Shown piece by piece: positions 1-64,000 of a stretch of 64,000 nt of DNA. The stretch lies in the NCBI GenBank assembly GCA_016200325.1, contig JACQEZ010000009.1, forward strand, positions 62,001 through 126,000. The letters are read 5' to 3'. A model generated the notes under the pieces. The model was not told where the DNA came from and made no database searches. It worked only from the letters and a program-made list of their open reading frames with translations. The DNA comes from Candidatus Manganitrophaceae bacterium (GTDB taxonomy: Bacteria; Nitrospirota; Nitrospiria; SBBL01; Manganitrophaceae). How positions within the stretch are numbered: the first letter of the stretch is position 1; each line of letters opens with the position of its first letter. Made by a program: the position numbers and the translations under genes.

Positions 1-1772
1 GCTTCCATATGAAAGAGGAGGTGGCAGTGAAATGCCCATCTCCCCGGCGCGTCGGCGGTGATGGCGACTGAGAGGCGCTCGGCGGGCTTGACGTTGATCG
101 TGTGCTTGCGCGGCAGGTGCTCGCCGGCGCCGTTCTCCAGTTCCATGAACATCCCGTGCAGGTGGAGCGGATGTTCCATCATGGTGTCGTTGACGAACGT
201 CCAGCGCAATCGCTCACCGAAGCGAAAGTGAATCGGCTCTTTCGCTTCGGAAAACTTTTTCCCGTCGAACGACCAGATGAAGCGCTCCATATGCCCGGTA
301 ATGTGAATTTCGATTTCGCGCTCCGGCGCGCGCCGGTCGGGATACGGATGCAGACTCTTCAGGTCGGTATACACAAGCACCCTCCGGCCGTCGTTCCCCA
401 GCCCGGCGCCCGGTTCGTCCAACCGGCTGCGCGTGACATCAGGGACCATCTGATTGCCGGAGCCGTGCGTGTCGGGACCGTGCTTGACTGGGGCGCTGCC
501 GGGAATCTCCGAGCGATGCTGATCTTCCATCTGCATCCCTGGCATATTTTCCATATCCCGCATATTATGCTCCCCAGGCTCATTAGGCATTCCTTCCATT
601 TCCTTCCCATGCTGCATCCCGGGCATCTCTCCCATCCCTTCCACGATCATCCCCATGTCTTCCATCGTGCGAAGCGGACGGGGTCGGCGCGCCGGGATCT
701 CCGCGCTCATGCCGGGCCGCGGGGCAAGCGTCCCGCGCGTGTAGCCGCCGCGATCGATCGACTCTGCGAAGATCGTGTAGGCGCGATCCTCCTTCGGCTC
801 GACGATTACATCGTACGTCTCCGCCGTCGCGATGCGGAACTCATCCACTTCGACCGGCTGAACATTCTGACCGTCTGCCTGAACCACCCTCATTTTTAAA
901 CCCGGAAGGCGAACATCGAAGATGGACATGGCCGATGCGTTGATGAACCGCAGGCGGACCCGCTCGCCGGAACGAAAAAGTCCCGTCCAGTTGGAGGCCG
1001 AGGGAAGCCCGTTGATCAGGTAGGTATAGGCGTGGCCGGTCACGTCGGCCAGATCGGTCGGGTCCATCCGCATCCGGGCCCACATCCGGTAGTCCTCAAA
1101 TGTCGCGCGCCAGCCGTTTTTCTTCGCGACGGAGAGGAATTCTTTCATCGTTCGCCGTTGAAAATTGAAATAGCCCGCCTGCTTCTTGAGTTTGCCCATC
1201 ATTTTCATGGGGTCCTCAAACGTCCAATCCGAAAGCACCACTGCATAATCTCGGTCATACTTAACCGGATCCGGTTCACGCGGATCGATGATCATCGGCG
1301 CATAGACGCCAACCTGTTCCTGAAATCCCGAATGGCTGTGAAACCAGTAGGTCCCGCTCTGTTTTAAGGGAAAGCGATAAGTGAACGTTGTTCCCGGCTT
1401 GATTCCGCCGAAGCTGACGCCGGGCACCCCGTCCATATCAGGCGGGACAAGCACCCCATGCCAGTGAATCGAAGCGATCTCCTTCAAGCGGTTCGTCACG
1501 TTGAGCGTGACCTCTTCCCCTTCACGCAGGCGAACCAGCGGCCCCGGCACTGTGCCGTTGATCGTCACCGCCGTCCCGGATCGATTCCCGACGCGGAAAG
1601 GGGTCTCGGCGATCGTGAGATCGATGATGTTCCCGGTCAATTCCCCGGTTTGCGCTAATTTCGTCGGCCTCGCCCACGCGTAGGCGGGCGCGAAGCGTTC
1701 CAACAACGCCAGCATCCCTAGTGCCCCGGCGCTCTTCAGTAACTGACGTCTGGAAATAAGATCTGTTTTCAT
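1..1772 (-). CDS. copA: CopA/PcoA-type multicopper oxidase, 3' end cut by window edge
   Basis: Periplasmic copper-resistance multicopper oxidase, expected to oxidise Cu(I) and bind surplus copper. The frame stays open from an ATG at 1772 to the window edge (590 codons). It opens with a Tat-like signal (SRRQLLKSAGALGMLALL). Copper motifs appear in order: IHWHG, FHSHSG, then HPLHLHG and the type 1 HCHLLFHME at the very end. A Met/His-rich stretch typical of CopA (repeated MPGMQ, MEDMGM) lies before the last cupredoxin domain, around residues 365-420. The last motif ends at the edge, so probably only 10-20 residues are missing. TAAGGAGG (1781-1788) sits 8 nt before the start. It is the most downstream gene of the minus-strand metal block seen here. 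Confidence 0.93.
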   Translation of the reverse strand, partial: MKTDLISRRQLLKSAGALGMLALLERFAPAYAWARPTKLAQTGELTGNIIDLTIAETPFRVGNRSGTAVTINGTVPGPLVRLREGEEVTLNVTNRLKEIASIHWHGVLVPPDMDGVPGVSFGGIKPGTTFTYRFPLKQSGTYWFHSHSGFQEQVGVYAPMIIDPREPDPVKYDRDYAVVLSDWTFEDPMKMMGKLKKQAGYFNFQRRTMKEFLSVAKKNGWRATFEDYRMWARMRMDPTDLADVTGHAYTYLINGLPSASNWTGLFRSGERVRLRFINASAMSIFDVRLPGLKMRVVQADGQNVQPVEVDEFRIATAETYDVIVEPKEDRAYTIFAESIDRGGYTRGTLAPRPGMSAEIPARRPRPLRTMEDMGMIVEGMGEMPGMQHGKEMEGMPNEPGEHNMRDMENMPGMQMEDQHRSEIPGSAPVKHGPDTHGSGNQMVPDVTRSRLDEPGAGLGNDGRRVLVYTDLKSLHPYPDRRAPEREIEIHITGHMERFIWSFDGKKFSEAKEPIHFRFGERLRWTFVNDTMMEHPLHLHGMFMELENGAGEHLPRKHTINVKPAERLSVAITADAPGRWAFHCHLLFHME

Positions 1773-1992
1773 CCCAACAGCCTCCTTACCGACATGTATC
1801 ATTTTCCTCTTCCTGCCAAATGCAGGCGTGCTCACGCTTAAAAGGAAAATAAATAGATAGGAAATAGGACATTAATCCTCTTTTTCGATGGCTCGAAAAA
1901 TTGCTCGAAAGAACTTTTATCCACGGTTGCTTAAAAAGAGCGCCGCTGGATATGCTACGAGCATCACTTTCCTAAACTTCGGAAGAGAAGGT

Positions 1993-2397
1993 TTAAATTC
2001 GGTAGATGGAGTAGAGCTGATAATATTCGGTCAACAATTTTGGAAGGATGTTTATTTCAAAAAGAGGCTTTTGATAACCATGGGACTGGGTTAGACGGAA
2101 GGAAAGCTCGGCCGGAGCGAAGGTCTGCCGATCGACAGAACCAACTTGTTCATAGAGACGTTCTTTTTGTGCATTGCTGCTATAGGAGATCGATCCTGAA
2201 CAAGAGTGCTCTGTCCCTTTGGAAGCATGGTGGGTATCGTCCATGTCCCCGTGATGGCCATGATTGGCATGTGTCGCCTCGCCTGCGTGGGCGGCAGATG
2301 ATGACCTGTCCCAGGGGCAAACGCCCCAGACAAAGAACCAGAGGAGAATGAACAGAGAGACGACCAGTCGGTGTCCTGAAGGATCATTCCTTTTCAT
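1993..2397 (-). CDS. Small exported His-rich protein, probable metal binder
   Basis: Unrecognised 134-residue protein. Residues 1-35 form an N-terminal membrane or signal segment (hydrophobic LVVSLFILLWFFVWGV). A His-rich stretch follows (HANHGHHGDMDDTHHASKGTEH), then a single CSGS. Such His/Met-rich exported proteins often accompany copper or zinc efflux genes, and it lies between copA and CDF genes, so periplasmic metal buffering is a reasonable inference. I chose the ATG at 2397 over a TTG 18 nt upstream because GGAG lies about 11 nt before it. Confidence 0.6.
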   Translation of the reverse strand: MKRNDPSGHRLVVSLFILLWFFVWGVCPWDRSSSAAHAGEATHANHGHHGDMDDTHHASKGTEHSCSGSISYSSNAQKERLYEQVGSVDRQTFAPAELSFRLTQSHGYQKPLFEINILPKLLTEYYQLYSIYRI

Positions 2398-2449
2398 GGC
2401 GTGACTATACTCCAATATTATATATTAATCTAGGCATTTTCAGACAGGC

Positions 2450-3409
2450 TCACGTCTTCGCGCTATGAGCGCTCAGTTCGATACTATGGGCCAATCGCTT
2501 TTGGAGATCACAATAGAGGAGTTGTGGATGACAAGAGGTCGTCTCCATCTGAATCGTCGCATGGCTGATCCCGAAGTTCTCGAATAGTTGCTTTCGGAGC
2601 CTTTTCAGCAGCTGATCCCCCTGACTGATGGGCATATCCTCAACAAGAAGCTGGCACGTAAGAAGATATAACTCCGTTCCTTCAGACCAGATATGGAGGT
2701 CGTGAACGTTCCGAACGTATGGAGCGGACCGGATGAACTCTGAGACGTTTTCAGGATTAATGCCCGCTGGGGTGCTTTTTAATAGAACCATATTCGCTTC
2801 TTTGAGGATGCCGACAATCCCAAAGAGAATCGCTGCGCCGATCCCGAAGCCGATCAGCGGATCGATTAAGATCCATCCTGTAGCCGAAATCAATACTCCA
2901 CCGATAGCCGGAGAGAGGGAGATCAATGCGTCGCCTAGGTTATGAAGATAGGCGCTGCGAATATTGACATTCTTTCTCGAGGATTCTCGAAGAGTGAGGG
3001 CCACTCCCAAATTTCCAAGCGAGGCGATCAGGCCCGCGATCCACATCATATTTCCATGGACCGCAACCGGATGAATGACCCGGTAGAATCCTATCAGCAT
3101 AATGCCAACGGTCAGGAGGATCATGGCAACAGAATTGACCCAGGCGGCCATTACCTCCATCCTGTGGAAACCGAATGTTCGCCGCCCGGAAGCCGATTTG
3201 GATCGCTGAACAAAAGCATAAAACGTCAACAGAAGGGTCCCCTCATCGACGAAGTTGTGAAGAGCATCACTCAATAGCCCCAGACTGTTTGCCGACAGAC
3301 CACCGGCCGTCTCGACGAGGATTACAACCGTATTTAACAGCAAGGCTGCCTTTAATCTTCGCCTCGTTTCCTCTGTTTTAAGTTCCCCCTGGTCATCTTC
3401 AAAACCCAT
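2450..3409 (-). CDS. CDF cation efflux transporter
   Basis: Inner-membrane cation diffusion facilitator of 319 residues, expected to export a divalent metal (Zn, Co, Cd or Mn class) in exchange for protons. Six transmembrane segments are visible. The metal-site motifs are SDALHNFVD in TM2 and HNLGD in TM5. The C-terminal cytoplasmic domain has VHDLHIWS and ISHATIQMET, typical of the CzcD/ZitB regulatory domain. The C-terminus adds a Cys/His pair (SCHPQLLYC). It stands between copA and the second CDF gene and is separated from its upstream neighbour by about 220 bp, so it is probably its own unit. Confidence 0.93.
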   Translation of the reverse strand: MGFEDDQGELKTEETRRRLKAALLLNTVVILVETAGGLSANSLGLLSDALHNFVDEGTLLLTFYAFVQRSKSASGRRTFGFHRMEVMAAWVNSVAMILLTVGIMLIGFYRVIHPVAVHGNMMWIAGLIASLGNLGVALTLRESSRKNVNIRSAYLHNLGDALISLSPAIGGVLISATGWILIDPLIGFGIGAAILFGIVGILKEANMVLLKSTPAGINPENVSEFIRSAPYVRNVHDLHIWSEGTELYLLTCQLLVEDMPISQGDQLLKRLRKQLFENFGISHATIQMETTSCHPQLLYCDLQKRLAHSIELSAHSAKT

Positions 3410-3630
3410 AGCTACTCCTATGCTCTTAAATGATCAATCCAGTACTTAGTAGAATAAACATTTTATTCGTGAAGCGCAACCTATGCTCTTCAGTTATTTC
3501 TAGAATATCTAAACCTTTCTGACCGGAAAACAAAAGAGGTCGATCGCTGCTTTCACGGATACGCGGTCAACTAAAAAAGGGACAGAGGACGCGAGGGAAA
3601 GGGGACCCTCCGTTTTCGTGCACCCCCAAG

Positions 3631-4239
3631 CTAACAGCACAGTTTCTCTTCCTTCAGCGCCTCATACCCCTCTTTCGCGGCAAAGAGGACAATAATGAGA
3701 CCCGTGGCCGGGTCTGCCCACCAGAGACCATAGAGATAGTTCAGCCCTAACCCAATGAGCAGAGCAATCGACAGAAAAACGCACGCGAGCGTCTGTTTAG
3801 AATCCGCAATGACGCTTCGACTCTTCATTCTCCGTCCTGTCTGGTTTTTAAAATAAAACAAAACTGGCATAATCACGACAGAGAGAAGAGCAATAACGAT
3901 CCCGAAGAGGCTTGGAGCGGCTGCTTCGCGGCGGATTAATTTCTCGACCGATTCATAGGTGACATAAGCCGCTAGTATGAGAAAGGCATATCCTACGCCC
4001 CGAATGGCTCTGGCCTCGCGCAGCTCTTCTTCCTTTTCGGTCATTGCACGGTTTCTGTAAAACCTCCATATGATAATGCTGCCGGAGAACGACTCGATAA
4101 AGCTATCGAGACCGAATCCTAGAAGGGCTACGCTCCCAGCAATGAGCCCCGCCGCAATCGAGGCCACCCCTTCGAGAAGGTTGTACCCGACGGTCACATA
4201 GGCTAACCAGAGCGCCCTCCTTTGAAGCGTTACATTCAT
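3631..4239 (-). CDS. Short CDF-superfamily cation transporter
   Basis: A 202-residue membrane protein of the cation-efflux fold. It has five or six hydrophobic segments and the two acidic metal-site motifs FGLDSFIES and IADSKQT, but no cytoplasmic C-terminal domain. Length and motifs match the short cation transporters found near heavy-metal RND operons. The start is the ATG at 4239 with AGGAAATTAT in front; an in-frame extension upstream would overlap the next gene and has no such composition. The C-terminus ends in LCC, which might add metal ligands. Substrate unknown. Confidence 0.8.
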   Translation of the reverse strand: MNVTLQRRALWLAYVTVGYNLLEGVASIAAGLIAGSVALLGFGLDSFIESFSGSIIIWRFYRNRAMTEKEEELREARAIRGVGYAFLILAAYVTYESVEKLIRREAAAPSLFGIVIALLSVVIMPVLFYFKNQTGRRMKSRSVIADSKQTLACVFLSIALLIGLGLNYLYGLWWADPATGLIIVLFAAKEGYEALKEEKLCC

Positions 4240-4363
4240 ATAATTTCCTGCCTCCCCGCCAGGTTCCTGCACTCCTCTACGACGTCCTTCGGAATTATTT
4301 TCAAAGCCACAATTACTAGAATTAGAGTGGTTCCGATTATCTTTAGATGCTCCATGGCCATTT

Positions 4364-5272
4364 TTAATTACTCCTATTTCTTGGAAATCCAATCCGATGG
4401 CCAGGGGGGACCGCGACCTGAAGCGTCGTATGGGTAATCTGAAACTGGTCGGAGAGGAGCCCTTCAAGGGATTGTTGGACTGCGGGCCAGTCCTGAAGTT
4501 TGGAGATCGTCACATGAGCGCTTAAGGCATACTTTCCCGAAGTCAACGTCCAGACGTGCAGATCATGAACCTCCTCCACTCCTTCCATCGCCGCCATCGC
4601 CCGGCCGACCTCGCTCAAATCGATATGCTCCGGAACGGCTTCCAGCAATACATTGACGGCCTGCTTGAGAAGACTCCACGTTCGGGGGAGAATAAAGAGA
4701 CCGATGCCGGCGCTGATTAACGGGTCGGCGAGTTTCCAACCAGTCGTCAGTATCATCAGCGCGGCAAGGATGACTCCGACGGAGCTGAGCATATCGCTGA
4801 GCGCCTCCAGATAGGCCCCTTTCATATTAATGCTCTCTTTAGAACCGGCGTGCAACAGCCGCATGCCGACGACATTGACGATCAGCCCGACGACGGCCAC
4901 ACCCATCATGGGTAGCGCCAGGACCTCCGGAGGATCGATGAATCGCCGATAGGCCTCGTAGAGAATATAGAACGAAATAAAAATCAGGATGACCGCATTG
5001 AGGAGCGCGCCCAAAATCTCGACCCGATAGTAGCCATAGCTCTTCTGCGGCGTCGGAGGGCGTTGGGCAAACCACATGGCGAAGAGGGAAATCGCCAGCC
5101 CTCCGACGTCGGTCAGCATATGTCCTGCGTCGGCCAGAAGGGCCAAGCTACCTGTCAAAAGCCCCCCGATGACTTCTATAATTAGATAGCCAAGGGTGAT
5201 TGAGAAAACGATGAAGAGTCGCTTTCGATACCCGGATCGTTCATCGATATTGATTTCAGTGGTTGTCTCCAT
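4364..5272 (-). CDS. czcD: CzcD/ZitB-type CDF zinc transporter
   Basis: A 302-residue inner-membrane proton-driven zinc, cobalt or cadmium exporter. TM2 carries DAGHMLTD. TM5 carries EALSDML, with Glu where many CDF proteins have His, a variant I associate with CzcD-like members. The cytoplasmic domain contains VHDLHVWTLTSGK and ITHTTLQV. The start overlaps the end of the DUF2231 gene by 17 bp, so it is translated as part of the RND operon (outer membrane factor, adaptor, RND pump, PII, DUF2231, CDF). It would lower cytoplasmic metal while the RND pump clears the periplasm. Confidence 0.92.
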   Translation of the reverse strand: METTTEINIDERSGYRKRLFIVFSITLGYLIIEVIGGLLTGSLALLADAGHMLTDVGGLAISLFAMWFAQRPPTPQKSYGYYRVEILGALLNAVILIFISFYILYEAYRRFIDPPEVLALPMMGVAVVGLIVNVVGMRLLHAGSKESINMKGAYLEALSDMLSSVGVILAALMILTTGWKLADPLISAGIGLFILPRTWSLLKQAVNVLLEAVPEHIDLSEVGRAMAAMEGVEEVHDLHVWTLTSGKYALSAHVTISKLQDWPAVQQSLEGLLSDQFQITHTTLQVAVPPGHRIGFPRNRSN

Positions 5273-5780
5273 GGTCGGATCCTTCCGGCGCCGCTTTAAG
5301 GATTTCGGGGTTCACCCCCGTTCCAAACTCAAACACCAAGCGCGCCCCCCTATCGGCTCCCAACGCGACCAGCGCCGAAAAGATAACCAATCCCGCGAGA
5401 AGTCGCCAGCGATGGGAAGCCCACTTGCCCTTATGATTGATCCAAGAAAGATAACTGGAGAGAAGTATCCCGAGCAGCGTAACAGCCACCATCCAGTTCC
5501 GGTGAACGTGGATAAAGTCATGGCCGGGGGCTGCATGACCACGTGGATCAGTCGCTGCAATCGTATTTGCAGCAATAAATCCGGTCGAGAGAGTGACGAT
5601 TGCCGCAAGCGTTCCTAGATATAACATCCAGGTTGCGACGAAGTGGAATTTCTCATTCCACAGAACGGCGAATCCTTCCATAGCGAGCGCCCCCAAAAGA
5701 AAGGCGATCGGAAAATGGACAAACATGGGGTGAATGTTCTGAAGAGATGCTAGACCCGGGAGCGCTGTTTCCATTTTCAT
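5256..5780 (-). CDS. DUF2231-family membrane protein
   Basis: A 174-residue integral membrane protein. It opens with the family signature NIHPMFVHFPIAFLLGALA, then shows three further hydrophobic segments and a His-rich loop (DPRGHAAPGHDFIHVHRN). Proteins of this family often have redox or haem-like His patterns, but the function is not established. It sits 3 bp after the PII-like gene and overlaps the CDF gene downstream, so it is part of the metal-efflux operon. The C-terminal tail is soluble and ends SDHGDNH. Confidence 0.85.
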   Translation of the reverse strand: MKMETALPGLASLQNIHPMFVHFPIAFLLGALAMEGFAVLWNEKFHFVATWMLYLGTLAAIVTLSTGFIAANTIAATDPRGHAAPGHDFIHVHRNWMVAVTLLGILLSSYLSWINHKGKWASHRWRLLAGLVIFSALVALGADRGARLVFEFGTGVNPEILKAAPEGSDHGDNH

Positions 5781-5783
5781 CCT

Positions 5784-6134
5784 CTATTTTTCCGGCTCCA
5801 TTGCGGCGTTGCCCTTTTCTCCGGTCTTGATCCGGACGATCGCCTCCACCGGGGTGACGAAGACCAGTCCGTCCCCCTGACGGCCGGTGTGAGCCGCCTG
5901 CGCAATGATCGCCGCCGCTTTCTTCGCCTGTCCGTCGGCGCAGACGAGTTCCAGCTTGATGACATCCATGTATTTCTGCGCCAGCTCGAGAGAGTATTTG
6001 TACGCCTCCTCGTGAAGTCCTGATGTGATCCCGCGGACATCAATTAGGGTCATGTCGGTAAAACCCTCCCGCTCCAATGCCTCGATCACCTGATTGACCC
6101 GCTGATGCTTAATGTATGCTTTAACTTCTTTCAT
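5784..6134 (-). CDS. PII-like signalling protein of the metal-efflux operon
   Basis: A 116-residue PII/GlnB-fold protein. The start MKEVKAYIKHQRVNQVIEAL, the mid-region GITSG and the end DGLVFVTPVEAIVRIKTGE correspond to the PII core and its C-terminal nucleotide-loop strand. The T-loop is short and lacks the uridylylated Tyr context of GlnB/GlnK, so it is not a nitrogen PII. It overlaps the RND pump gene by 14 bp. PII-like proteins fused or linked to heavy-metal RND systems are known as a family, and metal or nucleotide sensing at the membrane is the likely role. Confidence 0.85.
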   Translation of the reverse strand: MKEVKAYIKHQRVNQVIEALEREGFTDMTLIDVRGITSGLHEEAYKYSLELAQKYMDVIKLELVCADGQAKKAAAIIAQAAHTGRQGDGLVFVTPVEAIVRIKTGEKGNAAMEPEK

Positions 6135-9100
6135 GGCTCACCTCCTCACGACTACCGGACTTCAGAGCGATTCCATCTTCCCTTCTTCCGTTTTCTCCCT
6201 CTTTTCCTTGACGACGCTCTTCAAACCAGGAGTAGAGGGAGGGAAGAACCAAAAGGGTTAAAAGAGTGGAAGAGATCAAACCTCCGATCACCACTGTCGC
6301 AAGCGGCTTCTGAATTTCGGAGCCGGGGCCTGTGGCGAAGAGCATCGGGATCAGCCCCAAAATTGCCACGGTGGCGGTCATCAGCACCGGCCGCAGCCGC
6401 CGTTCGCATCCTTGGAGGACCGCCTCCCGAACCGGAACTCCCTCTTCGACAAGCTGATTCATATATGTGACCAGAACCACCCCGTTTAACACCGCGACTC
6501 CCAAAAGAGAGATAAATCCGACCGAGGCGGGCACCGAAAGATAAAGTCCGGAGAAAAATAACCCCAAGATCCCCCCAATGAGGGCGAGCGGCAGGTTCAC
6601 GACGATCAATCCCGCGTAGCGGAAGGAGTTGAACGTCATATAAAGAAGAAAGAAGATCAGTCCGATCGTAAGGGGAACGATGATCGAAAGCCGCTTCGTC
6701 GCCCGCTGCTGGTTCTCGAAGGCTCCCCCCCAGGTGATGTAATACCCTTCCGGCAGCTTCACCTGTGTCCGAATGTTCTGCTGCGCCTCGGCAACGAGGC
6801 TTCCAATATCCCGGCCCTCCACATTCAACTCCACGACGATCCGCCGTTTGCTGTTCTCCCGAGTGATCTGCACCGGGCCTTCCGTCAGGGAGAGTTTGGC
6901 CAGTTCGGAAAGAGGAATGCGCGCCCCGCTCGGGCTGCTGATCAGGATATTGCTCATTGCCTCCAGGCTGTTTCTCTTTTCCTCGGGAAGCCGCAGAATC
7001 AAGTCAAAACGCCGCTCTCCCTCAAAAATTTCGGTCGCTTCCTTCCCTCCGATAGCGGTCTCAATGATTTCCTGAACATCGGCGACATTGATCCCATAGC
7101 GCGCGATCTTCCGCCGGTCGGCCTCAATCGTAATGTATGGCTGGCCCGCCGTCTGTTCGACTCGCAGATCGGTGACCCCTTTTACTTTCGAGACCACCCG
7201 CGCGATCTCCTCGGCTTTTGTCTTCAGCAGATCCAAGTCATCGCCGAAGAGCTTGATGGCGATCTGCGATTTGACCCCGGAGATCAATTCATCGACCCGC
7301 AGCGCAATCGGCTGTGTGATATTGTAGGCGACTCCGGGAATCTTTTCGAGCTCTACCCGAATTTTCTCGATCAATTCCTCTTTCGTTTTGGCGCTCTTCC
7401 ATTCCTTCTTGGGTTTGAGAACCACAATCGGATCGCTGACATTCGGCCCCATCGGGTCGGTGGCGATCTCGGCCGAGCCGATTTTCGAAACAACCGTTTC
7501 CACCTCCGGAAAACTCAGCAACGCCTGTTGGACCTTTTTCTCCATTTCGATCGATTCGGGCAAAGAAATGCTTGGAAGCCGGATCACCTGGGTGGTCAGC
7601 GAACCTTCATCCAAAGCGGGGATAAATTCGGTCCCCAGGAAAGGTACGAGGGCGAGGCTGCCGACCAGAAAAAGGAGGGCGGTCAAGACAACCCAGGCGC
7701 GATGTCCTAACGACCAGGTCAAGAGCGGCACGTAGACTTTTTTTGCCCAATGGACGAGCAGGCTCTCCTTTTCTTCTCCCCCCTTCTGGAATAATAAACA
7801 AAGAACCGGCACGACCGACATGGAGAGAAAAAGAGACGAGATGAGCGCGATGACGACTGTGAATGCGAGCGGCGCAAACATCTTCCCTTCCATCCCTTGA
7901 AGGGCCATGATCGGGATGAAGGTGATCGCGATGATCAGCTCTCCGAAGAGGCTCGGTTTTCGGACCTCCAGAATCGCCCGCAGGACGGTATGCAACTTAT
8001 TCTTCTCCGCGTCCGGACGGTCCGAAAGATGACTCTGGACATTTTCGACTTGAATGATGGCGGCGTCGACCACCATCCCGAGCGAGATCGCCAGCCCCCC
8101 CAACGACATCAGGTTGGCGGTGAGTCCCGTCTTCCACATGACAATAAATGTGGAAAGGACCGCAAGCGGAAGGGTGAGCGCCACAACCAAGGCCCCTCTG
8201 AAGTTCCGCAAAAAAAGATAAAGGACAATGACGACCAGAACCGCCCCTTCTTCTAAGGCCCGCGTAACGGTCTCCAGACTTTTCTCAACGAGCTCGGTCC
8301 GATCGTAGAACGGTTTGATGGTCACCCCGCCGGGGAGCGTCTTGTTGCGGTTGATTTCCTCGACCTTCCGCGTTACACCGGCGACAACCTCTTTCCCGCT
8401 CCCGCCCCGGATCATCATCACGATCCCGGCGACCGCTTCTCCCTTGCCGTCCTTTACAAGAGCGCCCTGACGTACCCCTACGCCAATCCTCACCTCGGCG
8501 ACGTCTCTGATGAAGACCGGCGTTCCCTTGTCGGCTTTGACCACGATGTCGCGGATATCCTGGAGGTCTTTGATCATCCCGACCCCTCGGATCAGATAGC
8601 GCTCCGAGGAATGCTCCAGGATGTTTCCACCCGCGTTGGTGTTGTTTCGGGAGACGCTCTCGAAAACCTCCCGCAGGGTCAGATCATATTTCTTGAGCCG
8701 GTCCGGATCGATCAGGACCTGATACTGCTTTACATGTCCGCCGAATGCGTTGACGTCGGTGACGCCAGGGACGGTCTTGAGGATCGGACGGACGATCCAG
8801 TCCTCGATCGTCCGGAGGTCCATCAAGTCTTCCTCCTGATCGGAAGGGCGAGCCGCTCCGGAAGGCCTTTCCAAAGTATATTGATAGACCTCGCCCAAAC
8901 CGGTCGAGATTGGACCCATCGCCGGCTCCGCGCCGGCCGGAAGTTTTTCCTTCGCCTGGATGAGACGCTCTAAAATGAGCTGCCGGGCGAAATAGATATC
9001 GACATCATCTTCAAAAACCACGGTGACCATGGAAAGCCCGAATTTGGAGAGGGAGCGGAGTTCGACCAACTTTGGAAGTCCAGTCATCTGGACCTCAATA

Positions 9101-9303
9101 GGATAAGTGATGAACTGCTCCACCTCCACCGGGGAGCGGCCCGGGGCCTCGGTAATGACCTGAACCTGGATATTGGTCACGTCCGGGAAGGCGTCGATCG
9201 GGATTGAGTGAAAAGCATAGAGACCGAAGCCAACCAGAAGGAAAGTGGCAATGAGGATGAGCATTTTCTGCCGTAAGGCAAATTCAATAACTCGATCGAT
9301 CAT
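6121..9303 (-). CDS. cusA: CusA/CzcA-family heavy-metal RND efflux pump
   Basis: A 1060-residue inner-membrane proton-driven pump that moves metal ions through the adaptor and outer membrane channel. It has twelve transmembrane segments in the usual 1+5+1+5 layout and two large periplasmic loops. N-terminal signatures include IPIDAFPDVTNIQVQV, APGRSPVEVEQFITYPIE and LRSLSKFGLSMVTVVFEDD. The TM4 site reads GMVVDAAIIQVEN. This is closer to the single-Asp motif of Cu/Ag pumps (CusA) than to the DFGxxxDGA motif of CzcA, so monovalent metal is possible, though neighbouring CDF genes argue for Zn/Co. It follows the adaptor gene after 1 bp. Confidence 0.95.
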   Translation of the reverse strand: MIDRVIEFALRQKMLILIATFLLVGFGLYAFHSIPIDAFPDVTNIQVQVITEAPGRSPVEVEQFITYPIEVQMTGLPKLVELRSLSKFGLSMVTVVFEDDVDIYFARQLILERLIQAKEKLPAGAEPAMGPISTGLGEVYQYTLERPSGAARPSDQEEDLMDLRTIEDWIVRPILKTVPGVTDVNAFGGHVKQYQVLIDPDRLKKYDLTLREVFESVSRNNTNAGGNILEHSSERYLIRGVGMIKDLQDIRDIVVKADKGTPVFIRDVAEVRIGVGVRQGALVKDGKGEAVAGIVMMIRGGSGKEVVAGVTRKVEEINRNKTLPGGVTIKPFYDRTELVEKSLETVTRALEEGAVLVVIVLYLFLRNFRGALVVALTLPLAVLSTFIVMWKTGLTANLMSLGGLAISLGMVVDAAIIQVENVQSHLSDRPDAEKNKLHTVLRAILEVRKPSLFGELIIAITFIPIMALQGMEGKMFAPLAFTVVIALISSLFLSMSVVPVLCLLFQKGGEEKESLLVHWAKKVYVPLLTWSLGHRAWVVLTALLFLVGSLALVPFLGTEFIPALDEGSLTTQVIRLPSISLPESIEMEKKVQQALLSFPEVETVVSKIGSAEIATDPMGPNVSDPIVVLKPKKEWKSAKTKEELIEKIRVELEKIPGVAYNITQPIALRVDELISGVKSQIAIKLFGDDLDLLKTKAEEIARVVSKVKGVTDLRVEQTAGQPYITIEADRRKIARYGINVADVQEIIETAIGGKEATEIFEGERRFDLILRLPEEKRNSLEAMSNILISSPSGARIPLSELAKLSLTEGPVQITRENSKRRIVVELNVEGRDIGSLVAEAQQNIRTQVKLPEGYYITWGGAFENQQRATKRLSIIVPLTIGLIFFLLYMTFNSFRYAGLIVVNLPLALIGGILGLFFSGLYLSVPASVGFISLLGVAVLNGVVLVTYMNQLVEEGVPVREAVLQGCERRLRPVLMTATVAILGLIPMLFATGPGSEIQKPLATVVIGGLISSTLLTLLVLPSLYSWFEERRQGKEGENGRREDGIALKSGSREEVSHERS

Positions 9304-9304
9304 G

Positions 9305-10528
9305 CTACTCCTCCTGCATCTGATCTTTGAGAGATTCCGATTTCAGAACGAAAGCCCCTTGGATGACGACCCGCTCACCCGGCTGAAGACCGGAGAGAAC
9401 TGGATAATAGCCCTGCGCTTCGGCGCCGAGGGAGACCGGACGCTTCTCGAAGCGCCTTTCTTTCTCCGTCCCTTCTTTTTCGACAAAGACAATTGACTGC
9501 TCACCCTCCCGCTGGACCGCCGATTCGGGAAGGGCTAGGCTCCGTTCCGCTTCTTCTGTCTGGATGCGGAAGGTCGCGAACATCTGCGGCTTCAGCTTTC
9601 CCTTCGCATTTTCCACTTCGACCCTCACTTTGAGGGTCCGGGAGGCGGGATCGATCGTATCGGAGAGATAGGCGACCTTCCCCTTGAAACGCTCTTCCGG
9701 ATAGGAGGCAACCGAGACCTCCGCGACAGCCCCTTTTTGGATCCGGACCAAGTCTTTCTCCGCAACATCGGCAATCCCCCAGAGGAGCGAAAGGTCGGCC
9801 ACGGTAAAGAGGGACTTGGCCGGCTCGACCACCTCTCCGGCCGTCACATTCCGTTCGATCACCGTTCCGGCCAGGGGGGAGAGAATAGATGCCTGAGAGC
9901 GGATCGATTTATTTCGCGTAAGCTCTGCCATCTCCTGCTCGGTGACACCGAGTAAACGAAGCCGGTCCTCGGCGGCCTGCGCTTCGGCCTGGGCCGAGAG
10001 GTGTTCTCCCTCGCGGCGTTGAAGCTCGCCGGCGCCGATGACTTTTGCTTCAATGAGTGTTTTAGCCCGCTCATATCCCTTCTCGGCCACCAGCAGCTTC
10101 GCCGTGGCCATCAGATAGGCTGACTGAGCCTGCCCGAGCTCCGGGCTGTCGATGACAGCGAGTCGAGCCCCCTTTTCGACGCGATCACCCAGCCCCGCCG
10201 TCACTTCCAGCACGCGCCCCGGAATGCGGGATCCCACATGCGCCAGCCGGTTCTCATTAACCTGGATAGATCCGGAAACCCGGAAATCCCTCTTCAAGGG
10301 ACGGAGCGTGATCTCCTCTATCCGGATGTTCGCTCTGGTCATGGTCTCCGCGGCGATGGCGACCTCGCCGTGCCCGGATGTTTTTTCTTCGGGATGCTCT
10401 TCTTTCTTCTGAACGGCTTTAACCTCCGTCTTGGAGGCTTTCTCCTCGGATCCCGCCGGACTCCTGGCGCAGGAAAGATAAAGCATCGATAGAATAATTA
10501 AAGTAACTCCGATGGATACTGTTCTCAT
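9305..10528 (-). CDS. cusB: RND periplasmic adaptor lipoprotein (CusB/CzcB type)
   Basis: A 407-residue membrane-fusion protein linking pump and outer membrane channel. The N-terminus is a lipoprotein signal with lipobox YLSC at about residue 19, so it is probably lipid-anchored. Domains in order: a linker rich in Lys/Glu/His, the first barrel half with RIPGRVLEVTAGLGDRVEKG, an alpha-hairpin, the second half with LSPLAGTVIERNVTAGEVV, a beta-barrel and a C-terminal membrane-proximal domain with VVIQGAFVLKSE. It overlaps the outer membrane factor gene by 4 bp (ATGA), showing translational coupling. Confidence 0.94.
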   Translation of the reverse strand: MRTVSIGVTLIILSMLYLSCARSPAGSEEKASKTEVKAVQKKEEHPEEKTSGHGEVAIAAETMTRANIRIEEITLRPLKRDFRVSGSIQVNENRLAHVGSRIPGRVLEVTAGLGDRVEKGARLAVIDSPELGQAQSAYLMATAKLLVAEKGYERAKTLIEAKVIGAGELQRREGEHLSAQAEAQAAEDRLRLLGVTEQEMAELTRNKSIRSQASILSPLAGTVIERNVTAGEVVEPAKSLFTVADLSLLWGIADVAEKDLVRIQKGAVAEVSVASYPEERFKGKVAYLSDTIDPASRTLKVRVEVENAKGKLKPQMFATFRIQTEEAERSLALPESAVQREGEQSIVFVEKEGTEKERRFEKRPVSLGAEAQGYYPVLSGLQPGERVVIQGAFVLKSESLKDQMQEE

Positions 10529-11793
10529 TGCGGCAATCCTCCTGTCGCCCGTTCCAGCCGGGCGAGCGCTGTATCCAGTTCGAATTGGGCCTCATAGTAT
10601 TCACTCAGCGTGGCTCGCTGAACCCGTTGCGCATCGAGCAGATCGAGTAGGCCCGACTCCCCCTGTTGGTAGCTGAATTGGGCGATCCGTAACGCTTCGT
10701 CGGCCTGTTTGAGGAGCCCTTCTTCAAAGACCGTGAGTTGTTCAAGGGCGATCTGATAGTTCTGATATTCCTGCGTGACTAGCCGGGTAAGCTCCGTGCG
10801 GGCGCGGTCCAGTTCGGCGTTTGCCCTTGCTTCTCCCGCCCGTGCGACCGCGATTTCCCCTTGCCGCTGGTAGAAAAGAGGGAAAACCAAAGAGAGGCCG
10901 AGCGAATAAGATCGCTTGTCGATCTCTTCACTGAAACCGCCTCTTACCACCAGATCAGGAATCAGAGACTGTCGCTCACGGGAGAGCGTATAGCCCGCCG
11001 CCTCCATCGCTTTCTTCTGACGGAGGATCAGCGGATGCCGGACCATTGCGTCTTCGAGAAGGGAAGTGAGATTGTAATGTTTTCGCGCTCCGGAGAGGTC
11101 GCCGACGATGTCCTCACCAGGGCTCAATGCTCCTCCTAAAAGGGAGTTGAGCGCCCCTTTGGAGAGGACGATTCGGTTTTCAGCGCGGCGGAGATCCTTT
11201 GTCACCCGCGCGAGTTCCACCTGCGCTTTGATTAGCTCTAGAGCTGGGGCCTCTCCCGAATCGACTCGCGCCCGTGCAGCCGAGATGAGCGATTGGGCCG
11301 CCTCGCTGTTTTTTCTTGAGACGTCTAGAATTTGCTTCGAGAGCAAAAGATTAAAAAAAGCCTCCTTGACTTGGGAACGCAACTCCAGCCTAAAGTCGTC
11401 CGATTCCTGACGGGCGACACCGACCTCCGCCTCCGCCGCTTTTCTACGGTAAATTCGCTTGCCGGGCCACTCCAACGGCTGACCGATTCCGAAACCATAT
11501 TCCCCTTCATACCCGGCGCCGGGACTTCCCAAAGGCTTCCCTCTTCCGAGGCTCACACTAAGTTCCGGATTGGGATAGGCCCGGGCGGCGGCCATGCTTC
11601 CCTGCGCGGCATCCAGATTGGCCCGGAAAATTTCTATCGAAGGGTTTTTCTCTTCTGCAAGGGCTAAAACTTCTTCGAGGGTATAGCGCTTTCCTTGCTG
11701 CTCCGCTCCCCAAGTCAAAACTGGAGCGAAAATGAACAAGGTGAATACAAATACGCCCAAATGGCGATATGTAGACAAGTAGACCTCCGGCAT
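10525..11793 (-). CDS. cusC: TolC/CusC-family outer membrane efflux channel
   Basis: A 422-residue outer membrane factor with an N-terminal signal peptide (FVFTLFIFAPVLTWGA). The two OEP repeats follow, each with the N-P-x-I/L signature at the front (AEEKNPSIEI, ARAYPNPELSVSLG) and long helices (LRSQVKEAFFNLLLSKQILDVS, LTRLVTQEYQNYQIALEQL). The end reads FDTALARLERATGGLPQ. It is the first structural gene of the efflux operon after a small Cys-rich exported protein. There is no N-terminal lipobox, unlike E. coli CusC. Confidence 0.93.
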   Translation of the reverse strand: MPEVYLSTYRHLGVFVFTLFIFAPVLTWGAEQQGKRYTLEEVLALAEEKNPSIEIFRANLDAAQGSMAAARAYPNPELSVSLGRGKPLGSPGAGYEGEYGFGIGQPLEWPGKRIYRRKAAEAEVGVARQESDDFRLELRSQVKEAFFNLLLSKQILDVSRKNSEAAQSLISAARARVDSGEAPALELIKAQVELARVTKDLRRAENRIVLSKGALNSLLGGALSPGEDIVGDLSGARKHYNLTSLLEDAMVRHPLILRQKKAMEAAGYTLSRERQSLIPDLVVRGGFSEEIDKRSYSLGLSLVFPLFYQRQGEIAVARAGEARANAELDRARTELTRLVTQEYQNYQIALEQLTVFEEGLLKQADEALRIAQFSYQQGESGLLDLLDAQRVQRATLSEYYEAQFELDTALARLERATGGLPQ

Positions 11794-11834
11794 TAGAATC
11801 GAATTTTGATTAAACTATTGATTCAGAAGGAGAG

Positions 11835-12164
11835 TTACAGAAGGACGATCGGAGGTCTAAGGATGCCAGCGGAAGCCGGCTCTTTGATTGATTCTTTTAG
11901 GAGTGATGCGTGAGATTGATGTCGGGTAAAGGTTTTGACGCTGACATGGTTTGCTGGCTGAAAAGCAAAATGACAAAGACAGTGACAGTCCCGCGCGCCC
12001 AAATCGGAGGACGAAGGCGGCGCAGAATCGGTTGAGAGCGAAGAAGAGAACTGTGAATTAGATGTCTGCCAGTCTGTATAAGCGCAGACATCATACACCG
12101 TCCCGAGCGAAAAGGCGACCAGGAGAAAAGCTGCAAGCATGATATATGTTTTTTTTCTTTGCAT
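11835..12164 (-). CDS. Small exported Cys/His protein leading the RND operon
   Basis: Unrecognised 109-residue protein with a signal peptide (TYIMLAAFLLVAFSLGTVYDVCA). A Ser-rich linker follows, then a compact Cys/His cluster CHCLCHFAF and a His-containing tail (KTFTRHQSH). Small secreted proteins with such clusters commonly head cus/czc operons and are thought to buffer periplasmic metal. It is the first gene behind the promoter at 12188-12216 and ends 41 bp before the channel gene, so it probably belongs to the same transcript. Confidence 0.65.
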   Translation of the reverse strand: MQRKKTYIMLAAFLLVAFSLGTVYDVCAYTDWQTSNSQFSSSLSTDSAPPSSSDLGARDCHCLCHFAFQPANHVSVKTFTRHQSHASLLKESIKEPASAGILRPPIVLL

Positions 12165-12187
12165 GTTATCCCTGTCCTAACAAAGAA

Positions 12188-12216
12188 TATATATCATATC
12201 GTTCGCTGAATGACAA
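12188..12216 (-). promoter_or_regulatory. Probable sigma70 promoter of the RND efflux operon
   Basis: Reading the minus strand, TTGTCA (12216-12211), a 17-bp spacer, then TATATA (12193-12188). It lies about 25 bp before the start of the small exported Cys/His protein. No metal-regulator operator (MerR-type extended spacer) is seen in it. Confidence 0.6.
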
Positions 12217-12265
12217 CCACCCAAAAAAAGTTGTCCTATTCAACCCAATCTTTGGTCCAAAATTC

Positions 12266-12592
12266 TCAGCGAGCGCCTAAAATAATAACAGCCATCCCAA
12301 CCAGACAAATTGTGACTCCGGCCAGATCCCATGCGGTCGGTCGGACACCATCAACGAGCCACAACCAGAAAATGGCAACCGTAATGTAGACCCCCCCGTA
12401 TGCCGCATAGACCCGGCCTGCGGCCGAGGGATGTAATGAGAGCAACCATGCGAAGAGCGCCAAACTGGCGGCTGCCGGAATAAGCAGCAAAGGAGATGCC
12501 CCTCTCTTAAGCCAGAGGTATGGCAGATAGCAGCCAACGATCTCCGCAACTGCGGTAACAATGAAGAGCCCAAGAGCCTTAAGAAGAAACAT
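12266..12592 (-). CDS. ynfA: YnfA/UPF0060 family membrane protein
   Basis: A 108-residue inner-membrane protein with four hydrophobic helices, matching the length and motifs of the UPF0060 family: [18 protein letters not shown] near the N-terminus, [12 protein letters not shown] in the middle and a terminal helix [14 protein letters not shown]. The family resembles small multidrug resistance transporters; a role in export of cationic compounds is proposed elsewhere but not shown by this sequence. It lies between the divergent metal and arsenic operons and starts 167 bp from merR on the opposite strand. Confidence 0.93.
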
Positions 12593-12719
12593 AAGTGTAA
12601 TTTATCTGATGTCTCTAGCGGATTATATTTCTAGGAGGATCTGCCAATCTACAATATTTCAGAGAGATTTACAATTGCTCATAACTGAAAGGGCTTCCCT
12701 AGCTTTTATAAAATACTTC

Positions 12720-12751
12720 TTGACTCCGTACATATGTACGGAGTGTATTAT
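12720..12751 (+). promoter_or_regulatory. MerR-type operator/promoter driving merR-arsenic operon
   Basis: A -35 TTGACT (12720-12725) and -10 TATTAT (12746-12751) are separated by an overlong 20-bp spacer. The spacer is filled by a perfect dyad CTCCGTACATATGTACGGAG (12724-12743). This is the classic MerR arrangement, where the activator untwists the spacer, and the half-site CTCCGTAC matches the mercury-MerR operator as I know it. The transcript would begin just before the merR ATG at 12759, so merR is autoregulated and heads the operon. Confidence 0.92.
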
Positions 12752-12758
12752 AGGATCT

Positions 12759-13169
12759 ATGGAACAATTCACCATCGGAAAGTTAGCCCAATTCTCAGGC
12801 GTCGGCGTCGAGACTGTTCGCTTTTATGAGCGAAAAGGATTGATCAAGCGACCGTCGGCTAAGGAAGGCTTCAGAAAATACTCTGAAGAAGATGCGAAGC
12901 GAATCCGCTTCATTAAGCGGGCGCAAGACCTTGGATTTACGTTGAAAGAAATCAAAACTCTTTTTGAGTTGAATTCGAATCCCCGCGCCACGTGTTCCGA
13001 TGTGAGAATTCGGGCAGAAGGCAAATTGAAGGAAATCGAAGAGAAGCTCCAAGATCTTAGGCGAATGAAGAAATCAATCAAAGCGCTTTCCGAGGCCTGC
13101 GGTGACGGCAAGGAGGCTCTGGCGCGTTGTCAGATTTTGAACTGCTTCGAACCCGGCTGGAAATGTTAA
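12759..13169 (+). CDS. MerR-family regulator with mercury-type cysteine triad
   Basis: A 136-residue metal-sensing activator. It has an N-terminal winged helix (FTIGKLAQFSGVGVETVRFYERKGLI), a second helix region (GFRKYSEEDAKRIRFIKRAQDLGFTLKEIK) and a long dimerisation helix. Cys79 (ATCSDV), Cys114 (SEACGDG) and Cys124 (ARCQIL) fall where mercury MerR has its three Hg ligands; Cys129 and Cys136 are extra. The start at 12759 is set by the operator just upstream; an in-frame extension to 12561 would run through the promoter. No mer genes follow, only arsenic genes, so it may sense As(III) or Hg(II). Confidence 0.9.
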   Translation: MEQFTIGKLAQFSGVGVETVRFYERKGLIKRPSAKEGFRKYSEEDAKRIRFIKRAQDLGFTLKEIKTLFELNSNPRATCSDVRIRAEGKLKEIEEKLQDLRRMKKSIKALSEACGDGKEALARCQILNCFEPGWKC

Positions 13170-13185
13170 TAAAAGGAGGGAGCCC

Positions 13186-13587
13186 ATGCGTATCCATTTA
13201 TCGATGAACGTCACGAACGTCGCCGAATCAGTCGCCTTTTATGAGAAGGTCTTTGGAGCAAAGCCCCAAAAGCGGACGTCAAGCTATGCGAAGTTCGATT
13301 TGAACGATCCGCCGCTGAATTTTGCCATGCAGTCGGGGGAGGGAGAGACCAGTCGGGTTTCTCATTTTGGAATAGAGGTCAATTCACCCGATGAAGTGAT
13401 GAAATGGCAGAAGGATCTTACCGAGAAAGGGTTGGTGAGGCTCGTGGAGAGCGACACTAAATGCTGTTTCGCCCGTCAGGACAAGGTCTGGTTTACCGAT
13501 CCCGATGGAAATGAATGGGAGGTCTTTTATGTCAGAGAGCAGCTTCCGGTTACCGAAAAGATGGAGCAAACAGTCTGCTGCGGCTGA
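13186..13587 (+). CDS. arsI: ArsI/CadI-like glyoxalase-fold C-As lyase
   Basis: A 133-residue vicinal-oxygen-chelate dioxygenase family protein. Its expected role is iron- and O2-dependent cleavage of the C-As bond in trivalent organoarsenicals, releasing As(III). The likely Fe ligands are His4, His60 and Glu112, spaced as in ArsI. The adjacent Cys93-Cys94 pair (DTKCCFARQDKVW) corresponds to the arsenic-binding pair. An additional CCG ends the protein. It follows merR by 16 bp with GGAGG ahead of the start. The cadmium-induced CadI family is close, so the substrate is inferred from motifs and from the arsC neighbours. Confidence 0.87.
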   Translation: MRIHLSMNVTNVAESVAFYEKVFGAKPQKRTSSYAKFDLNDPPLNFAMQSGEGETSRVSHFGIEVNSPDEVMKWQKDLTEKGLVRLVESDTKCCFARQDKVWFTDPDGNEWEVFYVREQLPVTEKMEQTVCCG

Positions 13588-13636
13588 GTCATAAGGCATC
13601 TCGGCCGTTGTCATACTTTGAGTAACGTGAGGAGCG

Positions 13637-14050
13637 ATGAAACAGGTTCTTTTTCTCTGCACCGGTAATTCGTGCCGAAGCCAGATGGCGGAAGCGCTTT
13701 TAAATCATTTAGGAAAGCACCGGTATCAGGCGCTGAGCGCGGGGGCAAAACCGACGGGGATTGTCCATCCGTTGACGATTCGTACCCTTCATGAAGCGGG
13801 CCTTCCCACAGAAGATCTGCGTTCGAAATCTTGGGATGAATTTAAAAATCAGCCGATCGACATCGTGATTACCGTCTGTGAGAGCGCAAAAGAAAGCTGT
13901 CCAATATGGCCCGGTCCGATCAATATTCATTGGAGTCTCGAAGATCCGGCCGAGGCCAAAGGAAGCGATGAAGAGAAAATGAGAGTTTTTCGGAGAGTCT
14001 TTTCCGCGGTCCAACAACGTGTTCAATCTTTTCTCGCCGACGTCAAATGA
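13637..14050 (+). CDS. arsC: Arsenate reductase, thioredoxin-coupled LMW-PTP type
   Basis: A 137-residue cytoplasmic arsenate reductase. The P-loop is CTGNSCRS with nucleophile Cys8 and Arg14. The resolving pair is Cys81 and Cys88 (VCESAKESCP), matching the Cys10/Cys82/Cys89 relay of thioredoxin-linked ArsC. It converts As(V) to As(III), which the aquaporin next door can release. Its stop overlaps the aquaporin start by 4 bp (ATGA). Confidence 0.95.
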   Translation: MKQVLFLCTGNSCRSQMAEALLNHLGKHRYQALSAGAKPTGIVHPLTIRTLHEAGLPTEDLRSKSWDEFKNQPIDIVITVCESAKESCPIWPGPINIHWSLEDPAEAKGSDEEKMRVFRRVFSAVQQRVQSFLADVK

Positions 14051-14715
14051 AACAACTGAACCATCGTTGCTACCTTGCTGAAGCGATCGGTACATTCTGT
14101 CTTGTCTTTGCGGGTACTGGCGCTGTCATCGTGAATCAAGTGACAGAGGGCCAAGTGACCGGATTGGGGATCGGTCTGGTCTTCGGCCTCATCGTTCTCG
14201 CCATGATATATGCCGTCGGTCCTATTTCAGGCGCCCACCTAAATCCCGCAGTAACTTTAGCATTCTTCTCCATAGGGAGACATCCAGCACGAGAAATCGC
14301 TCCTTATTTGATGGCTCAGTTACTGGGCGCAGTCGTCGCCAGTTTTGTGCTGAGTTTTGTCTTCTCGGGCCATCCAACAAACCTGGGAGCGACGTTGCCG
14401 GCCGGATCGTGGGGGCAGAGTTTCACACTTGAATTTGTGCTGACGTTTATGCTGATGTTCGTGATCATGGGGGTCGCCCATGACGACCGGGCCGAAGGGT
14501 TGATGGCCGGGGTAGCGATCGGCGCCACGATCGCCTTGGAGGCGATCTTCGGAGGGCCGATTTCCGGGGCCTCGATGAATCCTGCGCGATCGTTTGCGCC
14601 GGCGGTTATCTCGGGCAGTTTTCAATACCATTGGATATATTGGATTGCTCCCATTTTCGGAAGCATTGCCGGCGCTCAAGTTTATTGCCTTATTCGGAAA
14701 GAGGACAACAAATGA
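14047..14715 (+). CDS. aqpS: Aquaglyceroporin, probable arsenite channel
   Basis: A 222-residue MIP-family channel with six transmembrane helices and both half-helix motifs, HLNPAVT and SMNPARS. Its position between two arsC genes resembles AqpS-type operons, in which As(III) made by ArsC leaves down its gradient through the channel instead of an ArsB pump. No arsB or acr3 gene is present nearby, which fits. Both ends overlap neighbours by 4 bp. Confidence 0.9.
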   Translation: MKQLNHRCYLAEAIGTFCLVFAGTGAVIVNQVTEGQVTGLGIGLVFGLIVLAMIYAVGPISGAHLNPAVTLAFFSIGRHPAREIAPYLMAQLLGAVVASFVLSFVFSGHPTNLGATLPAGSWGQSFTLEFVLTFMLMFVIMGVAHDDRAEGLMAGVAIGATIALEAIFGGPISGASMNPARSFAPAVISGSFQYHWIYWIAPIFGSIAGAQVYCLIRKEDNK

Positions 14716-15191
14716 AAAAAGAAAATATCCTCATTCTATGCACGGGAACCGCCGCGCGCAGTCAGATGGCGGAGGCGTATTTTAAGAAATTTATCGGAGA
14801 GAGAGTTAATATTTTGAGCGCCGGACTCGAACCGCAAGAGGTTCATCCGCTGGCAAAAGCAGTTATGAAAGAAGATGGGATTAATATCGATGATCAACGA
14901 TCGAAAGGGGTGGAGCAGTTTCTCGGGAAACTCGCATTCCGTCACGTTATTATCGTCTGCGAAAAAGCAGAGAAGAATTGTCCCAGAATCTTTCCAGGAG
15001 CGATGAACCGATTGTTCTGGCCCTTTGAAGATCCAAGGGTTTATAAGGGATCTGATAATGAGAAATTAGAGAAATTTCGTGAAATAAGAGATCAGATCAA
15101 AGCCCGCATTCAAGAGTTCGTGCAAGGGCAAATTTATTATCATAAAGCAGGCAACGCTTGTCTTTTATATAGATATTCAGAAATCGGATAA
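14712..15191 (+). CDS. arsC: Second LMW-PTP type arsenate reductase
   Basis: A 159-residue paralogue of the first ArsC. The P-loop is CTGTAARS (Cys10, Arg16); it lacks the Ser-Cys found before the Arg in the other copy. The relay cysteines Cys83 and Cys90 (VCEKAEKNCP) are present, so it is probably active. The last 25 residues (YYHKAGNACLLYRYSEIG) are not part of the family. The start is the ATG inside the ATGA overlap with the aquaporin stop; a longer in-frame reading is only a shadow of that gene. Confidence 0.88.
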   Translation: MKKENILILCTGTAARSQMAEAYFKKFIGERVNILSAGLEPQEVHPLAKAVMKEDGINIDDQRSKGVEQFLGKLAFRHVIIVCEKAEKNCPRIFPGAMNRLFWPFEDPRVYKGSDNEKLEKFREIRDQIKARIQEFVQGQIYYHKAGNACLLYRYSEIG

Positions 15192-15230
15192 AATGTTTCC
15201 TGAAAAAGGCAAAAAAAAAGGCCAACCCCC

Positions 15231-15259
15231 AAGGGGTCCCTCTTTGGGAGGGACCCCTT
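15231..15259. terminator. Intrinsic terminator between converging units
   Basis: Perfect 12-bp stem: AAGGGGTCCCTC (15231-15242), a 5-nt loop, then GAGGGACCCCTT (15248-15259). It lies between the convergent arsC and helicase genes. On the minus strand the stem is followed at short distance by nine consecutive T, so it probably ends the helicase transcript and may act in both directions. Confidence 0.75.
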
Positions 15260-15286
15260 CATTAAAATTCAACATCAGATGTTGAA

Positions 15287-18200
15287 TCACACTTCTCCAG
15301 ATTCCAAAATCGAATAATAACTCGAGACTTTCATGTTTTCCACTGCCTTCTCGTGAATTTCTTCATCGATCATATTGATGAGCTCTTCTAAAGAAATTTC
15401 CGTTTTCCCTTCGACCTTATCGACGTACCACCGCATCGCCTCGTCAACAGATGTTTCGCAAAATTGGACCACCGTTTTTGAATTAAATGCCGGTTCGCTA
15501 TCAATATAGTGAAGGGTTTCCTCGTCTGAAAATATCTCAGGGAAGGATCGCTGATGGATCTGCTGGAAAAGAAAGCTGTTCAGCATCAAAGCCTTCCCTG
15601 CTTGGATATCCGGGAAACCGCCAAGTAACTCGGCCGCGACCACATCGAATACCTTCACCTGCTCCTTCAGCCGTGACAGATGCCGGAGAACAGGCGCCTC
15701 GGAAGATTTTTTCTGAAGACCTTCCATCCATCGATCAATCTCGCCAAGATGTTGAGGGTAAAGCGGCCGAAGGCGACCGGCCATTTGAATCCTCTCTTCC
15801 GCATTGTTCATCCCCTCAGCCATAAATCCATATTGAGCATTGAAAATATTAAACCCTTTGAGTATCGCCTTCGTCGTGACGACGAGCACCCGGCCCATCT
15901 TCTCCCCTAATCGATCAAATCCTTCGAGAATCCTATAACGCTCCTCTTTTTTAATCGTTCCGTTTATCGCGAACTCCGCCTCCGTCGCGGCGATTACGCT
16001 ACTTTGCGAAAATCGATAGTGACAGGCAATTAAAAGTGGGACCTCATGACGCCGAGCCAACTGCGCCATGCCCTTTGAGAAATTCTCAAAACTAGACGCC
16101 CGAGCGATCACTCGCCGAATGCGATCTCCATCTCCGGGTTCGATCTGGAGCGTTATTTTCTTACCCGAAAAGAGCGCGGAAAGACGACTGAGCACCTGAT
16201 CTGAAAACCGAAGCACTAATGGGAAATTGAGCGCCTCCGAGCCTTGAAAAATGAGCCCAAATTCGATGAGAGTTTGAGCCGAATCGATAAGGGCGGAGCC
16301 AATATCGTTAAGAAGGCGCCATAGTTCTGCTCGCTCGTATTCGGCGCGGCATCCGATCGCTCCTTGAATCATATCGTGAACCGATTGGAGAAAAGCGGGG
16401 TAGCGGACGAGGATCGACGGCCGGAAATGAATAAGACCGTCCTCGTCGGGTTTAAGTCCACCCAGGTCTTTCGCGAAGTTTCGGAGCAGCTGATCGCTTT
16501 TCTCAATTCGCGTCGTGAACCCTAACGCATCGCCGAGAGTTTCGATGATCGTCGTCCGTTTCTTTTCAATTTCCTCCCGAAGCCGATCTCGCTCGCGCGG
16601 TGTTATCTCCTGTGCGGGACGTTCGAGCAATTCGGCCAGCTCGAAGAATTTTATCGGGGTAAAGTATTGCGCTAAATCGTCAAAAAGTCGGGGCCCAAGA
16701 ATTCCTTCGCCTGACTGCTTTTCAAGGATTGCAAGAAGCTTTTTTCGTTCGGAAGGCTCGATGGCCAGATACGGAAAATGGTCGGTCTTATCGGTAATGC
16801 TGAATCCTTGATGAACTTTTCTGGTGACCTCCTCTTGTTTGTGGACCACAGCAAGACCTCGAACGGCGCCATAAGCGACTGCAAATTCCAACCTCAGTTT
16901 GGAAAACTCGTTCTCAATATCCGATTTTAGAAGCCACCATCCGGTCTGGTTAGCCCTTGCCTTGCGCACCAGGTTGGCGAACATCACTAAATTTAGAAAC
17001 TGCCTGATTTTCTCCAGTACCTCAAGCATCGTGACGCTCTCTATTAGGTTCGCCTTCAATTGCTTCGCATTGATTTGAAAATGGACGTCGGTTTCGGCGT
17101 TGAGCGCCCGGTCGTAGGTAATCGCGGAGGTCATTTCTTTCACAAGCAAGAGACATGGAATCAAACAGGAAAGCCTTCGCGATCCGGGATGATGAATCGA
17201 TTGTTTGAGCCCGGTGATGCCAGGGACCGGGTCCACCGCTGGCTGCGTGAATTGTAGATATCCGACACCGAGATGATTGAGGACATCTAGTAGCCCCACT
17301 TCAGTAGATTCCTCAACATCGATGGAGATCTTAAACAGACCCATATAATAAACCGCGTAATAGAACAACGCTAACACTGCTCCGGCGCAATCCGAGTAGT
17401 AGAGCGCCCGGAGCCGACGCTGTGATTCACTCGGTTTGTTCTCTCCATTTTTGTCCTCTTTCCCCTCGTCGAGAACGTTTCCGAAGAGTAGGACGCCGGT
17501 TCGGGAGCCTCCGTGTTTTAGGAGGGTAAGAAGCTGATCTAACGAAACGGGTCGGTCCGCCGTCGCCTCTCCCTGGAATTGTCGGAGGGACCGATCCATC
17601 CTCTCTGCGATTGCCGGATAACTATGCAGGAAGGAGGAGATATTGACGGCGTTCGTGTTAAGAAGATAAATAAAATCGCCTGTGTCGTTGTTTGTGGGCG
17701 TGGCAGAGAGCCGATAGTCCACCCAGAGCGCATGCCGCTTTTTTAGATGCGTATAGAGGAGCTCCATGGCATTGGAAATCCCGCTCTCGGTGTTCTTCAG
17801 AAAGCTGGATTCATCGGCCACGATGATAAACTCAAGACCGCGTTTAACGAGAATATCGAGTGGGTGGACAATCTGCCATTTCTCTTTCAAACCGAATTCG
17901 TGGCGACTTAAGACGACACAATCCCCTTCTTTGAGGGGCAGCGTGGAAAGATCTTTCATCTGGGTCATGTGGAGCGTGTCCTTTGAGACGCCGATATCGA
18001 TCATGGACTCGACGACGTTTTGCACAAGGTTCGCTTCAGTGAAATACAGCGTAACCAGTTTGGGACCGGGTTTTCCAGCTCTGATTGCTCGCCGGCCTAT
18101 GAGGTATGAAAATAGCCTGAGGAAGATCGGAGTGGTGTAGGTTTTGCCGGCGCCGACCTGACTGAAGTTGTTGAGCCGATATAGATCTTTCGGACACCGC

Positions 18201-19117
18201 CTCTCTTGAAGAAACGCCTCAAATGAGAGATAAGCATAAAAGAGCGCTTTCGTTTGCATCGAAGTAGGGGTTCCGTTCAACCCGGCAAGAAGGGAAGTGA
18301 GCAATTCGTTGAATTTTACATACTCGGGACGAAAGAATGAGGAATTGCCCGGAGGGACCAATTTACGTTCTATCGCCTTCACCTTCATTGAAATATAGTT
18401 GGATAGCGAGGGCCACGAGGCGATCGAGCAGACATAAATATTTTCACACAACGAAGCCATCCGCTCGAATTGCTGCAAGCTTCTCGTCAATTCCTTGCTC
18501 GCTCGCCCATTGTTTCTTGCGACCTCAAATATTTCGACGAGATCGCCTGGAGGGATCGCCTCCTCCTCTGCCAGCCGGCCGACCTCCGAAAGGAGCTCCC
18601 CCAGCTGGTTATTATCGATAGTCAGCGTGAATAACAGTTTAAAGAAATTATAATCTCGCTTATACCGGTTGATGATCGGTTCCTTCTTCGTTTCTTTACC
18701 ATTCTCGACCGCTGCATTTATGCATTCCTTCTCAGAGCGCAGATAGAGACGTTCAAGGTCCCGCAGCTTCCTCATCATCGTTTGGAGCGGTTGTATTTCC
18801 TCGTTCAGAGCAGCAATAAAACGCGACCGAAAGGAGTCTTGGTAAGGCAGCAAAAAGAGACCGGCCTCATGCGGCGCCGGCTGAATTGCTTTGAAAATCT
18901 TTTTATTTTTGACCGATGGAAAGAGCGCATCCATCTGGGGAGCCGGCGGGATTTCACCGCGAAGCAGTGGGTCAATGATCTGTTCGAAGTGGGGTATCTC
19001 ATCATAGACAAGTTCCGCCACGTCATCCGGAGAGCGCCGATGCCGTATGACCTTTTCGCGGAATGCCTTGAGGTCAACAACTTTTTTATGAATCGCCTCT
19101 CGCTTGCCGTCAATCAT
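15287..19117 (-). CDS. Very large SF2 helicase-like ATPase
   Basis: A 1276-residue SF2 helicase/translocase. Motif I is QVGAGKT near residue 325, motif II is VADESSFLKN (DESS rather than DEAD/DEAH), motif III is RLSATPTNN, and motif VI is QMAGRLRPLYP close to residue 1110. The 300 residues before motif I and the long middle insertion are not recognised. The RecA-like pair resembles helicases of large plasmids and phages that occur with N6-type methyltransferases, and such a methyltransferase lies at 30.4-33.0 kb. It is the last gene of the backbone block, downstream of the PRTRC cassette but behind a terminator, so it is probably its own unit. Confidence 0.8.
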   Translation of the reverse strand: MIDGKREAIHKKVVDLKAFREKVIRHRRSPDDVAELVYDEIPHFEQIIDPLLRGEIPPAPQMDALFPSVKNKKIFKAIQPAPHEAGLFLLPYQDSFRSRFIAALNEEIQPLQTMMRKLRDLERLYLRSEKECINAAVENGKETKKEPIINRYKRDYNFFKLLFTLTIDNNQLGELLSEVGRLAEEEAIPPGDLVEIFEVARNNGRASKELTRSLQQFERMASLCENIYVCSIASWPSLSNYISMKVKAIERKLVPPGNSSFFRPEYVKFNELLTSLLAGLNGTPTSMQTKALFYAYLSFEAFLQERRCPKDLYRLNNFSQVGAGKTYTTPIFLRLFSYLIGRRAIRAGKPGPKLVTLYFTEANLVQNVVESMIDIGVSKDTLHMTQMKDLSTLPLKEGDCVVLSRHEFGLKEKWQIVHPLDILVKRGLEFIIVADESSFLKNTESGISNAMELLYTHLKKRHALWVDYRLSATPTNNDTGDFIYLLNTNAVNISSFLHSYPAIAERMDRSLRQFQGEATADRPVSLDQLLTLLKHGGSRTGVLLFGNVLDEGKEDKNGENKPSESQRRLRALYYSDCAGAVLALFYYAVYYMGLFKISIDVEESTEVGLLDVLNHLGVGYLQFTQPAVDPVPGITGLKQSIHHPGSRRLSCLIPCLLLVKEMTSAITYDRALNAETDVHFQINAKQLKANLIESVTMLEVLEKIRQFLNLVMFANLVRKARANQTGWWLLKSDIENEFSKLRLEFAVAYGAVRGLAVVHKQEEVTRKVHQGFSITDKTDHFPYLAIEPSERKKLLAILEKQSGEGILGPRLFDDLAQYFTPIKFFELAELLERPAQEITPRERDRLREEIEKKRTTIIETLGDALGFTTRIEKSDQLLRNFAKDLGGLKPDEDGLIHFRPSILVRYPAFLQSVHDMIQGAIGCRAEYERAELWRLLNDIGSALIDSAQTLIEFGLIFQGSEALNFPLVLRFSDQVLSRLSALFSGKKITLQIEPGDGDRIRRVIARASSFENFSKGMAQLARRHEVPLLIACHYRFSQSSVIAATEAEFAINGTIKKEERYRILEGFDRLGEKMGRVLVVTTKAILKGFNIFNAQYGFMAEGMNNAEERIQMAGRLRPLYPQHLGEIDRWMEGLQKKSSEAPVLRHLSRLKEQVKVFDVVAAELLGGFPDIQAGKALMLNSFLFQQIHQRSFPEIFSDEETLHYIDSEPAFNSKTVVQFCETSVDEAMRWYVDKVEGKTEISLEELINMIDEEIHEKAVENMKVSSYYSILESGEV

Positions 19118-19147
19118 GAATTGAACTCCAATTGGACGTTATAAAAT

Positions 19148-19183
19148 GAGAGCCCAGCCTCCGTCGCCGAAAGCTGGGCCCTC
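19148..19183 (-). terminator. Terminator after the PRTRC operon
   Basis: Hairpin pairing GAG-GCCCAGC with GCTGGGC-CTC (one mismatch), then CATTTTATAA on the minus strand. It lies 20 bp after the ThiF stop and 30 bp before the helicase start. Confidence 0.65.
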
Positions 19184-19203
19184 ACTATCATTTGAGCCTT
19201 TCG

Positions 19204-20007
19204 CTATCTTCTACCTTTCTTTGGTTGCTTTGGGCCGATCCGATATCCAAATCGTTTCCAGATTTCAGGATCGATCGGTAGAACCCGCGTGTTCCGCGGC
19301 TGCAGGCTCACATAAGAAACCGAGTAATCGATGTAGCCGCGGCGGAATGCGAACCATAGTAGCTGGCTCGCCTCCAACGCAACAAACTGGTTGATATAGA
19401 GATCTTGCTGCTCGATCGCTTCAGCAAGCGAACAAGAGGGCCCCGAATCTTTTTCACGTTTAGGATCCGCGATCTCCGGGTAGAGGTCTAAAACAGTTGG
19501 CAGGCGATCTATGGCGTCTTTGCGTTCGGGTTGATTGATCGCCCTGGGGGTTCCCAGAATGACCTGCCCGTTCTGTTGACTGTTTCCGCAATCGAGCCAA
19601 TAGACCAAATCGCGACCCGCACTCTGAAGGAAGTGACCGATCGTCACGCGGGCTTTCCCGGTGTCGACGGCCGTAATGACAAGGCTCGCTCTGTGATCAT
19701 GGCTTCCAGGATACCGCCGCGGCTCCGCCATCCATGAGAAGCCGGTACACTGATTAATTCGGGTGACCAGTATCGTCGCCTTTGGATGGCCCACATCTTC
19801 TCGATAAAAGAGCTGCCGGCCGACGTTTGCGTCTGTCACATAGTCGGGATCGTACACTGTGACTGAGATCCCGGGATGTCCCAGAGCGAGAAGAGTTTGG
19901 TTAAGGTAAACAAGCCTTCCGGCGACGGCGCTGCCGGTTCCTCCACAGCCGACCAGGTCGACTTCCACTGGGGAATGGGTGCTTGCCAGCGGGAAATAGT
20001 GGCGCAT
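19204..20007 (-). CDS. PRTRC system ThiF (E1-like adenylyltransferase)
   Basis: A 267-residue E1/ThiF-fold enzyme, expected to adenylate the C-terminus of a ubiquitin-like protein. The nucleotide-binding loop GCGGTGS is at residues 20-26, an acidic strand end reads VYDPDYV, and the Arg finger region is ANVGRQLFYREDVGHPKA. Cys192 in GPSCSLAEA is the likely thioester cysteine. It is the last gene of the cassette and overlaps the gene for protein A by one base (TAATG). Cognate partners here are the Ubl-like protein C, the E2-like protein B and the JAB protein A. The target of conjugation is unknown. Confidence 0.93.
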   Translation of the reverse strand: MRHYFPLASTHSPVEVDLVGCGGTGSAVAGRLVYLNQTLLALGHPGISVTVYDPDYVTDANVGRQLFYREDVGHPKATILVTRINQCTGFSWMAEPRRYPGSHDHRASLVITAVDTGKARVTIGHFLQSAGRDLVYWLDCGNSQQNGQVILGTPRAINQPERKDAIDRLPTVLDLYPEIADPKREKDSGPSCSLAEAIEQQDLYINQFVALEASQLLWFAFRRGYIDYSVSYVSLQPRNTRVLPIDPEIWKRFGYRIGPKQPKKGRR

Positions 20008-20639
20008 TAAGACCTCCTTTCTCCTCTTTCAAGAGAAACGTCTTCATCGAAGTAGAAAGAGGCAATACAGAGCCGCAGCTCGCAATCCAAATCGGCGCGA
20101 TTCATGCCGCGCTGACATTTGCCGAAGACCATTGAGAAGTGAGGATTTCCCTGGTCCGACCGTTCGTCTGTGGATGAGAAAAAGGCTGGGAGCCGGCCGT
20201 GGCTATGCAAATCAAGAATCAGATGCCACTCCGGTTCGAGCTGTGGCCATCGATACGAAACGCTTACCGCGCTCTGATCAAGAAATTCCAACTGGTGATA
20301 CTTCCAGCCGATCGTCGGATGCCAGATGATCCAAGCGGCCGTTTCGCAACCTCGTTCCGCTTCCTCGTTCGCCTGGAAAGCGAATTGATCGAGGTACCTC
20401 GTTGGGATCCTTCCGCATCGTAATGCGCCTATCTCCTCAATCAGGCCATACGGAAGGTCCCTCGGACTGTCCCAGAGCTGTTTTCTAAAATGCCCCCAGA
20501 TCGCGTCGGCCTCGATCCAGAGACCATCCTTCGCCATGAGCAACCTCGCGGTGCCCGGCGCGATCGGCGAGAGCGGTTCATAAATCGGGACAATCATCGT
20601 CGGTAATTGCCGTTGTAGAATGTCGTCTTTCTGATTCAC
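20007..20639 (-). CDS. PRTRC system protein A, JAB/JAMM peptidase-like
   Basis: A 210-residue protein of the PRTRC A family. The JAMM-type zinc motif is visible as DLHSHGRLPAFFSSTDERSD: His145, His147, the Ser before Asp158, and Asp158/Asp162. Such enzymes cut isopeptide bonds or the tail of ubiquitin-like precursors. The start overlaps protein B by 62 bp. Residues 11-30 (QLPTMIVPIYEPLSPIAPG) match the usual family opening, so the long overlap seems genuine. It probably works with ThiF, B and C. Confidence 0.9.
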   Translation of the reverse strand: MNQKDDILQRQLPTMIVPIYEPLSPIAPGTARLLMAKDGLWIEADAIWGHFRKQLWDSPRDLPYGLIEEIGALRCGRIPTRYLDQFAFQANEEAERGCETAAWIIWHPTIGWKYHQLEFLDQSAVSVSYRWPQLEPEWHLILDLHSHGRLPAFFSSTDERSDQGNPHFSMVFGKCQRGMNRADLDCELRLCIASFYFDEDVSLERGERRS

Positions 20640-21345
20640 CCAGACCGATCCTTTCCAGTAGCCCGCCGACGGTGAAACCCGCCGGCTTTAAGAGCTGATA
20701 GGGGAAGCGCTTTCGTTTTCCGGAAATGAGATCCCCCCAAAGCTGTCGCATCGTTCCTTTCTTCAAGACCGCCGTGTCCTCCGCGTTCGTATGGGTGAAC
20801 GCGCTTTGGTAGAAGGCGGTGGTCCAGCCCGGGATGGCGGCCGGCCAGCAATGATCGGGGATCTGACTCGAGCCGCAGCAGACTTCGTGCTGAGCGTTTA
20901 CGTTGTAGAAGGGACTCTTAAGAAGCGGGGTCTTCAACTCCGGTCTCCCGTCCCCTCCGGAAACGAAAACCAGAAGAGAATCCGGCCGAGCGACCAGAAT
21001 CAGGGAGGGCCACTCGACGACTCCGCTTTTGAGGTCCGCCGATTTACCGAAATACATCGGTTTGCGGACCGGAGGACACCAGAAGATCAATGGGCCGTCG
21101 ATGCCCCACCCATAGGCAAGAAGCGTGGGATCGACCCAACCGAGCCGCCGATTGATCACCGGAAGCATCGTCTGACAGAGCGCTTCTAAGGTTTTTCTCT
21201 TTACCGGTTCCCCCGCTTTTAGTTGCGGTATTCCCTTTTCGTCTATAAAAATGTTATGGATCTGCCAGTAGTCGATCGCCGGCGAATCGGGTTGATCCGC
21301 CGTGTAGTAGAGCAGAGCGATCTTTGGAATCAGCGGATTAACCAT
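20578..21345 (-). CDS. PRTRC system protein B, E2-like
   Basis: A 255-residue protein of the PRTRC B family, regarded in comparative genomics as a divergent E2 (ubiquitin-conjugating) fold. Family marks are YGWGIDGPLIFWCPP, YFGKSADLKSG and the segment NVNAQHEVCCGSSQIP, where Cys156 or Cys157 would be the thioester cysteine. The C-terminal third (WTTAFYQSAFTHTN onward) is the usual helical tail. It overlaps protein F by 8 bp and protein A by 62 bp, so the cassette is tightly coupled. Confidence 0.88.
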   Translation of the reverse strand: MVNPLIPKIALLYYTADQPDSPAIDYWQIHNIFIDEKGIPQLKAGEPVKRKTLEALCQTMLPVINRRLGWVDPTLLAYGWGIDGPLIFWCPPVRKPMYFGKSADLKSGVVEWPSLILVARPDSLLVFVSGGDGRPELKTPLLKSPFYNVNAQHEVCCGSSQIPDHCWPAAIPGWTTAFYQSAFTHTNAEDTAVLKKGTMRQLWGDLISGKRKRFPYQLLKPAGFTVGGLLERIGLGESERRHSTTAITDDDCPDL

Positions 21346-22423
21346 CCTTTTTCTCCTTTTCTTTTTCCGGCGGTCTGTCGAGGCCGCATGCCTTGACGTG
21401 CAAATCGTAGATTTCCCCCAACCTTTCGAGAGTAAAAAGAATCTCTTTTAAGTCCTCCGCGCTGGAAAGGCAGTAAGCCGCCGCTGATCGTCCATAATTA
21501 CAGAACTCGTTCTGCATCATTTCATCGAACGCGTCCATGATCGGATCCGTTGGGGACCAGAGGATCGGCATCAGGTAGTTGGGATCGACGTTCTCGGAAT
21601 CGAAGTCGCGAAATTCCAATTCATAAGAGACCGGAGCCTTCCAATCGGCGCTTCTCTTTTGCACCTCCTTCGACCACGACCACCATCCATGGAGCCAGGA
21701 GTTCTCAGGGGGCGCTTTCGGCGTGCGTGGAAATTCCGCCTTTTTCCCGTTGCGAAGAACGCTCCGGTACCGTTTTGGGATCCCTTCATTCAGCCATTTG
21801 ATTCTTTCCTGAAGTTCTTTCTCCACCTCCTGACCCTGCTCGTCATTGATCTCTTGTTCCAACCAGTCGAGGACTCGTTCTCTTTCGTCCTCATAGGTGT
21901 AGCAAGGCTTCGCCCATGTAAGGGTTCTCAGCGCCGCCAGGACAAAGGCCTCCAAACGGCGATCCTCTTTTCCGATTAGCTCGAGAATATCGCAGAAAAC
22001 AATTCCCACCTTCGCCGGATAGTCGACGACCAGGCAAACCTGAAGGCGGCCCGATACCGGATGCTGTTCAACGAGCATCTGGTGGCCGTACTTCCCAAAA
22101 CACCGCTCCGCCCTCTTCTCTAGAATCGCGCTGATCCAGCCGCTTAATTCCTCATGAATGATCTGGGATCCGGTCTTCTTCTCCCAGGGTCCGGGAATTC
22201 GCTCACCCGATTTTCCGATTGCGGGAAAAAACCAGAGGCCGATCTGAGCGAGCCTCATGTTGAGGATATCGGTCGCCATGTCCGGCAGCGTGACCAGGTG
22301 GCGAGGAAGTCGTGGAAGGGGGATTAGAGCAGGAGGGAGAGCCACTCTTTTCGGACCGAGACTACGGGTCCATTCATTTGCCGGCGCGCTCCGACGCATT
22401 GCGTGAGCGCCTCTTGAACCCAT
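21338..22423 (-). CDS. PRTRC system protein F
   Basis: A 361-residue protein assigned to the PRTRC F family by position between C and B and by its general character: a proline-rich start (VALPPALIPLPRLPRHLV), then a mixed alpha/beta domain with no catalytic motif I recognise. The GTG/ATG region at 22423 has AAAGGAGGTG 6 nt in front, which is a strong ribosome site; this site and the first 33 codons lie inside the 3' end of gene C. The C-terminus is Lys/Glu-rich. Function unknown, perhaps a scaffold of the Ubl system. Confidence 0.78.
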   Translation of the reverse strand: MGSRGAHAMRRSAPANEWTRSLGPKRVALPPALIPLPRLPRHLVTLPDMATDILNMRLAQIGLWFFPAIGKSGERIPGPWEKKTGSQIIHEELSGWISAILEKRAERCFGKYGHQMLVEQHPVSGRLQVCLVVDYPAKVGIVFCDILELIGKEDRRLEAFVLAALRTLTWAKPCYTYEDERERVLDWLEQEINDEQGQEVEKELQERIKWLNEGIPKRYRSVLRNGKKAEFPRTPKAPPENSWLHGWWSWSKEVQKRSADWKAPVSYELEFRDFDSENVDPNYLMPILWSPTDPIMDAFDEMMQNEFCNYGRSAAAYCLSSAEDLKEILFTLERLGEIYDLHVKACGLDRPPEKEKEKKDG

Positions 22424-22710
22424 ACGACACCTCCTTTCTTAAAGTACTCGTCTCCTTGTTTGGCCAGTTGTTGGACGGTAATAAAATCGGGGGGCGATTG
22501 CTCGCCCCCCTTGGTTCCCACGGCCCGGGTGAATTTATAAACCTCCTTTTCAGCCCGACGCTCCGGCTCCTCGATGACCGCCTGCGACAATTCAGGATAG
22601 GACGCCGCATAGAACTCCTTTACCTGCTCCGGTGTCATCGTGCTGTCGGGATCCTCGAGCTTAATTTGACCATGCATAAAGATCCGCTCAATCGGTTTCA
22701 CTTCTATCAT
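22324..22710 (-). CDS. PRTRC system protein C, ubiquitin-like, with long C-terminal tail
   Basis: A 128-residue protein. Residues 1-67 match the PRTRC C family (prokaryotic ubiquitin-like): RIFMHGQIKLEDP, MTPEQVKEFYAASYPELSQA and the end KEVYKFTRAVGTKG. Family members known to me stop there at about 70 residues with a C-terminal Gly. Here the frame continues as Gly68-Gly69 plus 59 more residues (EQSPPDFITVQQLAK...), overlapping protein F by 100 bp. This could be a precursor tail removed by the JAB protein A before ThiF activation. It follows protein E after 24 bp. Confidence 0.85.
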   Translation of the reverse strand: MIEVKPIERIFMHGQIKLEDPDSTMTPEQVKEFYAASYPELSQAVIEEPERRAEKEVYKFTRAVGTKGGEQSPPDFITVQQLAKQGDEYFKKGGVVWVQEALTQCVGARRQMNGPVVSVRKEWLSLLL

Positions 22711-22734
22711 CTGTTCTCCTCCAAATTGCTGCGG

Positions 22735-23262
22735 TTATTCGAACAAACTAAATCCCTGTTTCTTGCCCCCTTCGCTTTTTCCCTTTTCAACCTCTGAAAC
22801 GGTGACGGCGGCGGTCCCATCCGATTCACTTTCGTTTTTGTCATCGAGCTCTTCGGAACCCTCGTCGTCGGGGCTGTCGGTCACCGCGTTTCCCTCTGGG
22901 GCGCTGGAGGCCGTTGGATTGCCGCTCTGTTCCTTCTTTGCTGAGGTTTTACCGGATCCGGAAATCGCTTTGTCCACCGCTTTTCGCTTTTCAGACATCG
23001 CTCTGTAGAGTCGCCCATCCTCTTCGAAATTTTGCATCAGAATCCCCAGGAACTTTTCATTGAGTTCGTCCGCGGTTGCCTTGATGGCGATCGGCACCCG
23101 GGCCTGGTCATAGCGGACCTTTTCGGCGCCCGACAATCCATCCACCGAAGGAAAGACCGGGTGGACGAGGACCATGAGATGATCCAGTTGAATCTTCGAA
23201 ATGGTGAAGGTTATTTTCCCCTGAAGCGGAATCAGCTCCGCCAACTTGTTAAAATCGATCAT
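22735..23262 (-). CDS. PRTRC system protein E
   Basis: A 175-residue protein of the PRTRC E family. The folded N-terminal half (LIPLQGKITFTISKIQLDHLMVLVHPVF, then PIAIKATADELNEKFLGIL) matches the family pattern. The C-terminal 80 residues are acidic, Ser/Gly-rich and probably disordered (DDEGSEELDDKNESESD), ending in GFSLFE. The exact role is unknown; it is always found beside ParB and the Ubl genes. It lies 41 bp downstream of parB. Confidence 0.85.
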   Translation of the reverse strand: MIDFNKLAELIPLQGKITFTISKIQLDHLMVLVHPVFPSVDGLSGAEKVRYDQARVPIAIKATADELNEKFLGILMQNFEEDGRLYRAMSEKRKAVDKAISGSGKTSAKKEQSGNPTASSAPEGNAVTDSPDDEGSEELDDKNESESDGTAAVTVSEVEKGKSEGGKKQGFSLFE

Positions 23263-23303
23263 GGACTTCTCCTTAATTGAGGTTCAATTCTGCTATCGAG
23301 GAT

Positions 23304-25895
23304 CTAGGACACTTCCAGCGTCGTCTCGCGCTGGAGCCAGGCCGGCATCCGGTCCGCCTTAAAACCGGATGAGAGAAGGCCTTTGATGAACTCCTTTTTC
23401 GTCAGCGCGGCCAGCTTCGCAAGGGACTTTCCTTTTGCCTGAAGAAATCGATCGAGACCGATCTCTTTCGCCGTATCTTCAATCTCCCCTTTGGTCAGCA
23501 ACTCCAGATACTCTTTATCGACCGAGAACAGCGCTTCGGCCGAGAGATGAAGGTTGCCGTAGAGTAATTCTTCCTCTAGATGGAGGGTAAGGTGGCTGCA
23601 GACCGGCCGTGCGATCTCCCCCGCGATGGAGATCAGCTCCTCTCGCCCGGCTTTATGGATCAGCGGGTAGGCTTTATCGGTGGAATGATCGCTCCACTTC
23701 ACCGCGTCACTGAACGCTTTCAACTTCGGATTCTCCGACCAGGAGCGGCTCCACCTCGTATCGATCAACCCGAGAATCACAACGCGGACCAGATTTTCCG
23801 GAGTTTCCACGAGGTGTCGGGTCAGGTACTCGCGATATCGCCGCCGCTTCATCTCTTTGACCCGTTGCGGAGCGTTTTGAGGAATCAGTTTTTTCGGCCG
23901 TGACGGCGCCCCTCCGGTTGATTTTGATTTGCCGGCGCTTCCTTTTGCCCGACCGGTCTTTTTCGCATTCTTCGATTTTACGTCCGACTTTTCTTCTTTT
24001 TTATTGGCCTCCCGGAACCGGCTCGCGCAATCGTCATAGCACCCTTTATTTCCGCAGATTTTCTGCTGAAGGAGCCGTCCATTCTTCGAGACGAAGACCA
24101 CCAAGAACTTGCAAGACGCGCACTCCTTAATCTGCTCTTCTCCGATTTCGGCCCGGTTGTGAAGCACCGCCAATGAACGATCGACGTCGCTCGGAAGGTC
24201 TCCCAAACCGATCTGGACCGTTTCGGTTAAGACCGCCCTCGGACCGCTTTCCTCGATGAGCCGGACGAGGTCGTTGGCTTTTTCCTCTTCTTTTTTCCTC
24301 CAGCAAGGGGACTGAAGGCATTTTCCAAGCCCCGACGCCACCCGCTCAAACAGATCCGGTTGGCCGGCGCTGTTATGCGGACACTGGCGGCATTCCTCCG
24401 TATCGAACGGCGCCCGGGTGAGATCAAGATCGTTGTTCTCGCTCAAATAGTTTGAAAGCTGTCTTGTGTTAAGTTGCTCTGCCTCGACCTTTTCAAGAAG
24501 AAGCAGTTGTCGCTCTTGAGGAAGGCAAGCCAGGATTTTGGCGATCCCCACGTTCAGTTTCCCGGATCGGAGCTTTCCACGCACGTGACCATGAAGTGAC
24601 AAAAGCGAGAGGCGGTCCCGGATGTAGCTTTCGTCATGAAACACCCTTTCCGCGATCTCTTTAATCGAGCGGCTTTTCAGATCTTGCTCGAAATCCTCCG
24701 CCTCATCGATCGGGGAGAGGTTCTCTCTCTGTAGGTTCTCAGAGCGACGGATATCGCGAATTTGCTCAGGTGTGAGGTCGGTCTTAATAAACGCGGCAAT
24801 CGTATCGAGATTCAGCAGCTGGTGGGCTCGAAACCGGCGCTCGCCGTAGACCAGGTGGTAGGTTCCGTCCCCGATCGGGGCGACGGTGATCGGTCCCTGA
24901 AGCCCTCTCGCTTTGATATCGGCCGCCAGCCCCGCCAGCCGCTCCGGATCGATGTATTGTCGGGTGTTTTCAACCACCCGAATTGCATCCACCGGAACCA
25001 AGACGGCTTGATGAGCGGGACTCAGGGCGAGCGCTGCGCTCGCACTTGAATCGGCCTTCGGGGAGATCTCCAAGGCGCTGAGGACCTCCGCGGGATCCGG
25101 CAGGGGTTCCCAGTCCCGGACCCGAACTCCCAAAATGAACTTCGGACCGGTTAACTCCTTTCCGGTTTCTTTAGAATATCGTTGCCACACCGTTCCGGTC
25201 GGGGTATCCACCCCGGCCAGTCGATCCCACCGCTCTTGGGTCGGCTCCTTCCAATATGCAATCGCCAAATCTTCGAGCGTTGATTCAGGCGCATTTTCCG
25301 GTTCGAGACCGGCCCGCTCCCTCACGCGATTCCAGGAATTCGACGAAAGATCCTCCTCCTTAGAAAGCAGACCCTTCTTTATCCAATGCTCGGTAAGGAG
25401 ATCGGCAAGGGAGGTTTTGTTGATCGATCGGAGGTCCTGAATGGCCAGGACCGGATCGAAAACCTCTTCCCGGCCGATGTCCTTGTCGTAGACCTCGAGC
25501 GTATCGATCCATTTATAGTCATCCCCACTCTCCGGATAAGCGTCCCGATAGAGGGCCTTGAATTCGATTCCGACATCCTCGCAAAGCCTCTTCGCGATCA
25601 GATGAATCGGTCCGGTCGAATCGAAATCCCACCCCATCCCTTGTAAAAAGGGGCGAAGTGCCCATGAAAATGAGGCCGACGCCTCCGGATCCTCAGGAAC
25701 CTGAAAAAGAACATAGAAAGAGGTTTCTTCTGAGACCTCATTCCATTTCGCGGCGAGTTCGCCGATCTGAGCCCGAAGACCTACTTCGATAACCGATCCT
25801 TCCTCGATCTGATGGATGAACGGGAGGACCTTCTCCCAGCCGCCATCGATCGGCTCCCGGAAAACCGTTATATGTTTGGAAACACCTGATTTCAT
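23304..25895 (-). CDS. parB: PRTRC-type ParB with long N-terminal extension
   Basis: An 863-residue ParB-family protein, first gene of the PRTRC cassette. The ParB core begins near residue 300 (VPVDAIRVVENTRQYIDPERLAGLAADIKARGLQGPITV). The CTP/nuclease motif is GERRFRAHQLL and a second motif reads RRSENLQRENLSPIDEAEDF. A helix-turn-helix (SIKEIAERVFHDESYIRDRLSLLSL) follows. Two Cys clusters come later (CRQCPHNSAG...CLQSPCW and CASCKF...CGNKGCYDDC). The first 300 residues are an added region I do not recognise; usual PRTRC ParB proteins are nearer 550-600. No ParA is present in the window, so plasmid partition is not demonstrated. Confidence 0.92.
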   Translation of the reverse strand: MKSGVSKHITVFREPIDGGWEKVLPFIHQIEEGSVIEVGLRAQIGELAAKWNEVSEETSFYVLFQVPEDPEASASFSWALRPFLQGMGWDFDSTGPIHLIAKRLCEDVGIEFKALYRDAYPESGDDYKWIDTLEVYDKDIGREEVFDPVLAIQDLRSINKTSLADLLTEHWIKKGLLSKEEDLSSNSWNRVRERAGLEPENAPESTLEDLAIAYWKEPTQERWDRLAGVDTPTGTVWQRYSKETGKELTGPKFILGVRVRDWEPLPDPAEVLSALEISPKADSSASAALALSPAHQAVLVPVDAIRVVENTRQYIDPERLAGLAADIKARGLQGPITVAPIGDGTYHLVYGERRFRAHQLLNLDTIAAFIKTDLTPEQIRDIRRSENLQRENLSPIDEAEDFEQDLKSRSIKEIAERVFHDESYIRDRLSLLSLHGHVRGKLRSGKLNVGIAKILACLPQERQLLLLEKVEAEQLNTRQLSNYLSENNDLDLTRAPFDTEECRQCPHNSAGQPDLFERVASGLGKCLQSPCWRKKEEEKANDLVRLIEESGPRAVLTETVQIGLGDLPSDVDRSLAVLHNRAEIGEEQIKECASCKFLVVFVSKNGRLLQQKICGNKGCYDDCASRFREANKKEEKSDVKSKNAKKTGRAKGSAGKSKSTGGAPSRPKKLIPQNAPQRVKEMKRRRYREYLTRHLVETPENLVRVVILGLIDTRWSRSWSENPKLKAFSDAVKWSDHSTDKAYPLIHKAGREELISIAGEIARPVCSHLTLHLEEELLYGNLHLSAEALFSVDKEYLELLTKGEIEDTAKEIGLDRFLQAKGKSLAKLAALTKKEFIKGLLSSGFKADRMPAWLQRETTLEVS

Positions 25896-25946
25896 TTTAT
25901 GTCCTCTGTGATTGATGTCTGCATATCGGTCGCTCCAATTCCGTTC

Positions 25947-26687
25947 TTATTCGGCAGGGCGATCGAAGGCTTTTCCAACGGCCTGTAGCTCGCCCGCGCT
26001 TCCTACCCGCGAGTGCTTATGGAAGCGGCTTCCGGATATCCAAGCCTCCGCACGTTGAACCGCAAACGCGGGGGCCGGATTCGTTTGGACGGCCGTTCTG
26101 ATCACCCTGCTCCTGACCTCCGTCGCCGTGAAACTTCCGTTTTCGACGTGTGAAATAAGATAGTATTGCCCTTCCCTTTTCCTGGACCGGCTCTCCCCGG
26201 GCTTCCATACCTTGATCACCGCTTGCGCTCCGTCCCATCCATAAAAGTGGAAACGGTCAGAGTCCCTCTTGCCGTTCCCTTGGATCCCGGCGCCGGCGTT
26301 CGTGATGGAGTCGATGAAACGAATGAGTCGAAAAAGATGATGTTTTGTAATTTGAAACGCCGGCAGGTACAACGCGTTGGTAAAGAACCTTCTGATGAGG
26401 ATCGGACGCGGAAAATCATCCGTCTTCACCGTGATGATCAACTCCCCCAAAGCTCCCCTGACGGGGCTTATCTCAACGGTTAACGTCTGGAGGTCCAGAA
26501 TCCGCTTTTCAATCTTTTTTCTGTGAGAGGCCGCAGTCTTAGACGTCCGGAGTCGATGGTCATTTTGAGCGAGTAACTTCTCCCGTTTTTCATGCAACGA
26601 CAACAGGTTCATCGCTTTGATCCATCCCGGTTGACGGGCTTTCACGATGGCGCGCTTGGTCACAAGGAATTTCTCAAGAGAATTCAT
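25947..26687 (-). CDS. Unknown protein upstream of parB
   Basis: A 246-residue protein I do not recognise. The N-terminal third is basic and helical (KRAIVKARQPGWIKAMNLLSLHEKREKLL). The middle has a beta-rich domain (LQTLTVEISPVRGALGELIITVKTDDF), and later FHFYGWDGAQAVIKVW. The tail is basic. The start is the ATG at 26687 with AGGTGAACAA in front; a longer in-frame start lacks a ribosome site. It ends 51 bp before parB and starts 33 bp after the zinc-finger protein gene, so it probably shares their transcript. Confidence 0.7.
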   Translation of the reverse strand: MNSLEKFLVTKRAIVKARQPGWIKAMNLLSLHEKREKLLAQNDHRLRTSKTAASHRKKIEKRILDLQTLTVEISPVRGALGELIITVKTDDFPRPILIRRFFTNALYLPAFQITKHHLFRLIRFIDSITNAGAGIQGNGKRDSDRFHFYGWDGAQAVIKVWKPGESRSRKREGQYYLISHVENGSFTATEVRSRVIRTAVQTNPAPAFAVQRAEAWISGSRFHKHSRVGSAGELQAVGKAFDRPAE

Positions 26688-26719
26688 TTGTTCACCTACT
26701 TCTTTTGTTTGAACGCGAA

Positions 26720-27895
26720 TTATCTTTCCTCCGGATAACAAATGGTGACGATCCACCCTTCAGGGTGTCGCTCCGGGATTCCCCAGATTTCGCCTGTTTG
26801 ATCTTCGTACTTTATGATTCCGGAGATCCCCGCGCGAAAGCTCTTCGCGACTCGATGCACGATTCCAAGGAAGTTCGGGAGTTGTGAAACGCGGTTCGTA
26901 GCGACATACCGGGCTTCTCGCGGGGGAAGGGGATCGGTGATATACTTTCCGGGAATCGGGCACCGTTTCAAGCGAAGGAACCTCAACATGAACTCGACGC
27001 CCCAGTCCCCGCACTGGCCGCACCAAGCCATCCCCGATACTTCATCACAGGAATCCATGTAAGCTTTCGCCTCTTCGATCGTACTCGGATCTTTTTCATA
27101 GGCGTTGGCGCATTCCGGACAGACCGGGTGGTCGCAGCTCGGGCAGGTTATGACGTCCATTCGCGGCATCGCGCGTTCGAATTGAACCGGTTCCCCATGA
27201 ATGCCGCAGTAAAAACCTTTTACCGCGATCAGCGCCGACACCGCCTGGAATTCCAATTCCGTCGACTTCCCGTAGAGCTTTCGCATCCGCTCATCCACGC
27301 TCCCTTCCTGCTTATCTTTCGGCGGGGGGGATCCGGCGCCTCGCCCGCTCTCTCTCGAGAGAATATTCGCCCGTTCTGAGAGTCTTTTGATCTTTCGGGC
27401 CACGGCTGCGGGGATTTCGAGCGGATCCTTTGAATCGACAAACCTTCCCTTCTTATTGACGGGCGGATAGTGAATGAGATTGAAGAAAAGGGCGACCTGG
27501 GCGTCATTCTCCGTATCGAGATGCTCCCAGAGCAAGGGAAGATAAACACCCTTGGCGTTTTTTGTTTGAGTCGAGGTCAGCCAACCGATCTGTTCATCCG
27601 TGTAGGCCTGTCTGAGGTTCTCGTCCTCTTCCCCGGCAGTGTGTTCTTTTAACCAACCGTTAAGATCCTGAACCCCCGCCATCTTTTTCATCTCTTCCCA
27701 GGCGCTGGCCGATAAGTGGTCCGGGAGCCACTCAATGAGCGCGTTCCGTATCTCTCCTCCCACCTCGGTTTCCTTCAGGTAGTACTCGCGCTCCCGTTCG
27801 ATCAGCGCTTCGAAGTCTTTTTCTCGAAGCGCCTCATAAAGCGTTCCGCCCGTCTGGCCAGTCAATTCGTAAATAAACTTTACCTTCTCGCTCAT
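26720..27895 (-). CDS. Unknown zinc-binding protein of the element backbone
   Basis: A 391-residue protein, not recognised. The N-terminal half is acidic and helical. The C-terminal half has zinc-knuckle pairs CPSCDHPVCPEC and CGQC, plus an isolated Cys-Gly-Ile-His, which suggests a RING- or treble-clef-like zinc domain of about 100 residues. In a genome region that also encodes E1-, E2- and Ubl-like proteins a RING-like partner would be of interest, but spacing here is not that of a classical RING. The start at 27895 uses GGAG 9 nt upstream; it lies only 18 nt behind a strong hairpin. Confidence 0.72.
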   Translation of the reverse strand: MSEKVKFIYELTGQTGGTLYEALREKDFEALIEREREYYLKETEVGGEIRNALIEWLPDHLSASAWEEMKKMAGVQDLNGWLKEHTAGEEDENLRQAYTDEQIGWLTSTQTKNAKGVYLPLLWEHLDTENDAQVALFFNLIHYPPVNKKGRFVDSKDPLEIPAAVARKIKRLSERANILSRESGRGAGSPPPKDKQEGSVDERMRKLYGKSTELEFQAVSALIAVKGFYCGIHGEPVQFERAMPRMDVITCPSCDHPVCPECANAYEKDPSTIEEAKAYMDSCDEVSGMAWCGQCGDWGVEFMLRFLRLKRCPIPGKYITDPLPPREARYVATNRVSQLPNFLGIVHRVAKSFRAGISGIIKYEDQTGEIWGIPERHPEGWIVTICYPEER

Positions 27896-27913
27896 AGAAT
27901 CGATCTCCATAAA

Positions 27914-27951
27914 AAGAGGCCCTTTCCGGGTTTCAACGGAAAGGGCCTCTT
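27914..27951 (-). terminator. 15-bp perfect hairpin with U-run
   Basis: AAGAGGCCCTTTCCG pairs perfectly with CGGAAAGGGCCTCTT around an 8-nt loop, and the minus strand continues with TTTATGG. It lies between the histone-like gene and the zinc-protein gene. The start codon of the latter is only 18 nt further on. Confidence 0.75.
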
Positions 27952-27990
27952 CGGTTGCCCAATGCGATCAGCGCCTCGTTCTAACCCTGC

Positions 27991-28215
27991 TTACGCCGGC
28001 GCGGCTCTTCTCTTTTTTGTTTTCGATTTTTCGGGGTCAGTCGGCCGAAGCGCTAGGAAGATCTCCACCGATCGAACCGTTTTATACGGCTTCGAATAGC
28101 TCATCGCTTTCCGAAGAATCATCCGCGTCGCTTCCTCAAGGGCGGGAAGGGCCTCCTTCGAAATACGGAATTTTGAGGCATGAACGAACTCACGAACTTT
28201 CTTTTTTATCAGCAT
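27991..28215 (-). CDS. Small bacterial histone-fold protein
   Basis: A 74-residue basic protein whose layout matches a single histone fold: a short first helix (IKKKVREFVHA), loop 1 (SKFRIS), a long middle helix (KEALPALEEATRMILRKAMSYSK), loop 2 with the hallmark KTVRS (positions 45-49) and a last short helix (VEIFLAL). A basic tail (KSKTKKRRAAPA) follows. In archaeal and bacterial histones loop 2 reads R-K-T-V with the same spacing. It would bind and bend or coat DNA. It follows the preceding gene after 13 bp and precedes the zinc-protein and parB genes. Alternatives such as a DUF1931-like doublet are excluded by length. Confidence 0.72.
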   Translation of the reverse strand: MLIKKKVREFVHASKFRISKEALPALEEATRMILRKAMSYSKPYKTVRSVEIFLALRPTDPEKSKTKKRRAAPA

Positions 28216-28228
28216 TTCCGACCATCCC

Positions 28229-28498
28229 TCATTCCGCTGGAAACGTTATCTTTTTCTTTGGAGCTTCATGAGAATCGACGGCGATCTCCAGCGCAGGATC
28301 CGCCCCTCGATCCTCTCCCTGTCCGCAGAATGCACAGAAAAAGCGGTTAACGGACTGCGCCTCGCGGATCTCAGCGCTCTGGAGATTTAACCTCGTTCCA
28401 ACGTAGTTCTCTTTGCAGACCGGATCGCAGGCCCGAAATACGATGATCTCCGAACCGATTACCGGAATAACGACTTCGTGTGTGAAAATCTTTAACAT
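28229..28498 (-). CDS. Small unknown protein with two Cys pairs
   Basis: An 89-residue protein, not recognised. It has a beta-rich start (KIFTHEVVIPVIGSEIIVFRA), then CDPVCKEN and FCAFCGQG, which form a C-x3-C / C-x2-C zinc site, and an acidic C-terminus. I use the ATG at 28498; the frame is open to 28585 but that would include the hairpin at 28566-28600. It probably shares a transcript with the histone-fold gene 13 bp downstream. Confidence 0.62.
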   Translation of the reverse strand: MLKIFTHEVVIPVIGSEIIVFRACDPVCKENYVGTRLNLQSAEIREAQSVNRFFCAFCGQGEDRGADPALEIAVDSHEAPKKKITFPAE

Positions 28499-28565
28499 CG
28501 GTTTTATCTTTTCCAACAAAAGCTCCTCTCTCCATGACGGCCGAACTTCTCTTTCCAATAAGCAA

Positions 28566-28600
28566 AGGAGGCCCGCCACATACAATCGGCTGGGCCTCCT
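28566..28600 (-). terminator. Intergenic hairpin after the GHKL ATPase gene
   Basis: AGGAGGCCC pairs with GGGCCTCCT, extended by GCC/GGC with one bulge around a 10-nt loop. The minus strand continues TTTGCTTATT. It lies between the GHKL ATPase stop (28624) and the small Cys protein. Confidence 0.6.
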
Positions 28601-28623
28601 CTGTGTGCAACTGACTCTGGTTC

Positions 28624-30276
28624 CTACCCTTTCAATTCCTCAACGATGATGTTGTCCTCGCCGGCTTTCACCACGAACGTCAATCCTTGAAGCGGTTTCA
28701 GGTACCGCTCCAGCGCCCACGAAACCAATTTCGAGTGGTCATTCTTGAGGACCGCCAATAGGGACCGAAATTCCATATGGTCCTCTTCGAACCCCGCGGC
28801 GTCGAAATCATCATCTTCGTTTTGATAACTGAACGCCTGGTCGATCGGATAACATTCGCGGTACGGTCCATCGATGATCCAGAAGGTATCCTGAAGAAAC
28901 GCGTCCTCCCGGACCTCCTTTTTCCCATATCCGGACACACGGAGATGATGGCGCTTGCAGATCACGACCCGCTTTCCACGCCATTCGCCCTCCGCCACGA
29001 CTTCGGCCGGGTTCACGGAGACGCTCAGCTTCCGTAGAAAAAATCCCTCCAACTCCTCCGCTCGCTCCGCGGACCGAACCCAGTGGTTCGGATCGTCCCA
29101 CGCGGCCAGAATCGGAAGGGAAAAGAGATAGGCCGCAAAGTGATGGCCCATGTTCTCCTCCGAAGGCCAAAAACAATAACGTGTTCCGATCAGGAAGCGT
29201 CGACCGTCCCCCTTTAAAGGAATATCGCCCGGAGGAACAAGCGCGACCGCATGCTCCTGATCATCCGCTTCGAACTGCGGCAGGTGCAACGGCTGCGAGA
29301 TTACCCGCCACCGATCGGCCGGGATCGGAAGCGCTCGGACGAGATCCGAACAATCCCAATCAATCAGTCGATCGAAAAACTCCGCCGCTTTGCCGATCGC
29401 AATAATATGTTCCGCGACGGCTCTCTTCACGGCCCGATGCAGGGATACGACCTTTTGATAGACCTCATCGCTGTCGTAGAGGTAAATGCGGTCAGGGGCT
29501 TGTAGCCTCCAGGTATTGCCGATCAGGTGAAGATAGACAACCATTCCCGCCGCATGAAGGCTCGGCCACTGCCCCTCGCGATTGCCATACGGTCCCAAAG
29601 GCAATCCTTGATAATAGGTGAGATCAAGCGGCCGATGGTTCTGGCGATCCAATACGACCTGAGCGATTCCATCTGGAAATTGAAATTTCAGGCCCTTCCA
29701 AACATCCAGAGCGTGGGGCCTGGGGAGCGGCTGCCCGTTGAGGAAGACCGGGACAGGAAATCCCGGGACCAGGTCGCTCAGAAAATCCCGGAAATCTTCC
29801 GTGACGCGGTGACTTACCTGGGAGAGTGGTTTTACCAGGTGAACCGTGATGGCGGTCCCTTCTTTAATGTCATCCCGTTGAAGGAGGATCGCCTCCCCTC
29901 CTAAAAGCCGCTCCTTTTGAATGACCGCCCGCCAGCCTCGCGAGCGGACTTCGACCCTCCGGGCGATATCGATCGCCGACCAAAAACCGACTCCGAAAGG
30001 GAGGTCCTTCTCGATGATATCCGGTTCCCAATCCGAGGCGCCTGGATCGAGGAGCGCCTGGAAATTCTCGATTCCGCGACCGTTATCTTCAATCCTGAAA
30101 TAATGAAGATCGGACGGATCGGTCAATATCGAGATGCGTGTCGCGCCGGCGCGGCGGGCGTTCTGCAACAGCTCCCCGATCCAGATCCGCTCGCCCGAGA
30201 AAACATCGCCGAACCTCCGCATCAGGGGTATAAACTTCTCATCAAGGCCAATCGAAGGTTGTTCCATCGTCTCCAT
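28624..30276 (-). CDS. GHKL (Hsp90/MutL-like) ATP-binding protein
   Basis: A 550-residue protein with an N-terminal GHKL ATPase domain. The N-box is WIGELLQNARRAGATRISI, the G1 box EDNGRGIENF, and the glycine lid LPFGVGFWSAI. A second domain with RVTEDFRDFLSDLVPGFPVPVFLNG resembles the ribosomal-S5-like transducer of this superfamily. The C-terminal 300 residues are not recognised. It lies between the methyltransferase and the small Cys protein genes and is flanked on both sides by hairpins. AAGGAG lies 9 nt before the ATG at 30276. It may act on DNA or proteins; the partner is unknown. Confidence 0.82.
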   Translation of the reverse strand: METMEQPSIGLDEKFIPLMRRFGDVFSGERIWIGELLQNARRAGATRISILTDPSDLHYFRIEDNGRGIENFQALLDPGASDWEPDIIEKDLPFGVGFWSAIDIARRVEVRSRGWRAVIQKERLLGGEAILLQRDDIKEGTAITVHLVKPLSQVSHRVTEDFRDFLSDLVPGFPVPVFLNGQPLPRPHALDVWKGLKFQFPDGIAQVVLDRQNHRPLDLTYYQGLPLGPYGNREGQWPSLHAAGMVVYLHLIGNTWRLQAPDRIYLYDSDEVYQKVVSLHRAVKRAVAEHIIAIGKAAEFFDRLIDWDCSDLVRALPIPADRWRVISQPLHLPQFEADDQEHAVALVPPGDIPLKGDGRRFLIGTRYCFWPSEENMGHHFAAYLFSLPILAAWDDPNHWVRSAERAEELEGFFLRKLSVSVNPAEVVAEGEWRGKRVVICKRHHLRVSGYGKKEVREDAFLQDTFWIIDGPYRECYPIDQAFSYQNEDDDFDAAGFEEDHMEFRSLLAVLKNDHSKLVSWALERYLKPLQGLTFVVKAGEDNIIVEELKG

Positions 30277-30324
30277 AATTTTTATCTCCTTGTTTGGGTT
30301 GGCATCCTAACCCTCAAAACATCA

Positions 30325-30359
30325 CGGCCCCGGAGGGAGATGGATCCCCTTCAGGGCCG
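30325..30359 (-). other. Intergenic hairpin after the methyltransferase gene
   Basis: CGGCCC pairs with GGGCCG, with an inner partial stem (GGGA/TCCC). No good U-run follows on the minus strand, so termination is uncertain. It lies 45 bp before the GHKL ATPase start. Confidence 0.5.
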
Positions 30360-30389
30360 CTTAAATTCGGTTGAACTCTCAACATGTTT

Positions 30390-32987
30390 TTACGAAACAG
30401 TCTCGAGGGAGGCGGCGCGCTTCCTTGAACGCGCGAAACCTCCGGAGAGAATTCCCTCTACCTGCTCCAGATGCGCTATCAGCGCGTCGGTTTTCTCGAT
30501 GAGATTTTTGATTCTCCGCTCCGATATCGTCGACGAGGAAAACTGCTTCAGGTAACCAATATAGCGCTCCTGTTGGTTCATCGATTCCAGGGGAGAGAGG
30601 GCCCCATTCATCGCATTCACCCGCTCCGGATTCTGCTGAGCCAGGGAGTGAAGCAACCGACCGAGTTCTCGCGCCAACGCGTTTGAAGATCGCGTAAGAG
30701 GTAAGGCCTTGCCGGCCGAGGGCATTCCCCCGTCAAAAAGCGACTCCTTCCACTCTTTCCCGATCGCACCCGCAATCTCAGTCGCCGCCTGCTCGGCGAA
30801 TTGGTTGAACTGAACAGCGGACCGCCTGATAATCCGCGATCGCTCTCCGATGTGAGAAATAACCGCTTTCTGTTCAGCCTCCGGAAAGGCCTCCAGAAGT
30901 CCCGTAATCTCGCGGCCGTTTAGAAGATATAGGGAAAACGGGTATGGAATTTGTCTGAGGAGAGGGTGATGACATTCAAAGCAAAATCCGTTGAACGGCC
31001 CGTAAATGTCTTTGATCTCCTTTCCGGCCGTCGAGAGAAAGATCGCGGAGAGAATATAAAACCGAGAATAGAAACGGTTCGAAACCGCCAGGATCGCGTC
31101 GAAGGCCCGCTTCACGCTGATTGAGACGACGGAGCCTCCCTTCGACCGGCGCTTCCGTTTTGAGAGGAGATCCCGAAGAGGATTTCTCTTAAGATGAAGG
31201 AGGATTTCCTCCTGCAGCGGAAAATCCCATTTTGATTCGAGCTCCCGGACCCAGGACTGAAGGTCCGCGATCGTCGCGATCTGCTGAAATCTTTTTGCGC
31301 CGGCTTCGTCGCGCATTTTTCTGAATCGTTCGACTTCATGAATCTGGAACGAGCGTTTAGACCCCTGAATCCGTTTATCGATCCTCGAAAAGACCGCTTC
31401 CTTAATTTGAATGAATAAGCGGAGGAGATTGGCCAGTTGTGCCATTCGCGAGGAGGTCCCCAGATGTTGCCGCTCCAGGGGACCCCATCGCTCCGGACTC
31501 AGGTAGAGTTCGACGAATTGCGGCAGGACACCATAATCCATCGCCAGAATATCGCATTCCGACCAGGCCGTTTGTTTCCCATTGGCTTCGCGAGCCGGAA
31601 GGTAGGCGCTCAACGTGATGAAACATTGCGCTTCGACTTGTTCCTTTCCCGTCAATTTCTCCCCATCGAAGCGATAGGCCGACATGGAAATCGGCGCCAG
31701 TTCCGCTCCGTTTGCCGAGAACGGCTGACCGGAGAGCGCCAGAATCAGGATCGGGTGGCTCGTATGCCCGGTGGCATGCCGGACCCGCTTAAAACCACGC
31801 GACCGCGCCGAAGAGACGAGGAGAGTCAGACCTCCGTCGCGCAATTTCATCGGAAGAACCTGGCGTGTGAAAGAGGTCAACGAAAATCCGTCGGCCAGCT
31901 TAGAAAGGCCGAATCCCCGGAAGGTTTTTTCCAACCCCTTCTTTGGAATGTCATTGATAAACGGAGGATTTGCCAACAGCAGATCGAATAGGCCGTTGGG
32001 GAGTTGATCGAATAGGTCAAACGCATGGCCCGATAGAACGCCGCAGCGGCGCGAAAGGGGGAGGGGCTCCCCGTTGCGGCAGGCCTCCGCCACGGCGGTG
32101 GGATCTACCCAACTGGTGACCTCCGCCATCTCGGCTGAGAGAGGGTTTAGGTCGTAACCGAGGGTTAAAAAACCAGGATGCGAAGCGATCGGCCGGATCA
32201 GGGCCCCTTTGCCGACGTTCGGCTCCAGGACATTGATTTCGCCTCCGGAAATGGAGGGCATCTGAAGAAGACGAAGAAGGTGTTGAAAGAGTTCAGGGGA
32301 GTAATAGGCCCCATTCCCCTCCTCGGAATTGAGTTTTCGCCCCGGGCGAGGAACCAGTCCCCCGTCGATGTTTTTCTCAATCGTCGAAAGACGTTCAAGG
32401 AAATGTTCGATCTGGACCGCGCTGACGTCCCCAGAGCAGAGCCGATCCAAGTCCTGTAGGAGAGACTGCGCGACGATCTCGACCGTTGCGTTGGGAGGAG
32501 ACGCAAGGACGGCGCGCACGCCGGAGAGGAGCAACCGGCGCTGCGCCATCGGAGGAAGGCGTTCTCGAAGGTAAGTGAGCTGGGCCCGGACCAGGTCGAC
32601 GGAAACCCGGAGGCCTCCCTCGCCCGAATAACCGCAATAGATCTCTTTCAAAGTCCGCCCCATCGCCTCCCACGATTTCGCGAGCTCCGGTCCGGGACGC
32701 TCTTTACTTAACCGGATCAGATCGCTCAGCCGCTTCCCAACCGTGCGAAGGGCATAAATGGATTGGATATATTTGGACGCTCGATCGTCAGCGTCTTGAA
32801 ATTGCGTGGTCCAACTATCCGGAAAAACCAGATTCGATAGGAACCGTAGTTCAAAACCTTTCTTTTTGTCATGATTCTCCTCTATGGCGCTGATCATCAA
32901 TACGGGAAGCGATCCGCTCGCGATCGGACCGTTTTCGATCAGCGCGAAGAGGTCAAGCTGCTCTGATGGTTTCACGCTGCGCGACAT
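30390..32987 (-). CDS. Large N6-type DNA methyltransferase-like protein
   Basis: An 865-residue protein with a gamma-type amino-methyltransferase core. Motif I is VLEPNVGKGALIRPI, motif II GYDLNP, and motif IV LLLANPPFIND. A 300-residue helical region comes before it and a 350-residue region after it; neither is recognised, though one short Cys/His site (FCFECHHP) is visible in the latter. DNA adenine modification is expected. I see no HsdS or restriction subunit beside it. Co-occurrence with an SF2 helicase of similar size suggests the helicase/methylase pairs of large plasmids and phages, which are proposed to counter host defence. Confidence 0.83.
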   Translation of the reverse strand: MSRSVKPSEQLDLFALIENGPIASGSLPVLMISAIEENHDKKKGFELRFLSNLVFPDSWTTQFQDADDRASKYIQSIYALRTVGKRLSDLIRLSKERPGPELAKSWEAMGRTLKEIYCGYSGEGGLRVSVDLVRAQLTYLRERLPPMAQRRLLLSGVRAVLASPPNATVEIVAQSLLQDLDRLCSGDVSAVQIEHFLERLSTIEKNIDGGLVPRPGRKLNSEEGNGAYYSPELFQHLLRLLQMPSISGGEINVLEPNVGKGALIRPIASHPGFLTLGYDLNPLSAEMAEVTSWVDPTAVAEACRNGEPLPLSRRCGVLSGHAFDLFDQLPNGLFDLLLANPPFINDIPKKGLEKTFRGFGLSKLADGFSLTSFTRQVLPMKLRDGGLTLLVSSARSRGFKRVRHATGHTSHPILILALSGQPFSANGAELAPISMSAYRFDGEKLTGKEQVEAQCFITLSAYLPAREANGKQTAWSECDILAMDYGVLPQFVELYLSPERWGPLERQHLGTSSRMAQLANLLRLFIQIKEAVFSRIDKRIQGSKRSFQIHEVERFRKMRDEAGAKRFQQIATIADLQSWVRELESKWDFPLQEEILLHLKRNPLRDLLSKRKRRSKGGSVVSISVKRAFDAILAVSNRFYSRFYILSAIFLSTAGKEIKDIYGPFNGFCFECHHPLLRQIPYPFSLYLLNGREITGLLEAFPEAEQKAVISHIGERSRIIRRSAVQFNQFAEQAATEIAGAIGKEWKESLFDGGMPSAGKALPLTRSSNALARELGRLLHSLAQQNPERVNAMNGALSPLESMNQQERYIGYLKQFSSSTISERRIKNLIEKTDALIAHLEQVEGILSGGFARSRKRAASLETVS

Positions 32988-33003
32988 ACTCTCCTTCCTG
33001 CTA

Positions 33004-33040
33004 GAGGCGGGGTCCCGGAGGTCCTCCGCGGACCCCGCTC
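33004..33040 (-). other. Long nested hairpin before the methyltransferase gene
   Basis: GCGGGGTCC pairs with GGACCCCGC, with an inner palindrome CGGAGG/CCTCCG. On the minus strand it is followed not by U but directly by a Shine-Dalgarno site and the methyltransferase ATG at 32987. Confidence 0.55.
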
Positions 33041-33065
33041 AAATCCTAATAAGGCGCCGCCATTC

Positions 33066-33707
33066 TTAAAGCGAGCCGTTCTCCACGTCGGCGGTTTCAT
33101 CATTGACCGACAAAGAGGTCTCTTTTTTTTTCAATCGGCCCGATCCCAACCCTCCGGTCAGGAGATCAATAAAGCTATGGGGATCAACCCGACGGAGGTC
33201 GATTTCCATCGGAAATTTAATTATGAATTTCCGCAAATCGTTTGGAGCGATCCGGTAAGGTTGGCCTCCTTGAGCGTCCGTTCGGTCGGTCGAATATCGT
33301 TTGGCCGCCAATAAATTTCGCTCGATCCACCGGACGACTTTCTTGGGGTCGCAACCGAGGATCGCGGCCGCTCCCCCAGCGGTTAGGTTTCCATCGCATT
33401 TCTTCGTAAGATGAAGATGTTTCGCTTTGAGCCTCACCGCCGTGACGGAGCGCCGAAGGTGGGAGGCCAACTCCCTCCATTTCTTTTTCGGCAGGTTTCG
33501 CTCCAGCCAAGCTTCCTCTTGCTCCGACCATCGGGGCTCTTTTCGACGTGTCAGACCCATATCGGCGGCCATTCGCTTGATGAACCATCTGGGATAACGA
33601 AACCCCAATTCTCGATCGATTACATCGATGGTTTTTGTCCTGCCATCATATTTACGTTTTATCAGCTCCCGTTCTTCCTCGCGAAGATGATACTTTCTTT
33701 CTCTCAT
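33066..33707 (-). CDS. Two-domain DNA-binding protein (Myb/SANT-like plus HTH)
   Basis: A 213-residue basic protein. Residues 55-95 (PRWSEQEEAWLERNLPKKKWRELASHLRRSVTAVRLKAKHL) form a SANT/Myb-like helix-turn-helix. Residues 107-160 (LTAGGAAAILGCDPKKVVRWIERNLL ... YRIAPNDLRKFI) look like an excisionase or MerR-type winged helix. It is probably a regulator or element DNA-binding factor. It lies between the methyltransferase and DUF932 genes, with hairpins on both sides. Confidence 0.75.
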   Translation of the reverse strand: MRERKYHLREEERELIKRKYDGRTKTIDVIDRELGFRYPRWFIKRMAADMGLTRRKEPRWSEQEEAWLERNLPKKKWRELASHLRRSVTAVRLKAKHLHLTKKCDGNLTAGGAAAILGCDPKKVVRWIERNLLAAKRYSTDRTDAQGGQPYRIAPNDLRKFIIKFPMEIDLRRVDPHSFIDLLTGGLGSGRLKKKETSLSVNDETADVENGSL

Positions 33708-33770
33708 CTTCCTTCTTCCTCCGGTCTATAATCGTCACCTCACTGAACCTTCCGATTCAGCCTCAAAAGA

Positions 33771-33810
33771 AAAGGGGGATCCCTGGATGACGAAACCAGG
33801 GTCCCCCTTT
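33771..33810 (-). terminator. Strong terminator hairpin after DUF932 gene
   Basis: AAAGGGGGA-CCCTGG pairs with CCAGGG-TCCCCCTTT (one bulge). The minus strand continues TCTTTTGAGG, giving a U-rich tail. It is 20 bp after the DUF932 stop. Confidence 0.72.
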
Positions 33811-33829
33811 AACTGATTTTGGATCCGAG

Positions 33830-34960
33830 TTAGGCCGAGACTAATTCCATCGCCGCTTCTTCCAAGTCCAATTTCCTGTCGCCGGCCTGACTCTGCGCCA
33901 TAAGAGAAAGTACGTTCGATAGTCTCCACGCCGATCGCTCCGGCGGCAGAAAGGTGACGTCGTTCACGTTTTCATACAAGGCCTCCGCGGTTCGGCCCAG
34001 CTCTTTCGTGATCACCCCGCGTTTGCGGAAGCTCTCCAGGGCTCCTTTAACGTCGATCTTCTTTTCGTTGGCGTTCTTGATCAGTTCGCAAACGGCGCCG
34101 GCTCGCCGTTCGATCCCATCCGCGATGATATCTTTGACCGCGCTCGCTACTGTCTTTGTGTCGAGATCGTAGGTCTGCTGACTGAGAACCAGTTCGTCCT
34201 CCGTTTTGAACCTTCGACCGATGTGGATCTCCCTCATGCAGTTTTCTCCGATGGCGAAGTTCGTACACCAAAGGCGCATCAGAAAGAATTGGATCTGAAG
34301 CGCTCCAGCGCCATAGTCCGAGGTGGTCAGGCTAAATCCGAAGGCAATGACCTCGTGCGGCGCCGGCGAGTAAAGACGATCGTAGATCAACTTGAGATGA
34401 AACCGGGTCTCCGTGTTCAACCCGTCGACCGGGACCAGTCCCGCTTTGATTCCCTCTTCCATAAAGACCTGAATAATGGGAGAGGCGTCCAGAGACCGGC
34501 GATAGGCCGAAGAGAGAACGCCCTTCACCGTATTTCCTACCGAGCGAAACAGAAGCCGGTCGACCCCCACCGAATGATCGATCAACCGCTTCATGCTCCC
34601 AAGCAAAAGCTCGTTGGCCCACGGCTCGTCGATCCTCCGTAGCCGGTCAAGATAGGCTTTTGGCATTCCCATCCGGGCAAGGGTTTGGCCCAAGGCGTGG
34701 TCCGTCAAGTTGAACGGTCTTTCTCCCAGGAGGATCCGTATTTGCGATGCAGTCGCCGCCCCCGGATCGATTTCATATCGGACTGCATTGGTCGGGACCA
34801 ACATGTCCGCGCGGCTGTTAAATTCCTCTACAATCCCTTCGATCGCCATTTTGGCCTTTTCCCGTCCGCGCTCGAGGATCTCTTCCATTTTCGATCTTGC
34901 CCGCATCTCCGCTTCGGTGGCGGCCGTTTCATAAGATTGACTGCCATGATGATAAAGCAT
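33830..34960 (-). CDS. DUF932-like phage/plasmid protein
   Basis: A 376-residue protein resembling the DUF932 family of phage and plasmid proteins: FNLTDHALGQTLARMGMPKAYLDRL, then SAYRRSLDASPI, FSLTTSDYGAGALQIQFFLMRLWCTNFAI, and the helical C-terminal half. The family is widespread on mobile elements, with no agreed function. GAGGAGG lies 9 nt before the ATG. It starts 20 bp after the RadC-like gene and is probably cotranscribed with it. Confidence 0.78.
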   Translation of the reverse strand: MLYHHGSQSYETAATEAEMRARSKMEEILERGREKAKMAIEGIVEEFNSRADMLVPTNAVRYEIDPGAATASQIRILLGERPFNLTDHALGQTLARMGMPKAYLDRLRRIDEPWANELLLGSMKRLIDHSVGVDRLLFRSVGNTVKGVLSSAYRRSLDASPIIQVFMEEGIKAGLVPVDGLNTETRFHLKLIYDRLYSPAPHEVIAFGFSLTTSDYGAGALQIQFFLMRLWCTNFAIGENCMREIHIGRRFKTEDELVLSQQTYDLDTKTVASAVKDIIADGIERRAGAVCELIKNANEKKIDVKGALESFRKRGVITKELGRTAEALYENVNDVTFLPPERSAWRLSNVLSLMAQSQAGDRKLDLEEAAMELVSA

Positions 34961-34980
34961 AGGCTAACCTCCTCTTTCTA

Positions 34981-35448
34981 TTACGGATTCTCACACTGTT
35001 TAGGCGAACACTCCATGTCGGTCCGGATACGTTGTCGACCGACAATTGATATAACCTTGTCCCCTCCTATAATCAGAGAGTCGAGCAGAGGGATTCCTAT
35101 CAGATCCCCCCCTTTCACAAGGCGTTGTGTGATTTGTTGATCCTCCTTTGATGGGGTGGGATCATCTGAAGGATGGTTATGAATAAAAATAATTTGAGAC
35201 GCATTCGTAAGCAGCGCGACTTTGAATACCTCCCGTGGGTGAACGATACATAAGTTCAGGCTGCCGACCGCCAAGGAATGGATATAAGTCGGTACGTTCT
35301 TATTATCGAGACAGATCACCAACGCTTCCTCCCGATCATGAAACTTATAATACGCCGTGAGCATCTCGTAGACCGCTTCCTTAGAGATCAGCCTTGTTGC
35401 CCAACTTGGGCGACTCTCCTTGATCAGCTTTAACTTTACCCAGCGCAT
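34981..35448 (-). CDS. radC: RadC-type JAB-domain protein, short form
   Basis: A 155-residue metal-dependent JAB/MPN protein of the RadC family. The zinc motif FIHNHPSDDPTPSKEDQQIT (His90, His92, Asp103) is intact and the family strand ALVICLDNKNVPTYIHSLAVGSLN precedes it. The helix-hairpin-helix domain of chromosomal RadC is missing, as is common in plasmid and prophage copies. It is thought to act in DNA processing, but that is not established. It is a different JAB branch from PRTRC protein A. Confidence 0.9.
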   Translation of the reverse strand: MRWVKLKLIKESRPSWATRLISKEAVYEMLTAYYKFHDREEALVICLDNKNVPTYIHSLAVGSLNLCIVHPREVFKVALLTNASQIIFIHNHPSDDPTPSKEDQQITQRLVKGGDLIGIPLLDSLIIGGDKVISIVGRQRIRTDMECSPKQCENP

Positions 35449-35472
35449 TCACACTCCCATGCAGATAAACAA

Positions 35473-35505
35473 AGAGGCCTTGGGAGATAAACTCCCAAGG
35501 CCTCT
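35473..35505. terminator. 14-bp perfect hairpin between RES and radC genes
   Basis: AGAGGCCTTGGGAG pairs with CTCCCAAGGCCTCT around a 5-nt loop. TTTGTTTATC follows on the minus strand and CATTTATTTTT a little further on the plus strand. It lies only 24 bp before the radC start. Confidence 0.7.
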
Positions 35506-35537
35506 GCCTTCATTTATTTTTAATCGATTAGTTTATT

Positions 35538-36104
35538 TTATTTCTTTCCTCGGAACACCCACTCCATGATCCGCTCGGGGTCATAGATATCAATAGAGGA
35601 TCCCTGCTTTAGCCGATCCATCAGGATCCCAAGATTGCTTCGACTAGGATCAACACGCGAAGGGTAGACGATCGCCTCAAAGCGCCGGCTCGCCCGGATC
35701 AGACGGCCCAGCCGTTGTGTGATCGCCTCCTTTCCCAACACGTTCTGAGCGTGCCGCCATGGGGTGAGCAGATTCTCTGCGGTTATTCCCAAGCCTTCGC
35801 ACACTTCGGCCGACGTCAGATTGATTATGCTAGCAAGCCTCGCCTCGACCGTGAAGAGGATCGAAGGGGGAAATTTGACGGAGAAGCCCGGAAGGGATTC
35901 TTTAAGAGCCAAATCCGGCCCGGAGGCAAGATAGAGAACCTCGTGCTTGCCTTTTCGATTATAGCGGCCACCCGTCTTTTTTGATCCGAATGCTCCGAGG
36001 GGATCCTGTATAAAATCGACACGGACGATCCGGTAAAAAGCGCCGGAGAGAGGTTCGGGTGAAACCTGTCTTAGAAATTTTAGAACCCGATGCTCGGGTA
36101 GCAT
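35538..36104 (-). CDS. RES-domain toxin
   Basis: A 188-residue RES-family toxin; these degrade or modify NAD+ and arrest growth. Signature elements are FYRIVRVDFIQDPLGAFGSKKTGGRYNRKGKHEVLYLASGPDLALKES, which contains the G-R-Y-N core and the conserved Glu69. The start overlaps the stop of the upstream antitoxin gene (TGATG), the usual order for RES-Xre pairs. It should be neutralised by the protein encoded at 36104-36484. Confidence 0.9.
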   Translation of the reverse strand: MLPEHRVLKFLRQVSPEPLSGAFYRIVRVDFIQDPLGAFGSKKTGGRYNRKGKHEVLYLASGPDLALKESLPGFSVKFPPSILFTVEARLASIINLTSAEVCEGLGITAENLLTPWRHAQNVLGKEAITQRLGRLIRASRRFEAIVYPSRVDPSRSNLGILMDRLKQGSSIDIYDPERIMEWVFRGKK

Positions 36105-36484
36105 CAGCGAAGGGCCCCGGTCCTTATCTCATTGAGATAGTCAATGAGGGCCTGGGCCTTACCTTGGATGATGAGTTGTTTAGGGGTCAGTCCGGCGTAG
36201 TCAGGATTAGGAGCATTGAGCCAGAGTTGCGCTTCTTCCGCATTTTCAGTCAACTCATGCAGCAGGGTTAGGACTGCCACGATGTGGGTAAGCCGCTCTT
36301 GAATCGGGCGCGAACGCGGGTTCTTTTGAAGGGTGCGCAAATTCTTGCCGACCGCCTGGGCCATCTGTTCAACCGTAAGCCCCAACTCCTTTCTAAGATT
36401 ATCCAGATTGATCGAGCCGGTCGCATCATAGAGGCCTCGCTCGACATGCCTGAACAGCCTAAACTTAGCGGGAGCCGTAGCCAT
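36104..36484 (-). CDS. Xre/MbcA/ParS-type antitoxin of the RES pair
   Basis: A 126-residue antitoxin. Residues 30-65 contain the Xre-like helix-turn-helix (LDNLRKELGLTVEQMAQAVGKNLRTLQKNP). The C-terminal toxin-binding domain contains the typical LWLNAPNPDYAGLTPKQLIIQGKAQALIDYL. The ATG at 36484 has AGGAG 7 nt upstream; the in-frame extension to 36697 overlaps another gene and is rejected. The 143 bp between this start and the next upstream gene should contain the autoregulated promoter. Confidence 0.9.
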   Translation of the reverse strand: MATAPAKFRLFRHVERGLYDATGSINLDNLRKELGLTVEQMAQAVGKNLRTLQKNPRSRPIQERLTHIVAVLTLLHELTENAEEAQLWLNAPNPDYAGLTPKQLIIQGKAQALIDYLNEIRTGALR

Positions 36485-36627
36485 AGTAGTTCTCCTAGCA
36501 AATGGTTCGTTTAGATATTCATACCATAGTTCACCATTTTCGTCAATAGAAGGTTCATGCAATAATCTTCGGGTAATCGATACCCCCCTATGCGCGTTGA
36601 TCCTACAGAAATAAGCGGACATTTTTT

Positions 36628-37050
36628 CTACTTCATTATCGTCCCCCCGAAAAATTTCTTTGCTTGATGGACCTTCCTGAGATGCTCCTCTGTCCAACCT
36701 GCCTGCTTGATTCTGTAAATCTCCTCCGGAAGATATCCCACCTGGTTTTCAGGCAAGCGTTTCAAGGCGTGTTCGCTTCCGACAATCCAAACCGTGTCGC
36801 CTAAGACCTTGCTGTCGATCTTCACCTGAAGACTTTCCAGCTGGTCGAGGTAGATAAGCACCTCTTCTTGGTTTTGATCAATCCGGCTCCGCAGCTCCTC
36901 CGCCTCAGCTTTTCTTAAGTCGGCCGATTCCGGAGAAGCGCCCAAAAGGTCGGTCAGGATGATCTTATCCTCCAAAATCGAAGGACGAAAACCCTTTGTC
37001 CACGCCTCCGCCATCAGGGGATGAACCTTATTTAAAATCTCGATCTTCAT
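36628..37050 (-). CDS. Unknown backbone protein
   Basis: A 140-residue protein, not recognised. It is mainly helical with an acidic middle (ADLRKAEAEELRSRIDQNQEEVLIYLDQLESLQ, possibly a coiled coil). The C-terminus (VGYLPEEIYRIKQAGWTEEHLRKVHQAKKFFGGTI) has the look of a small helical plasmid protein. The ATG at 37050 is chosen because GGGAG lies 7 nt upstream. It follows the UvrD gene after 38 bp. Confidence 0.7.
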   Translation of the reverse strand: MKIEILNKVHPLMAEAWTKGFRPSILEDKIILTDLLGASPESADLRKAEAEELRSRIDQNQEEVLIYLDQLESLQVKIDSKVLGDTVWIVGSEHALKRLPENQVGYLPEEIYRIKQAGWTEEHLRKVHQAKKFFGGTIMK

Positions 37051-37088
37051 TTCCAATCTCCCAGAATGTCGTTGCGCCGAATTCGGCC

Positions 37089-38969
37089 TTATTTCGGCTT
37101 GATCTTCGGGTTGATGATTCTCCCCATCTCGTGGATAAAATATGACGGTTCCCTCACCTCGTTTTGCACATACCGGGAATGGGTGATGTAGACCCGATCT
37201 TTGGCCCGCGTGATGCCGACATACATCAGGCGTCTCTCTTCTTCGATGCTCCCTTTCACATGAGGCAAGGTTCCCTGAAGGGCGCCGATCACAAACACGA
37301 CACGAAACTCCAATCCTTTTGCGCCATGCAATGTAATCAGTCTGATGCCTTTTTTCTCCTTTGGCACCCCACCCTGGATCGCCGAGATCGCCATCTCGTT
37401 TAGGAAATTGATCAGATTCGGGCCGGCGCTCAGCTCGAATTGGTCGGCCATCTGAGCGAGTTCCTTTAAATACCCAATCCTCTTATTGACGTCCTCCTTT
37501 CCTTTACAAAATTTCTGAAGGTGGGCGACATAACCGAATTCGACCGCGGCGGCCCGCATGAGATCCGAAATACAGAGGTCGGCCATTCTGTTTCTCAGCC
37601 GATCCAAACGCTCGAAGAGCCGAACGAGCCCTTCTCTCGCCTCTCCTTGGACATATTCATTCTCGACCGCCATTTCAGCCGCATGATTCAGGGAAACTCC
37701 CTCCCGCTCCGCCAGGTCCTCCAAGAGATCGGCAACCCGGGCGCTGACCCCAGACTCCAACTTGAGTAAGCGCTCATACGCCGATGTGTTTTCCGGAAGG
37801 GCGACCGCGGTGATCAGGGCCAGCATATCTCGGACCTCCCGATGATCGTAGAAGGAGCGGTCTCCCGCTTTGCGGCAGGGAATACCCAGGCGATTTAAAG
37901 CCCCTTCCGCCTGGGCCAGCTGAACATGACGCCGGGCAAGAATCGCGATCTCTTCGGGAGGAATGCCCCGTTGAAGATGCGCCTGAATTTCCCGCGCGAC
38001 GAACTCTCCCTCTTCGGTCTCCGACCCAAACCCTCTAATTTCGATGGTCCCTTCTTCTTCCCTGACAGAGGAAAGCTCTTTTTGAAACCGTGTAAAGTTG
38101 TTCTTGATCAACGCCGCCGCCGCGGTCACGACCAACCTCGGAAGACGGAAGGTTGCATTCAGCGTGATGATTTTCGGAGAGAAATCGGCGACAAAATGTT
38201 TTAGGACGTCCGGGGTGGCCGATCTGAATGAATAAATCGACTGGTCGTCGTCTCCCACAACTACGATCCCCCGGTCCTTTCCCAGAAGGGAGATCAGATG
38301 GTACTGCGCGAGGTCGACGTCCTGAACTTCATCCACGATCAGATGATTCCAGAGCGCGCGGACCTCGCCCAATATCGCCGCATCCTCGGTAAAGAGCCGA
38401 AGGGTGAGGTAGATTAAATCATTGAAGTCGATGCATCCTTGAAGACGCATCCGCTCCTGATAGAGGTTGAATATTTCGACGAAATCGCTTTTCTCCTGAG
38501 CCAGGCCTTCTGAAGAACTAAATTGAGCCTTTACCCGGCCGATCCGGCCGCCGAGTTCGGTCAGATCCAAAGCGGCCTCATTCAGACCGAGTTGCCGAAT
38601 GGTGTCTTTGAGAATTTTGTTTGACTGCTCGGTGGAAGCGATGTTGAACGCCCCGCTGTATCCTGCGAGCTTGTGAATATGCATTCTCAGAATCTGCGCG
38701 CAGGCGCCGTGGATTGTTCGGATCCAAGAGAGACGTTTGCCGCTCAAGAAGAGAATTCGGTCCCGCATCTCTTGGGCTCCCCGGTTGGTGAAGGTAATGC
38801 CGAGAATCTTTTCAGGATCCTCGCCCTCCTGTACCAGTGCTGCGATCCGGGTCGCGATCGTATGGGTCTTCCCCGTTCCCGGGCCGGCGAGCACCAAAAG
38901 CGGACAGCCTCGAGAAAGCGCGGCCTCTTTCTGCTCAGGGTTGAGTCGTTCCAGATTGAGCGCTTCCAA
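37089..38969 (-). CDS. UvrD/PcrA-family SF1 helicase
   Basis: A 626-residue 3'-5' DNA helicase. Motifs: LAGPGTGKTHTIATRIA (Walker A), GITFTNRGAQEMRDR (Ia), HLIVDEVQDVDLAQY (II), VVGDDDQSIYSFRSA (III), LNATFRLP (IV), LITLHGAKGLEFRVVFV (V) and YVGITRAKDRVYI (VI). It is slightly shorter than chromosomal UvrD. The start is a TTG at 38969 with GGGGGG in front, inside the 3' end of the primase gene (35-bp overlap), so both are coupled. It probably serves replication or repair of the element. Confidence 0.93.
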   Translation of the reverse strand: MEALNLERLNPEQKEAALSRGCPLLVLAGPGTGKTHTIATRIAALVQEGEDPEKILGITFTNRGAQEMRDRILFLSGKRLSWIRTIHGACAQILRMHIHKLAGYSGAFNIASTEQSNKILKDTIRQLGLNEAALDLTELGGRIGRVKAQFSSSEGLAQEKSDFVEIFNLYQERMRLQGCIDFNDLIYLTLRLFTEDAAILGEVRALWNHLIVDEVQDVDLAQYHLISLLGKDRGIVVVGDDDQSIYSFRSATPDVLKHFVADFSPKIITLNATFRLPRLVVTAAAALIKNNFTRFQKELSSVREEEGTIEIRGFGSETEEGEFVAREIQAHLQRGIPPEEIAILARRHVQLAQAEGALNRLGIPCRKAGDRSFYDHREVRDMLALITAVALPENTSAYERLLKLESGVSARVADLLEDLAEREGVSLNHAAEMAVENEYVQGEAREGLVRLFERLDRLRNRMADLCISDLMRAAAVEFGYVAHLQKFCKGKEDVNKRIGYLKELAQMADQFELSAGPNLINFLNEMAISAIQGGVPKEKKGIRLITLHGAKGLEFRVVFVIGALQGTLPHVKGSIEEERRLMYVGITRAKDRVYITHSRYVQNEVREPSYFIHEMGRIINPKIKPK

Positions 38970-39963
38970 TATATCCCCCCTTTCTGATGTATTCGTTGAT
39001 ATCGCATCCAGCCGGCAGATGCAGCTTTAGACACAAGCTGTTTCTCCGGTGCAGCTCCTCCCCGACCCATGCCGCGGCTTTTTCGCCGGCGGGATCGGGG
39101 TCCAGGCAGAGGACCACTGTTTTGCCTGCAAAGAGATCGAGCCAATGCTCGTCAAAACCCCACGTTCCGGGACTGCCGATCGCGGGAAATCCAGATTGGA
39201 GCATCGTCAGGGTATCGATCTCCCCCTCGCAGATGAAGAGGACCGACGATTCCGCGATGAGGTCATGGTGATAGAAATAAGCGGCCCGTTCGGTCATCGC
39301 AAATCGCTTCACCCTCTGTGTGACCGCTTCCTCTTTGGTCAAAAGGCACCGGCCTTGAATCGATTGAATCCTTCCCTCGATATAGTAGGGAAAGAGAAGG
39401 AAAGGGAGCTGCTGTTTGGCGAAAATGTAAAAGTGCGTCAACCCAGCCGCCTTCAGGATCTCCAACCCATATCGATCCCGAAACCTCCGATAAGCCGAAA
39501 GGTACCGATCGGGAGAGAGATACCCGACTTTCATCTTCTCGATGGTCTCTTTTCGGATTCCGCGCGACGCGAGATATTGAACCCCCGTCTCCTCCACCGG
39601 CGCCGCATTCATGAACGCCTGAAGGAGCTCGCTCTTCCTCTCCGGACTGATGGACACTGCGTCCGTCGACCGCGCCTGGACCCTCTCTGAAGGATACCGC
39701 TCCCTTCCTTCCTGAAGAAAGGAGATCGCCTCTTTAAAGTCGAGACCGAGGACCTGCATGACCAGGTCAATGACCGATCCCTCGACACCCCGGCAGACGT
39801 AACAGTGAAACTGGTTTTTATTGAGGTTCAACCGGAGGGAAGGGTTGCGATCGGGTTTATGCGAGAAACAGTGGGCCAGCTGTCCCTTTACCTCCAATCC
39901 AAGGCGTCTTGCGACCTCCTGGATCGGGATTTCCTTTATTTCATCCAATGGTTGTGAGATCAA
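38935..39963 (-). CDS. DnaG-like primase, shortened
   Basis: A 342-residue primase. The CHC2-like zinc finger is seen as LAHCFSHKPDRNPSL...FHCYVCRG. The Toprim domain has LFICEGEIDTLTMLQSGFPAIGSPG and VLCLDPDPAGEKAA. The C-terminal helicase-binding domain of DnaG is absent. I take the TTG at 39963 as start, since GGGAGG lies just upstream and the longer reading (to 39999) runs into a hairpin at 39976-40010. It is followed by the coupled uvrD gene, giving a replication pair for the element; no replication initiator is recognised in the window. Confidence 0.88.
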   Translation of the reverse strand: MISQPLDEIKEIPIQEVARRLGLEVKGQLAHCFSHKPDRNPSLRLNLNKNQFHCYVCRGVEGSVIDLVMQVLGLDFKEAISFLQEGRERYPSERVQARSTDAVSISPERKSELLQAFMNAAPVEETGVQYLASRGIRKETIEKMKVGYLSPDRYLSAYRRFRDRYGLEILKAAGLTHFYIFAKQQLPFLLFPYYIEGRIQSIQGRCLLTKEEAVTQRVKRFAMTERAAYFYHHDLIAESSVLFICEGEIDTLTMLQSGFPAIGSPGTWGFDEHWLDLFAGKTVVLCLDPDPAGEKAAAWVGEELHRRNSLCLKLHLPAGCDINEYIRKGGYIGSAQSGTTQP

Positions 39964-39975
39964 ATGAACCTCCCG

Positions 39976-40010
39976 GAGGCAGGCCCTTGCGAAAGGCAAG
40001 GACCTACCTC
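39976..40010 (-). other. Hairpin abutting the primase ribosome site
   Basis: GAGG-CAGG-CCTTGC pairs with GCAAGG-CCTA-CCTC around a short loop. On the minus strand it runs directly into CGGGAGG, the ribosome site of the primase gene, with no U-run. It could control translation rather than end transcription. Confidence 0.5.
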
Positions 40011-40026
40011 TCTGAATGATTTCAAT

Positions 40027-41574
40027 TTAGAATCCTGCATCCAGTATTTGTCCGGTCGGTTTTCTGACGACCGAAAGTTGTGGAGGAAGGTTGGAGGCTC
40101 CCTTTTCCTTCTTTTGGCATTCTCGGCAGAGCGCTTTTTGGAAATGCTTGAGTGAATATCCTTTTACATCCGGCGAGAGAAGGCCCCGGCAAGATGAGCA
40201 GCGTTCCCATGGAGAGATTTTATATTCCTCGATCGATCGTTCTAGGTTTCTGAGCTCGTCGAGGGTAAGATCGCTCATCCTCGTCTTATGAAGCCGGCCC
40301 GTTTGAAGATTGATAAAGTCCATCGGAACCGGTCCCCGGGGTTCGACTTCGTTCTGGATTTTCGTTCTGAAGTGTTCTATCTCACCTTCCGTATGGCTCG
40401 CGGGAAACAGCGGAATCGATTTTGCCTTGTCTTCGCCCTCTGATGACGCCGGACGTTCCTCATTGACCTCCGGTGTGACGGTGGTCGGGGGTTCGATTTT
40501 ACGGTCGGTTGGAATATCTTTCTTATCGGCTCCATCCACTGGCTTAGGCTCTGAAGAAACGGCCGGGACACTGATTCCAGGATCCCCGGCAGCGGGACGA
40601 TTCGGCGCCATCGGCAATTGAAACGATCCACTGATGTCGAAACCCGCGTGTTTCACCATTAAATCCGACAGGGGCAGTTCCGGGCAGTCGATTCCGAAAA
40701 GCCACTGTTTCAGCCGGATCTTTGTTTTCTTCTTTGCGTCCCAACCTGCGACTTCCAACTCGTATTTAAAAAGCCAGAACGGGATTCCGATGAGAGAGCC
40801 CCCCGCCTTGGAGAGCGCTTTGTTGAAACGGACGATCTTTTCCATGACCCCTCGGACGGAATACCACGAGCTCGTCGGAAGCCTCCAGATGTCCGTTCCA
40901 GGCACGCCAACGATGAGGAAGTTCATCAGTCCGGAGAGCCTGCAATACCCGTTTTGATAGACCGGGCACTCATCTGGCACGCAGGGGAATTTCTTCAACG
41001 TTCTCCGAAACGGACGGTTCGGCGTACTCCCATTGTCTTCGGGTCCGTCCAGGCTCGTATCCCGGGTCGCGATCAACTGTCCGTTGATCGGCTCGGAGGA
41101 ACAATAAAGCCCCCGTTTTTTAAACGCCATCAACTTATGCGGAATAATCTTCCACCAATTGTTGTCGGTAAAAATAATCCGAAGGCGTTTGATCTCCCCT
41201 TTCTCATTGGCATAGAGTTCCCGTATCCGGTCTGCCGATTGCGGGTCGCTCTTGCACTCCGTCCCGTACACCGAAAAATACCCGACGTTTTTCGGTTTGA
41301 GCTCTTTTCCGATCACCTTTTCGATCTCTCGCGGAGAAATATTCTCCTTCATCATCTTCTGATAAATCGCGAGTTCGTTCGGAGTCAAACGATTCGGCTC
41401 CTCTTCCTTCGGAACTTTAATCCCGGGGCGTAGAACACCGGCGCACGATCCGGATTGGCGATCTTCCAGGATCGATTCAGGCTCGCGGAACATCTCTACC
41501 TTTCCGTCCGCCGCCGCGTCGCTGAAATGGATGAAATCTTCTTGCGGTTTAGCTGCAGCGACTGTCGATTTCAC
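40027..41574 (-). CDS. Probable Gp3-like recombination directionality factor
   Basis: A 515-residue protein. Residues 70-330 resemble the recombination directionality factor family (phage Gp3-like): KPKNVGYFSVYG, KRLRIIFTDNNWWKIIPHKLMAFKKRGLYCSS, a Cys site FPCVPDECPVYQNGYCRL, and LPTSSWYSVRGVMEKI. A Pro/Glu-rich linker follows, then a C-terminal zinc ribbon (CSSCRGLL ... LCRECQKK). Such factors steer serine integrases towards excision. No integrase is in the window, so assignment rests on motifs alone. It precedes the primase gene after a hairpin. Confidence 0.62.
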   Translation of the reverse strand: MKSTVAAAKPQEDFIHFSDAAADGKVEMFREPESILEDRQSGSCAGVLRPGIKVPKEEEPNRLTPNELAIYQKMMKENISPREIEKVIGKELKPKNVGYFSVYGTECKSDPQSADRIRELYANEKGEIKRLRIIFTDNNWWKIIPHKLMAFKKRGLYCSSEPINGQLIATRDTSLDGPEDNGSTPNRPFRRTLKKFPCVPDECPVYQNGYCRLSGLMNFLIVGVPGTDIWRLPTSSWYSVRGVMEKIVRFNKALSKAGGSLIGIPFWLFKYELEVAGWDAKKKTKIRLKQWLFGIDCPELPLSDLMVKHAGFDISGSFQLPMAPNRPAAGDPGISVPAVSSEPKPVDGADKKDIPTDRKIEPPTTVTPEVNEERPASSEGEDKAKSIPLFPASHTEGEIEHFRTKIQNEVEPRGPVPMDFINLQTGRLHKTRMSDLTLDELRNLERSIEEYKISPWERCSSCRGLLSPDVKGYSLKHFQKALCRECQKKEKGASNLPPQLSVVRKPTGQILDAGF

Positions 41575-41590
41575 AGGCCCTCCTTTCGAT

Positions 41591-41893
41591 TTATATTAGT
41601 GAGTTGTACTTTCGGTCAAATTTTTCGACCAAGCCGTTCGGCAGCGGTCCGTTCGGATCCAGCCGAAGGCGGTTTACCACCTTTGAGAATCGCGTTCGCC
41701 GGTCCTTCCGGATCAAGCGAAAGAGCTCCTTTTTCGCCGCTTCCAAATGTCCCCGCATCCGATCGTGAATTTTCGGATCGGCGCGCTTAAGAGATTGGCA
41801 AAATACAATATTGCAAATGGCGTCTGAAAACAGGCGCTCTGGCGCGATGCTTATTCGTTGATCTGACCCTACAACTGATCTATTTTTCCTCAT
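41591..41893 (-). CDS. Small basic protein, unknown
   Basis: A 100-residue basic protein, not recognised, with predicted helices (SDAICNIVFCQSLKRADPKIHDRMRGHLEAAKKELFRLIRKD). The ribosome site GAGGATCG precedes the ATG. It is coupled to the directionality-factor gene 16 bp downstream and stands 22 bp behind the hairpin at 41915-41951. Confidence 0.6.
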   Translation of the reverse strand: MRKNRSVVGSDQRISIAPERLFSDAICNIVFCQSLKRADPKIHDRMRGHLEAAKKELFRLIRKDRRTRFSKVVNRLRLDPNGPLPNGLVEKFDRKYNSLI

Positions 41894-41914
41894 AGAGCGA
41901 TCCTCATAAGAAAA

Positions 41915-41951
41915 GCAGACCCCGGGAGGATTCTCTCCGCCCGAGGTCTGC
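41915..41951 (-). terminator. Intergenic hairpin with U-rich tail
   Basis: GCAGACC-CGGG pairs with CCCG-GGTCTGC. On the minus strand TTTTCTTAT follows, then at once GAGGATCG, the ribosome site of the next gene. The distance to the start codon is 21 nt. Confidence 0.62.
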
Positions 41952-42011
41952 CAGTCAATTTCCCGTTTCCTCCGTTGAAGCTTGCGCCCCTTCGGTTAGG
42001 AGCCTCTTATT

Positions 42012-42176
42012 CTAGAAGCTCCATATCCGGCATCCTTGAGAATCGATTGAAAAGTTGTGGATCCGATCCGGCTGGCGCTGCCCCTTCTGAAAACAGAGCG
42101 GCGAGCTTCCTTTCCCTGTCGGTCCATTCCCCTGCCATTTTGCGAGAAATCTGCCTCCGATCGAAGATCTTTTCAT
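42012..42176 (-). CDS. Small basic protein, paralogue of the one at 48704-48901
   Basis: A 54-residue protein below usual ORF cut-offs. I selected this frame because it aligns with the 65-residue protein at 48704-48901: GGRFLAKWQGNGPTGKGSSPLCFQKGQR here, GGKFLARWNGEAPKGHESSPLCYQRGQR there. The upstream context is also shared (AGGAGGAA/A-ACCC-ATG, then the repeated small-RNA locus). A different overlapping frame (42007-42195) starts at an ATG 19 nt upstream but has no paralogue. Function unknown; it is basic, with one conserved Cys. Confidence 0.72.
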   Translation of the reverse strand: MKRSSIGGRFLAKWQGNGPTGKGSSPLCFQKGQRQPDRIHNFSIDSQGCRIWSF

Positions 42177-42220
42177 GGGTATTCCTCCTCGTCATGTTTT
42201 TGTGTGGTTACTGATTTCGA

Positions 42221-42249
42221 TTGACAAGAAGGCCCCAAACCAGTAGACT
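42221..42249 (+). promoter_or_regulatory. Promoter of predicted small RNA, copy 1
   Basis: TTGACA (42221-42226), 17-bp spacer, TAGACT (42244-42249) on the plus strand. Both hexamers and the spacing are identical in copy 2 at 48947-48975. The surrounding genes run the other way. Confidence 0.75.
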
Positions 42250-42255
42250 AAAATC

Positions 42256-42327
42256 TGAGTTGAAAATGGTCTCCTGAATAAGGGGCCTTCGAAGGGGTCA
42301 ATCAGTTCGAGCTGGTTGATCCCTTTT
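42256..42327 (+). ncRNA. Predicted small RNA, copy 1 (antisense to backbone genes)
   Basis: About 72 nt, start estimated 7 nt after the -10 box. The body contains GGTCTCCT, an anti-Shine-Dalgarno-like element, then GGGGCCTTCGAAGG. It ends in the hairpin GGGGTCAATCAG / CTGGTTGATCCC (42294-42323) followed by TTTTTG. Copy 2 keeps promoter, body and terminator while one stem position changes U-G to U-A and the loop differs. It overlaps the last codons of the gene at 42298-42525 in antisense. Trans-acting regulation of SD sites is an inference. Confidence 0.65.
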
Positions 42328-42525
42328 TGTTTTCCTCGCGCTTCCCTGAAGGAGTCGATGGATCCGAATTTCCCGCAGATATTCCTTCCCCTCAGGAAAC
42401 GCGAACTCTTCCTCCCTTCGGACGAGCTTCAAGCCGGCCGCGGCCCTTCGAATATAAACCCTGGCCTTTGCCGCTTCGGTCGATAACACATCTTCGTTCG
42501 GGGTTGCTGTACAAGTCATCGTCAT
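42298..42525 (-). CDS. Small unknown protein ending in the small-RNA repeat
   Basis: A 75-residue protein, not recognised, with a basic helical middle (AAKARVYIRRAAAGLKLVRREEEF). Its last codons (KRDQPARTD) are the complement of the small-RNA terminator; the gene at 49029-49340 ends the same way (KRDQSAVTD). AAGGAGG lies 7 nt before the ATG at 42525. Confidence 0.6.
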   Translation of the reverse strand: MTMTCTATPNEDVLSTEAAKARVYIRRAAAGLKLVRREEEFAFPEGKEYLREIRIHRLLQGSARKTKRDQPARTD

Positions 42526-42559
42526 TTAATACCTCCTTAAGTTTAAAAGTTTGCTTTGT

Positions 42560-42742
42560 CTACTGGGCGAATGAAAAGCCCACGTGTCGATATCGCGAGC
42601 GATTTCCGCTAAGCCGGATCGCCGGTCTGTTCGTCGTTCCGGGATCCCGCCCGCACTGGACGCACCTTCCCCGCTCAAAAGATCCCTCCTCTGTATGAAC
42701 AGGTTCATTGACGACATTCCCACCACATCGATTGCATCTCAT
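42560..42742 (-). CDS. Small zinc-ribbon protein
   Basis: A 60-residue protein with two knuckles, CNRCGG at the N-terminus and CVQCGRDPG in the middle, spaced as in small zinc ribbons. AAAGGAGG precedes the ATG. It is coupled to the 75-residue gene 34 bp downstream, which has the same GGAGGTAT-AAATG leader. Function unknown. Confidence 0.65.
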   Translation of the reverse strand: MRCNRCGGNVVNEPVHTEEGSFERGRCVQCGRDPGTTNRPAIRLSGNRSRYRHVGFSFAQ

Positions 42743-42801
42743 TTGATACCTCCTTTAATTAGCCTCCCGGGAAATCCGAGAAGGGCGCTTTGTTAGACCG
42801 C

Positions 42802-42829
42802 TTGACAGCCAAGCGGAACGGTTGATAAA
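42802..42829 (+). promoter_or_regulatory. Plus-strand promoter, nearly leaderless
   Basis: TTGACA (42802-42807) and GATAAA (42824-42829) with a 16-bp spacer. The predicted start is within a few nt of the ATG at 42838, so the message would be leaderless or nearly so. Confidence 0.5.
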
Positions 42830-42837
42830 CTCTGGGC

Positions 42838-43064
42838 ATGACAGCCGAAGAGAAATTCTTAATTGCCGTTTATTCCAAAGAAGTCTTTGAGGGGAGCCGA
42901 ATTCGGCAAGACCCTCCGGTCTGTTGTGGCCGAGAATCGATCTTTTTAAAACCAAGGTTTTCTTTAAGGAAGTGTCTACATTTGGCAGGAGATACACCCT
43001 CCTGGAGCCGGTTTGTCCAGGGTGCGGTATAAGAATCGAAGCTACTGCTTGTACAATTCATTGA
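42838..43064 (+). pseudogene. Small zinc-ribbon gene broken by a one-base frameshift
   Basis: The first frame reads MTAEEKFLIAVYSKEVFEGS...PPVCCGRESIFLK. After a run TTTTTAAAA (about 42942-42950) sense continues in the next frame as TKVFFKEVSTFGRRYTLLEPVCPGCGIRIE and stops at 43064. One more A in the run would join both parts into a 75-residue protein with a Cys-Cys and a CPGC knuckle. A sequencing error in the homopolymer gives the same picture. It precedes the PLD-like gene on the same strand. Confidence 0.5.
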
Positions 43065-43141
43065 TTCGTCGCTGAAGATACTGTCTTACACTTTCTTGGG
43101 TCAGCTATTACTCATCTCGACTCCACTGCATACTTTTAGCG

Positions 43142-44305
43142 ATGCAATTAATCTCAAACACCGACTCCTCAAATCCCGAAGACCTCACTAAGAACACTGC
43201 GGAGCAATTTATTGGAAATCATTTGAAAATGATCCGCCAATTTTTGGCCTCCTCCGACCAGGTTTTAATCGCAAGCCCATTTTTGTATCGCGACTTCGGT
43301 CCCCTCTTTAAAGACTTAACTCTTTCGGGGCTTAAAGATTTAACCCTCGTGACAACATGCAGGCCCTGGAAAGACGACCAACTCGTTAAGCCGTACTCGA
43401 TTAGAAGTTTTGTCGACTCGCTTCGATCGTGCAGCTCTATCAGGTGGCCTGTTATACATATCGATCAGAAATTACACGGGAAGGTTTACCTATTTAAGAA
43501 AAACGGAAAATACACAGACGGTATCGTGACATCGGCGAATCTGACTGGGAAAGGGCTCGACGGCAATCATGAATGGGGCGTTCTCATCAACGACCCGGAG
43601 ATATTGACTCGCCTAGAGGCCCAGATCATCGCCGGCGTCGATTATGTTTCGATCAGGGAAGATGGGCTGAAGATGCTCTGTGACACAGTTGATATATTTA
43701 ATCGCGCCAATAAACAAACTACAAAACCTCCAGAAATCGACATTGATATCGGTCTCGACAACATCCTCAATCACTACTGCACCCCAAGCGAGGGAAATCA
43801 TAATATCGTTCTTAGGAAAGGCGCTCAGTATTTCATTAAGGTCTCCGGGGTCACGGGTCGACCAATCCTCCCGATCGATCGACGCCCTTTCGACCAACCC
43901 CACGCTGAATTATCGTTTGCCAAGCAGCCGAAGAACCTTCGACTCGGGGACTGTCTATTGGAAGTTGCGGTGGGAGAGATGTGCTTCCTGAGTTATTATG
44001 CCTGCGCCAGCGCCGTTCGTGAACGGACCGACCAGGAACGCAGGCAGGACGCGGACTGCGCAAGATGGCCATTCTATATCTACGCCAATAACCTTTCATT
44101 GGCCTATGGCAAGATTTGGTTTGACCAACCTCTATATTATGACCAAGTTATATCCGATTTCAAAACGGCCTTCCCGAATATCGATATCACGCCTTCTGGT
44201 AAAGAGGATTTCAAAGGCGCCATTCAATTGGGTCATAGTTATATCCGAGTGACCGACGAATTCGGAAAATTTGTAAGAGAGAGGTTAGACAAAGCTGGTC
44301 CATAA
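43142..44305 (+). CDS. Phospholipase D-like nuclease family protein
   Basis: A 387-residue protein with a PLD-type catalytic motif: LHGKVYLFKKNGKYTDGIVTSANLTGKGL (H-x-K, then S-A-N) at residues 112-142, preceded by SSDQVLIASPFLYRDF at the N-terminus. The C-terminal 200 residues are unrecognised, mixed alpha/beta. Only one HxK motif is seen, so it would act as a dimer, as in nucleases of this superfamily used in DNA processing or defence. It is the only long plus-strand gene between 15.2 kb and the right end and may be a late insertion or an independently controlled defence gene. Confidence 0.78.
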   Translation: MQLISNTDSSNPEDLTKNTAEQFIGNHLKMIRQFLASSDQVLIASPFLYRDFGPLFKDLTLSGLKDLTLVTTCRPWKDDQLVKPYSIRSFVDSLRSCSSIRWPVIHIDQKLHGKVYLFKKNGKYTDGIVTSANLTGKGLDGNHEWGVLINDPEILTRLEAQIIAGVDYVSIREDGLKMLCDTVDIFNRANKQTTKPPEIDIDIGLDNILNHYCTPSEGNHNIVLRKGAQYFIKVSGVTGRPILPIDRRPFDQPHAELSFAKQPKNLRLGDCLLEVAVGEMCFLSYYACASAVRERTDQERRQDADCARWPFYIYANNLSLAYGKIWFDQPLYYDQVISDFKTAFPNIDITPSGKEDFKGAIQLGHSYIRVTDEFGKFVRERLDKAGP

Positions 44306-44387
44306 AAAGGCTTCCAACCGACGCCTTCACAGGATGTGGTTGGGTTAGATGTGATCTCCGATTCGGTATGAACCGGGCTTCGTTCCT

Positions 44388-44717
44388 TTAGACCTTTTGT
44401 ACTCTTTGGTACTGTCCATTGATGATCTGATGCTCTACGAATTTATTGCCGTAATTCTCTCGACCATCGCGGAGCACCTCGTCAATCATCGCCGCAGGCA
44501 GAGATATTTGGAAGGATTCCAAAACGTCCAAAAAACCCTGAATCGATTTTGGATGAGACTCTTCTTCATTTAAATTTGAATATAGAAATCGCTCCTCTTC
44601 ATCCTTGCACTCCGGGTTTTCGATGAACATAAAAAATCCCTGTAGAGGACGATCCCAGCCAAAATAGATATCGATCGGCTCTTCCTGGTGCATGGTTCTG
44701 AAAAGATGTTTTGAAAT
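44388..44717 (-). CDS. Conserved plasmid protein, probable ATT start
   Basis: A 109-residue protein (101 if started at the ATG at 44693). The core IYFGWDRPLQGFFMFIE ... YSNLNEEES and the end DGRENYGNKFVEHQIING resemble a small family seen on PRTRC-bearing plasmids as I remember it, whose members begin with M-S-R/K-H-x-F-R-T-x-H. The codons in front of the ATG encode exactly SKHLFRTMHQ, preceded by ATT and, 7 nt upstream, GGAGG. The ATG itself has no ribosome site. So translation probably begins at ATT (44717). Function unknown. Confidence 0.68.
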   Translation of the reverse strand: MSKHLFRTMHQEEPIDIYFGWDRPLQGFFMFIENPECKDEEERFLYSNLNEEESHPKSIQGFLDVLESFQISLPAAMIDEVLRDGRENYGNKFVEHQIINGQYQRVQKV

Positions 44718-44776
44718 AGCGCCACCTCCGGTTAATTTATTGTTTCGTTTTCATCTTCAATTGCCTAAAAGTCAGC

Positions 44777-44817
44777 GTGGGGCGTTAGCGGATCAAGAAG
44801 GAATCCGCTAACCCCAC
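44777..44817 (-). other. 15-bp intergenic hairpin after the lipoprotein gene
   Basis: GTGGGG-GTTAGCGGAT pairs with ATCCGCTAAC-CCCAC with a single unpaired base. On the minus strand ACTTTTAGG follows after a few bases. It sits between the lipoprotein stop and the ATT-start gene. Confidence 0.6.
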
Positions 44818-44840
44818 CCGACCTGCCGTTCTCTTCCTAT

Positions 44841-45509
44841 TCAACGGGTCGTTAACTCAGGCAAGCCCTCTTTCGAGACGAAAGGAATCGCGTTTAAACG
44901 CTCCGCATACTCCTTGAATTTTGGATCTCCCTCCTTTTCCTTCAGAAAGGCCTGCAGAATGGAGCGATTGACCATTGCGACCAATCCCGCGTAATCTTCT
45001 CCGATCACGCTCAGGACAGAGACCGAGGTGGCCTTTTCGCGATCGATCATCATCGTGGAGCCTTTCAAGCGATCGCCCGCAAGAATTTTCATCGCCATCC
45101 CGGAACGGCCCTCCTCGCGAAAGTGGACCAAAATCAATTTCCCTTCCGAAGGACAATCGTCCGAGCAGACGATGACGGTCCGGTCCAATCCAGCGGCGTA
45201 TCCCCGGGTTGCGCGTACGACTTCAGTCTGAAATGCCGCCTTAATCACCGCCTCTTGTTCCTTTTTCGCCGGCGTGATCTCAGCTGAGACTTTAATCACG
45301 TCGTAACCCGCGAAGACCGGTGTGATACCGCTCATTTCTTTGGCCATGTTTCCGGCCTCATACCCTACGACCCCGGCGCGTCCGGCGTGATAGGCGTTTG
45401 TCGCTCCCGACACCGCCTGGAAGGCGCCGAAACAACCCTGCAGCGCCCCGGCCAGGAGGATCCATAAAGCCACCCCTGCCATTTGAATGACCTTTCTTTC
45501 CGTTTTCAT
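44841..45509 (-). CDS. Lipoprotein of unknown function
   Basis: A 222-residue protein with a lipoprotein signal (VALWILLAGALQGC; lipobox LQGC) and a mature part starting FGAFQAVSGATNAYHAGRAG. The rest is mixed alpha/beta with FREEGRSGMAMKILAGDRLKGST. GGGAGG lies 7 nt before the ATG at 45509, giving a normal signal peptide. The same frame is open for another 64 codons upstream (see next entry). Many small plasmid lipoproteins of this kind are surface or entry-exclusion related, but nothing here shows that. Confidence 0.72.
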   Translation of the reverse strand: MKTERKVIQMAGVALWILLAGALQGCFGAFQAVSGATNAYHAGRAGVVGYEAGNMAKEMSGITPVFAGYDVIKVSAEITPAKKEQEAVIKAAFQTEVVRATRGYAAGLDRTVIVCSDDCPSEGKLILVHFREEGRSGMAMKILAGDRLKGSTMMIDREKATSVSVLSVIGEDYAGLVAMVNRSILQAFLKEKEGDPKFKEYAERLNAIPFVSKEGLPELTTR

Positions 45510-45701
45510 CCTGATACCTCCCTTTTTGAATGTGACATCCTGTCTTTCCCCGCAATAGACGCAACGATAGGTTTTCTCGCTCTCTTCCCAGAAAAGCGCC
45601 ACCACGAAACGTGTCCCCTCCGGACCTCCCGTCGCGCAATGAACGCAAGCGCCGCGGGCCCGAAGCTGATTGATCTCTTTCTCACTTCGCTTCAAACGCA
45701 T
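45510..45701 (-). other. In-frame zinc-ribbon segment fused ahead of the lipoprotein
   Basis: 64 codons from an ATG at 45701 (GAGG 11 nt upstream) encode a small zinc ribbon, with ACVHCAT and CVYCGERQ, and run without a stop into the lipoprotein frame. Either it is a separate small gene that has lost its stop, or a long fused product is also made. A zinc ribbon ahead of a signal peptide would block export. Confidence 0.5.
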
Positions 45702-45784
45702 ATTTTAAACGTCCTCAAGGTTTTTGACCCTTCGCTCGACTGAAAGAGAATCTTCCGGGTCGGAGCGATATTCGAGCGGAGCGA

Positions 45785-47995
45785 TCAGCACCGGCTATAG
45801 CCGCACTCCACGTTCGGACACTTCATGCACCCTTCCTGCATCCGCATCGTGTCTTTACATTCGGGACACGGCTCGGTGATTGTGACCGGCTGGCCGACGG
45901 AATCCATGACCTTTTGAATTCCTCCGTTGATCGCCATCAAAGGAACCCGGATGTCGCCGTACTCCCGATGAACTTCATGGAGATGATGGGCGATCCTTGT
46001 GATCGATCCCCCCAATCGCAGAATCTCCGAACCAAAGCGGCCGACGATCGCAACCAGGCTCTGATGCTGTCCTAAGGCCGGGTTGGCGAAGATCTCCCGC
46101 GGTTTTCCATTCAGGAACGCGACGTGAATATACGCGTTCCCATCCTTCGTTCGAACGCGGACCCGTTTCTCGTCGACGATATCCGGCAAATCCAGAACAT
46201 CGCCCCAGTGAAGCATCCCTTGTAAATCTCCTGTACCGTTTCCATTTTCCTTCGCGCTGACCTTTCCGACATTCATCACCTGATCCGGCCGGCTGCCATC
46301 CCGGTAGACGGTGATTCCCTTGCAGCCTGAGTTGTAAGCCAAAAGATAGGCCTCCTTCACCTCCTCGACGGTTGCGTGGGGAGCGAGATTGATCGTCTTG
46401 CTGACGGCCGAGTCGCTGAATTCCTGGAAAGCGGCCTGCATCAAGACATGCCATTTGGGCGAGATCTCATGCGCCGTTACGAACACTTGTCTCCATTCCA
46501 GCGGGATCTGCTCGAGTCCCCGGACCGATCCATGGTTCTCGATGATCTGATTCGGAAGATCGTCGCTCCAAAAACCCTCTCGCTTCGCCACCTCAACAAA
46601 GTAGTCGAGCGCATAAGAGAGCTTCTCTCCCCCCATCACGTTCTTGTACCAGATCAGGGAGAATTCCGGCTCGCACCCTCCGGAGGTATCGGCGATCATG
46701 GAGATCGTCCCGGTCGGCGCGACCGTGGTGATGTACGAGTTGCGGACCTTCTCTCCCCTTTCTTCATGACGGGATCCGCTCCAGTTCGGATAGACCCCTC
46801 TCTGTTCCGCGAGACGTTCCGACTCTTGATACCCGGTGTCTCGAATGAACGCCATGACCTGTCGGGCCGTCTCGAGTCCCAATTCCGAGTCGTAAGCGAT
46901 GCCCAATTTAAACAGCATCCGCGCGAAGCCCATGATTCCCAACCCGATCTTTCGATTCGCTTTCGTGACCTTCTCGATCTCCTTCAGCGGGTACCGGTTC
47001 ATATCGATGACGTTGTCGAGAAAATAGATGGAAGATCGAATCGTTTCCTCCAGCGCAGGCCAATCGATCCTGTATTTTCCATTCTCCTCGATGAGGTGCC
47101 GCTCCAGACTGACGCTTCCCAAGTTGCAGCTCTCGTAGGGCAGCAACGGCTGTTCTCCGCACGGATTGGTCGCCTCGATTGAACCAATGAGAGGCGTGGG
47201 GTTGGTCTTGTTCGCCCGATCGATGAAGAAGAGTCCCGGCTCGCCCGTTTTGTGCGCTTGCCGTGAGATCTGCTCCATCACCTCCCGGGCCGATATTTTC
47301 CTGACCACCTCCCCGGTCCGCGGATTGACGAGCGGATAATCCTCTCCCTTTTCGAGCGCCTGCATGAAGCTGTCGGTGATCGCGACTGAGATGTTGAAAT
47401 TAATCACCTCCCCCGTGTCTTCCTTGCACCGGATGAAATCCAAGATGTCCGGATGATCGACCCGGAGGATCCCCATATTCGCGCCGCGCCGTGTGCCACC
47501 CTGTTTGACCGCCTCCGTCGCATGATTAAAGACCTTCATGAAGGAGATCGGTCCCGATGCGACGCCGCCGGTTGTCCGAACGTGATCGTTCTTCGGCCGA
47601 AGCTGGCTAAAGGAGAAGCCGGTGCCGCCCCCGGTTTTATGAATCATCGCCGTCTGCTTGATCGCATCGAAGATCTCCTCCATCGAATCTCCGACCGGCA
47701 GGACGAAACAGGCCGAGAGCTGCTGCAGATCCCGGCCGGCGTTCATGAGGGTCGGCGAATTCGGAAGAAACCGAAGATCCGACATCAGCCGATAGAACTC
47801 TTCCGAGACTGAATCGATATCGGCGGCCGGATCATAGAGTCGATCGGCTTCGGCGATGTTCCAGGCGACCCTTCTAAAAAGCATCTCCGGTGTTTCGACG
47901 ACTTTCCCATCTTCCTTCATTAAATAACGCTTCTCGAGGACAAGAAGCGCATTCGATGTGAGCCCTTTCTTTTTCTCCGTAGGTTCGAGTTTCAT
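45785..47995 (-). CDS. nrdJ: Class II (B12-dependent) ribonucleotide reductase
   Basis: A 736-residue adenosylcobalamin-dependent ribonucleotide reductase that makes dNTPs without oxygen dependence. Landmarks: SPTLMNAG and LSACFVLPVGDSMEEI near the N-terminus, KTGGGTGFSFSQLRPK, PCGEQPLLPYESCNLGSVSL (active-site loop) and ATVAPTGTISMIADTSGGCEP. The C-terminal zinc ribbon has CPECKDTM and CPNVECGYSRC. It is complete. AGGAG lies 8 nt before the ATG. Phages and large plasmids often carry their own RNR to secure nucleotides, and here it stands with primase and helicases. Confidence 0.96.
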   Translation of the reverse strand: MKLEPTEKKKGLTSNALLVLEKRYLMKEDGKVVETPEMLFRRVAWNIAEADRLYDPAADIDSVSEEFYRLMSDLRFLPNSPTLMNAGRDLQQLSACFVLPVGDSMEEIFDAIKQTAMIHKTGGGTGFSFSQLRPKNDHVRTTGGVASGPISFMKVFNHATEAVKQGGTRRGANMGILRVDHPDILDFIRCKEDTGEVINFNISVAITDSFMQALEKGEDYPLVNPRTGEVVRKISAREVMEQISRQAHKTGEPGLFFIDRANKTNPTPLIGSIEATNPCGEQPLLPYESCNLGSVSLERHLIEENGKYRIDWPALEETIRSSIYFLDNVIDMNRYPLKEIEKVTKANRKIGLGIMGFARMLFKLGIAYDSELGLETARQVMAFIRDTGYQESERLAEQRGVYPNWSGSRHEERGEKVRNSYITTVAPTGTISMIADTSGGCEPEFSLIWYKNVMGGEKLSYALDYFVEVAKREGFWSDDLPNQIIENHGSVRGLEQIPLEWRQVFVTAHEISPKWHVLMQAAFQEFSDSAVSKTINLAPHATVEEVKEAYLLAYNSGCKGITVYRDGSRPDQVMNVGKVSAKENGNGTGDLQGMLHWGDVLDLPDIVDEKRVRVRTKDGNAYIHVAFLNGKPREIFANPALGQHQSLVAIVGRFGSEILRLGGSITRIAHHLHEVHREYGDIRVPLMAINGGIQKVMDSVGQPVTITEPCPECKDTMRMQEGCMKCPNVECGYSRC

Positions 47996-48287
47996 TTGAG
48001 TGTCTCCTGTTGAGATAGCCTAAATTTAATTGATCGTGAGGTTCCTAAAGCGCAACTTCTATGCCGGGGACGAAAGAAACCGATTCGTTCTATCCGGGCG
48101 AATCGCAACCTCCCAAACCCCCTTTGATGTTAGGGACTTATCACCGGCCGCTCGAAATATCCCGGGCTGCCAAGGAGTCCCGGATCGGGATCGTCCGCTG
48201 TTTGGGTGTTCGGAATCCGGACAGTTCGGCTCCCTTTTTCGAGGTAAGACGCAGGAAGAGGAGACCCTCCCCCTGCGTCCTTCGACC
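47996..48287 (-). other. 292-bp gap upstream of nrdJ, possible leader
   Basis: No gene is seen. On the minus strand it starts with a weak hairpin near 48246-48282 (GACGCAGG/CCTGCGTC) and continues through GC-rich inverted repeats around 48160-48200 (GGATCGGGATC, CCCGGG). I found no cobalamin-riboswitch core and no clear NrdR box. It may hold the nrdJ promoter and a structured leader. Confidence 0.4.
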
Positions 48288-48701
48288 TCAGTGGGTATAT
48301 CGCGACTTCACGTATCGTATGACCTCTCCCCGCACGCTCCGGCAACTCCTGACGCTGCCTGGATCGATCCTGCAGACCTTTAAGACCAGAATCGCCTCAA
48401 GAATCTCATCGATCGATCCCTTCGCCAACGCCACCTCCCCGACCCACCTCTCCATCGCCGACAAAAAACGGAGGTCTTCCTCGCCGACCACCTGATAGAT
48501 GAACAAGGAGATCCGGTCGGCCGCCTTGAATTTCAACCCGAAGCTTTGGGCGTAATGTCTGGCCGACATTCTCCAGGAGAGATACCTTGAATACCGGCTC
48601 CTGTTAAATGTCCCGCCCGCCGATTCTTGGACGGCCGGAACGGAGGCCCCGACGGCGCCGATTGCTTCACTCTTTTTATGACCCGATTTGATCCCGCGCA
48701 T
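48288..48701 (-). CDS. Unknown 137-residue protein
   Basis: Not recognised. It has a Gly/Ala-rich start, then a compact region (YSRYLSWRMSARHYAQSFGLKFKAADRISLFIYQVVGEEDLRFLSAMERWVGEVALAKG). The ATG at 48701 has AAGGAG 8 nt upstream, and its ribosome site overlaps the stop of the preceding small gene (GGAGATTGA), so both are coupled. It lies upstream of nrdJ. Confidence 0.62.
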   Translation of the reverse strand: MRGIKSGHKKSEAIGAVGASVPAVQESAGGTFNRSRYSRYLSWRMSARHYAQSFGLKFKAADRISLFIYQVVGEEDLRFLSAMERWVGEVALAKGSIDEILEAILVLKVCRIDPGSVRSCRSVRGEVIRYVKSRYTH

Positions 48702-48703
48702 AT

Positions 48704-48901
48704 TCAATCTCCTTTTTTAGGTTTAGGTTTTTGGGATAACGTTTTAGAAGCTCCAGACCCAGAACCGACGGAATACCGAAGGCGCCGATCTTCTTCCCTC
48801 TGTCCTCGCTGATAGCAAAGGGGTGAGCTCTCATGTCCTTTTGGGGCTTCTCCGTTCCATCTGGCCAAAAACTTTCCTCCGCGGGATTGATTCTTCTTCA
48901 T
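48704..48901 (-). CDS. Small basic protein, paralogue of the one at 42012-42176
   Basis: A 65-residue basic protein. The first 45 residues align with the 54-residue product at 42012-42176 (GGKFLARW, SSPLCYQRGQR). AGGAGG lies 8 nt before the ATG. Immediately upstream is copy 2 of the repeated small-RNA locus. So gene and locus were duplicated together. The C-terminus is Lys/Pro-rich. Function unknown. Confidence 0.7.
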   Translation of the reverse strand: MKKNQSRGGKFLARWNGEAPKGHESSPLCYQRGQREEDRRLRYSVGSGSGASKTLSQKPKPKKGD

Positions 48902-48946
48902 GGGTGTTCCTCCTTGTCATTTGAGTGAGATGATGGACGTTTTCGA

Positions 48947-48975
48947 TTGACAAAAAGGCCCCAAATCAGTAGACT
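48947..48975 (+). promoter_or_regulatory. Promoter of predicted small RNA, copy 2
   Basis: TTGACA (48947-48952), 17-bp spacer, TAGACT (48970-48975), identical in hexamers and spacing to copy 1. Confidence 0.75.
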
Positions 48976-48981
48976 GATTCT

Positions 48982-49059
48982 TGAGTATCAGAAAGAATGG
49001 TCTCCTAATAAGGGGCCTTCAGAAGGGGTCAATCAGTTACCGCTGATTGATCCCTTTTT
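48982..49059 (+). ncRNA. Predicted small RNA, copy 2
   Basis: About 78 nt on the plus strand. The body carries GGTCTCCT and GGGGCCTTC as in copy 1. It ends with GGGGTCAATCAG / CTGATTGATCCC (49025-49053) and TTTTTC. The 5' portion is less conserved and longer than in copy 1. It is antisense to the last codons of the membrane protein gene at 49029-49340. Confidence 0.65.
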
Positions 49060-49340
49060 CTTTGTAAGAGTGTCCCGTTTGTTCTCTCTTCAAGCCCGGA
49101 CCGATCGCTCAAAGGGATAAAGACCTTCTGAGCCACCTGGTAGATCCATCCGAAGAGAACCACGGCGAGCGCGAGCATGAACACCGAGACCCCCAGGTTG
49201 GCCAAAGCGCCCGATGGGTAGCCCAAGATCATCCCCGCCCCCGCCCAGAGAAACAAGACCAGGGTCGAAACCAGAATGACCCCGCTGAACACCAACAGGG
49301 ACAAAACGGTCCCGTGAAAGATATTCTGATACGTCTTCAT
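49029..49340 (-). CDS. Small membrane protein with two helices
   Basis: A 103-residue protein with two long hydrophobic segments (TVLSLLVFSGVILVSTLVLFLWAGAGMIL and LGVSVFMLALAVVLFGWIYQVA) and a basic tail whose last residues are encoded within the small-RNA repeat. Not recognised. A good ribosome site (GGGAGG) precedes the ATG at 49340. Confidence 0.65.
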   Translation of the reverse strand: MKTYQNIFHGTVLSLLVFSGVILVSTLVLFLWAGAGMILGYPSGALANLGVSVFMLALAVVLFGWIYQVAQKVFIPLSDRSGLEERTNGTLLQRKRDQSAVTD

Positions 49341-49374
49341 ATTGACCTCCCGCTTATTTGATTGTTCAATGACC

Positions 49375-49524
49375 CTACCTCCCCATCGCCCGGTCGACCC
49401 GTATGTCGCGCCGGTGTTTCTTTAAATCGCTCCAATCGATCCCCCGGTCCATGTAAGGCAGCTCTTTATTCAGTTCCCTGTAGAGGACCTCTTCCCTCGC
49501 CGGTTCGCCGATGATTCTCTTCAT
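49375..49524 (-). CDS. Small acidic/basic protein, unknown
   Basis: A 49-residue protein (EEVLYRELNKELPYMDRGIDWSDLKKHRRDIRVDRAMG), not recognised. AAAGGAG lies 7 nt before the ATG at 49524. It is cotranscribed with the membrane protein gene 34 bp downstream. Confidence 0.55.
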   Translation of the reverse strand: MKRIIGEPAREEVLYRELNKELPYMDRGIDWSDLKKHRRDIRVDRAMGR

Positions 49525-49612
49525 GGTTTCTCCTTTCTTGGGCTTTATGCGCCCTGGTTGATTTGGAATGACATGCTCCGAGCCAAACGAATCGACTCCC
49601 ATGCCAATAAAA

Positions 49613-49646
49613 AAGCCCTATGGAGGTCAGAATCTCCGCAGGGCTT
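49613..49646 (-). terminator. Intrinsic terminator
   Basis: AAGCCCT-GGAG pairs with CTCC-AGGGCTT. The minus strand then has TTTTATTG. It lies upstream of the 49-residue gene. Confidence 0.7.
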
Positions 49647-49753
49647 CGACTGTGTCCCGGGCTTCGGGCTATCTATGATGGATTCCATTAAGGCGGAAAA
49701 AGAAAGTGCTTCCGCCGGCGGCGTTCCCCTCGCCGAATCCTCAAAAACTAAAA

Positions 49754-49780
49754 AAGCCTGGGGAAATCCTCCTCAGGCTT
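49754..49780 (-). terminator. Intrinsic terminator
   Basis: AAGCCTG pairs with CAGGCTT around a 13-nt loop that can pair further. The minus strand follows with TTTTAGTTTTTG. Together with the hairpin at 49613 it insulates the backbone from the decayed toxin region. Confidence 0.68.
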
Positions 49781-49836
49781 CTTCCAATCCTATTGACGTC
49801 TTCTTAGGAAACATCTATCGAGGTTTTAAATCATGG

Positions 49837-50057
49837 CTAACCCCGCTTTCTAATTCTAATCCTTCCTGGATCGATAATCACCAGACTCCCTCTAAAGTCT
49901 GCCTTTGTAAGCTCCCAAACCGAGGTCACCCGTATGAGCGCAGCCTGACTTTCTTGACTGAATCGATATATTTTGTTCATCATCCGCACCCCGAAGGCCA
50001 TGATCACGGATATCTTTCACTTCGTTATCGCAATCTCTCAGAACTTTATTTGTCATG
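49837..50057 (-). pseudogene. Decayed DUF5615-like (PIN-like) gene remnant
   Basis: From an ATG at 50057, one frame gives KDIRDHGLRGADDE, the next gives IYRFSQESQAALI, and the first frame again gives TGDLGLGAY. In the DUF5615 PIN-like family as I know it these pieces occur in this order in one protein. At least two frameshifts would be needed. The remaining sequence to 49837 is open in one frame only. No partner antitoxin of this pair is intact, though a short stretch just upstream (LTPEEILAVLDD) looks coding-like. Confidence 0.42.
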
Positions 50058-50134
50058 TCAATTCACCGCCCTGATCTCTTCGCTGGAGAGGGGCTTTGCC
50101 GCGTCGTCGAGTACCGCCAGTATCTCCTCGGGGG

Positions 50135-50317
50135 TTAGGAACGTTTGGAACCGGCGGTCCGCTTAGAGATCTTCAAAAACCGCGCTAACTCATCGTCTTT
50201 CATGATCTCGTCATGAATGAGCCGGCTCTCCTCGGCGGGGGACAAACCTTTCAACCGTCTTTGTTGCCGTTCCTGGATTTCATGTTTCATAGCAACAGCG
50301 TCAAACTTCTTCTTCAT
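50135..50317 (-). CDS. Small partner of the PIN-domain gene
   Basis: A 60-residue charged, helical protein (MKKKFDAVAMKHEIQERQQRRLKGLSPAEE, start 50317). Small genes beginning M-K-K-K-F-D-x-V-x-M-K are typical downstream partners of PIN-domain toxins of this class, and the start overlaps the PIN gene stop by 4 bp. It may be the antitoxin or an accessory protein. Confidence 0.62.
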   Translation of the reverse strand: MKKKFDAVAMKHEIQERQQRRLKGLSPAEESRLIHDEIMKDDELARFLKISKRTAGSKRS

Positions 50318-50783
50318 GGTTCGATCACCTCCTTCGGTGAATAGATTTCAATCATCCGATATCCTTTGAGCAAGTTTATCGCATTAAATCCGCGGATCTT
50401 TTCGTAATGAACGATATGCTTGAAATTCCAACTCACGATGAGATCTACATCCGCCACACTCGCCGAAGCCACATGCGCCGCGTCACGGATCGATGCCTCA
50501 CCTAAAACTCCCGCTTTAATATAAGCATCTCGCAGCGCAGCGATTTCTTCTGCGCCTTCAATGATCTCGACTGATTCTGTACGCAATGCGGTCAGTACTC
50601 CTCTTACTTCCTTGGGGGCTTCTTTTAATTCAAATAACGTCGTTTCAGAGATTACGAGCAAGAACTTTCCTGACTTCACCTCAGCAAAGAATTGATTACT
50701 CTCCGCTGAAAACTCATCATCGAAACAACCACGAAGACAGAAGTATCAGCATAGACCCGAAGTTGCTTTACGAGAAAGTCCAT
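50314..50783 (-). pseudogene. PIN-domain toxin gene with N-terminal frameshift
   Basis: The 3' part (121 codons from 50679) encodes most of a PIN domain: LVISETTLFELKEAP, VLGEASIRDAAHVASASVADVDLIVSWNFKHIVHYEKI and YSPKEVI. The missing start is upstream in another frame: from the ATG at 50783, KQLRVYADTSVF, then after a one-base slip near 50730 GCFDDEFSAESNQFFAEVKSGKFLL. One extra G would restore the whole protein, including the first catalytic Asp in YADTSVF. So it is a VapC-like toxin that is now inactive, unless the base is a sequencing error. Confidence 0.75.
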
Positions 50784-50912
50784 CTATTATCCCCCATTTA
50801 TAGACCATATCAAACCCCATCTTGAACGTCAACGTCACTGATCGGAGTAAAACGAATCTCAGAAGGGTATACCAATAACTCATGGAACACGAGAAACCAG
50901 TCTTCGCATTTC

Positions 50913-51179
50913 TTAGTTCCAACAGACCCCGTTCAACGGATCCGACCCCTGCAAATGCGACTGGAGGATGAGTATCTTCACGGTCAAAGAATCGAAACGC
51001 TTCACCGCTTCTTTGAGCCCTCGGCAACTGAGACAGACCTCGAATAAGTCATTCAGGACCGACGGTTCTCCCGGTCTGATCCTCCGCCGATGACCGCACT
51101 GATTCATACACAACTGCGAACCTCGACATTGCGTGCACCAATGTCGATGCAAAGTGGCCCATACTCCTTCTCTCTTCAA
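50913..51179 (-). CDS. Cys-rich small protein with TTG start
   Basis: An 88-residue protein. It contains HWCTQCRGSQLCMNQCGHRRRI and FEVCLSCRG, giving three Cys pairs suited to zinc binding, followed by a helical tail. The TTG at 51179 has AGGAGG about 8 nt upstream; the open frame further upstream lacks coding character. Not recognised. Confidence 0.5.
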   Translation of the reverse strand: MKREGVWATLHRHWCTQCRGSQLCMNQCGHRRRIRPGEPSVLNDLFEVCLSCRGLKEAVKRFDSLTVKILILQSHLQGSDPLNGVCWN

Positions 51180-52517
51180 TAATCGTTCCCTCCTATTTGA
51201 ACGGTTAATGATACACAAATCCAATATTCTAACGTACGCGGCCGGAAGACGAACTGTATCCAAATGCCTTCGACCTGATCGCATCATGTGAGTTCGGTCT
51301 TACAAGAACAGCGAACAGACTGATTGAACCCCAATTAAAAGTAGAAGCGATCCGACGGAATAGTAGCGGTTGATCGCATAGCCAGGTGGCAAGTCGTGTT
51401 CTGATTGAGGACCCAAAAGGCTTCTGAAAGATACAAGCGTTCCTCAATTAAGATGAGGATCGCGCAAAACTTAACCGGCATACTGCGCCATCGGAGGAGG
51501 GGCCGAGCTCACCATGGTCAACGCGAAGGTGTGCCAGGAAACGGAATCTTAGGCCGGAAGGGACAAAGATGGAGCGCGAAGTGGGACCAACGTCGTCGCA
51601 AATCTGCGTTGGTTCGGAGCTGCTGATCTACCAATTGGTAACGTGGGCGATGACAAGTCAAAACCGTTTAGGGCATGATTTAGCGTTTGGTGAAACCGTC
51701 GTAAGAGGTCTCGATTGACCGGAAGGACGCTGTTCGTGACAGATTTAAGCGGGGATTAGGCGCGGAAACAACGATGCGTCGAGCGTGAGATTGACACCGG
51801 ATGACTCTTAAAAGAAGCGATCTGAGGATTTGAACGAAGCTGATAGGCGCCGTCATTCATGAGAAACTGCTGAGGAGATATTAAGAGCGTCGGTTGCAAC
51901 GGCCGCATTAATTGTTAATGCGGCAACCTACGAAACCCTTAATCTTAAAAGATCGAAAATGACTCGGTATCAGTGGGCGATGCGGATAAGAATGGATGAT
52001 AATACAGGAGCTTATATGCAAATGGCGGGAAGATTAGAAGTAGACGCAAAAAAACCCTTCCGCCTTTTTCTTTTTTTAGAAAAACCCGGAAAGGTCAAAC
52101 GACTTGATATTTTGGACTTTCGTCCCAGGCACCCACGATTTGGGCATTGCAAAAAATCTTTATGATTCGAAAAATATCATAAATCAAAAATCGAGTCAAG
52201 AAAAAAACATTTTCGGATCAAGAAAACTATCATAAATATACCACCCCGGCGATAAACAAAAGAGGCGCGCCAACACAGTTAAAGAGATAAAAAGGGTAGT
52301 ACCTCCAAGTTCGCTAAATAAAACATCGACATGAATCATATCGTGGCAACATGTATGCAACATATATAGCTACGTGACCAGCGACGCCCTCTGAAACAGC
52401 TTTCGCAACAAGAAATTACTTTTTTAAGAAAAAATTAAAAGAAACACAAAAAGATTGAACCGTTCCTGAAAAATGGGGTTTTGTGATTTGGCGAAAGAAA
52501 GAATATCGGGTGGGCTT
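51180..52517. other. 1.3-kb stretch without a convincing gene
   Basis: No frame has good coding character or a ribosome site. 51.45-51.9 kb is purine-rich and contains many short stem-loop pieces with GNRA-like loops. A strong hairpin lies at 51892-51928 (10-bp GCCGCATTAA/TTAATGCGGC plus GGTT/AACC). From 52146 to 52260 it is A/T-rich with repeats of ATCATAAAT and TCAAGAAAA. It may be a decayed region, an origin-like segment, or encode a structured RNA. I see no iterons or DnaA-box cluster. Confidence 0.4.
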
Positions 52518-52994
52518 TTAAAAGTTCTCGCTATGTTTTTTAGCGCTGCGATCTTCTTCAATACAGCTTGTCCTTTGACACACTCTTCGCTCGTCGAAGG
52601 TAACAAAAGGATCGCGGCAGATTCGGCATTGCCTTACTTTCCAGTTTCCTTCTTCACCCTCGGTCTCAAGAAATTGCAAGACTGTAACAGGCGTGTAATT
52701 GAATATTCCGCTGATCGTATAGATGTCAATCTCCGCCTCGAGTAATAGTTCCAGGATTATCCCTTTGTGAGCATTGTGAACCTTAAGCTTTCTAGGAACA
52801 CGGGTATAAGGGACTTTTATCCATTTCTGTCTGAGATATTTGGGCGAAATATTTACGATTGGTTGAACCTGTTTGCATGTCATCCCAGCTTTCTTGGCAA
52901 GTGAAATGAATCGATCCCTTTGATCCGAAGATAGGCCGGGATGAGCGTTTAATCTCTGTTCACTTGAGGAAAGAAGACCATTGTTACGCGCCAA
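52518..52994 (-). CDS. Unknown HTH-like protein with Cys cluster
   Basis: A 158-residue protein. A helix-turn-helix-like part (RFISLAKKAGMTCKQVQPIVNISPKYLRQKW) and a second helical part (ILELLLEAEIDIYTISGIFNYTPVTVLQFL) precede a C-terminal Cys cluster CRICRDPFVTFDERRVCQRTSC. The start is TTG at 52994 with GGGGGTAG in front, inside the end of the previous gene, so they are translationally coupled. It is probably a regulator. Not recognised by family. Confidence 0.6.
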   Translation of the reverse strand: MARNNGLLSSSEQRLNAHPGLSSDQRDRFISLAKKAGMTCKQVQPIVNISPKYLRQKWIKVPYTRVPRKLKVHNAHKGIILELLLEAEIDIYTISGIFNYTPVTVLQFLETEGEEGNWKVRQCRICRDPFVTFDERRVCQRTSCIEEDRSAKKHSENF

Positions 52995-53535
52995 AAGTTC
53001 TACCCCCAGGCAATTGAACTTTCAATTTTACGATCTGAATCATTAGCGCCCGGATAACGCTTTCTTTTTCCGCGACAAGCTGACGCAGCTTGCTTGTCTC
53101 ACTGCGTCGCTCGGGGGACACTCTTAACATTGTCTTATGGCGGCGCTCGGAATGAGAGTGGACCTGTTTGGTGGTCTGATTACCAGGACAAAGTAGGTGT
53201 CGAAGCTCCATGTCCACCAGAACGATCTCCTCCGGAGTGGTAGGCACGGAAGGCGGTAGTTCTTCTCTTAATTTAGATAGGCGCTGAAGCTCGTTCATCG
53301 TATAACCCGTGTACGGCTGAAGCATTGAAAGCAAATCGGGATACTGCGAAAATGTTCGGATGGAGCTGATTAGTTCGATATTTTTATCGATACATTGTGC
53401 AACCGTGAGGTAATAGTGCGTTAAAAATTCCTCTCTTCGGGTTTGTGATAACGATAGAATACCTTTTAATATGAGCTGCTGAATTTTTCCATTTTTTTTT
53501 CCTTCATTGAGCATTTGAATCACATGTTCTTGCAT
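52984..53535 (-). CDS. Unknown partner of the Cys-cluster regulator
   Basis: A 183-residue, mainly helical protein, not recognised (LILKGILSLSQTRREEFLTHYYLTVAQCIDKNIELISSIRTF ... VDMELRHLLCPGNQTTKQVHSHSERRHK). It ends with a coiled-coil-like segment (KLRQLVAEKESVIRALMIQIVKLKVQL). It overlaps the next gene by 11 bp. The pairing of two small coupled genes suggests a heteromeric regulator. Confidence 0.6.
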   Translation of the reverse strand: MQEHVIQMLNEGKKNGKIQQLILKGILSLSQTRREEFLTHYYLTVAQCIDKNIELISSIRTFSQYPDLLSMLQPYTGYTMNELQRLSKLREELPPSVPTTPEEIVLVDMELRHLLCPGNQTTKQVHSHSERRHKTMLRVSPERRSETSKLRQLVAEKESVIRALMIQIVKLKVQLPGGRTFGA

Positions 53536-53592
53536 GATTCGCCTCTTTTATTTCGATGGTTACGGTCATCTTTGGATTTAGATCAAGCCGCT

Positions 53593-54462
53593 TTACCCAT
53601 TATTGGCGTTTAAGAGACGCGAGTTCTTGCATACAACATAGGTTGAAATCATAGCGAGATCAAAGTCGGAATCGCCGTTATTGTCGTCAGTGGCGTCTTT
53701 TAGACATGCCAACACTTCATCGTCCTTCGATAACCACTCTACCGGTAGAGGATCCCCTTTCAAAAGGGTTTGAACTGTGTCGTCCAGGTCAACACCATCG
53801 GAAATGAAGATTGCCTCGATTCCCTGTTTCAAAAATGCGGGTAATGATTCTCTTGATACTCGCTGGATTAGGACTCCGTTGGCGCTCTTCCGGTGATTGG
53901 AACTAACACTTTCCAGCGCCGGCTTAACAAAATAGGCCTCCTCGGATAGCAGAACTTCGGCCGAAGTGACGCTGTGGCCTGGGATTTGTTCCGGATGCTC
54001 TAAAATGGTGACCTGTCCTCTATTGATCCATTCTTTAAGCTGCGCCTCACTCCCTGAGGCGCAGGCCGATGCCAAGGAGGAGAGAGTAATCTCGGGATCG
54101 AGTACAACAAAATAGAGGTGAATTTTGTCGGCGTATCTAAAAATTCGAGATAGCTCGACGACGTCGATCGCTTCTCTGAATCGATCTTTTCCCAGGAGGA
54201 TAGTATCGGATCCGAATACGCGATCCAGGGCCTGCTCCAAATCCATGGCAACATAAGTCGCTCCTTCATATCTATAGGCGCCGCCGTTTTCGTCTAAATT
54301 CAGATAACATCTCGTAAAAATATGTTTGTACAAAAAGATCCATCGTTCAGAGATCTGTTTCTTCCCCATAAACATAAAGTCGGGAAGATATCTCTCTCCG
54401 ACGACCAGTTCCAGCGGCCGCCACATCGTTTGATCAATCCTTTCAGGTTCACTTGGTAACAT
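53593..54462 (-). CDS. Unknown 289-residue protein
   Basis: Not recognised. The N-terminal half is beta-rich (LELVVGERYLPDFMFMGKKQISERWIFLYKHIFTRCYLN). The middle has VELSRIFRYADKIHLYFVVLDPEITLSSLASACASGSEAQLKEWINRG, and the C-terminal part VLIQRVSRESLPAFLKQGIEAIFISDG. The ATG at 54462 has GGAG 6 nt upstream. It lies between the coupled regulator pair and the atypical NtrC-family gene and could be their target or effector. Confidence 0.6.
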   Translation of the reverse strand: MLPSEPERIDQTMWRPLELVVGERYLPDFMFMGKKQISERWIFLYKHIFTRCYLNLDENGGAYRYEGATYVAMDLEQALDRVFGSDTILLGKDRFREAIDVVELSRIFRYADKIHLYFVVLDPEITLSSLASACASGSEAQLKEWINRGQVTILEHPEQIPGHSVTSAEVLLSEEAYFVKPALESVSSNHRKSANGVLIQRVSRESLPAFLKQGIEAIFISDGVDLDDTVQTLLKGDPLPVEWLSKDDEVLACLKDATDDNNGDSDFDLAMISTYVVCKNSRLLNANNG

Positions 54463-54546
54463 TGACCTCTCCAAAATAAATATTAGAATACTCTTGCCAT
54501 TTGGCGGTTCAACTTATTCCGGAATCTTCGACCCCACTGTTTTCCA

Positions 54547-55920
54547 TCAAGAAGGGAGTTCCGTTCCGCTCCGCTCCTTTCGCAAACCATGTTTCTTCAT
54601 TTCCCGAATCAATCCCGACCTACTGATGTGGAGCTTTTTAGCGGCCTGCGATTGATTCCATCCCGACTGATCGAGCGCCTTTTCAAGAAGTTCTTTTTCG
54701 TAGTCACTCACTTTGCGCCGAAGATCTCCTGATTCGGGAGGCGTTAAACATACGTCAAAATGACGAGGCGCCAGGTACCGTGATCGGTGAGTGGTGAGGG
54801 TCCGCTGAAGTGTCTGGAAAAGTTCTCGGACGTTTCCGGGCCAGTCATATTTTATGAGTTTGTCCATGGCTTCCGGAAGAACCTCAACCTTGAAACCAAC
54901 GCGAGACTCATGCTGTTTCAAATAATAGCGGACGAGCAATGGAATATCTTCTTGCCGTTGTTTAAGGTCTGGGAGGACTATTCTGACCGCGTTGAGACGA
55001 AAATAGAGATCTTCTCGGAATTGCCCTGATCCAATGGCATTGTCCAGATTGAGATTCGTTGTAGCCACAACTTGCGCGTGAAGGGGTATTGGTTTCTCAG
55101 CTCCCAGCGGCCGGAATTCCCTTTCTTGCAGGACACGTAATAGAGACGCCTGAAGGTCTACCGGCATATTCCCGACCTCATCAAGCAAAAGTGTGCCGGC
55201 GCCGGCCGTTTCTAATTGACCAACAAGCTTCTCTTTATTGTGCATACCAGGATAGTTCTCTCTCACACCAAAAAGTTCACTTTCCAGAAGCGATTTCTGG
55301 ATACATCCGCAATCGATCGATACAAAAGGCAGCCGCCCACTTTTACCGGCATGAATGGCTTTGGCGATCAGCTCTTTTCCAGTCCCGCTCCCTCCGAGAA
55401 CGAGGACAGAAGACTTATCGTCGGCCACCTTCTGAATAAGCCTGTATATTGGGAGCATCGTTTGTGATTTCCCGACGATCATTTGGTCCGGTCCGAACAA
55501 TAGACCGCCATTGGCCGCGACGTTAGCGGTGAGGCGGACTTCTGTCTCTACCCGTTTTATTACTTGAGGTATGTAGGCTTCGATCTGATCTTGTGAATTG
55601 TGATCCTTTACAAGGAAATCAATGGCTCCCAGATTAAGGGTACTATCAATCACTTTTGATTCATCTTCACTGCTGACCGCGATCAATACTAGGCCTGGTT
55701 TTTCTCTTAACGCTTCCTTAATAAATAAGAGGCCTTCTTCAGATTGTCCGTTAATCTTGATCTCAATAAAAATGATCGCCGGATTCCGTCTTTTTAAAAG
55801 GTACAACCCGGTCCTTCTCCCTGAGGCGATAATGGCCTCTTTGCCACAGAATTTTAGTACCTTTCGATACATGCTTGAGAAAACAGGATTCTCTTCAATG
55901 ACTAAAACCATATTATTCAT
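54547..55920 (-). CDS. Atypical NtrC-family protein lacking GAFTGA and receiver Asp
   Basis: A 457-residue protein laid out as receiver, AAA+ and Fis-type HTH. The receiver has Glu53 (FIEIKI) in place of the phosphorylated Asp and Glu-Glu-Asn instead of the acidic pair, so it is probably not phosphorylated. The AAA+ domain keeps Walker A (LGGSGTGKE) and Walker B (LLLDEVGN), but the loop that should read GAFTGA after ELFG reads VRENYPGMHN. It is therefore unlikely to engage sigma54 in the usual way. The C-terminus has the HTH (WNQSQAAKKLHISRSGLIREMKKHGL). The function is probably DNA-binding regulation with ATP. Confidence 0.85.
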   Translation of the reverse strand: MNNMVLVIEENPVFSSMYRKVLKFCGKEAIIASGRRTGLYLLKRRNPAIIFIEIKINGQSEEGLLFIKEALREKPGLVLIAVSSEDESKVIDSTLNLGAIDFLVKDHNSQDQIEAYIPQVIKRVETEVRLTANVAANGGLLFGPDQMIVGKSQTMLPIYRLIQKVADDKSSVLVLGGSGTGKELIAKAIHAGKSGRLPFVSIDCGCIQKSLLESELFGVRENYPGMHNKEKLVGQLETAGAGTLLLDEVGNMPVDLQASLLRVLQEREFRPLGAEKPIPLHAQVVATTNLNLDNAIGSGQFREDLYFRLNAVRIVLPDLKQRQEDIPLLVRYYLKQHESRVGFKVEVLPEAMDKLIKYDWPGNVRELFQTLQRTLTTHRSRYLAPRHFDVCLTPPESGDLRRKVSDYEKELLEKALDQSGWNQSQAAKKLHISRSGLIREMKKHGLRKERSGTELPS

Positions 55921-56412
55921 GAAAGGTTCTCTTATTGTCGAATTCGCGATCCCCGTGGTTGATCACGCCAATCAGTCTACTGCCACAAAAAGGGTCGAAA
56001 ATACTTCTCGTTTGTAACGAAAAATAATGAAAGATAGTCAAACATACATGGAGTACTCAACATCTGTTCGACATAATTTTTTGGATAAATGGATGATGAA
56101 TTCGCTCTCCTTTCCTAGCATTTTTAAACGGTATTCATTCTAGTAACTAAATTATTAACTCAGGATTAGGTGCTTCCAAAGACCTAACCCTAATACGATG
56201 GGCTAATTTTAGACCGATCACAACTCATTTACCGATCATCTGTTGGATTTTATATTACGAGCTTCTAACGTCGGTGAGTTTAGCAAACAAGGCCTGAATG
56301 ATCTCTTTCAGAGTACTCCGGCATACTGATTTTCCTAAGGAAGTAAGTATCCGCCAACACTAATTGAATTTTAAGGAGAGACGAATTCCCTGCCACAGGA
56401 ACCTTGCCTGAT
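55921..56412. other. 492-bp gap without a gene
   Basis: A/T-rich intergenic DNA upstream of the atypical NtrC-family gene and downstream of the receiver-like gene. I see no ORF with a ribosome site, no hairpin terminator of note and no -24/-12 sigma54 promoter. It probably contains the promoter for the gene at 54547-55920. Confidence 0.4.
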
Positions 56413-56799
56413 TTAAAGTTCTCTCCTTTCTCGAGGAGCGAGAACCCTTCTCACCGTTTCCTTTAATTCCGATCTTTCCAAAGGTTTTGAAATCAGGTCT
56501 CCAATTTCATCTCGCAATTTCATCTGGCGTGCAATCAGGAGCCGATCTTCCACCATTATTATTTTGACTCGCCCATTAATTGGGATCTGGCGAATCTCCT
56601 GGATACCGACCTCAGAGAACAAATCATCATCGATCAACAAAAGAGAGGCATGGGAAACCATCGTCATCACCTCATTCAAGGAAGTTGCAACGATAGTTTT
56701 GGTCTGAGATACTGAAAGCTCTTCCAGAATCGCCTCTATCATTTCTTCTATTGCAGTAGCAGTATGGATATCCGGATGTGCAATGAGTACGATATTCAT
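56413..56799 (-). CDS. Stand-alone receiver-like protein
   Basis: A 128-residue single-domain receiver-like protein (MNIVLIAHPDIHTATAIEEMI, then SLLLIDDDLF with an acidic cluster at the phospho-site, and the Lys region DLISKPLERSELKETVRRVL). The first acidic pair is missing, so it is divergent. The ATG at 56799 has GGGAG 6 nt upstream. It lies between two NtrC-family genes and might link their signalling. Confidence 0.68.
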   Translation of the reverse strand: MNIVLIAHPDIHTATAIEEMIEAILEELSVSQTKTIVATSLNEVMTMVSHASLLLIDDDLFSEVGIQEIRQIPINGRVKIIMVEDRLLIARQMKLRDEIGDLISKPLERSELKETVRRVLAPRERREL

Positions 56800-57036
56800 T
56801 GAGGACTCCCTTACCAGATTTTGGGCTATACATAGGTGGTATAGAGCAAAGGTCATACCAAATCTAAAAAACCACTGCTTGGAGTCGTGGGAACGTCGGC
56901 ACCCTCTATATTGCGACGGATTCATCAGAGAAAAGTTTTGGCAAATCAAATTTGATATAGAAATAGATCAGATTTGATCCGGGAAGGAGGAATATTTATT
57001 TTATCGGAAAAAAGATTTTGTATTTAGAGGACAAAC

Positions 57037-58416
57037 TTATTTCAAAAGACCCAATGCCCTTAATTTCTTCACGAGATGTGTGCGGTGCAGGCCTAATCGT
57101 CTTGCCACTTCATTCTTATTTCCATTAGATTCCTTGAATACCGTCGTAAGTATCTTCTTTTCACATTCAGCTATCTTATCGTGATACGACCCAGATCCTC
57201 GATGGCAAGTACAGTTATTCGTTGAAGTTAGGTCCTCTTCCACGGTTAGTTGAAGATGTTTTGCTCTGATGAGACGGCCATCGCAGAGGGCCGTGGCCCG
57301 ATCGATCACGTTTCGAAGCTCCCGGATATTTCCCGGCCAGTCATAGGCTATCAAGGCATTCTGTGCTTCATCTGTCACCGTATACAGTTCATTGGACTTT
57401 GTTTTTAGAGCGACCTCGGTTAGAAAATACTTCGTTAAATCCAGAATGTCCTGTTTCCGATCACGCAATGGTGGAAGCATGATTTTCATCACATTCAGCC
57501 GGTAAAATAAGTCTTTCCGGAATCCCCCAGTTTTTACATCTTCCAATAAATCCCGGTTGGTGGCTGCAAGGATTCGCACATTCGACTGCCGATTCTTGTT
57601 GCTTCCCAGACGCTCGTATTCGCCTGTCTCCAGGAAGCGGAGCAGTTTTGCCTGTATGATTGGCGGGGCATCTCCAATTTCATCGAAAAAAAGAGTGCCC
57701 CCGTGCGCCAACTCAACTTTTCCCAATTTCTGGTGACTTGCTCCGGTAAAAGCCCCTCGCTCGTGCCCGAAGAGTTCCGACTCAGCGAGTTCTGCAGTCA
57801 AGTTCGTACAGCTAATCGCCAAAAAGGGTCCACCAGCCCTCCCGCTCTGAGCATGAATAAATCGTGCTAGGACCTCCTTCCCCGTACCAGTCTCTCCGAG
57901 AATTAACACTCTCCGGTCTGTGTTGGCTAGCTGCCTTGCCATATCAAGACAGTCGACAATTTCTTTGCTCCTTCCGACAACGGGTATCTCCTCTTTCTGG
58001 GCGGCTTTAAGAACGACTGTTTCCCGTTTCAGGCCGTGGTGCTGGCATGCCTTTACAACGCGAATTTCCAAATCTTCGATCGAGCAATGCTTTGGCACAA
58101 AATCCCACGCGCCTTTTTTCATCGCCTCGACGGTCTTATCAATAGTCGCGTGACCCGTTAAGACGATTACCTCTGGGGCTTCGTCGAAAGTCTTTATCTG
58201 CTCCAGCATCTCAAGGCCATTCCCATCCTGCAACTGAATATCCAAAAGGACCAGATCAACCTCGTGCGTTTTTAAGACCTCTTTTGTATCTGCACAAGAA
58301 TCGGCCTCAAGCACGCGGTATCCGGCTGCTACGAAGCGGTCTTTGAGACCGAGTCGAAATTCTTCGTCATCATCAACGATAAGGATTCGGCCAAAGCGTT
58401 TGCTCTCTTCAGGCAT
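57037..58416 (-). CDS. NtrC-family sigma54 response regulator
   Basis: A 459-residue activator with a full set of motifs. The receiver has VDDDEE and LLDIQL (phospho-Asp), with GAWDFVPK. The AAA+ domain has LGETGTGKE, ELFGHERGAFTGAS and FFDEIGD. The C-terminus has a Fis-type HTH (GNKNEVARRLGLHRTHLVKKLRAL). The ATG at 58416 overlaps the kinase stop by 8 bp and has AGGAA ahead, so kinase and regulator are coupled. It should activate a sigma54 promoter in response to the kinase at 58409-59953. Confidence 0.94.
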   Translation of the reverse strand: MPEESKRFGRILIVDDDEEFRLGLKDRFVAAGYRVLEADSCADTKEVLKTHEVDLVLLDIQLQDGNGLEMLEQIKTFDEAPEVIVLTGHATIDKTVEAMKKGAWDFVPKHCSIEDLEIRVVKACQHHGLKRETVVLKAAQKEEIPVVGRSKEIVDCLDMARQLANTDRRVLILGETGTGKEVLARFIHAQSGRAGGPFLAISCTNLTAELAESELFGHERGAFTGASHQKLGKVELAHGGTLFFDEIGDAPPIIQAKLLRFLETGEYERLGSNKNRQSNVRILAATNRDLLEDVKTGGFRKDLFYRLNVMKIMLPPLRDRKQDILDLTKYFLTEVALKTKSNELYTVTDEAQNALIAYDWPGNIRELRNVIDRATALCDGRLIRAKHLQLTVEEDLTSTNNCTCHRGSGSYHDKIAECEKKILTTVFKESNGNKNEVARRLGLHRTHLVKKLRALGLLK

Positions 58417-59953
58417 CTGAGATTCCTGCTTCAATTTTTGACGGGCATTTCGGTAGAGTAAAGAAAAATGTCGAACCTTTGTCTTCCGTTTTAAACCAGA
58501 TTTTTCCTCCCTGTAGCTCTACCAAAAATCGGCAGATATAAAGACCTACACCGTTCCCGTTCGGGCCTTTCGGATTCACCGGTTTTTCGAACAGCTTGGA
58601 CTGGAAATCGCGAGCGACTCCAAATCCCGTATCCTTTACCCCAATTTCAATTTGTGACCGATTCTCGTCGGCTGTGATCACGATGCATGATCCCGGAGGA
58701 CTTGCTTTGATCGCATTGTGAATTAAATTCATTAAGATCTGTTCCACATGATCTGGATCTGCATAGGCGAATTTCCCTTTAAAATCGTTCGCCAAATTGC
58801 AGCGAACTTTCATCTCCTCCTGCATAGATTCTAAGGCAAAAAGGACCTGACCCGCCAATTCACCCAAATCGACTTTACGGCGCCTCAATTCGATTTTCCC
58901 GGTTTCTCTGACAGCAAACTCAAGAACTTCCCCAAGCATCCTCTTAAGGCGTTCGCAAAGATCGAGCATTCGGAGAAGACGGTTTTTTTCCTGCTTGGTG
59001 AGTTGAGGCTTCGATATCTCGTTAAAGTTAGCGATATGCGTTGACAGCGCGCCGAGTGGTGTCATGATGTCATGTGATAGCTGTAATATTAGATCGCTCT
59101 TCAGGTTAAGGATCTGTTCGAGCTCACTGTTTCTTGCTTCTAGGGTGATATGTTTTCGGATGTTATCCTCCAGGTTGAAACGAGTCAGGGCAAGTTCGGC
59201 CGTTCTCTCATCCAACGATTCTTTTAACCTTAAAAAACTGTCTCGTACCAAATCGACTTCGTCCATAGTCGACGACATCCCATCGGCTCCAGTCTCAGAA
59301 ACGTCTGCCATGCTTGATACATGAGCAGCCAGTTGACGTAAGGGAGAAATCATTTCTCCGGATGCCGCCCAAGCCATCAATATTCCGATGATCAGAACAG
59401 CGATGAGAAAAGTGATCGCCTTGACCCTAAGCGCATCGATTTGATCGTAAATTGGTTCAACAGAGAGGGACACGATGGCCCGCCCGATTGGAGGACCCCC
59501 GTCGACTTTCCGGAATACGCCCTCCTCGGAAATAGGAGCGTTGTGGGATATATCCCCAATAATCTTGTACGATTCTATGGCCCGCACGTGATTGACTTCG
59601 ATTAAACTGGAATTACTGCCCATGGACTTTATAGATTTTCCGACCGCCGGCGGCGCTGTTTCAGGTCCTCCATAGTTCCTGTCTTTGTACAAGATCCTTA
59701 CACCTAGAATATCCGGCTGTTCTTTTACGCTTTTGATTAAAGACTCGAGGGCTTCCTGATTTCCACTAAAGAGAGCGCTGCCCGCTTGATCGGCCAAATG
59801 GTTGGCCAAAAGTTTGGAGCGCTGTACAGCGCTCTCAAGAAGGGACCATTCCGCTTGAGAGATTAGATAATAAGCCAATACGCCGGTACAGACTATTAAC
59901 CACGCTGCGCCGAAGATGACCAAACGTTTCCGAAAGCTTAGTTTAGATATCAT
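58409..59953 (-). CDS. Membrane sensor histidine kinase
   Basis: A 514-residue kinase. It has an N-terminal transmembrane helix (LVIFGAAWLIVCTGVLAYYL), a periplasmic sensor of about 150 residues, a second helix (ITFLIAVLIIGILMAWAA), HAMP, and a coiled coil. The phospho-acceptor is LQLSHDIMTPLGAL. The ATPase has N box LMNLIHNAIKA, G1 DTGFGV and G2 GNGVGLYI. It is complete. It overlaps the binding-protein gene upstream by 4 bp, so a periplasmic protein may feed its sensor domain. Confidence 0.93.
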   Translation of the reverse strand: MISKLSFRKRLVIFGAAWLIVCTGVLAYYLISQAEWSLLESAVQRSKLLANHLADQAGSALFSGNQEALESLIKSVKEQPDILGVRILYKDRNYGGPETAPPAVGKSIKSMGSNSSLIEVNHVRAIESYKIIGDISHNAPISEEGVFRKVDGGPPIGRAIVSLSVEPIYDQIDALRVKAITFLIAVLIIGILMAWAASGEMISPLRQLAAHVSSMADVSETGADGMSSTMDEVDLVRDSFLRLKESLDERTAELALTRFNLEDNIRKHITLEARNSELEQILNLKSDLILQLSHDIMTPLGALSTHIANFNEISKPQLTKQEKNRLLRMLDLCERLKRMLGEVLEFAVRETGKIELRRRKVDLGELAGQVLFALESMQEEMKVRCNLANDFKGKFAYADPDHVEQILMNLIHNAIKASPPGSCIVITADENRSQIEIGVKDTGFGVARDFQSKLFEKPVNPKGPNGNGVGLYICRFLVELQGGKIWFKTEDKGSTFFFTLPKCPSKIEAGISDA

Positions 59954-60927
59954 GGTATTCTCAATTCAGGATCTTTTGGGTATATCCTGTCCGCCATTGC
60001 AACGGAATCTTGACCTATAGAAATATCTAATATTCGGGCGACACGTAGGTTTAAAAAAGTACTGACCCTTCTCGGCGCCTGAATCCGTTCCGGCCTCTCA
60101 CCTGCGATAATTCGCATTGCCGTCTCAGCCGCTTGCCGGCCCATGTCCTCATAATTTCCGGTAAGCGATAGTACCGCCCCATTTTTAGCAAAAGCCTCCG
60201 AATACCCTAACAGGGGAATCCGTTCTGAAATTGAATAGTCGATAATAAATTTTACGGTAAAGAAGTCGATAATACTTGAATCGGGCTGTATCCATAGTAT
60301 GTCAAATTGGGATCTCATCTTTTTTAACGCGGGGCTAAGTTCGGAGGGCGCATGGACGCTGATCGGAATCAGTTGAATCGGAGTATCACTAAAGAAATTC
60401 ACGAGATCTTTTATTAGAGTCCCCGTCCGGTCGGGATTAAAGGGAATTCCAATACGGCCCTTCGGAAAAACAGATCGGATCCTCTCATAAACGTCTCTAG
60501 CCGGAATATGCATGGAGATTCCCCAGGAATCGGGAATTTCGAGAGCTTCGGTATGGTTCAGGGCCAAACAGAAGATAACCGGTGAATTGATCGGATGTAT
60601 CTTTAGCGCCAGGATCGCTTGACTCCCAATCGCGATCACAGCCTCAGGATTTACCAGAGACACCTTTTCCATGACATATCTGAACTGCTCCGGATTTCGG
60701 TCGAGAGTATATGTAATCCTTTTGTAATTCTTTAATGTTTCGTATGCTCCCTTGGCTGCAGTCTGATAGGCCTCTATTTCAGGGCTCAGCAAGACAACTA
60801 TAGGCCGCTCTTCCGCTTCGACCGATGCGCTCATAAAAAACAGAGAACCGCCAAGCAGAACAATCGTAATAGAAATGGCTCCGATATATCTCTCAAAGGA
60901 ACTTATTTTATATCCCAGTTTCATCAA
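59950..60927 (-). CDS. Periplasmic binding protein of the ABC_sub_bind family
   Basis: A 325-residue exported protein (signal peptide ISITIVLLGGSLFFMSASVEA). The fold shows IVVLLSPEIEAYQTAAKGAYETL, NPEAVIAIGSQAILAL, SPVIFCLALNHTEAL, GRIGIPFNPDRTGTLI and IPLLGYSEAFAKNGAVLSLTGNYEDMGRQAAETAMRI, typical of the ABC_sub_bind group. No permease or ATPase lies nearby, so it probably serves as a ligand sensor for the kinase with which it overlaps. It also overlaps the TonB receptor gene by 4 bp. Confidence 0.85.
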   Translation of the reverse strand: MMKLGYKISSFERYIGAISITIVLLGGSLFFMSASVEAEERPIVVLLSPEIEAYQTAAKGAYETLKNYKRITYTLDRNPEQFRYVMEKVSLVNPEAVIAIGSQAILALKIHPINSPVIFCLALNHTEALEIPDSWGISMHIPARDVYERIRSVFPKGRIGIPFNPDRTGTLIKDLVNFFSDTPIQLIPISVHAPSELSPALKKMRSQFDILWIQPDSSIIDFFTVKFIIDYSISERIPLLGYSEAFAKNGAVLSLTGNYEDMGRQAAETAMRIIAGERPERIQAPRRVSTFLNLRVARILDISIGQDSVAMADRIYPKDPELRIP

Positions 60928-62951
60928 ATCCTCAACACGATCGTCGCATAGTAGTCGGACCCGATTTCCTCTCCGATGATCGGCGCCTCTCGATGCCTTC
61001 TATTGGTCAGGTTCGTCAAATGGACTCCAGCGCTTAGGTTGCTGGTTATTTCATAACCGAGAAAGAGGTTTACTGTGTAATAAGAAGGGGAGGAAACCGT
61101 CTGATCATCGAAATATCCTGATGCGTGTCCAACATAGTGAAACGTTAACGCCCCAGTAAGGTTCCGGACTGCATTAAATAAGATACCCAAGTTCACTTTA
61201 TGTGGAGCGGTCGTAGCAATATCGCTCGTTTTTGTGTAACCAGCATAGGCATAGTTCGCGAGAAGGCGAACGTTTCTGACGACTCGATAGTCCGCCCAAA
61301 TCTCACCCCCTCTTCCTAATACGTGCTCATTGACATTGACAGTATTAAAAATGTCTGGGTCAACCGGAGACTCCACTATTTGGATTAGATTATTCGTGAC
61401 CACGTAGAATAGGTCTATCCCCATTCTCAGATCAGGAATGGGCTGCGCCAGGTATCCCGTTTCATACCAGATCGAGCGCTCAGGTTTTAAATCCGGATTT
61501 CCAAGAACAGTAGCTCCGCCGAGTTTAAGAAGAAGAAAGTTGTCGGATAAGGTAGGACTCCGGTATCCCTCGCTCACTGAGGCCTTAACTATATTTTCAG
61601 GATTAATCTGGTATGTTATTCCTACTCGCGGAGAGAATTGGGACCCCGATTCCTCCTGATAGTCAAAGCGCCCTGCCAAACGAAAAAGAAGGTCGTTTGT
61701 AAAGTTATACTGCTCATCAAAAAAGATTCCTGTGGTCCACTGCCCTTGGTCTCCGTCAATCCTGTCAGATTTTACCTCCGTAAACCTCAGATCACCTCCC
61801 CAAGAAAAATGACTTCGCCCAAATTGCGCCACTCGCCCTACGACCTCCAAATCATAGAGGTTTTGTGTTCTTCGGCTTCCAAATTTTCCAGACAGCGCGC
61901 CAAAGGATTCCAAATCATGATAGTTCCAAAACGAGCGAACAGATAAAGATGGATGTTCATACTCAATCATCACATGTTCCGTCTGTTGATCATTCCTCAG
62001 GAGGGTCCCCCCCGATGTGTGTTGGAGTACCTCGCCAGTATTTCCTCCGGCGTCTAACTTCAAAATTCCATTTTCACCAACATTCTTTGATAGGCCGAGA
62101 TTATATCGCCAGACTCGAATCCCGTTCGGATCAGGTATTCTAACCCCCTCCTCAAACCGATTCCAAATATCTGCATGATCATAACTTCCCGAGAGAGTCA
62201 ATGCCACTGGGCCAATGGGTTGGCTTGTGGCCACACGCTCTCGGATTCCTCTCGAGGTGAAAGAGGTGTCGCTCTCAAGATACGGTAATCCTTCTGGGGG
62301 TTTTGTGATGATGTTTATGACTCCGCGTGAGGCATTGGCGCCGTAGATTGCAGAGGCGCCGCCGCGAATAATTTCGATCTTCCCGACATCTTCAGGTAAG
62401 ATGGAGAGTGTGTCCCATTCCACATTCCCAGAATAATCATCATAGACCGTCCTATTATCAATGAGAACCAACACATCCTTCGGCCTGAAATTACTCCGAG
62501 TAAAGTAACCTCGGATATCCACGCTGTAATCTGTTCTTGTCAATTGGACGACATCGATTCCAGGGAAGAGACGTAAGATCTGGGGTATGTTCTCCCCGTC
62601 AAGAGCGGAGAGATAATATCTTGGTATGACGGTGACGGGAATGGGGGCTGTTCCTATTGCCTCCAGCCGTTTGGAGGCTGTGTAAACACGATTTTCTGAA
62701 TCCAATAGTTTAAGATCATTATAAATGCCGCTCGGATCCAGCGCGAGATCGGTTGCTGCTACAACGTCTCCTTTTGCAGGGGTATCTTCCAGGCCCTTTA
62801 CCTGCTCAGTCGTATTTCCGGTCTTTTGTTCTAAGGTTTGAGCTGACGCACTGTAGCTTTCCATTGAACTTACTATCAAGAATGACACAAGAACGGTAAC
62901 CTTTGACCTAGATCCTGCAATAGGGATCATCTTCTTGTATCCTCTGTTCAT
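60924..62951 (-). CDS. TonB-dependent outer membrane receptor
   Basis: A 675-residue receptor, after a signal peptide (VTVLVSFLIVSSMESYSASAQ). The plug domain reads IPVTVIPRYYLSALDGENIPQILRLFPGIDVVQ, VLVLIDNRTVYDD and IEIIRGGASAIYGANASRGVINIITK. The barrel continues to a terminal beta strand ending in ATIVLRI. The start is set at 62951, where the signal peptide begins; the longer frame to 63077 overlaps the peptidase gene and looks cytoplasmic. The substrate is unknown (vitamin, siderophore or metal). It is coupled to a binding protein and a two-component system. Confidence 0.9.
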   Translation of the reverse strand: MNRGYKKMIPIAGSRSKVTVLVSFLIVSSMESYSASAQTLEQKTGNTTEQVKGLEDTPAKGDVVAATDLALDPSGIYNDLKLLDSENRVYTASKRLEAIGTAPIPVTVIPRYYLSALDGENIPQILRLFPGIDVVQLTRTDYSVDIRGYFTRSNFRPKDVLVLIDNRTVYDDYSGNVEWDTLSILPEDVGKIEIIRGGASAIYGANASRGVINIITKPPEGLPYLESDTSFTSRGIRERVATSQPIGPVALTLSGSYDHADIWNRFEEGVRIPDPNGIRVWRYNLGLSKNVGENGILKLDAGGNTGEVLQHTSGGTLLRNDQQTEHVMIEYEHPSLSVRSFWNYHDLESFGALSGKFGSRRTQNLYDLEVVGRVAQFGRSHFSWGGDLRFTEVKSDRIDGDQGQWTTGIFFDEQYNFTNDLLFRLAGRFDYQEESGSQFSPRVGITYQINPENIVKASVSEGYRSPTLSDNFLLLKLGGATVLGNPDLKPERSIWYETGYLAQPIPDLRMGIDLFYVVTNNLIQIVESPVDPDIFNTVNVNEHVLGRGGEIWADYRVVRNVRLLANYAYAGYTKTSDIATTAPHKVNLGILFNAVRNLTGALTFHYVGHASGYFDDQTVSSPSYYTVNLFLGYEITSNLSAGVHLTNLTNRRHREAPIIGEEIGSDYYATIVLRI

Positions 62952-63006
62952 GTGGAACTTTGCGTGGTACTGTTCTACTAGCAGAACGATCTCATGATGA
63001 AAGCGC

Positions 63007-64000
63007 TCATTTCTCCACCGCTGAATGTCCTTTAATCTCACCCACCGGTTCCAGGCGACCTCCAAGTTGTTTAGCAAGAAATTCTTCTATTTTTGAATTC
63101 AGATGAAGCCGGTTTTCGGAACGCAAGAAATAATGACCTTCATCCGAATAAACGAAATAATTAACAACCTTATTTGCTTTTCGCAGCGCTTCAACCATCT
63201 GCTCGCTTTCTTTTTTCTTTACGCGTGGATCATTCGCCCCTTGAATAACCAGGAGTGGGGCTTTTACCTGCTCGACTGAGAATAGAGGAGAACGTAATTT
63301 TAGAAATTCCATATCCTTCTCGGGATCACCCACTCGACGGAAATACATAGCCTTCATCGGAACGAAATCCGGAGGAATGCTTTTTAGCAAACTGATAATG
63401 TTACTCGGACCGACGATATCGACTCCTGCAGCGAAGACATCAGGAGTAAAGGCCAACCCTGCCAGAACAGCATAGCCGCCGTACGATCTCCCCATGATTG
63501 CTATTTTCTTTTTATCCGCTATGCCCTCTTTAACGATCCAATTGACGCCGTCTGTCAGATCGTTTTGCATTTTCCCTCCCCACTCACGATCACCCGCATT
63601 CAGGAACTTTTTGCCATACCCACTCGAGCCGCGGTAGTTAATCATCAAAACCGCGTAGCCTCGATTTGCGAGCCATTGCGCCTGGGGATTAAACCCCCAA
63701 GTATCTCGGACCCAGGGCCCGCCGTGAACCAGAAGAACGGTCGGCAAATTTTTGGCTGGAATGCCTGGAGGGACTGTCAGGTATCCGTGGATGGTCAGGC
63801 CGTCCCGGGATCCGAATGAGATCGGCTTCATTTGGGCCAGGGTTAGGCCTTCTATTTTCGGCTGATTACTGAATAGTGCTTTAGCGGTCCGTAGACTACG
63901 ATCGTAAATGTAATAGTAAACCGGCGCATCATCGGAAGTGAATGACACAACCCAGAGCTTATCGGAGAGGTCGCGATTGATAATATTGATTTGGCCCTTG
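63007..64000 (-). CDS. S9 prolyl-oligopeptidase family peptidase, 5' part outside window
   Basis: The C-terminal 330 residues of an S9 peptidase (dipeptidyl aminopeptidase/acylaminoacyl type). Catalytic residues are Ser in GRSYGGYAVLAG, Asp in GANDPRV and His in DEGHYF. The alpha/beta-hydrolase front reads VHGGPWVRDTWGF. A GTG at 63948 is not the start: the frame is open to the window edge (KGQINIINRDLSDKLWVVSFTS), with sequence typical of the beta-propeller end. It ends 56 bp before the TonB receptor start and probably belongs to the same operon. Confidence 0.9.
   Translation of the reverse strand, partial: KGQINIINRDLSDKLWVVSFTSDDAPVYYYIYDRSLRTAKALFSNQPKIEGLTLAQMKPISFGSRDGLTIHGYLTVPPGIPAKNLPTVLLVHGGPWVRDTWGFNPQAQWLANRGYAVLMINYRGSSGYGKKFLNAGDREWGGKMQNDLTDGVNWIVKEGIADKKKIAIMGRSYGGYAVLAGLAFTPDVFAAGVDIVGPSNIISLLKSIPPDFVPMKAMYFRRVGDPEKDMEFLKLRSPLFSVEQVKAPLLVIQGANDPRVKKKESEQMVEALRKANKVVNYFVYSDEGHYFLRSENRLHLNSKIEEFLAKQLGGRLEPVGEIKGHSAVEK

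Follow-up and report, generated by a model that had tools for sequence, protein, structure and literature searches.

The operon class to which the genes studied here belong was described in 2006 by Iyer, Burroughs and Aravind (row 6d; PMC1779556), who also made the general prediction that the JAB protein processes the ubiquitin-like (Ubl) protein and removes it from targets. The name PRTRC was given by NCBI (NCBIfam TIGR03734-TIGR03742), and the plasmid records that carry PRTRC cassettes number at least in the hundreds, with Pseudomonas megaplasmids of clinical isolates among them. No functional study of PRTRC was found in the open literature, and the string "PRTRC" in a Rhizobium tropici paper proved to be the plasmid name pRtrCIAT899 rather than the cassette; the initial annotation of this DNA, which had called the families already catalogued and their role and targets without a known answer, agrees with this literature. 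In the related BIL system, BilA reportedly has its C-terminal glycine uncovered by the JAB protein BilC (PMC11354881).

The window, the whole 64,000-nucleotide stretch analyzed here, comes from a manganese-oxidising Candidatus Manganitrophaceae bacterium (Nitrospirota) and carries a cassette of PRTRC-type Ubl tagging genes at 19204-25895. All lie on the minus strand in the order ParB-E-C-F-B-A-ThiF, with spacers of 24-41 bp between ParB and E and between E and C and overlaps between all the remaining genes, in keeping with the single operon of these seven genes that had been proposed. Families were assigned with NCBIfam models and their curated cut-offs, together with Pfam (ThiF, DUF2016 plus Prok-JAB, Prok-E2_D and Prok_Ub). 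Four proteins exceed the PRTRC cut-offs, namely ThiF, an E1-like adenylyltransferase (19204..20007; TIGR03736, 251.5 bits against a cut-off of 144.8; PF00899); A, a JAB/JAMM metallopeptidase with an N-terminal DUF2016 (20007..20639; TIGR03735, 140.8 bits against 101.8; PF09436 and PF14464); B, an E2-like protein of the Prok-E2_D family (20578..21345; TIGR03737, 158.5 bits against 131.5; PF14460); and C (22324..22710, 128 residues; TIGR03738, 76.7 bits against 46.0). Two score under theirs: the 863-residue PRTRC ParB family protein (23304..25895) reaches 227 bits with TIGR03734 (cut-off 278.6; aligned 306-845) and contains ParB_N and HTH_ParB, and the 175-residue core component E (22735..23262) reaches 31 bits with TIGR03741 (cut-off 38.0) and 25.3 with PF19556, just under that cut-off. 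The ParB core, consisting of the N-terminal domain and the helix-turn-helix, begins at about residue 300, preceded by an N-terminal extension of about 290 residues, a region with matches in few relatives. The same gene order is found in Nitrospirota, Proteobacteria and phages, Bacteroidota-type loci share it except that A is missing, and E sits upstream of C in loci across phyla; the recurrence of the order across phyla excludes chance.

The remaining gene, F (21338..22423, minus strand; alternative ATG start near 22402), encodes a mostly helical core protein of 361 residues, assigned by position and profile similarity. It has no NCBIfam or Pfam match, including to the PRTRC_F model TIGR03742, and gave an hhalign probability of 92.9 with the Bacteroidota protein at the same cassette position; its direct profile match to TIGR03742 is weak, and it comes closer to that model by way of the Bacteroidota profile. 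Its predicted model (pLDDT 83, mostly helical) had no match of note and no clear solved relative in the PDB (Foldseek, VIA), and a single significant match in BFVD, a phage protein of unknown function. Position and the weak profile match together suggest that F is a distant relative of PRTRC F. PRTRC_D (TIGR03739) had no match in the genome, a weak negative given that the search ran without a positive-control match. Because PRTRC_D was not found and F is only distantly related to the F model, the cassette is not strictly complete by the NCBI scheme; the word "complete" in the initial annotation is overstated, E having diverged as well as F.

In the seed-set alignment the ThiF P-loop (GxGGTGS), N61, R64, K76, D115 and Cys192 are invariant; the cysteine lies in PSCS and is retained in nearly all of the 86 clusters compared below, with L206 and L211 doubtful. 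Protein A has the full JAMM motif HSHGRLPAFFSSTD, the pattern being complete in all 30 clusters that possess A, and its Glu99 is invariant in the seed set. Cys156 of B is invariant among 39 aligned homologues, and Asn148 lies eight residues N-terminal of it, which is the HPN...Cys spacing of eukaryotic E2s, although this spacing differs in other lineages. The adjacent Cys157 occurs in the B protein of the window alone among seven aligned and was rejected as a catalytic residue because it is not conserved. The predicted model of B (pLDDT 88) gave no Foldseek match under E 0.001, and sequence searches of the PDB found no usable relative; on realignment of the model to 977 chains, the best 21 rows were all E2/UBC proteins (UBE2S, Ubc9, UbcH5 and others) with Z of 4.3-5.1 over about 100 residues, suggesting an E2 fold at a structural Z that is modest (about 5). 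The claim that the key residues are intact thus stands for ThiF, A and Cys156 but not for Cys157, and the wider claim of an E1/E2/Ubl/JAB set on a mobile element is upheld, Cys157 and completeness apart, by family models, catalytic motifs, the E2-like predicted fold of B and the element boundaries.

These boundaries were found on the window's contig, C9 (154,765 bp), where a tyrosine integrase stands at the start, with F-type T4SS genes and the gene for a coupling protein behind it. The first 95 bp of C9 are repeated exactly at C9:144116-144210, and the final 43 bp of the repeat, the att core, are the 5' half of tRNA-Arg(CCT); contig C15 ends in an intact tRNA-Arg(CCT) that carries the identical 43 bp. 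The exact repeat, with the tRNA core at both places, defines an element of about 144 kb integrated at tRNA-Arg(CCT) that contains the whole window, and bears out the mobile backbone of the initial annotation. The start of C9 joins right-end sequence, core and integrase, a junction expected only if the element is present as an excised circle or in tandem, though it may be an artefact of assembly. Integrase, T4SS, coupling protein and att sites of an ICE are all present, as is a Replic_Relax protein, and a relaxase of family PF03432 was absent in a search covering PF03432. The cassette is thus carried on an integrated element; in its relatives it lies on plasmids and, in one case, in a 4.29-Mb contig. 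Its neighbours, also on the minus strand, are conserved as well. Directly downstream is a SNF2/DEAD-like helicase of 1276 residues (15287..19117; Helicase_C at cut-off, SNF2-rel_dom weak), which tblastx places beside the cassette in almost every Nitrospirota relative, with genes of similar size in L014 and L016. Upstream lie an uncharacterised 396-residue protein (26720..27910; no Pfam or NCBIfam match), kept in 12 of 12 Nitrospirota loci compared; a GHKL/Hsp90-like ATPase of 550 residues (28624..30276; HATPase_c_3 at E 4e-4, under cut-off), matched in most Nitrospirota loci; and an 865-residue protein (30390..32987; no Pfam match, a weak PADLOC mad2-like match), kept in most of them.

Protein C consists of a Ubl domain (residues 1-68, ending AVGTKG; 22507..22710; Prok_Ub, 79 bits), with the TIGR03738 match stopping at Gly68, and a 60-residue C-terminal tail (residues 69-128 plus stop; 22324..22506), a predicted pro-peptide whose final portion shares its DNA with the beginning of F. 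The initial annotation had passed over this tail beyond the conjugation-competent glycine. Among 177 C proteins, where the pattern was first seen, tails occur where A is present, and without A the protein stops at the glycine; L001, a candidate for a tailed exception lacking A, was rejected as a truncated fragment of the window itself. Tail-less C proteins end at a glycine aligned with Gly68, and one from an A-less locus has a terminal alanine instead. The rule held in plasmids from other taxa fetched after these 177 loci: in the absence of A, C ends ...FGDRG in pJBCL41 and pQBR55, ...VKTNG in Aeromonas and Vibrio and ...ADSNG in Alteromonas, and in its presence the tail is about 60 residues long in Xanthomonas and Ahniella and about 7 in a Bacillus phage, with C tail-less in Rhizorhabdus and Methylomonas. 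Across the comparison set of 259 loci, grouped into 86 clusters at 70% ThiF identity, residues past the glycine are present in 20 of the 30 clusters with A and in none of the 56 without it. Eighteen of the tailed clusters were called by model-anchored alignment and two were read by eye (L199 and L210); the alignment was used in place of a regular-expression count, which wrongly scored stretches within the Ubl domain as tails in four A-less cases. As C is tail-less in the other 10 A-bearing clusters, tail removal cannot be the sole job of A. At A-less loci the B and ThiF genes mostly lie directly against each other, so that there is no space for A between them. A search of five complete plasmids and four whole genomes, all of the A-less type, detected both positive controls but no A, and every match to a general JAB model in these sequences lay under its cut-off.

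The two parts of C also differ in how they evolve. In phages of the Burkholderia/Pseudomonas type the Ubl is near-invariant (median dN/dS 0.05) and the tails are modular (median 0.48, falling to 0.06-0.08 within one tail type), the conserved domain and the swapped tails meeting at the glycine. For Nitrospirota C the values are 0.19 for the Ubl and 0.61 for the tail, part of which overlaps F, affecting dS; purifying selection on the tail is present, but weaker than on the Ubl. We hold it distinctly unlikely, on present indications, that C is a two-product precursor in which JAB cleavage would free, besides the tag, a tail peptide that acts in its own right as an inhibitory pro-domain, targeting signal or effector, the elements swapping tails and keeping the tag.

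Taken as a whole, we read the locus, with some confidence, as an element-borne PRTRC Ubl conjugation system, and the parts, their catalytic residues and the restriction of tails to loci with A are supported by sequence comparison. For cleavage of C, the thioester relay, conjugation and the roles of E and F, we infer the following course. C would be made as a precursor from which A cuts the tail after the glycine of ...GTKG; ThiF would then adenylate the exposed glycine, take C onto Cys192 and hand it to Cys156 of B, which would join it to a target. E and F probably belong to the same complex as adaptors or as substrate- or ligase-like components, and A may in addition remove C from targets. 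The beneficiary of the system would be the element and not its host, be it through maintenance, transfer or conflict with that host or with competing elements.

We considered whether tail and JAB gene might co-occur only because one set of lineages inherited both from its ancestors, the tail being uncut and unlinked to A. The presence of A changes state only about seven times on the ThiF tree, where most A-less clusters form one large Bacteroidota-type group, and an independent-pairs test of tail against A had too few pairs and no power and is uninformative, all of which leaves room for shared ancestry, as do the A-bearing clusters without a tail. The tree nevertheless places several gains and losses of tails inside A-bearing lineages and none on A-less branches, which make up 55% of its length, and the tail boundary lies exactly at the end point of tail-less C proteins. 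When the tail was simulated independently of A, 0 of 5000 runs combined a complete lack of tails in clusters without A with 20 or more tailed clusters among those that have it, and in 1 of the 5000 the frequency difference was as large as that observed, figures that rest on a single, weakly supported ThiF tree with long branches. Shared ancestry of this kind is accordingly unlikely. Given the confinement of the tail to A-bearing loci among the clusters, in the later plasmids and against the simulation, the most likely role of A is that of maturation protease for C, with deconjugation as a possible second role. This co-occurrence of tail and JAB gene in PRTRC appears to be new, as we did not find it reported in the open literature.

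If ThiF activated C as a thiocarboxylate or thioester in a sulfur-carrier or regulatory relay, with no conjugation to proteins, the P-loop region that ThiF shares with the ThiF/MoeB families and the single terminal glycine of C would fit, but an E2-like B lies alongside, with its invariant Cys156 and E2-like predicted fold, and none of the cassette genes is a rhodanese, cysteine desulfurase or biosynthesis gene by NCBIfam and Pfam; we judge such a relay highly improbable. Anti-phage defence of the CBASS or BIL type, suggested by the antiviral function of related Ubl systems (PMC10097602, PMC11354881) and by weak matches of the PADLOC E1-E2 and BilD models to ThiF, is very unlikely, as PADLOC gives no match for A, B or C, the cassette has no effector such as a nucleotidyl cyclase, and phages themselves carry the cassette core. 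A partition or stability module, in which C would modify ParB or replication proteins, is plausible yet doubtful: ParB lies directly upstream in many loci, and the cassettes are widespread on large plasmids and have helicase neighbours, but many loci of phages and of the Bacteroidota type have no ParB beside the core. ParB as an obligatory or general target of C was rejected, since many loci, among them most phage copies, lack it there.

The system is a known one, here in a new host and on a new element, and the comparison makes one step of its mechanism directly testable. The pattern of tail and JAB gene yields a specific prediction for an uncharacterised JAB gene, that its product cuts C after the GTKG glycine, and A-less systems with a ready-made C are natural controls for testing bacterial Ubl conjugation. 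In quinolobactin synthesis (QbsD/QbsE) a JAB protein likewise trims a short C-terminal extension to expose the Ubl glycine; unlike the cassette here, that system has no E2 and serves sulfur transfer for a siderophore. In CBASS, Cap2 fuses E1 and E2 and the conjugated partner is the cyclase, whereas the present cassette has no cyclase. Cap2/Cap3 nonetheless resembles it in applying E1/E2 and JAB chemistry to a bacterial conjugation target (PMC10097602). The antiviral BIL system (BilABCD) likewise combines Ubl, E1, E2 and JAB, but BilA has two Ubl domains, unlike PRTRC C, and a PADLOC search for Bil-type genes gave just a weak partial BilD match, on ThiF. In genes, order and motifs the cassette corresponds to PRTRC, or class 6d, with a Ubl, a JAB with an N-terminal alpha+beta domain, an E1-like protein, an E2-like protein with a conserved cysteine and a diverging helical protein (PMC1779556). 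It departs from PRTRC in that E, F and ParB fall below or outside the curated models and PRTRC_D is missing from the matches in the genome, and in that its C bears a 60-residue tail, whereas the C protein of many PRTRC members ends without one.

The PRTRC cassette belongs to a larger block (window 15287-32987) comprising a helicase, the cassette itself, a 396-aa protein, a GHKL ATPase and an 865-aa protein, and this block is kept across most Nitrospirota PRTRC loci. The N-terminal extension of ParB (window 25036-25895) is matched by few relatives. Some Manganitrophus C and B genes (loci L016, L029 and L038) appear to be frameshifted with respect to their relatives, which perhaps reflects sequencing errors.

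Elsewhere the element carries metal-resistance cargo (window 1-14715) that includes an RND efflux triad, cation-efflux proteins, a MerR-family regulator and an aquaporin-like channel, together with a RES/Xre-MbcA-ParS toxin-antitoxin pair (window 35538-36697) adjoining RadC and a ribonucleotide reductase large chain (window 45785-47995). The insertion site is tRNA-Arg(CCT), with a core of 43 bp; the element ends, core and tRNA lie at G000:C9:1-200 and C9:144116-144213, on the contig holding the window, and at C15:94420-94496, on another contig. A junction of the right end, core and integrase was found in the assembly and is suggestive of a circular form of the element.

The E-C-F-B-A-ThiF core is also present in phages (L019, Burkholderia phage BgVeeders33, and L161-L191). 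ParB is missing from most of these phage copies, and their C tails, the residues after the glycine that closes the ubiquitin-like domain, are swapped and share a conserved AH(V/A)CPLL end motif.

Follow-up and report, generated by a model that had tools for sequence, protein, structure and literature searches.

A histone-like protein encoded by conjugative elements of Candidatus Manganitrophaceae

Histones have only recently been recognised in bacteria, where they have so far been studied as proteins of the chromosome. Can a bacterial mobile element also encode a histone of its own? This question is raised by a 74-residue ORF of a Candidatus Manganitrophaceae (Nitrospirota) genome, which an earlier note read as a histone-fold protein encoded by a mobile element and lying next to parB. 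We analysed a window of 64,000 nucleotides of contig JACQEZ010000009.1 (C9:62001-126000), in which the ORF lies at C9:90 kb. The features of the locus are collected in Table 1.

Table 1. Features of the histone-like gene, its surroundings and related loci. Positions are those of the window unless a contig (C9, C20) is named.
Feature	Position	Strand	Remarks
Element histone ORF	27991..28215	-	74 aa; MLIKKKVREFVHASKFRISKEALPALEEATRMILRKAMSYSKPYKTVRSVEIFLALRPTDPEKSKTKKRRAAPA
Parts of the element histone	residues 2-74		alpha1 ~2-14, alpha2 ~20-40, L2 with K45-T46, alpha3 ~47-56, basic tail 57-74
Probable terminator just 3' of the histone gene	27911..27953	-	strong hairpin then U-run, 16-bp stem
Gene upstream of the histone gene	28229..28585	-	118 aa from TTG (shorter start possible); matches no known family
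Probable terminator after the preceding 550-aa gene	28565..28602	-	strong hairpin
396-aa protein	26720..27910	-	matches no known family; in the conserved core of these elements
ORF between 396-aa gene and ParB gene	25947-26756
PRTRC cassette, whole	19204-25895	-	ParB, E, C, B, A, ThiF; common across the genus
PRTRC-type ParB	23304..25895	-	863 aa; below curated cut-off of PRTRC_parB model
PRTRC protein E	22735..23262	-	below curated cut-off
PRTRC protein C	22324..22710	-	ubiquitin-like family
PRTRC protein B	20578..21345	-	E2-like
PRTRC protein A	20007..20639	-
PRTRC ThiF	19204..20007	-	E1-like
Helicase-like gene	15287-19117		1276 aa; comes after the PRTRC cassette
Metal-efflux cargo	2450-11793	-	two cation diffusion facilitators and a three-gene RND-type (AcrB-family/HlyD/OEP) system
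Toxin-antitoxin pair	35538-36697	-	RES-domain gene and Xre/MbcA-type antitoxin; element replication/repair region
UvrD helicase, DnaG-like toprim primase, Gp3-like protein	37089-41574	-	in a row
PLD-fold protein	43142-44305	+	weak match to DrmC and restriction endonuclease models; possible defence gene
Tyrosine integrase	C9:100-1302
F-type T4SS genes TraG, TraH, TraU, TraN, TrbI, TraK, TraD	C9:4-28 kb
HBb-type histone of the window genome	G000:C20:76693-76788	-	on a separate contig from the element

The ORF is a real gene and not a chance reading frame, and it is conserved across three further genomes of its genus. The copy in one of these (G001, also L002/L016) is 96% identical to that of the window; among the 71 codons compared, 5 differ synonymously and 3 non-synonymously. 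Farther copies with the same core are found in G002 (two) and G003 (one), and align with the window copy at 34-45% identity. Invariant positions include R17, S19, LPAL at 23-26 (counted without the varied positions around it), I33, L34, A37, Y40, P43, K45-T46 and E51-I52. The protein has a computed pI of 10.7 and a charge of +12.6. The basic tail after alpha3 comprises 18 residues in the window copy; tails vary between copies and one is short. The stop codon of the upstream 118-aa gene lies 13 bases before the histone ATG, and therefore the two genes probably form one bicistronic unit. A consensus terminator scanner reported neither of the hairpins in Table 1, whereas folding found both to be strong: the one after the histone gene has a dG of -32 (z -4.65) over the full 71-nt stretch and the one after the 550-aa gene a dG of -27.3 (z -3.8) over 61 nt. 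As these hairpins bracket the pair in the window, the pair may be a transcription unit of its own.

A profile of the five element copies, hereafter the genus profile, was searched against 177,635 PDB sequences. The best two matches were HTkC (9F2C, E 0.003), a face-to-face alpha3 histone (PMC11390915), and HLp (9QT0, E 0.013), likewise a face-to-face alpha3 histone (PMC12701072), and the sole further match, at E 4.8, was to a designed repeat protein. Thus at E < 1 only histones were recovered. The single sequence also returned 9F2C first (E 0.057). Another PDB search, made with alignment A3, was discounted for circularity because A3 includes archaeal HMfB and the host histones. Outside the genus, the best match in 395 genomes of the phylum was a 60-aa chromosomal histone (G028) ending in RKTVKARDVV, with an E value of 4.2e-5 for one genome and ~0.02 for the whole 395-genome scan. 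Weaker, short matches in the phylum (L020-L022, E 0.0025-0.0095) were ignored, being about the number expected by chance for 395 genomes. Profile-profile comparison (hhalign) of the element copies with 13 chromosomal histones scored 32.0, compared with 20.2 for the best of 300 column shuffles. Moreover, the genus profile placed four Nitrospirota chromosomal histones and HMfB above the contig's 2,109 other stop-to-stop segments and, in reverse, a profile of host histones ranked the element ORF first of 2,110. Pfam and PHROGs scans of the 74-aa protein gave no family over the cut-off. Taken together, the PDB, chromosomal and profile-profile matches establish homology to proven histones and back the histone fold that the earlier note had proposed.

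That note had also recognised a short-long-short pattern of three helices, which was reproduced at the level of predicted secondary structure in two AlphaFold2 runs (H2-14/H22-40/H47-56 and H2-14/H20-40/H48-56), which used a 3-row alignment or the single sequence. Confidence in both models was low (mean pLDDT 66.6 and 68.3, pTM 0.40), with a pLDDT of 70-87 across the first 40 residues and lower values in helix 3. In these models alpha3 spans 9-10 residues (47/48-56, pLDDT ~53-64), compared with the 3-4 residues by which alpha3 histones are defined. Foldseek/VIA searches with the low-confidence monomer models gave no clear histone and no convincing solved fold; the matches returned (GatC, PKMT1, a SAGA subunit and CAL1/CENP-A-H4, Z 2-4, up to 4.3) are uninterpretable. 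Since a fold prediction of such low confidence settles nothing, we infer the handshake dimer from homology.

The host has a histone of its own. PF00808 matches at E <= 0.1 were found in 16 of 21 genomes (that of the window and its relatives); on reading, most are short HBb-type proteins of ~60 aa, and at least one, a 488-aa frame (L036), is unrelated. The copy in the window genome lies apart from the element (Table 1) and matches Bdellovibrio HBb at 2.5e-18. Most Nitrospiria genomes of the 21 searched (L025-L038) have a chromosomal histone of this ~60-aa HBb type with the motif RKTVKxRDL, which indicates that such histones are widespread in Nitrospirota. Two key papers on bacterial histones make no mention of this phylum in their main text, and our literature search returned no description of histones from Nitrospirota or from bacterial conjugative elements, which does not prove that none exists. 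One alternative is that the element protein acts on the host histone, forming heterodimers with the HBb-type protein and either recruiting it to the element or poisoning it. HBb-type histones also occur in both near-complete genomes that carry intact element copies (G000 on C20, G002 on C3), and the element copy has lost the arginine-aspartate (RD) clamp of loop 2 (L2), as a partner or inhibitor might. However, it retains a basic alpha1 and the KT loop, as expected of a DNA binder, and we consider this alternative unlikely.

The mobile element itself is borne out by the contig, on which the histone gene is linked to a tyrosine integrase and F-type T4SS genes, as in an integrative conjugative element. 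Each of the six genomes of the genus has PRTRC-type ParB genes, and the order of the cassette was read out in five other regions or genomes. In G002 C1, G002 C7, G004 and G005, the PRTRC cassette has a TraU gene at a distance of 26-60 kb. The histone gene is present in 4/7 PRTRC modules and at one other T4SS-linked locus, giving five copies in three insertion places. In the window and G001, the histone and 118-aa genes are flanked by the 396-aa gene and a 550-aa ATPase-like gene, which in G005, G004 and G002 C7 are separated by a gap of ~100-180 bp. In G002 C1 and G003 C387 the histone gene sits directly between the ParB and PRTRC_E genes, which are ~60 bp apart in G005. The fifth copy (G002 C4) differs in its surrounding gene order and has a TraU gene at a distance of 26 kb; no PRTRC ParB was found at that locus. 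Near this copy is also a RadC/UvrD pair that resembles the UvrD, primase and Gp3-like row of the window (Table 1). The adjacency to parB claimed in the earlier note thus holds for two related elements but not for the window, where two ORFs intervene and where the parB in question is a member of the PRTRC cassette.

In the searched set, the element histone occurs only near F-type T4SS conjugation genes, mostly within the PRTRC cassette. Because three of the seven cassettes are without it and one copy, in the draft assembly of G003 (C387, L017 8162-8384), is frameshifted, the gene is dispensable. Core genes of the G004 C2 cassette (L063) are likewise split, and assembly error or decay may account for both. 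No relative was found in viral contigs by protein, profile and motif scans, nor by tblastn against plasmids and phages, and strict patterns found no copy outside the genus in 84,980 species genomes. The histone gene is an accessory gene of a conjugative element family in Candidatus Manganitrophaceae. Its placement bears on a second alternative, in which the protein would assist the PRTRC/ParB partition cassette as a DNA-architecture factor, bending DNA at the element centromere. The two copies wedged between ParB and PRTRC_E, and the membership of the window copy in the same module, are in line with this. The cassettes that lack the gene, its shifting position and the copy on G002 C4 argue against it, and we rate it slightly below the action on a host histone. 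Least probable is a chance resemblance between histones and some other small helical protein (a helix-loop-helix, GatC-like or small transcription factor), as although the low-confidence models found the N-terminal helices of GatC among their best matches (Z 3.3-4.1) and no clear histone, the PDB profile search recovered no GatC, hmmscan shows no GatC family, and histones, HMfB included, outrank all controls.

The explanation that we favour, and consider probable, is a histone-fold protein that diverged from the alpha3 histones (face-to-face or bacterial-dimer) and serves conjugative elements as an accessory nucleoid protein. DNA binding is predicted from its charge and homology. The protein most likely forms a homodimer that, like other histones, would touch the DNA backbone through its lysine-rich alpha1 (KKKVREF) and the Lys-Thr of L2, with the basic C-terminal tail aiding contact. 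Binding would be without sequence specificity and would bend or coat the DNA. As a nucleoid protein encoded by the element, it may shape or silence element DNA after transfer, a role that would be comparable to that of plasmid-borne H-NS-type proteins. On this view, the element would come with a DNA-packaging protein of its own. More tentatively, and at somewhat less than even chances, we propose that there is a separate histone subfamily for bacterial conjugative elements, marked by the L2 motif Y-[ST]-[KR]-P-x-K-T and the loss of the RD clamp, which is spreading through the PRTRC-type elements of manganese-oxidising Nitrospirota and provides an element on arrival with a chromatin distinct from that of the HBb-type host histone. 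A divergent histone limited, within the searched set, to conjugative elements of a host with another histone on its chromosome would show that bacterial histones can do for mobile DNA what H-NS-like proteins do for plasmids. It can then be tested whether an element histone coats the element, silences it or disturbs host chromatin.

How does the protein compare with the known histone classes? In alignment, alpha2 of HMfB needs a 4-residue insertion relative to the element protein and the host histones, and thus the protein shares the short alpha2 of the alpha3 class, a class in which this helix is 4-5 residues shorter than in nucleosomal histones. Face-to-face histones are defined by the L2 motif RxTxxxxD together with an arginine and an asparagine (R48 and N52) for the dimer-dimer contact (PMC11390915). 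The element copies instead have the conserved loop Y[ST][KR]PxKT; T46 is kept, while the arginine is replaced by Y44 (A or Q in relatives) and the aspartate by E51 (also E in relatives). Counted from the L2 threonine, R48 and N52 (profile numbering) correspond to M38 (M or I) and K42 (K or R). With the RD clamp replaced and the tetramer residues absent, the known alpha3 oligomer may not form. HTkC and HLp are the sole related PDB sequences by the genus profile; the alignment of that search covers alpha1, the loop-1 serine and alpha2, and the KT of L2 is common to them and the element protein. The element protein differs from them in having neither the clamp nor the dimer-dimer residues, in its L2 proline, and in a tail that is C-terminal rather than N-terminal.

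The element protein shares a short alpha2 and basic character with HBb (Bd0055) of Bdellovibrio and the HBb-type host histones, and the host copies belong to the same fold class by profile-profile comparison. Of the bacterial-dimer motif RKTxxxxD, it has K45-T46, along with basic alpha1 residues, but neither the R nor the D, and its identity to Nitrospirota chromosomal histones is 19-30%. Unlike the HBb type, it ends in an extended EI(F/L)(L/M)A segment followed by the tail, and is element-borne and patchy in distribution. Histones on mobile DNA have precedents in phages and on halobacterial plasmids (PMC11390915). As with the phage histones, the element protein is carried on mobile DNA, has no RxTxxxxD and has a conserved L2 lysine; however, the carrier is a different one, no phage or viral sequence matched, and the residues after alpha3 are predicted to lack the long helix of the phage-type C-terminal tetramerisation domain. 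As with the face-to-face histones of halobacterial plasmids, a mobile replicon carries a histone in addition to that of the chromosome, but those are archaeal and face-to-face, whereas here a divergent type is carried by a bacterial conjugative element in a host with an HBb-type histone. We therefore file the element protein as a divergent alpha3-like histone rather than a face-to-face, bacterial-dimer or phage histone, and by analogy the DNA-bending dimer of HBb/Bd0055 would be its nearest functional model.

Follow-up and report, generated by a model that had tools for sequence, protein, structure and literature searches.

Does a short plus-strand transcription unit embedded in a block of minus-strand genes encode a genuine regulatory RNA and, if so, which gene does it regulate? 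The question is raised by a locus in a 64,000-nucleotide stretch of DNA from a Candidatus Manganitrophaceae bacterium (hereafter, the window), in which the original prediction placed a small RNA, present in two copies, that would act on the Shine-Dalgarno (SD) sites of several surrounding genes. Our analysis supports this interpretation in part, and points to a small open reading frame (ORF) on the opposite strand as the likely target. The coordinates of the features discussed below are collected in Table 1.

Table 1. Features of the two element copies and their immediate surroundings in the window
Feature	Position	Strand	Basis or remark
Terminator-like hairpin and T-run downstream of small ORF 1	41910..41951	-	read from sequence
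Small ORF 1, 54 aa (MKRSSIGG...CRIWSF), proposed target	42012..42176	-	family of 16 ORFs in 8 genomes
SD arm of stem S, GACGAGGAGG	42184..42193	-	
Promoter of small RNA copy 1: TTGACA (42221-42226), 17-nt spacer, TAGACT (42244-42249)	42221..42249	+	direct
Anti-SD arm of stem S, reads CCTTCTTGTC	42223..42232	-	RNAalifold consensus, 10/10 pairs in copy 1
Stem L, 3' arm, outer part, reads GGGGCCTTC	42228..42236	-	in promoter spacer of small RNA
Predicted antisense small RNA, copy 1, ~75 nt	42255..42330	+	promoter-to-terminator span, RNA fold
Small RNA hairpin 1, GGUCUCC / GGGGCC	42268..42287	+	strand stability, compensating changes
Stem L, 5' arm, outer part, reads GAAGGCCCC	42282..42290	-	region complementary to small RNA
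Intrinsic terminator hairpin and T-run	42291..42330	+	stem 42291-42326, 16 pairs, then T-rich tail; kept in all copies
Upstream ORF, 75 aa	42298..42525	-	homologous to upstream gene of plasmid copies
Small ORF 2, 65 aa	48704..48901	-	
Promoter of small RNA copy 2, TTGACA-17-TAGACT	48947..48975	+	
Predicted antisense small RNA, copy 2	48982..49060	+	

The plus-strand RNA gene and its distribution

The predicted promoter, with hexamers TTGACA and TAGACT, and the stem-loop and T-run that follow it are all present. Transcription of copy 1 would start about 6-7 nt past the -10 box, and the predicted RNA folds at -32.7 kcal/mol (z = -4.8), a stability equalled by none of 200 shuffled sequences. The second copy, which spans 48947-49060, also proved real, having the same promoter and 81% identity to copy 1 over 68 nt (42265-42332 versus 48996-49063). 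A further good promoter-like site, TTGACA-18-TAAACT with TG ahead of the second hexamer, lies on the plus strand at 42802-42831.

Altogether, 16 full-length copies of the element were compared, all from genomes and plasmids of a single order, the Troglogloeales. The -35 box TTGACA is invariant in these copies, the -10 box reads TA[AG]ACT in every one of them, and the two-hairpin body, both arms of the terminator and the T-run are kept throughout, such that the element cannot be put down to chance. Hairpin 1 is more stable as plus-strand RNA than as its reverse complement in 15 of the 16 copies and shows compensating changes in the G9, G13 and G14 copies (GGUCUUU/GAAGGCC in G9, GGUCUUC/GGAGGCC in G14a and GUCUCU/AGAGGC in G13a). 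The most variable segment is the loop proximal to the transcription start, which is 42% identical among copies compared to 82-86% for the promoter and terminator, a variability reminiscent of antisense recognition loops. The possibility that this conservation is due to the minus-strand reading of the neighbouring protein ends, which would have undone the original prediction, was rejected because the promoter, hairpins and terminator remain constant across locus types whose flanking upstream proteins are different. With these parts conserved in 16 copies, the locus is almost certainly an evolved plus-strand small-RNA gene.

According to blastn, three plasmid records of Candidatus Manganitrophus (Nitrospirota, Troglogloeales) contain the element, and it is also present in the whole genomes of the relatives G002, G003, G004 (congeneric with the window genome), G005, G009, G013 and G014. 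The covariance search proposed as a check of the original prediction recovered 15 full copies, with E values from 1e-23 to 1e-30, in 8 of the 18 genomes of the order. Across a phylum-wide sample of 296 genomes, every strong match to the RNA model falls within the order, and no convincing member was found outside it. A weak match in another family of the phylum (G132:C32:27462-27584; E 4.9e-4, 25.8 bits) is close in strength to self-palindrome matches and is probably due to chance. No relatives were found by an exact-pattern scan of the genome contig collection or by pattern and protein scans of a viral contig collection. In Rfam, neither the window nor six relatives produced a match at the gathering threshold, and nothing convincing emerged at permissive thresholds, the best weak match being to BjrC68 (E 0.028, 17.7 of 39 bits). 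One extra element-like match, at CP114562.1:76706-76825, is accompanied by no ORF, has a degenerate terminator and, to judge from these losses, is a decayed relic of the element; the Manganitrophus plasmid that carries it has SAVED-domain, helicase and restriction genes close by.

The surroundings of the element in the window also resemble plasmid DNA. The minus-strand genes for a CHC2/Toprim primase-like protein and a UvrD helicase at 37089-39999 show approximately 68% DNA identity to Manganitrophus plasmid backbones, which suggests that the window is part of a Manganitrophus-type plasmid or of an integrated relative. The DNA around the minus-strand gene for a B12-dependent (class II) ribonucleotide reductase, at 45785-47995, likewise looks plasmid-type, and the synteny of the reductase gene with the small ORF is kept in several genomes. 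The block also includes a lone plus-strand gene (43142-44305) encoding a PLD-like/NgoFVII-type nuclease domain.

The small protein encoded opposite the RNA

Each intact element is located 31-47 nt upstream of the minus-strand ATG of a small ORF of 54-65 aa, with the consensus MKxxxxGGKFLAxWQGEGPxGRxSSPLxYQKGQREEDRRLxYxxDSDGARxWSF; small ORF 1 is below the 60-aa cut-off of the ORF listing. A profile of this family retrieved 16 ORFs in 8 of the 18 genomes of the order, the same 8 genomes that contain the strong RNA-model matches, and none elsewhere in the phylum sample; a pattern-seeded search of genome contigs for the ORF yielded solely Manganitrophaceae and Nitrospirota MAG contigs. Elements and small ORFs correspond one to one, with the exception of one ORF copy whose element runs off the end of a contig, and no intact element without a small ORF was found, the sole clear ORF-less element being the decayed relic. 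As the constant partner of the element, the small ORF is its likely target.

The median dN/dS of the small ORF is 0.17 over 23 usable pairs, and codon positions 1, 2 and 3 differ by 0.30, 0.25 and 0.55, respectively; judging from these substitutions, the ORF is under purifying selection. The C-terminal part of small ORF 2 appears to be frameshifted relative to the family ending GARxWSF, which could be decay or an assembly error. The encoded proteins are basic and hydrophilic, with pI of 9-11 and GRAVY of -0.75 to -1.34. They have no usable match in Pfam, NCBIfam, PHROGs, PADLOC or PDB; the best match to a phage protein is not significant (E 0.7), and the AlphaFold model is of low confidence (pLDDT 55). 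The small protein is perhaps a regulator or effector of the maintenance of the mobile element.

In the direction of the mRNA, most copies show the order ~104-aa gene, element, small ORF, ~140-aa gene and class II ribonucleotide reductase; the neighbours are different in the plasmid copies, copy 1 and G14b. A terminator-like hairpin comes after the small ORF in the plasmid copies and in copy 1; the one in the window, which was not returned by the consensus scan, suggests that the mRNA of small ORF 1 ends there. No promoter for a minus-strand mRNA was detected near either copy, except for a single weak site located downstream of ORF 1, so that the mRNA presumably enters from the upstream gene.

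Predicted alternative structures of the mRNA leader

The leader of the small ORF can form a long stem, L, in which GAAGGCCCC, located opposite the small RNA, pairs with GGGGCCUUC, located opposite the promoter spacer. The inner helix of L varies by clade with pairing kept (CAG/CTG, CGG/CCG, ACTCAG/CTGAGT and ATTCAA/TTGAAT). When the arm-to-arm energies of each leader's own arms were compared with those of swapped arms, none of 20000 permutations was as good, and only 2 of 20000 were when the permutations were restricted to clades. In an alignment of the 15-bp stem, which was registered by hand and leans towards structure, 91% of the cells are paired and 5 pairs are changed on both sides; the covariation score of L is 0.308, compared to at most 0.118 when the arms are slid by one to three columns. 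The stability of L favours the mRNA sense in 13 of the 16 copies, and two outer columns contain changes from C-G to U-G in that sense.

A second stem, S, can be formed by CCUUCUUGUC, opposite GACAAGAAGG of the promoter, and GACAAGGAGG in the SD region. Unaided, RNAalifold recovered from the mRNA alignment part of L and this anti-SD:SD hairpin, whose anti-SD arm shares positions with the -35 box as well as with the 3' arm of L. Because S shares CCUUC with L, the two stems are mutually exclusive. S pairs at 8-10 of 10 positions in all 16 copies (only 8 of 10 without a bulge in G14a, G14c and G9). The support for S is weaker than that for L: permutation within clades gave no significant result (1800 of 20000), and other leaders in the window reach 9/10 complementarity.

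When the region complementary to the small RNA was blocked in silico, the mean predicted anti-SD:SD pairing rose from 0.37 to 0.90; with the SD region shuffled, it was 0.37. This switch was predicted for 15 of the 16 copies, the exception being G14b. S is already a competitor of L in several of the unbound leaders (0.92 in G14c and 0.80 in G3a), so that the sharpness of the predicted switch varies among copies.

The reading that we favour, with a probability of about 0.7, is that of a cis-encoded antisense RNA switch that represses translation of the small protein by refolding its mRNA; likely, then, the RNA controls the small ORF in cis. According to this model, a plus-strand sigma70-type promoter would produce an RNA of ~75 nt with two hairpins, the second serving as terminator, and this RNA would be complementary, without mismatches, to the central part of the leader of the minus-strand mRNA for the conserved basic protein of ~54 aa. 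Without the small RNA, the leader would fold into L, with the anti-SD held in the 3' arm, and we propose that the ribosome site would thereby be left relatively free. The small RNA would pair with the loop and 5' arm of L, freeing the 3' arm; the freed CCUUCUUGUC could then pair with GACAAGGAGG, and the resulting hairpin S would hide the SD site and repress translation. Several components of this model are apparent from the aligned sequences, namely the promoter, terminator and hairpin 1, L with its covariation, the complementarity within S, and the linkage and selection of the ORF; expression of both strands, repression and the direction of regulation are what we infer.

Rival readings and known antisense systems

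In the original prediction, the body of the RNA was held to expose GGUCUCCU, through which the RNA would pair in trans with the SD sites, such as AGGAGA, of several genes of the block and repress them. One match fits this idea well: all of GUCUCCUG can pair with CAGGAGAC, which precedes the ribonucleotide reductase gene at 47995, with a duplex energy of -23.8 kcal/mol, but this match is not kept in relatives. GGUCUCCU itself sits in the 5' arm of hairpin 1, where its mean probability of being unpaired amounts to 0.13 for copy 1 and 0.15 for copy 2; the compensating changes in hairpin 1 identify it as a stem rather than an exposed seed, and it is not conserved, being replaced in relatives by GGUCUUU, GGUCUUC or GGUUCU with the partner strand compensating. 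Neither is the pairing predicted with the 35 leaders in the window distinctive, its mean of -13.6 kcal/mol being close to that of shuffled RNA (-12.4, sd 0.8), and it is the small ORF that constantly accompanies the element, rather than the genes that have AGGAGA sites. Thus, we found neither the exposed, conserved anti-SD seed of a trans-acting SD-blocking small RNA nor target complementarity that is both conserved and above the shuffled background, and the trans-targeting idea, including the reductase leader as a target, was rejected as quite improbable. The conservation of the inverted repeat GAAGGCCCC...GGGGCCTTC, which is strong and overlaps the promoter spacer, could alternatively reflect a DNA operator to which a repressor binds; the repressor might be the small protein, which is basic, and the transcript would be only a short decoy. 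Under this interpretation, it is difficult to account for changes in L that obey RNA pairing, including G-U in the mRNA sense, for the greater stability of L as mRNA in 13 of 16 copies and for an inner helix that covaries without a common sequence; we consider an operator highly improbable.

Two further alternatives retain the antisense RNA and differ in the role of the small ORF. Type I toxin-antitoxin systems, for example SymE/SymR, combine a small ORF with a cis-antisense RNA that covers or controls the ribosome site and are carried on mobile DNA. The locus described here resembles them in having a small ORF with a cis-antisense RNA on mobile DNA, in occurring in multiple copies per genome and on plasmids, and in the decay of the element where the ORF is lost; if the small ORF were a toxin and the RNA its antitoxin, the RNA mechanism would be the same, so that this alternative overlaps with the cis-antisense switch. 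However, the small protein does not look like a small hydrophobic or membrane toxin: with a pI of 9-11 and a GRAVY of about -1, it differs from most type I toxins, which are hydrophobic; it matches no model in the libraries searched, PADLOC included, and most copies of the ORF belong to a conserved cluster upstream of the ~140-aa gene and the class II ribonucleotide reductase. A toxin-antitoxin pair therefore seems rather unlikely. Alternatively, the small ORF could be a leader peptide of the repY/tap type, with translational coupling or readthrough letting the antisense RNA control the downstream genes (for the ~140-aa protein and the reductase): the ~140-aa gene follows shortly after the ORF in about ten loci and, where the contig allows, the reductase comes next. 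Yet the plasmid copies, copy 1 and G14b either have other genes in these positions or lack them, the plasmid copies and copy 1 show a terminator-like hairpin after the ORF, and the amino acid sequence itself is under selection, all of which makes a leader peptide an improbable explanation.

Among the characterized antisense systems, the cis-antisense switch proposed here is most readily compared with the ctRNA of repABC plasmids of the p42d type, the gene of which lies in the repB-repC intergenic leader of the controlled gene (PMC3155836). Without the ctRNA, the repABC leader folds into a large stem-loop that leaves the SD free, and ctRNA binding results in a different downstream structure (PMC3155836). 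In its sequence anatomy, the element follows the same plan: the antisense gene lies within the leader, on the strand opposite the regulated gene, and has a promoter and a terminator of its own. Alternative leader structures in which the SD is free or sequestered, depending on whether the antisense RNA is bound, are predicted here too, with L covarying. Unlike in repABC plasmids, the target is a basic protein of ~54 aa rather than RepC, encoded downstream of repA-repB in one operon, the neighbours are the ~104-aa gene, the ~140-aa gene and the class II ribonucleotide reductase, the bound state is predicted to be a hairpin over the SD instead of an intrinsic terminator, and several copies per genome occur, in Nitrospirota. 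No match to a ctRNA family in Rfam was found in the window or six relatives. The element is best read by analogy, as probably working like the repABC ctRNA while being unrelated to it in sequence and target, and hence not as a member of that family.

In IncFII, IncB/pMU720 and pSK41 plasmids, an antisense RNA acting against alternative leader structures controls translation of a short ORF or of Rep. The predicted competition of the antisense RNA with alternative leader structures is shared with these plasmids, but no Rep gene follows here, and the small ORF is conserved at the amino acid level and often followed by other types of genes or by a terminator. The predicted antisense RNA represents a new family, with a new probable target.

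A literature search did not find such an antisense RNA in the manganese-oxidising Manganitrophus and its relatives. More tentatively, we suggest that the module is an undescribed one, confined to one order of Nitrospirota, in which the promoter DNA (the -35 box and spacer) would also encode the switching arm of the mRNA. The small basic proteins that it may control would form a new family, taking part in the maintenance or copy control of large plasmids and integrated elements or serving these as a toxin that is unusual in being non-hydrophobic, and several orthogonal copies per cell would be told apart by their variable loops. The present analysis adds a probable antisense-RNA switch from Nitrospirota, specifically from the manganese-oxidising Manganitrophus and its relatives, and ties it to an undescribed family of small proteins encoded on large plasmids and chromosomal-size contigs. 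The two mutually exclusive structures and the variable recognition loop make the proposed switch testable by precise point mutations, and the presence of several copies per genome does the same for cross-talk and incompatibility.
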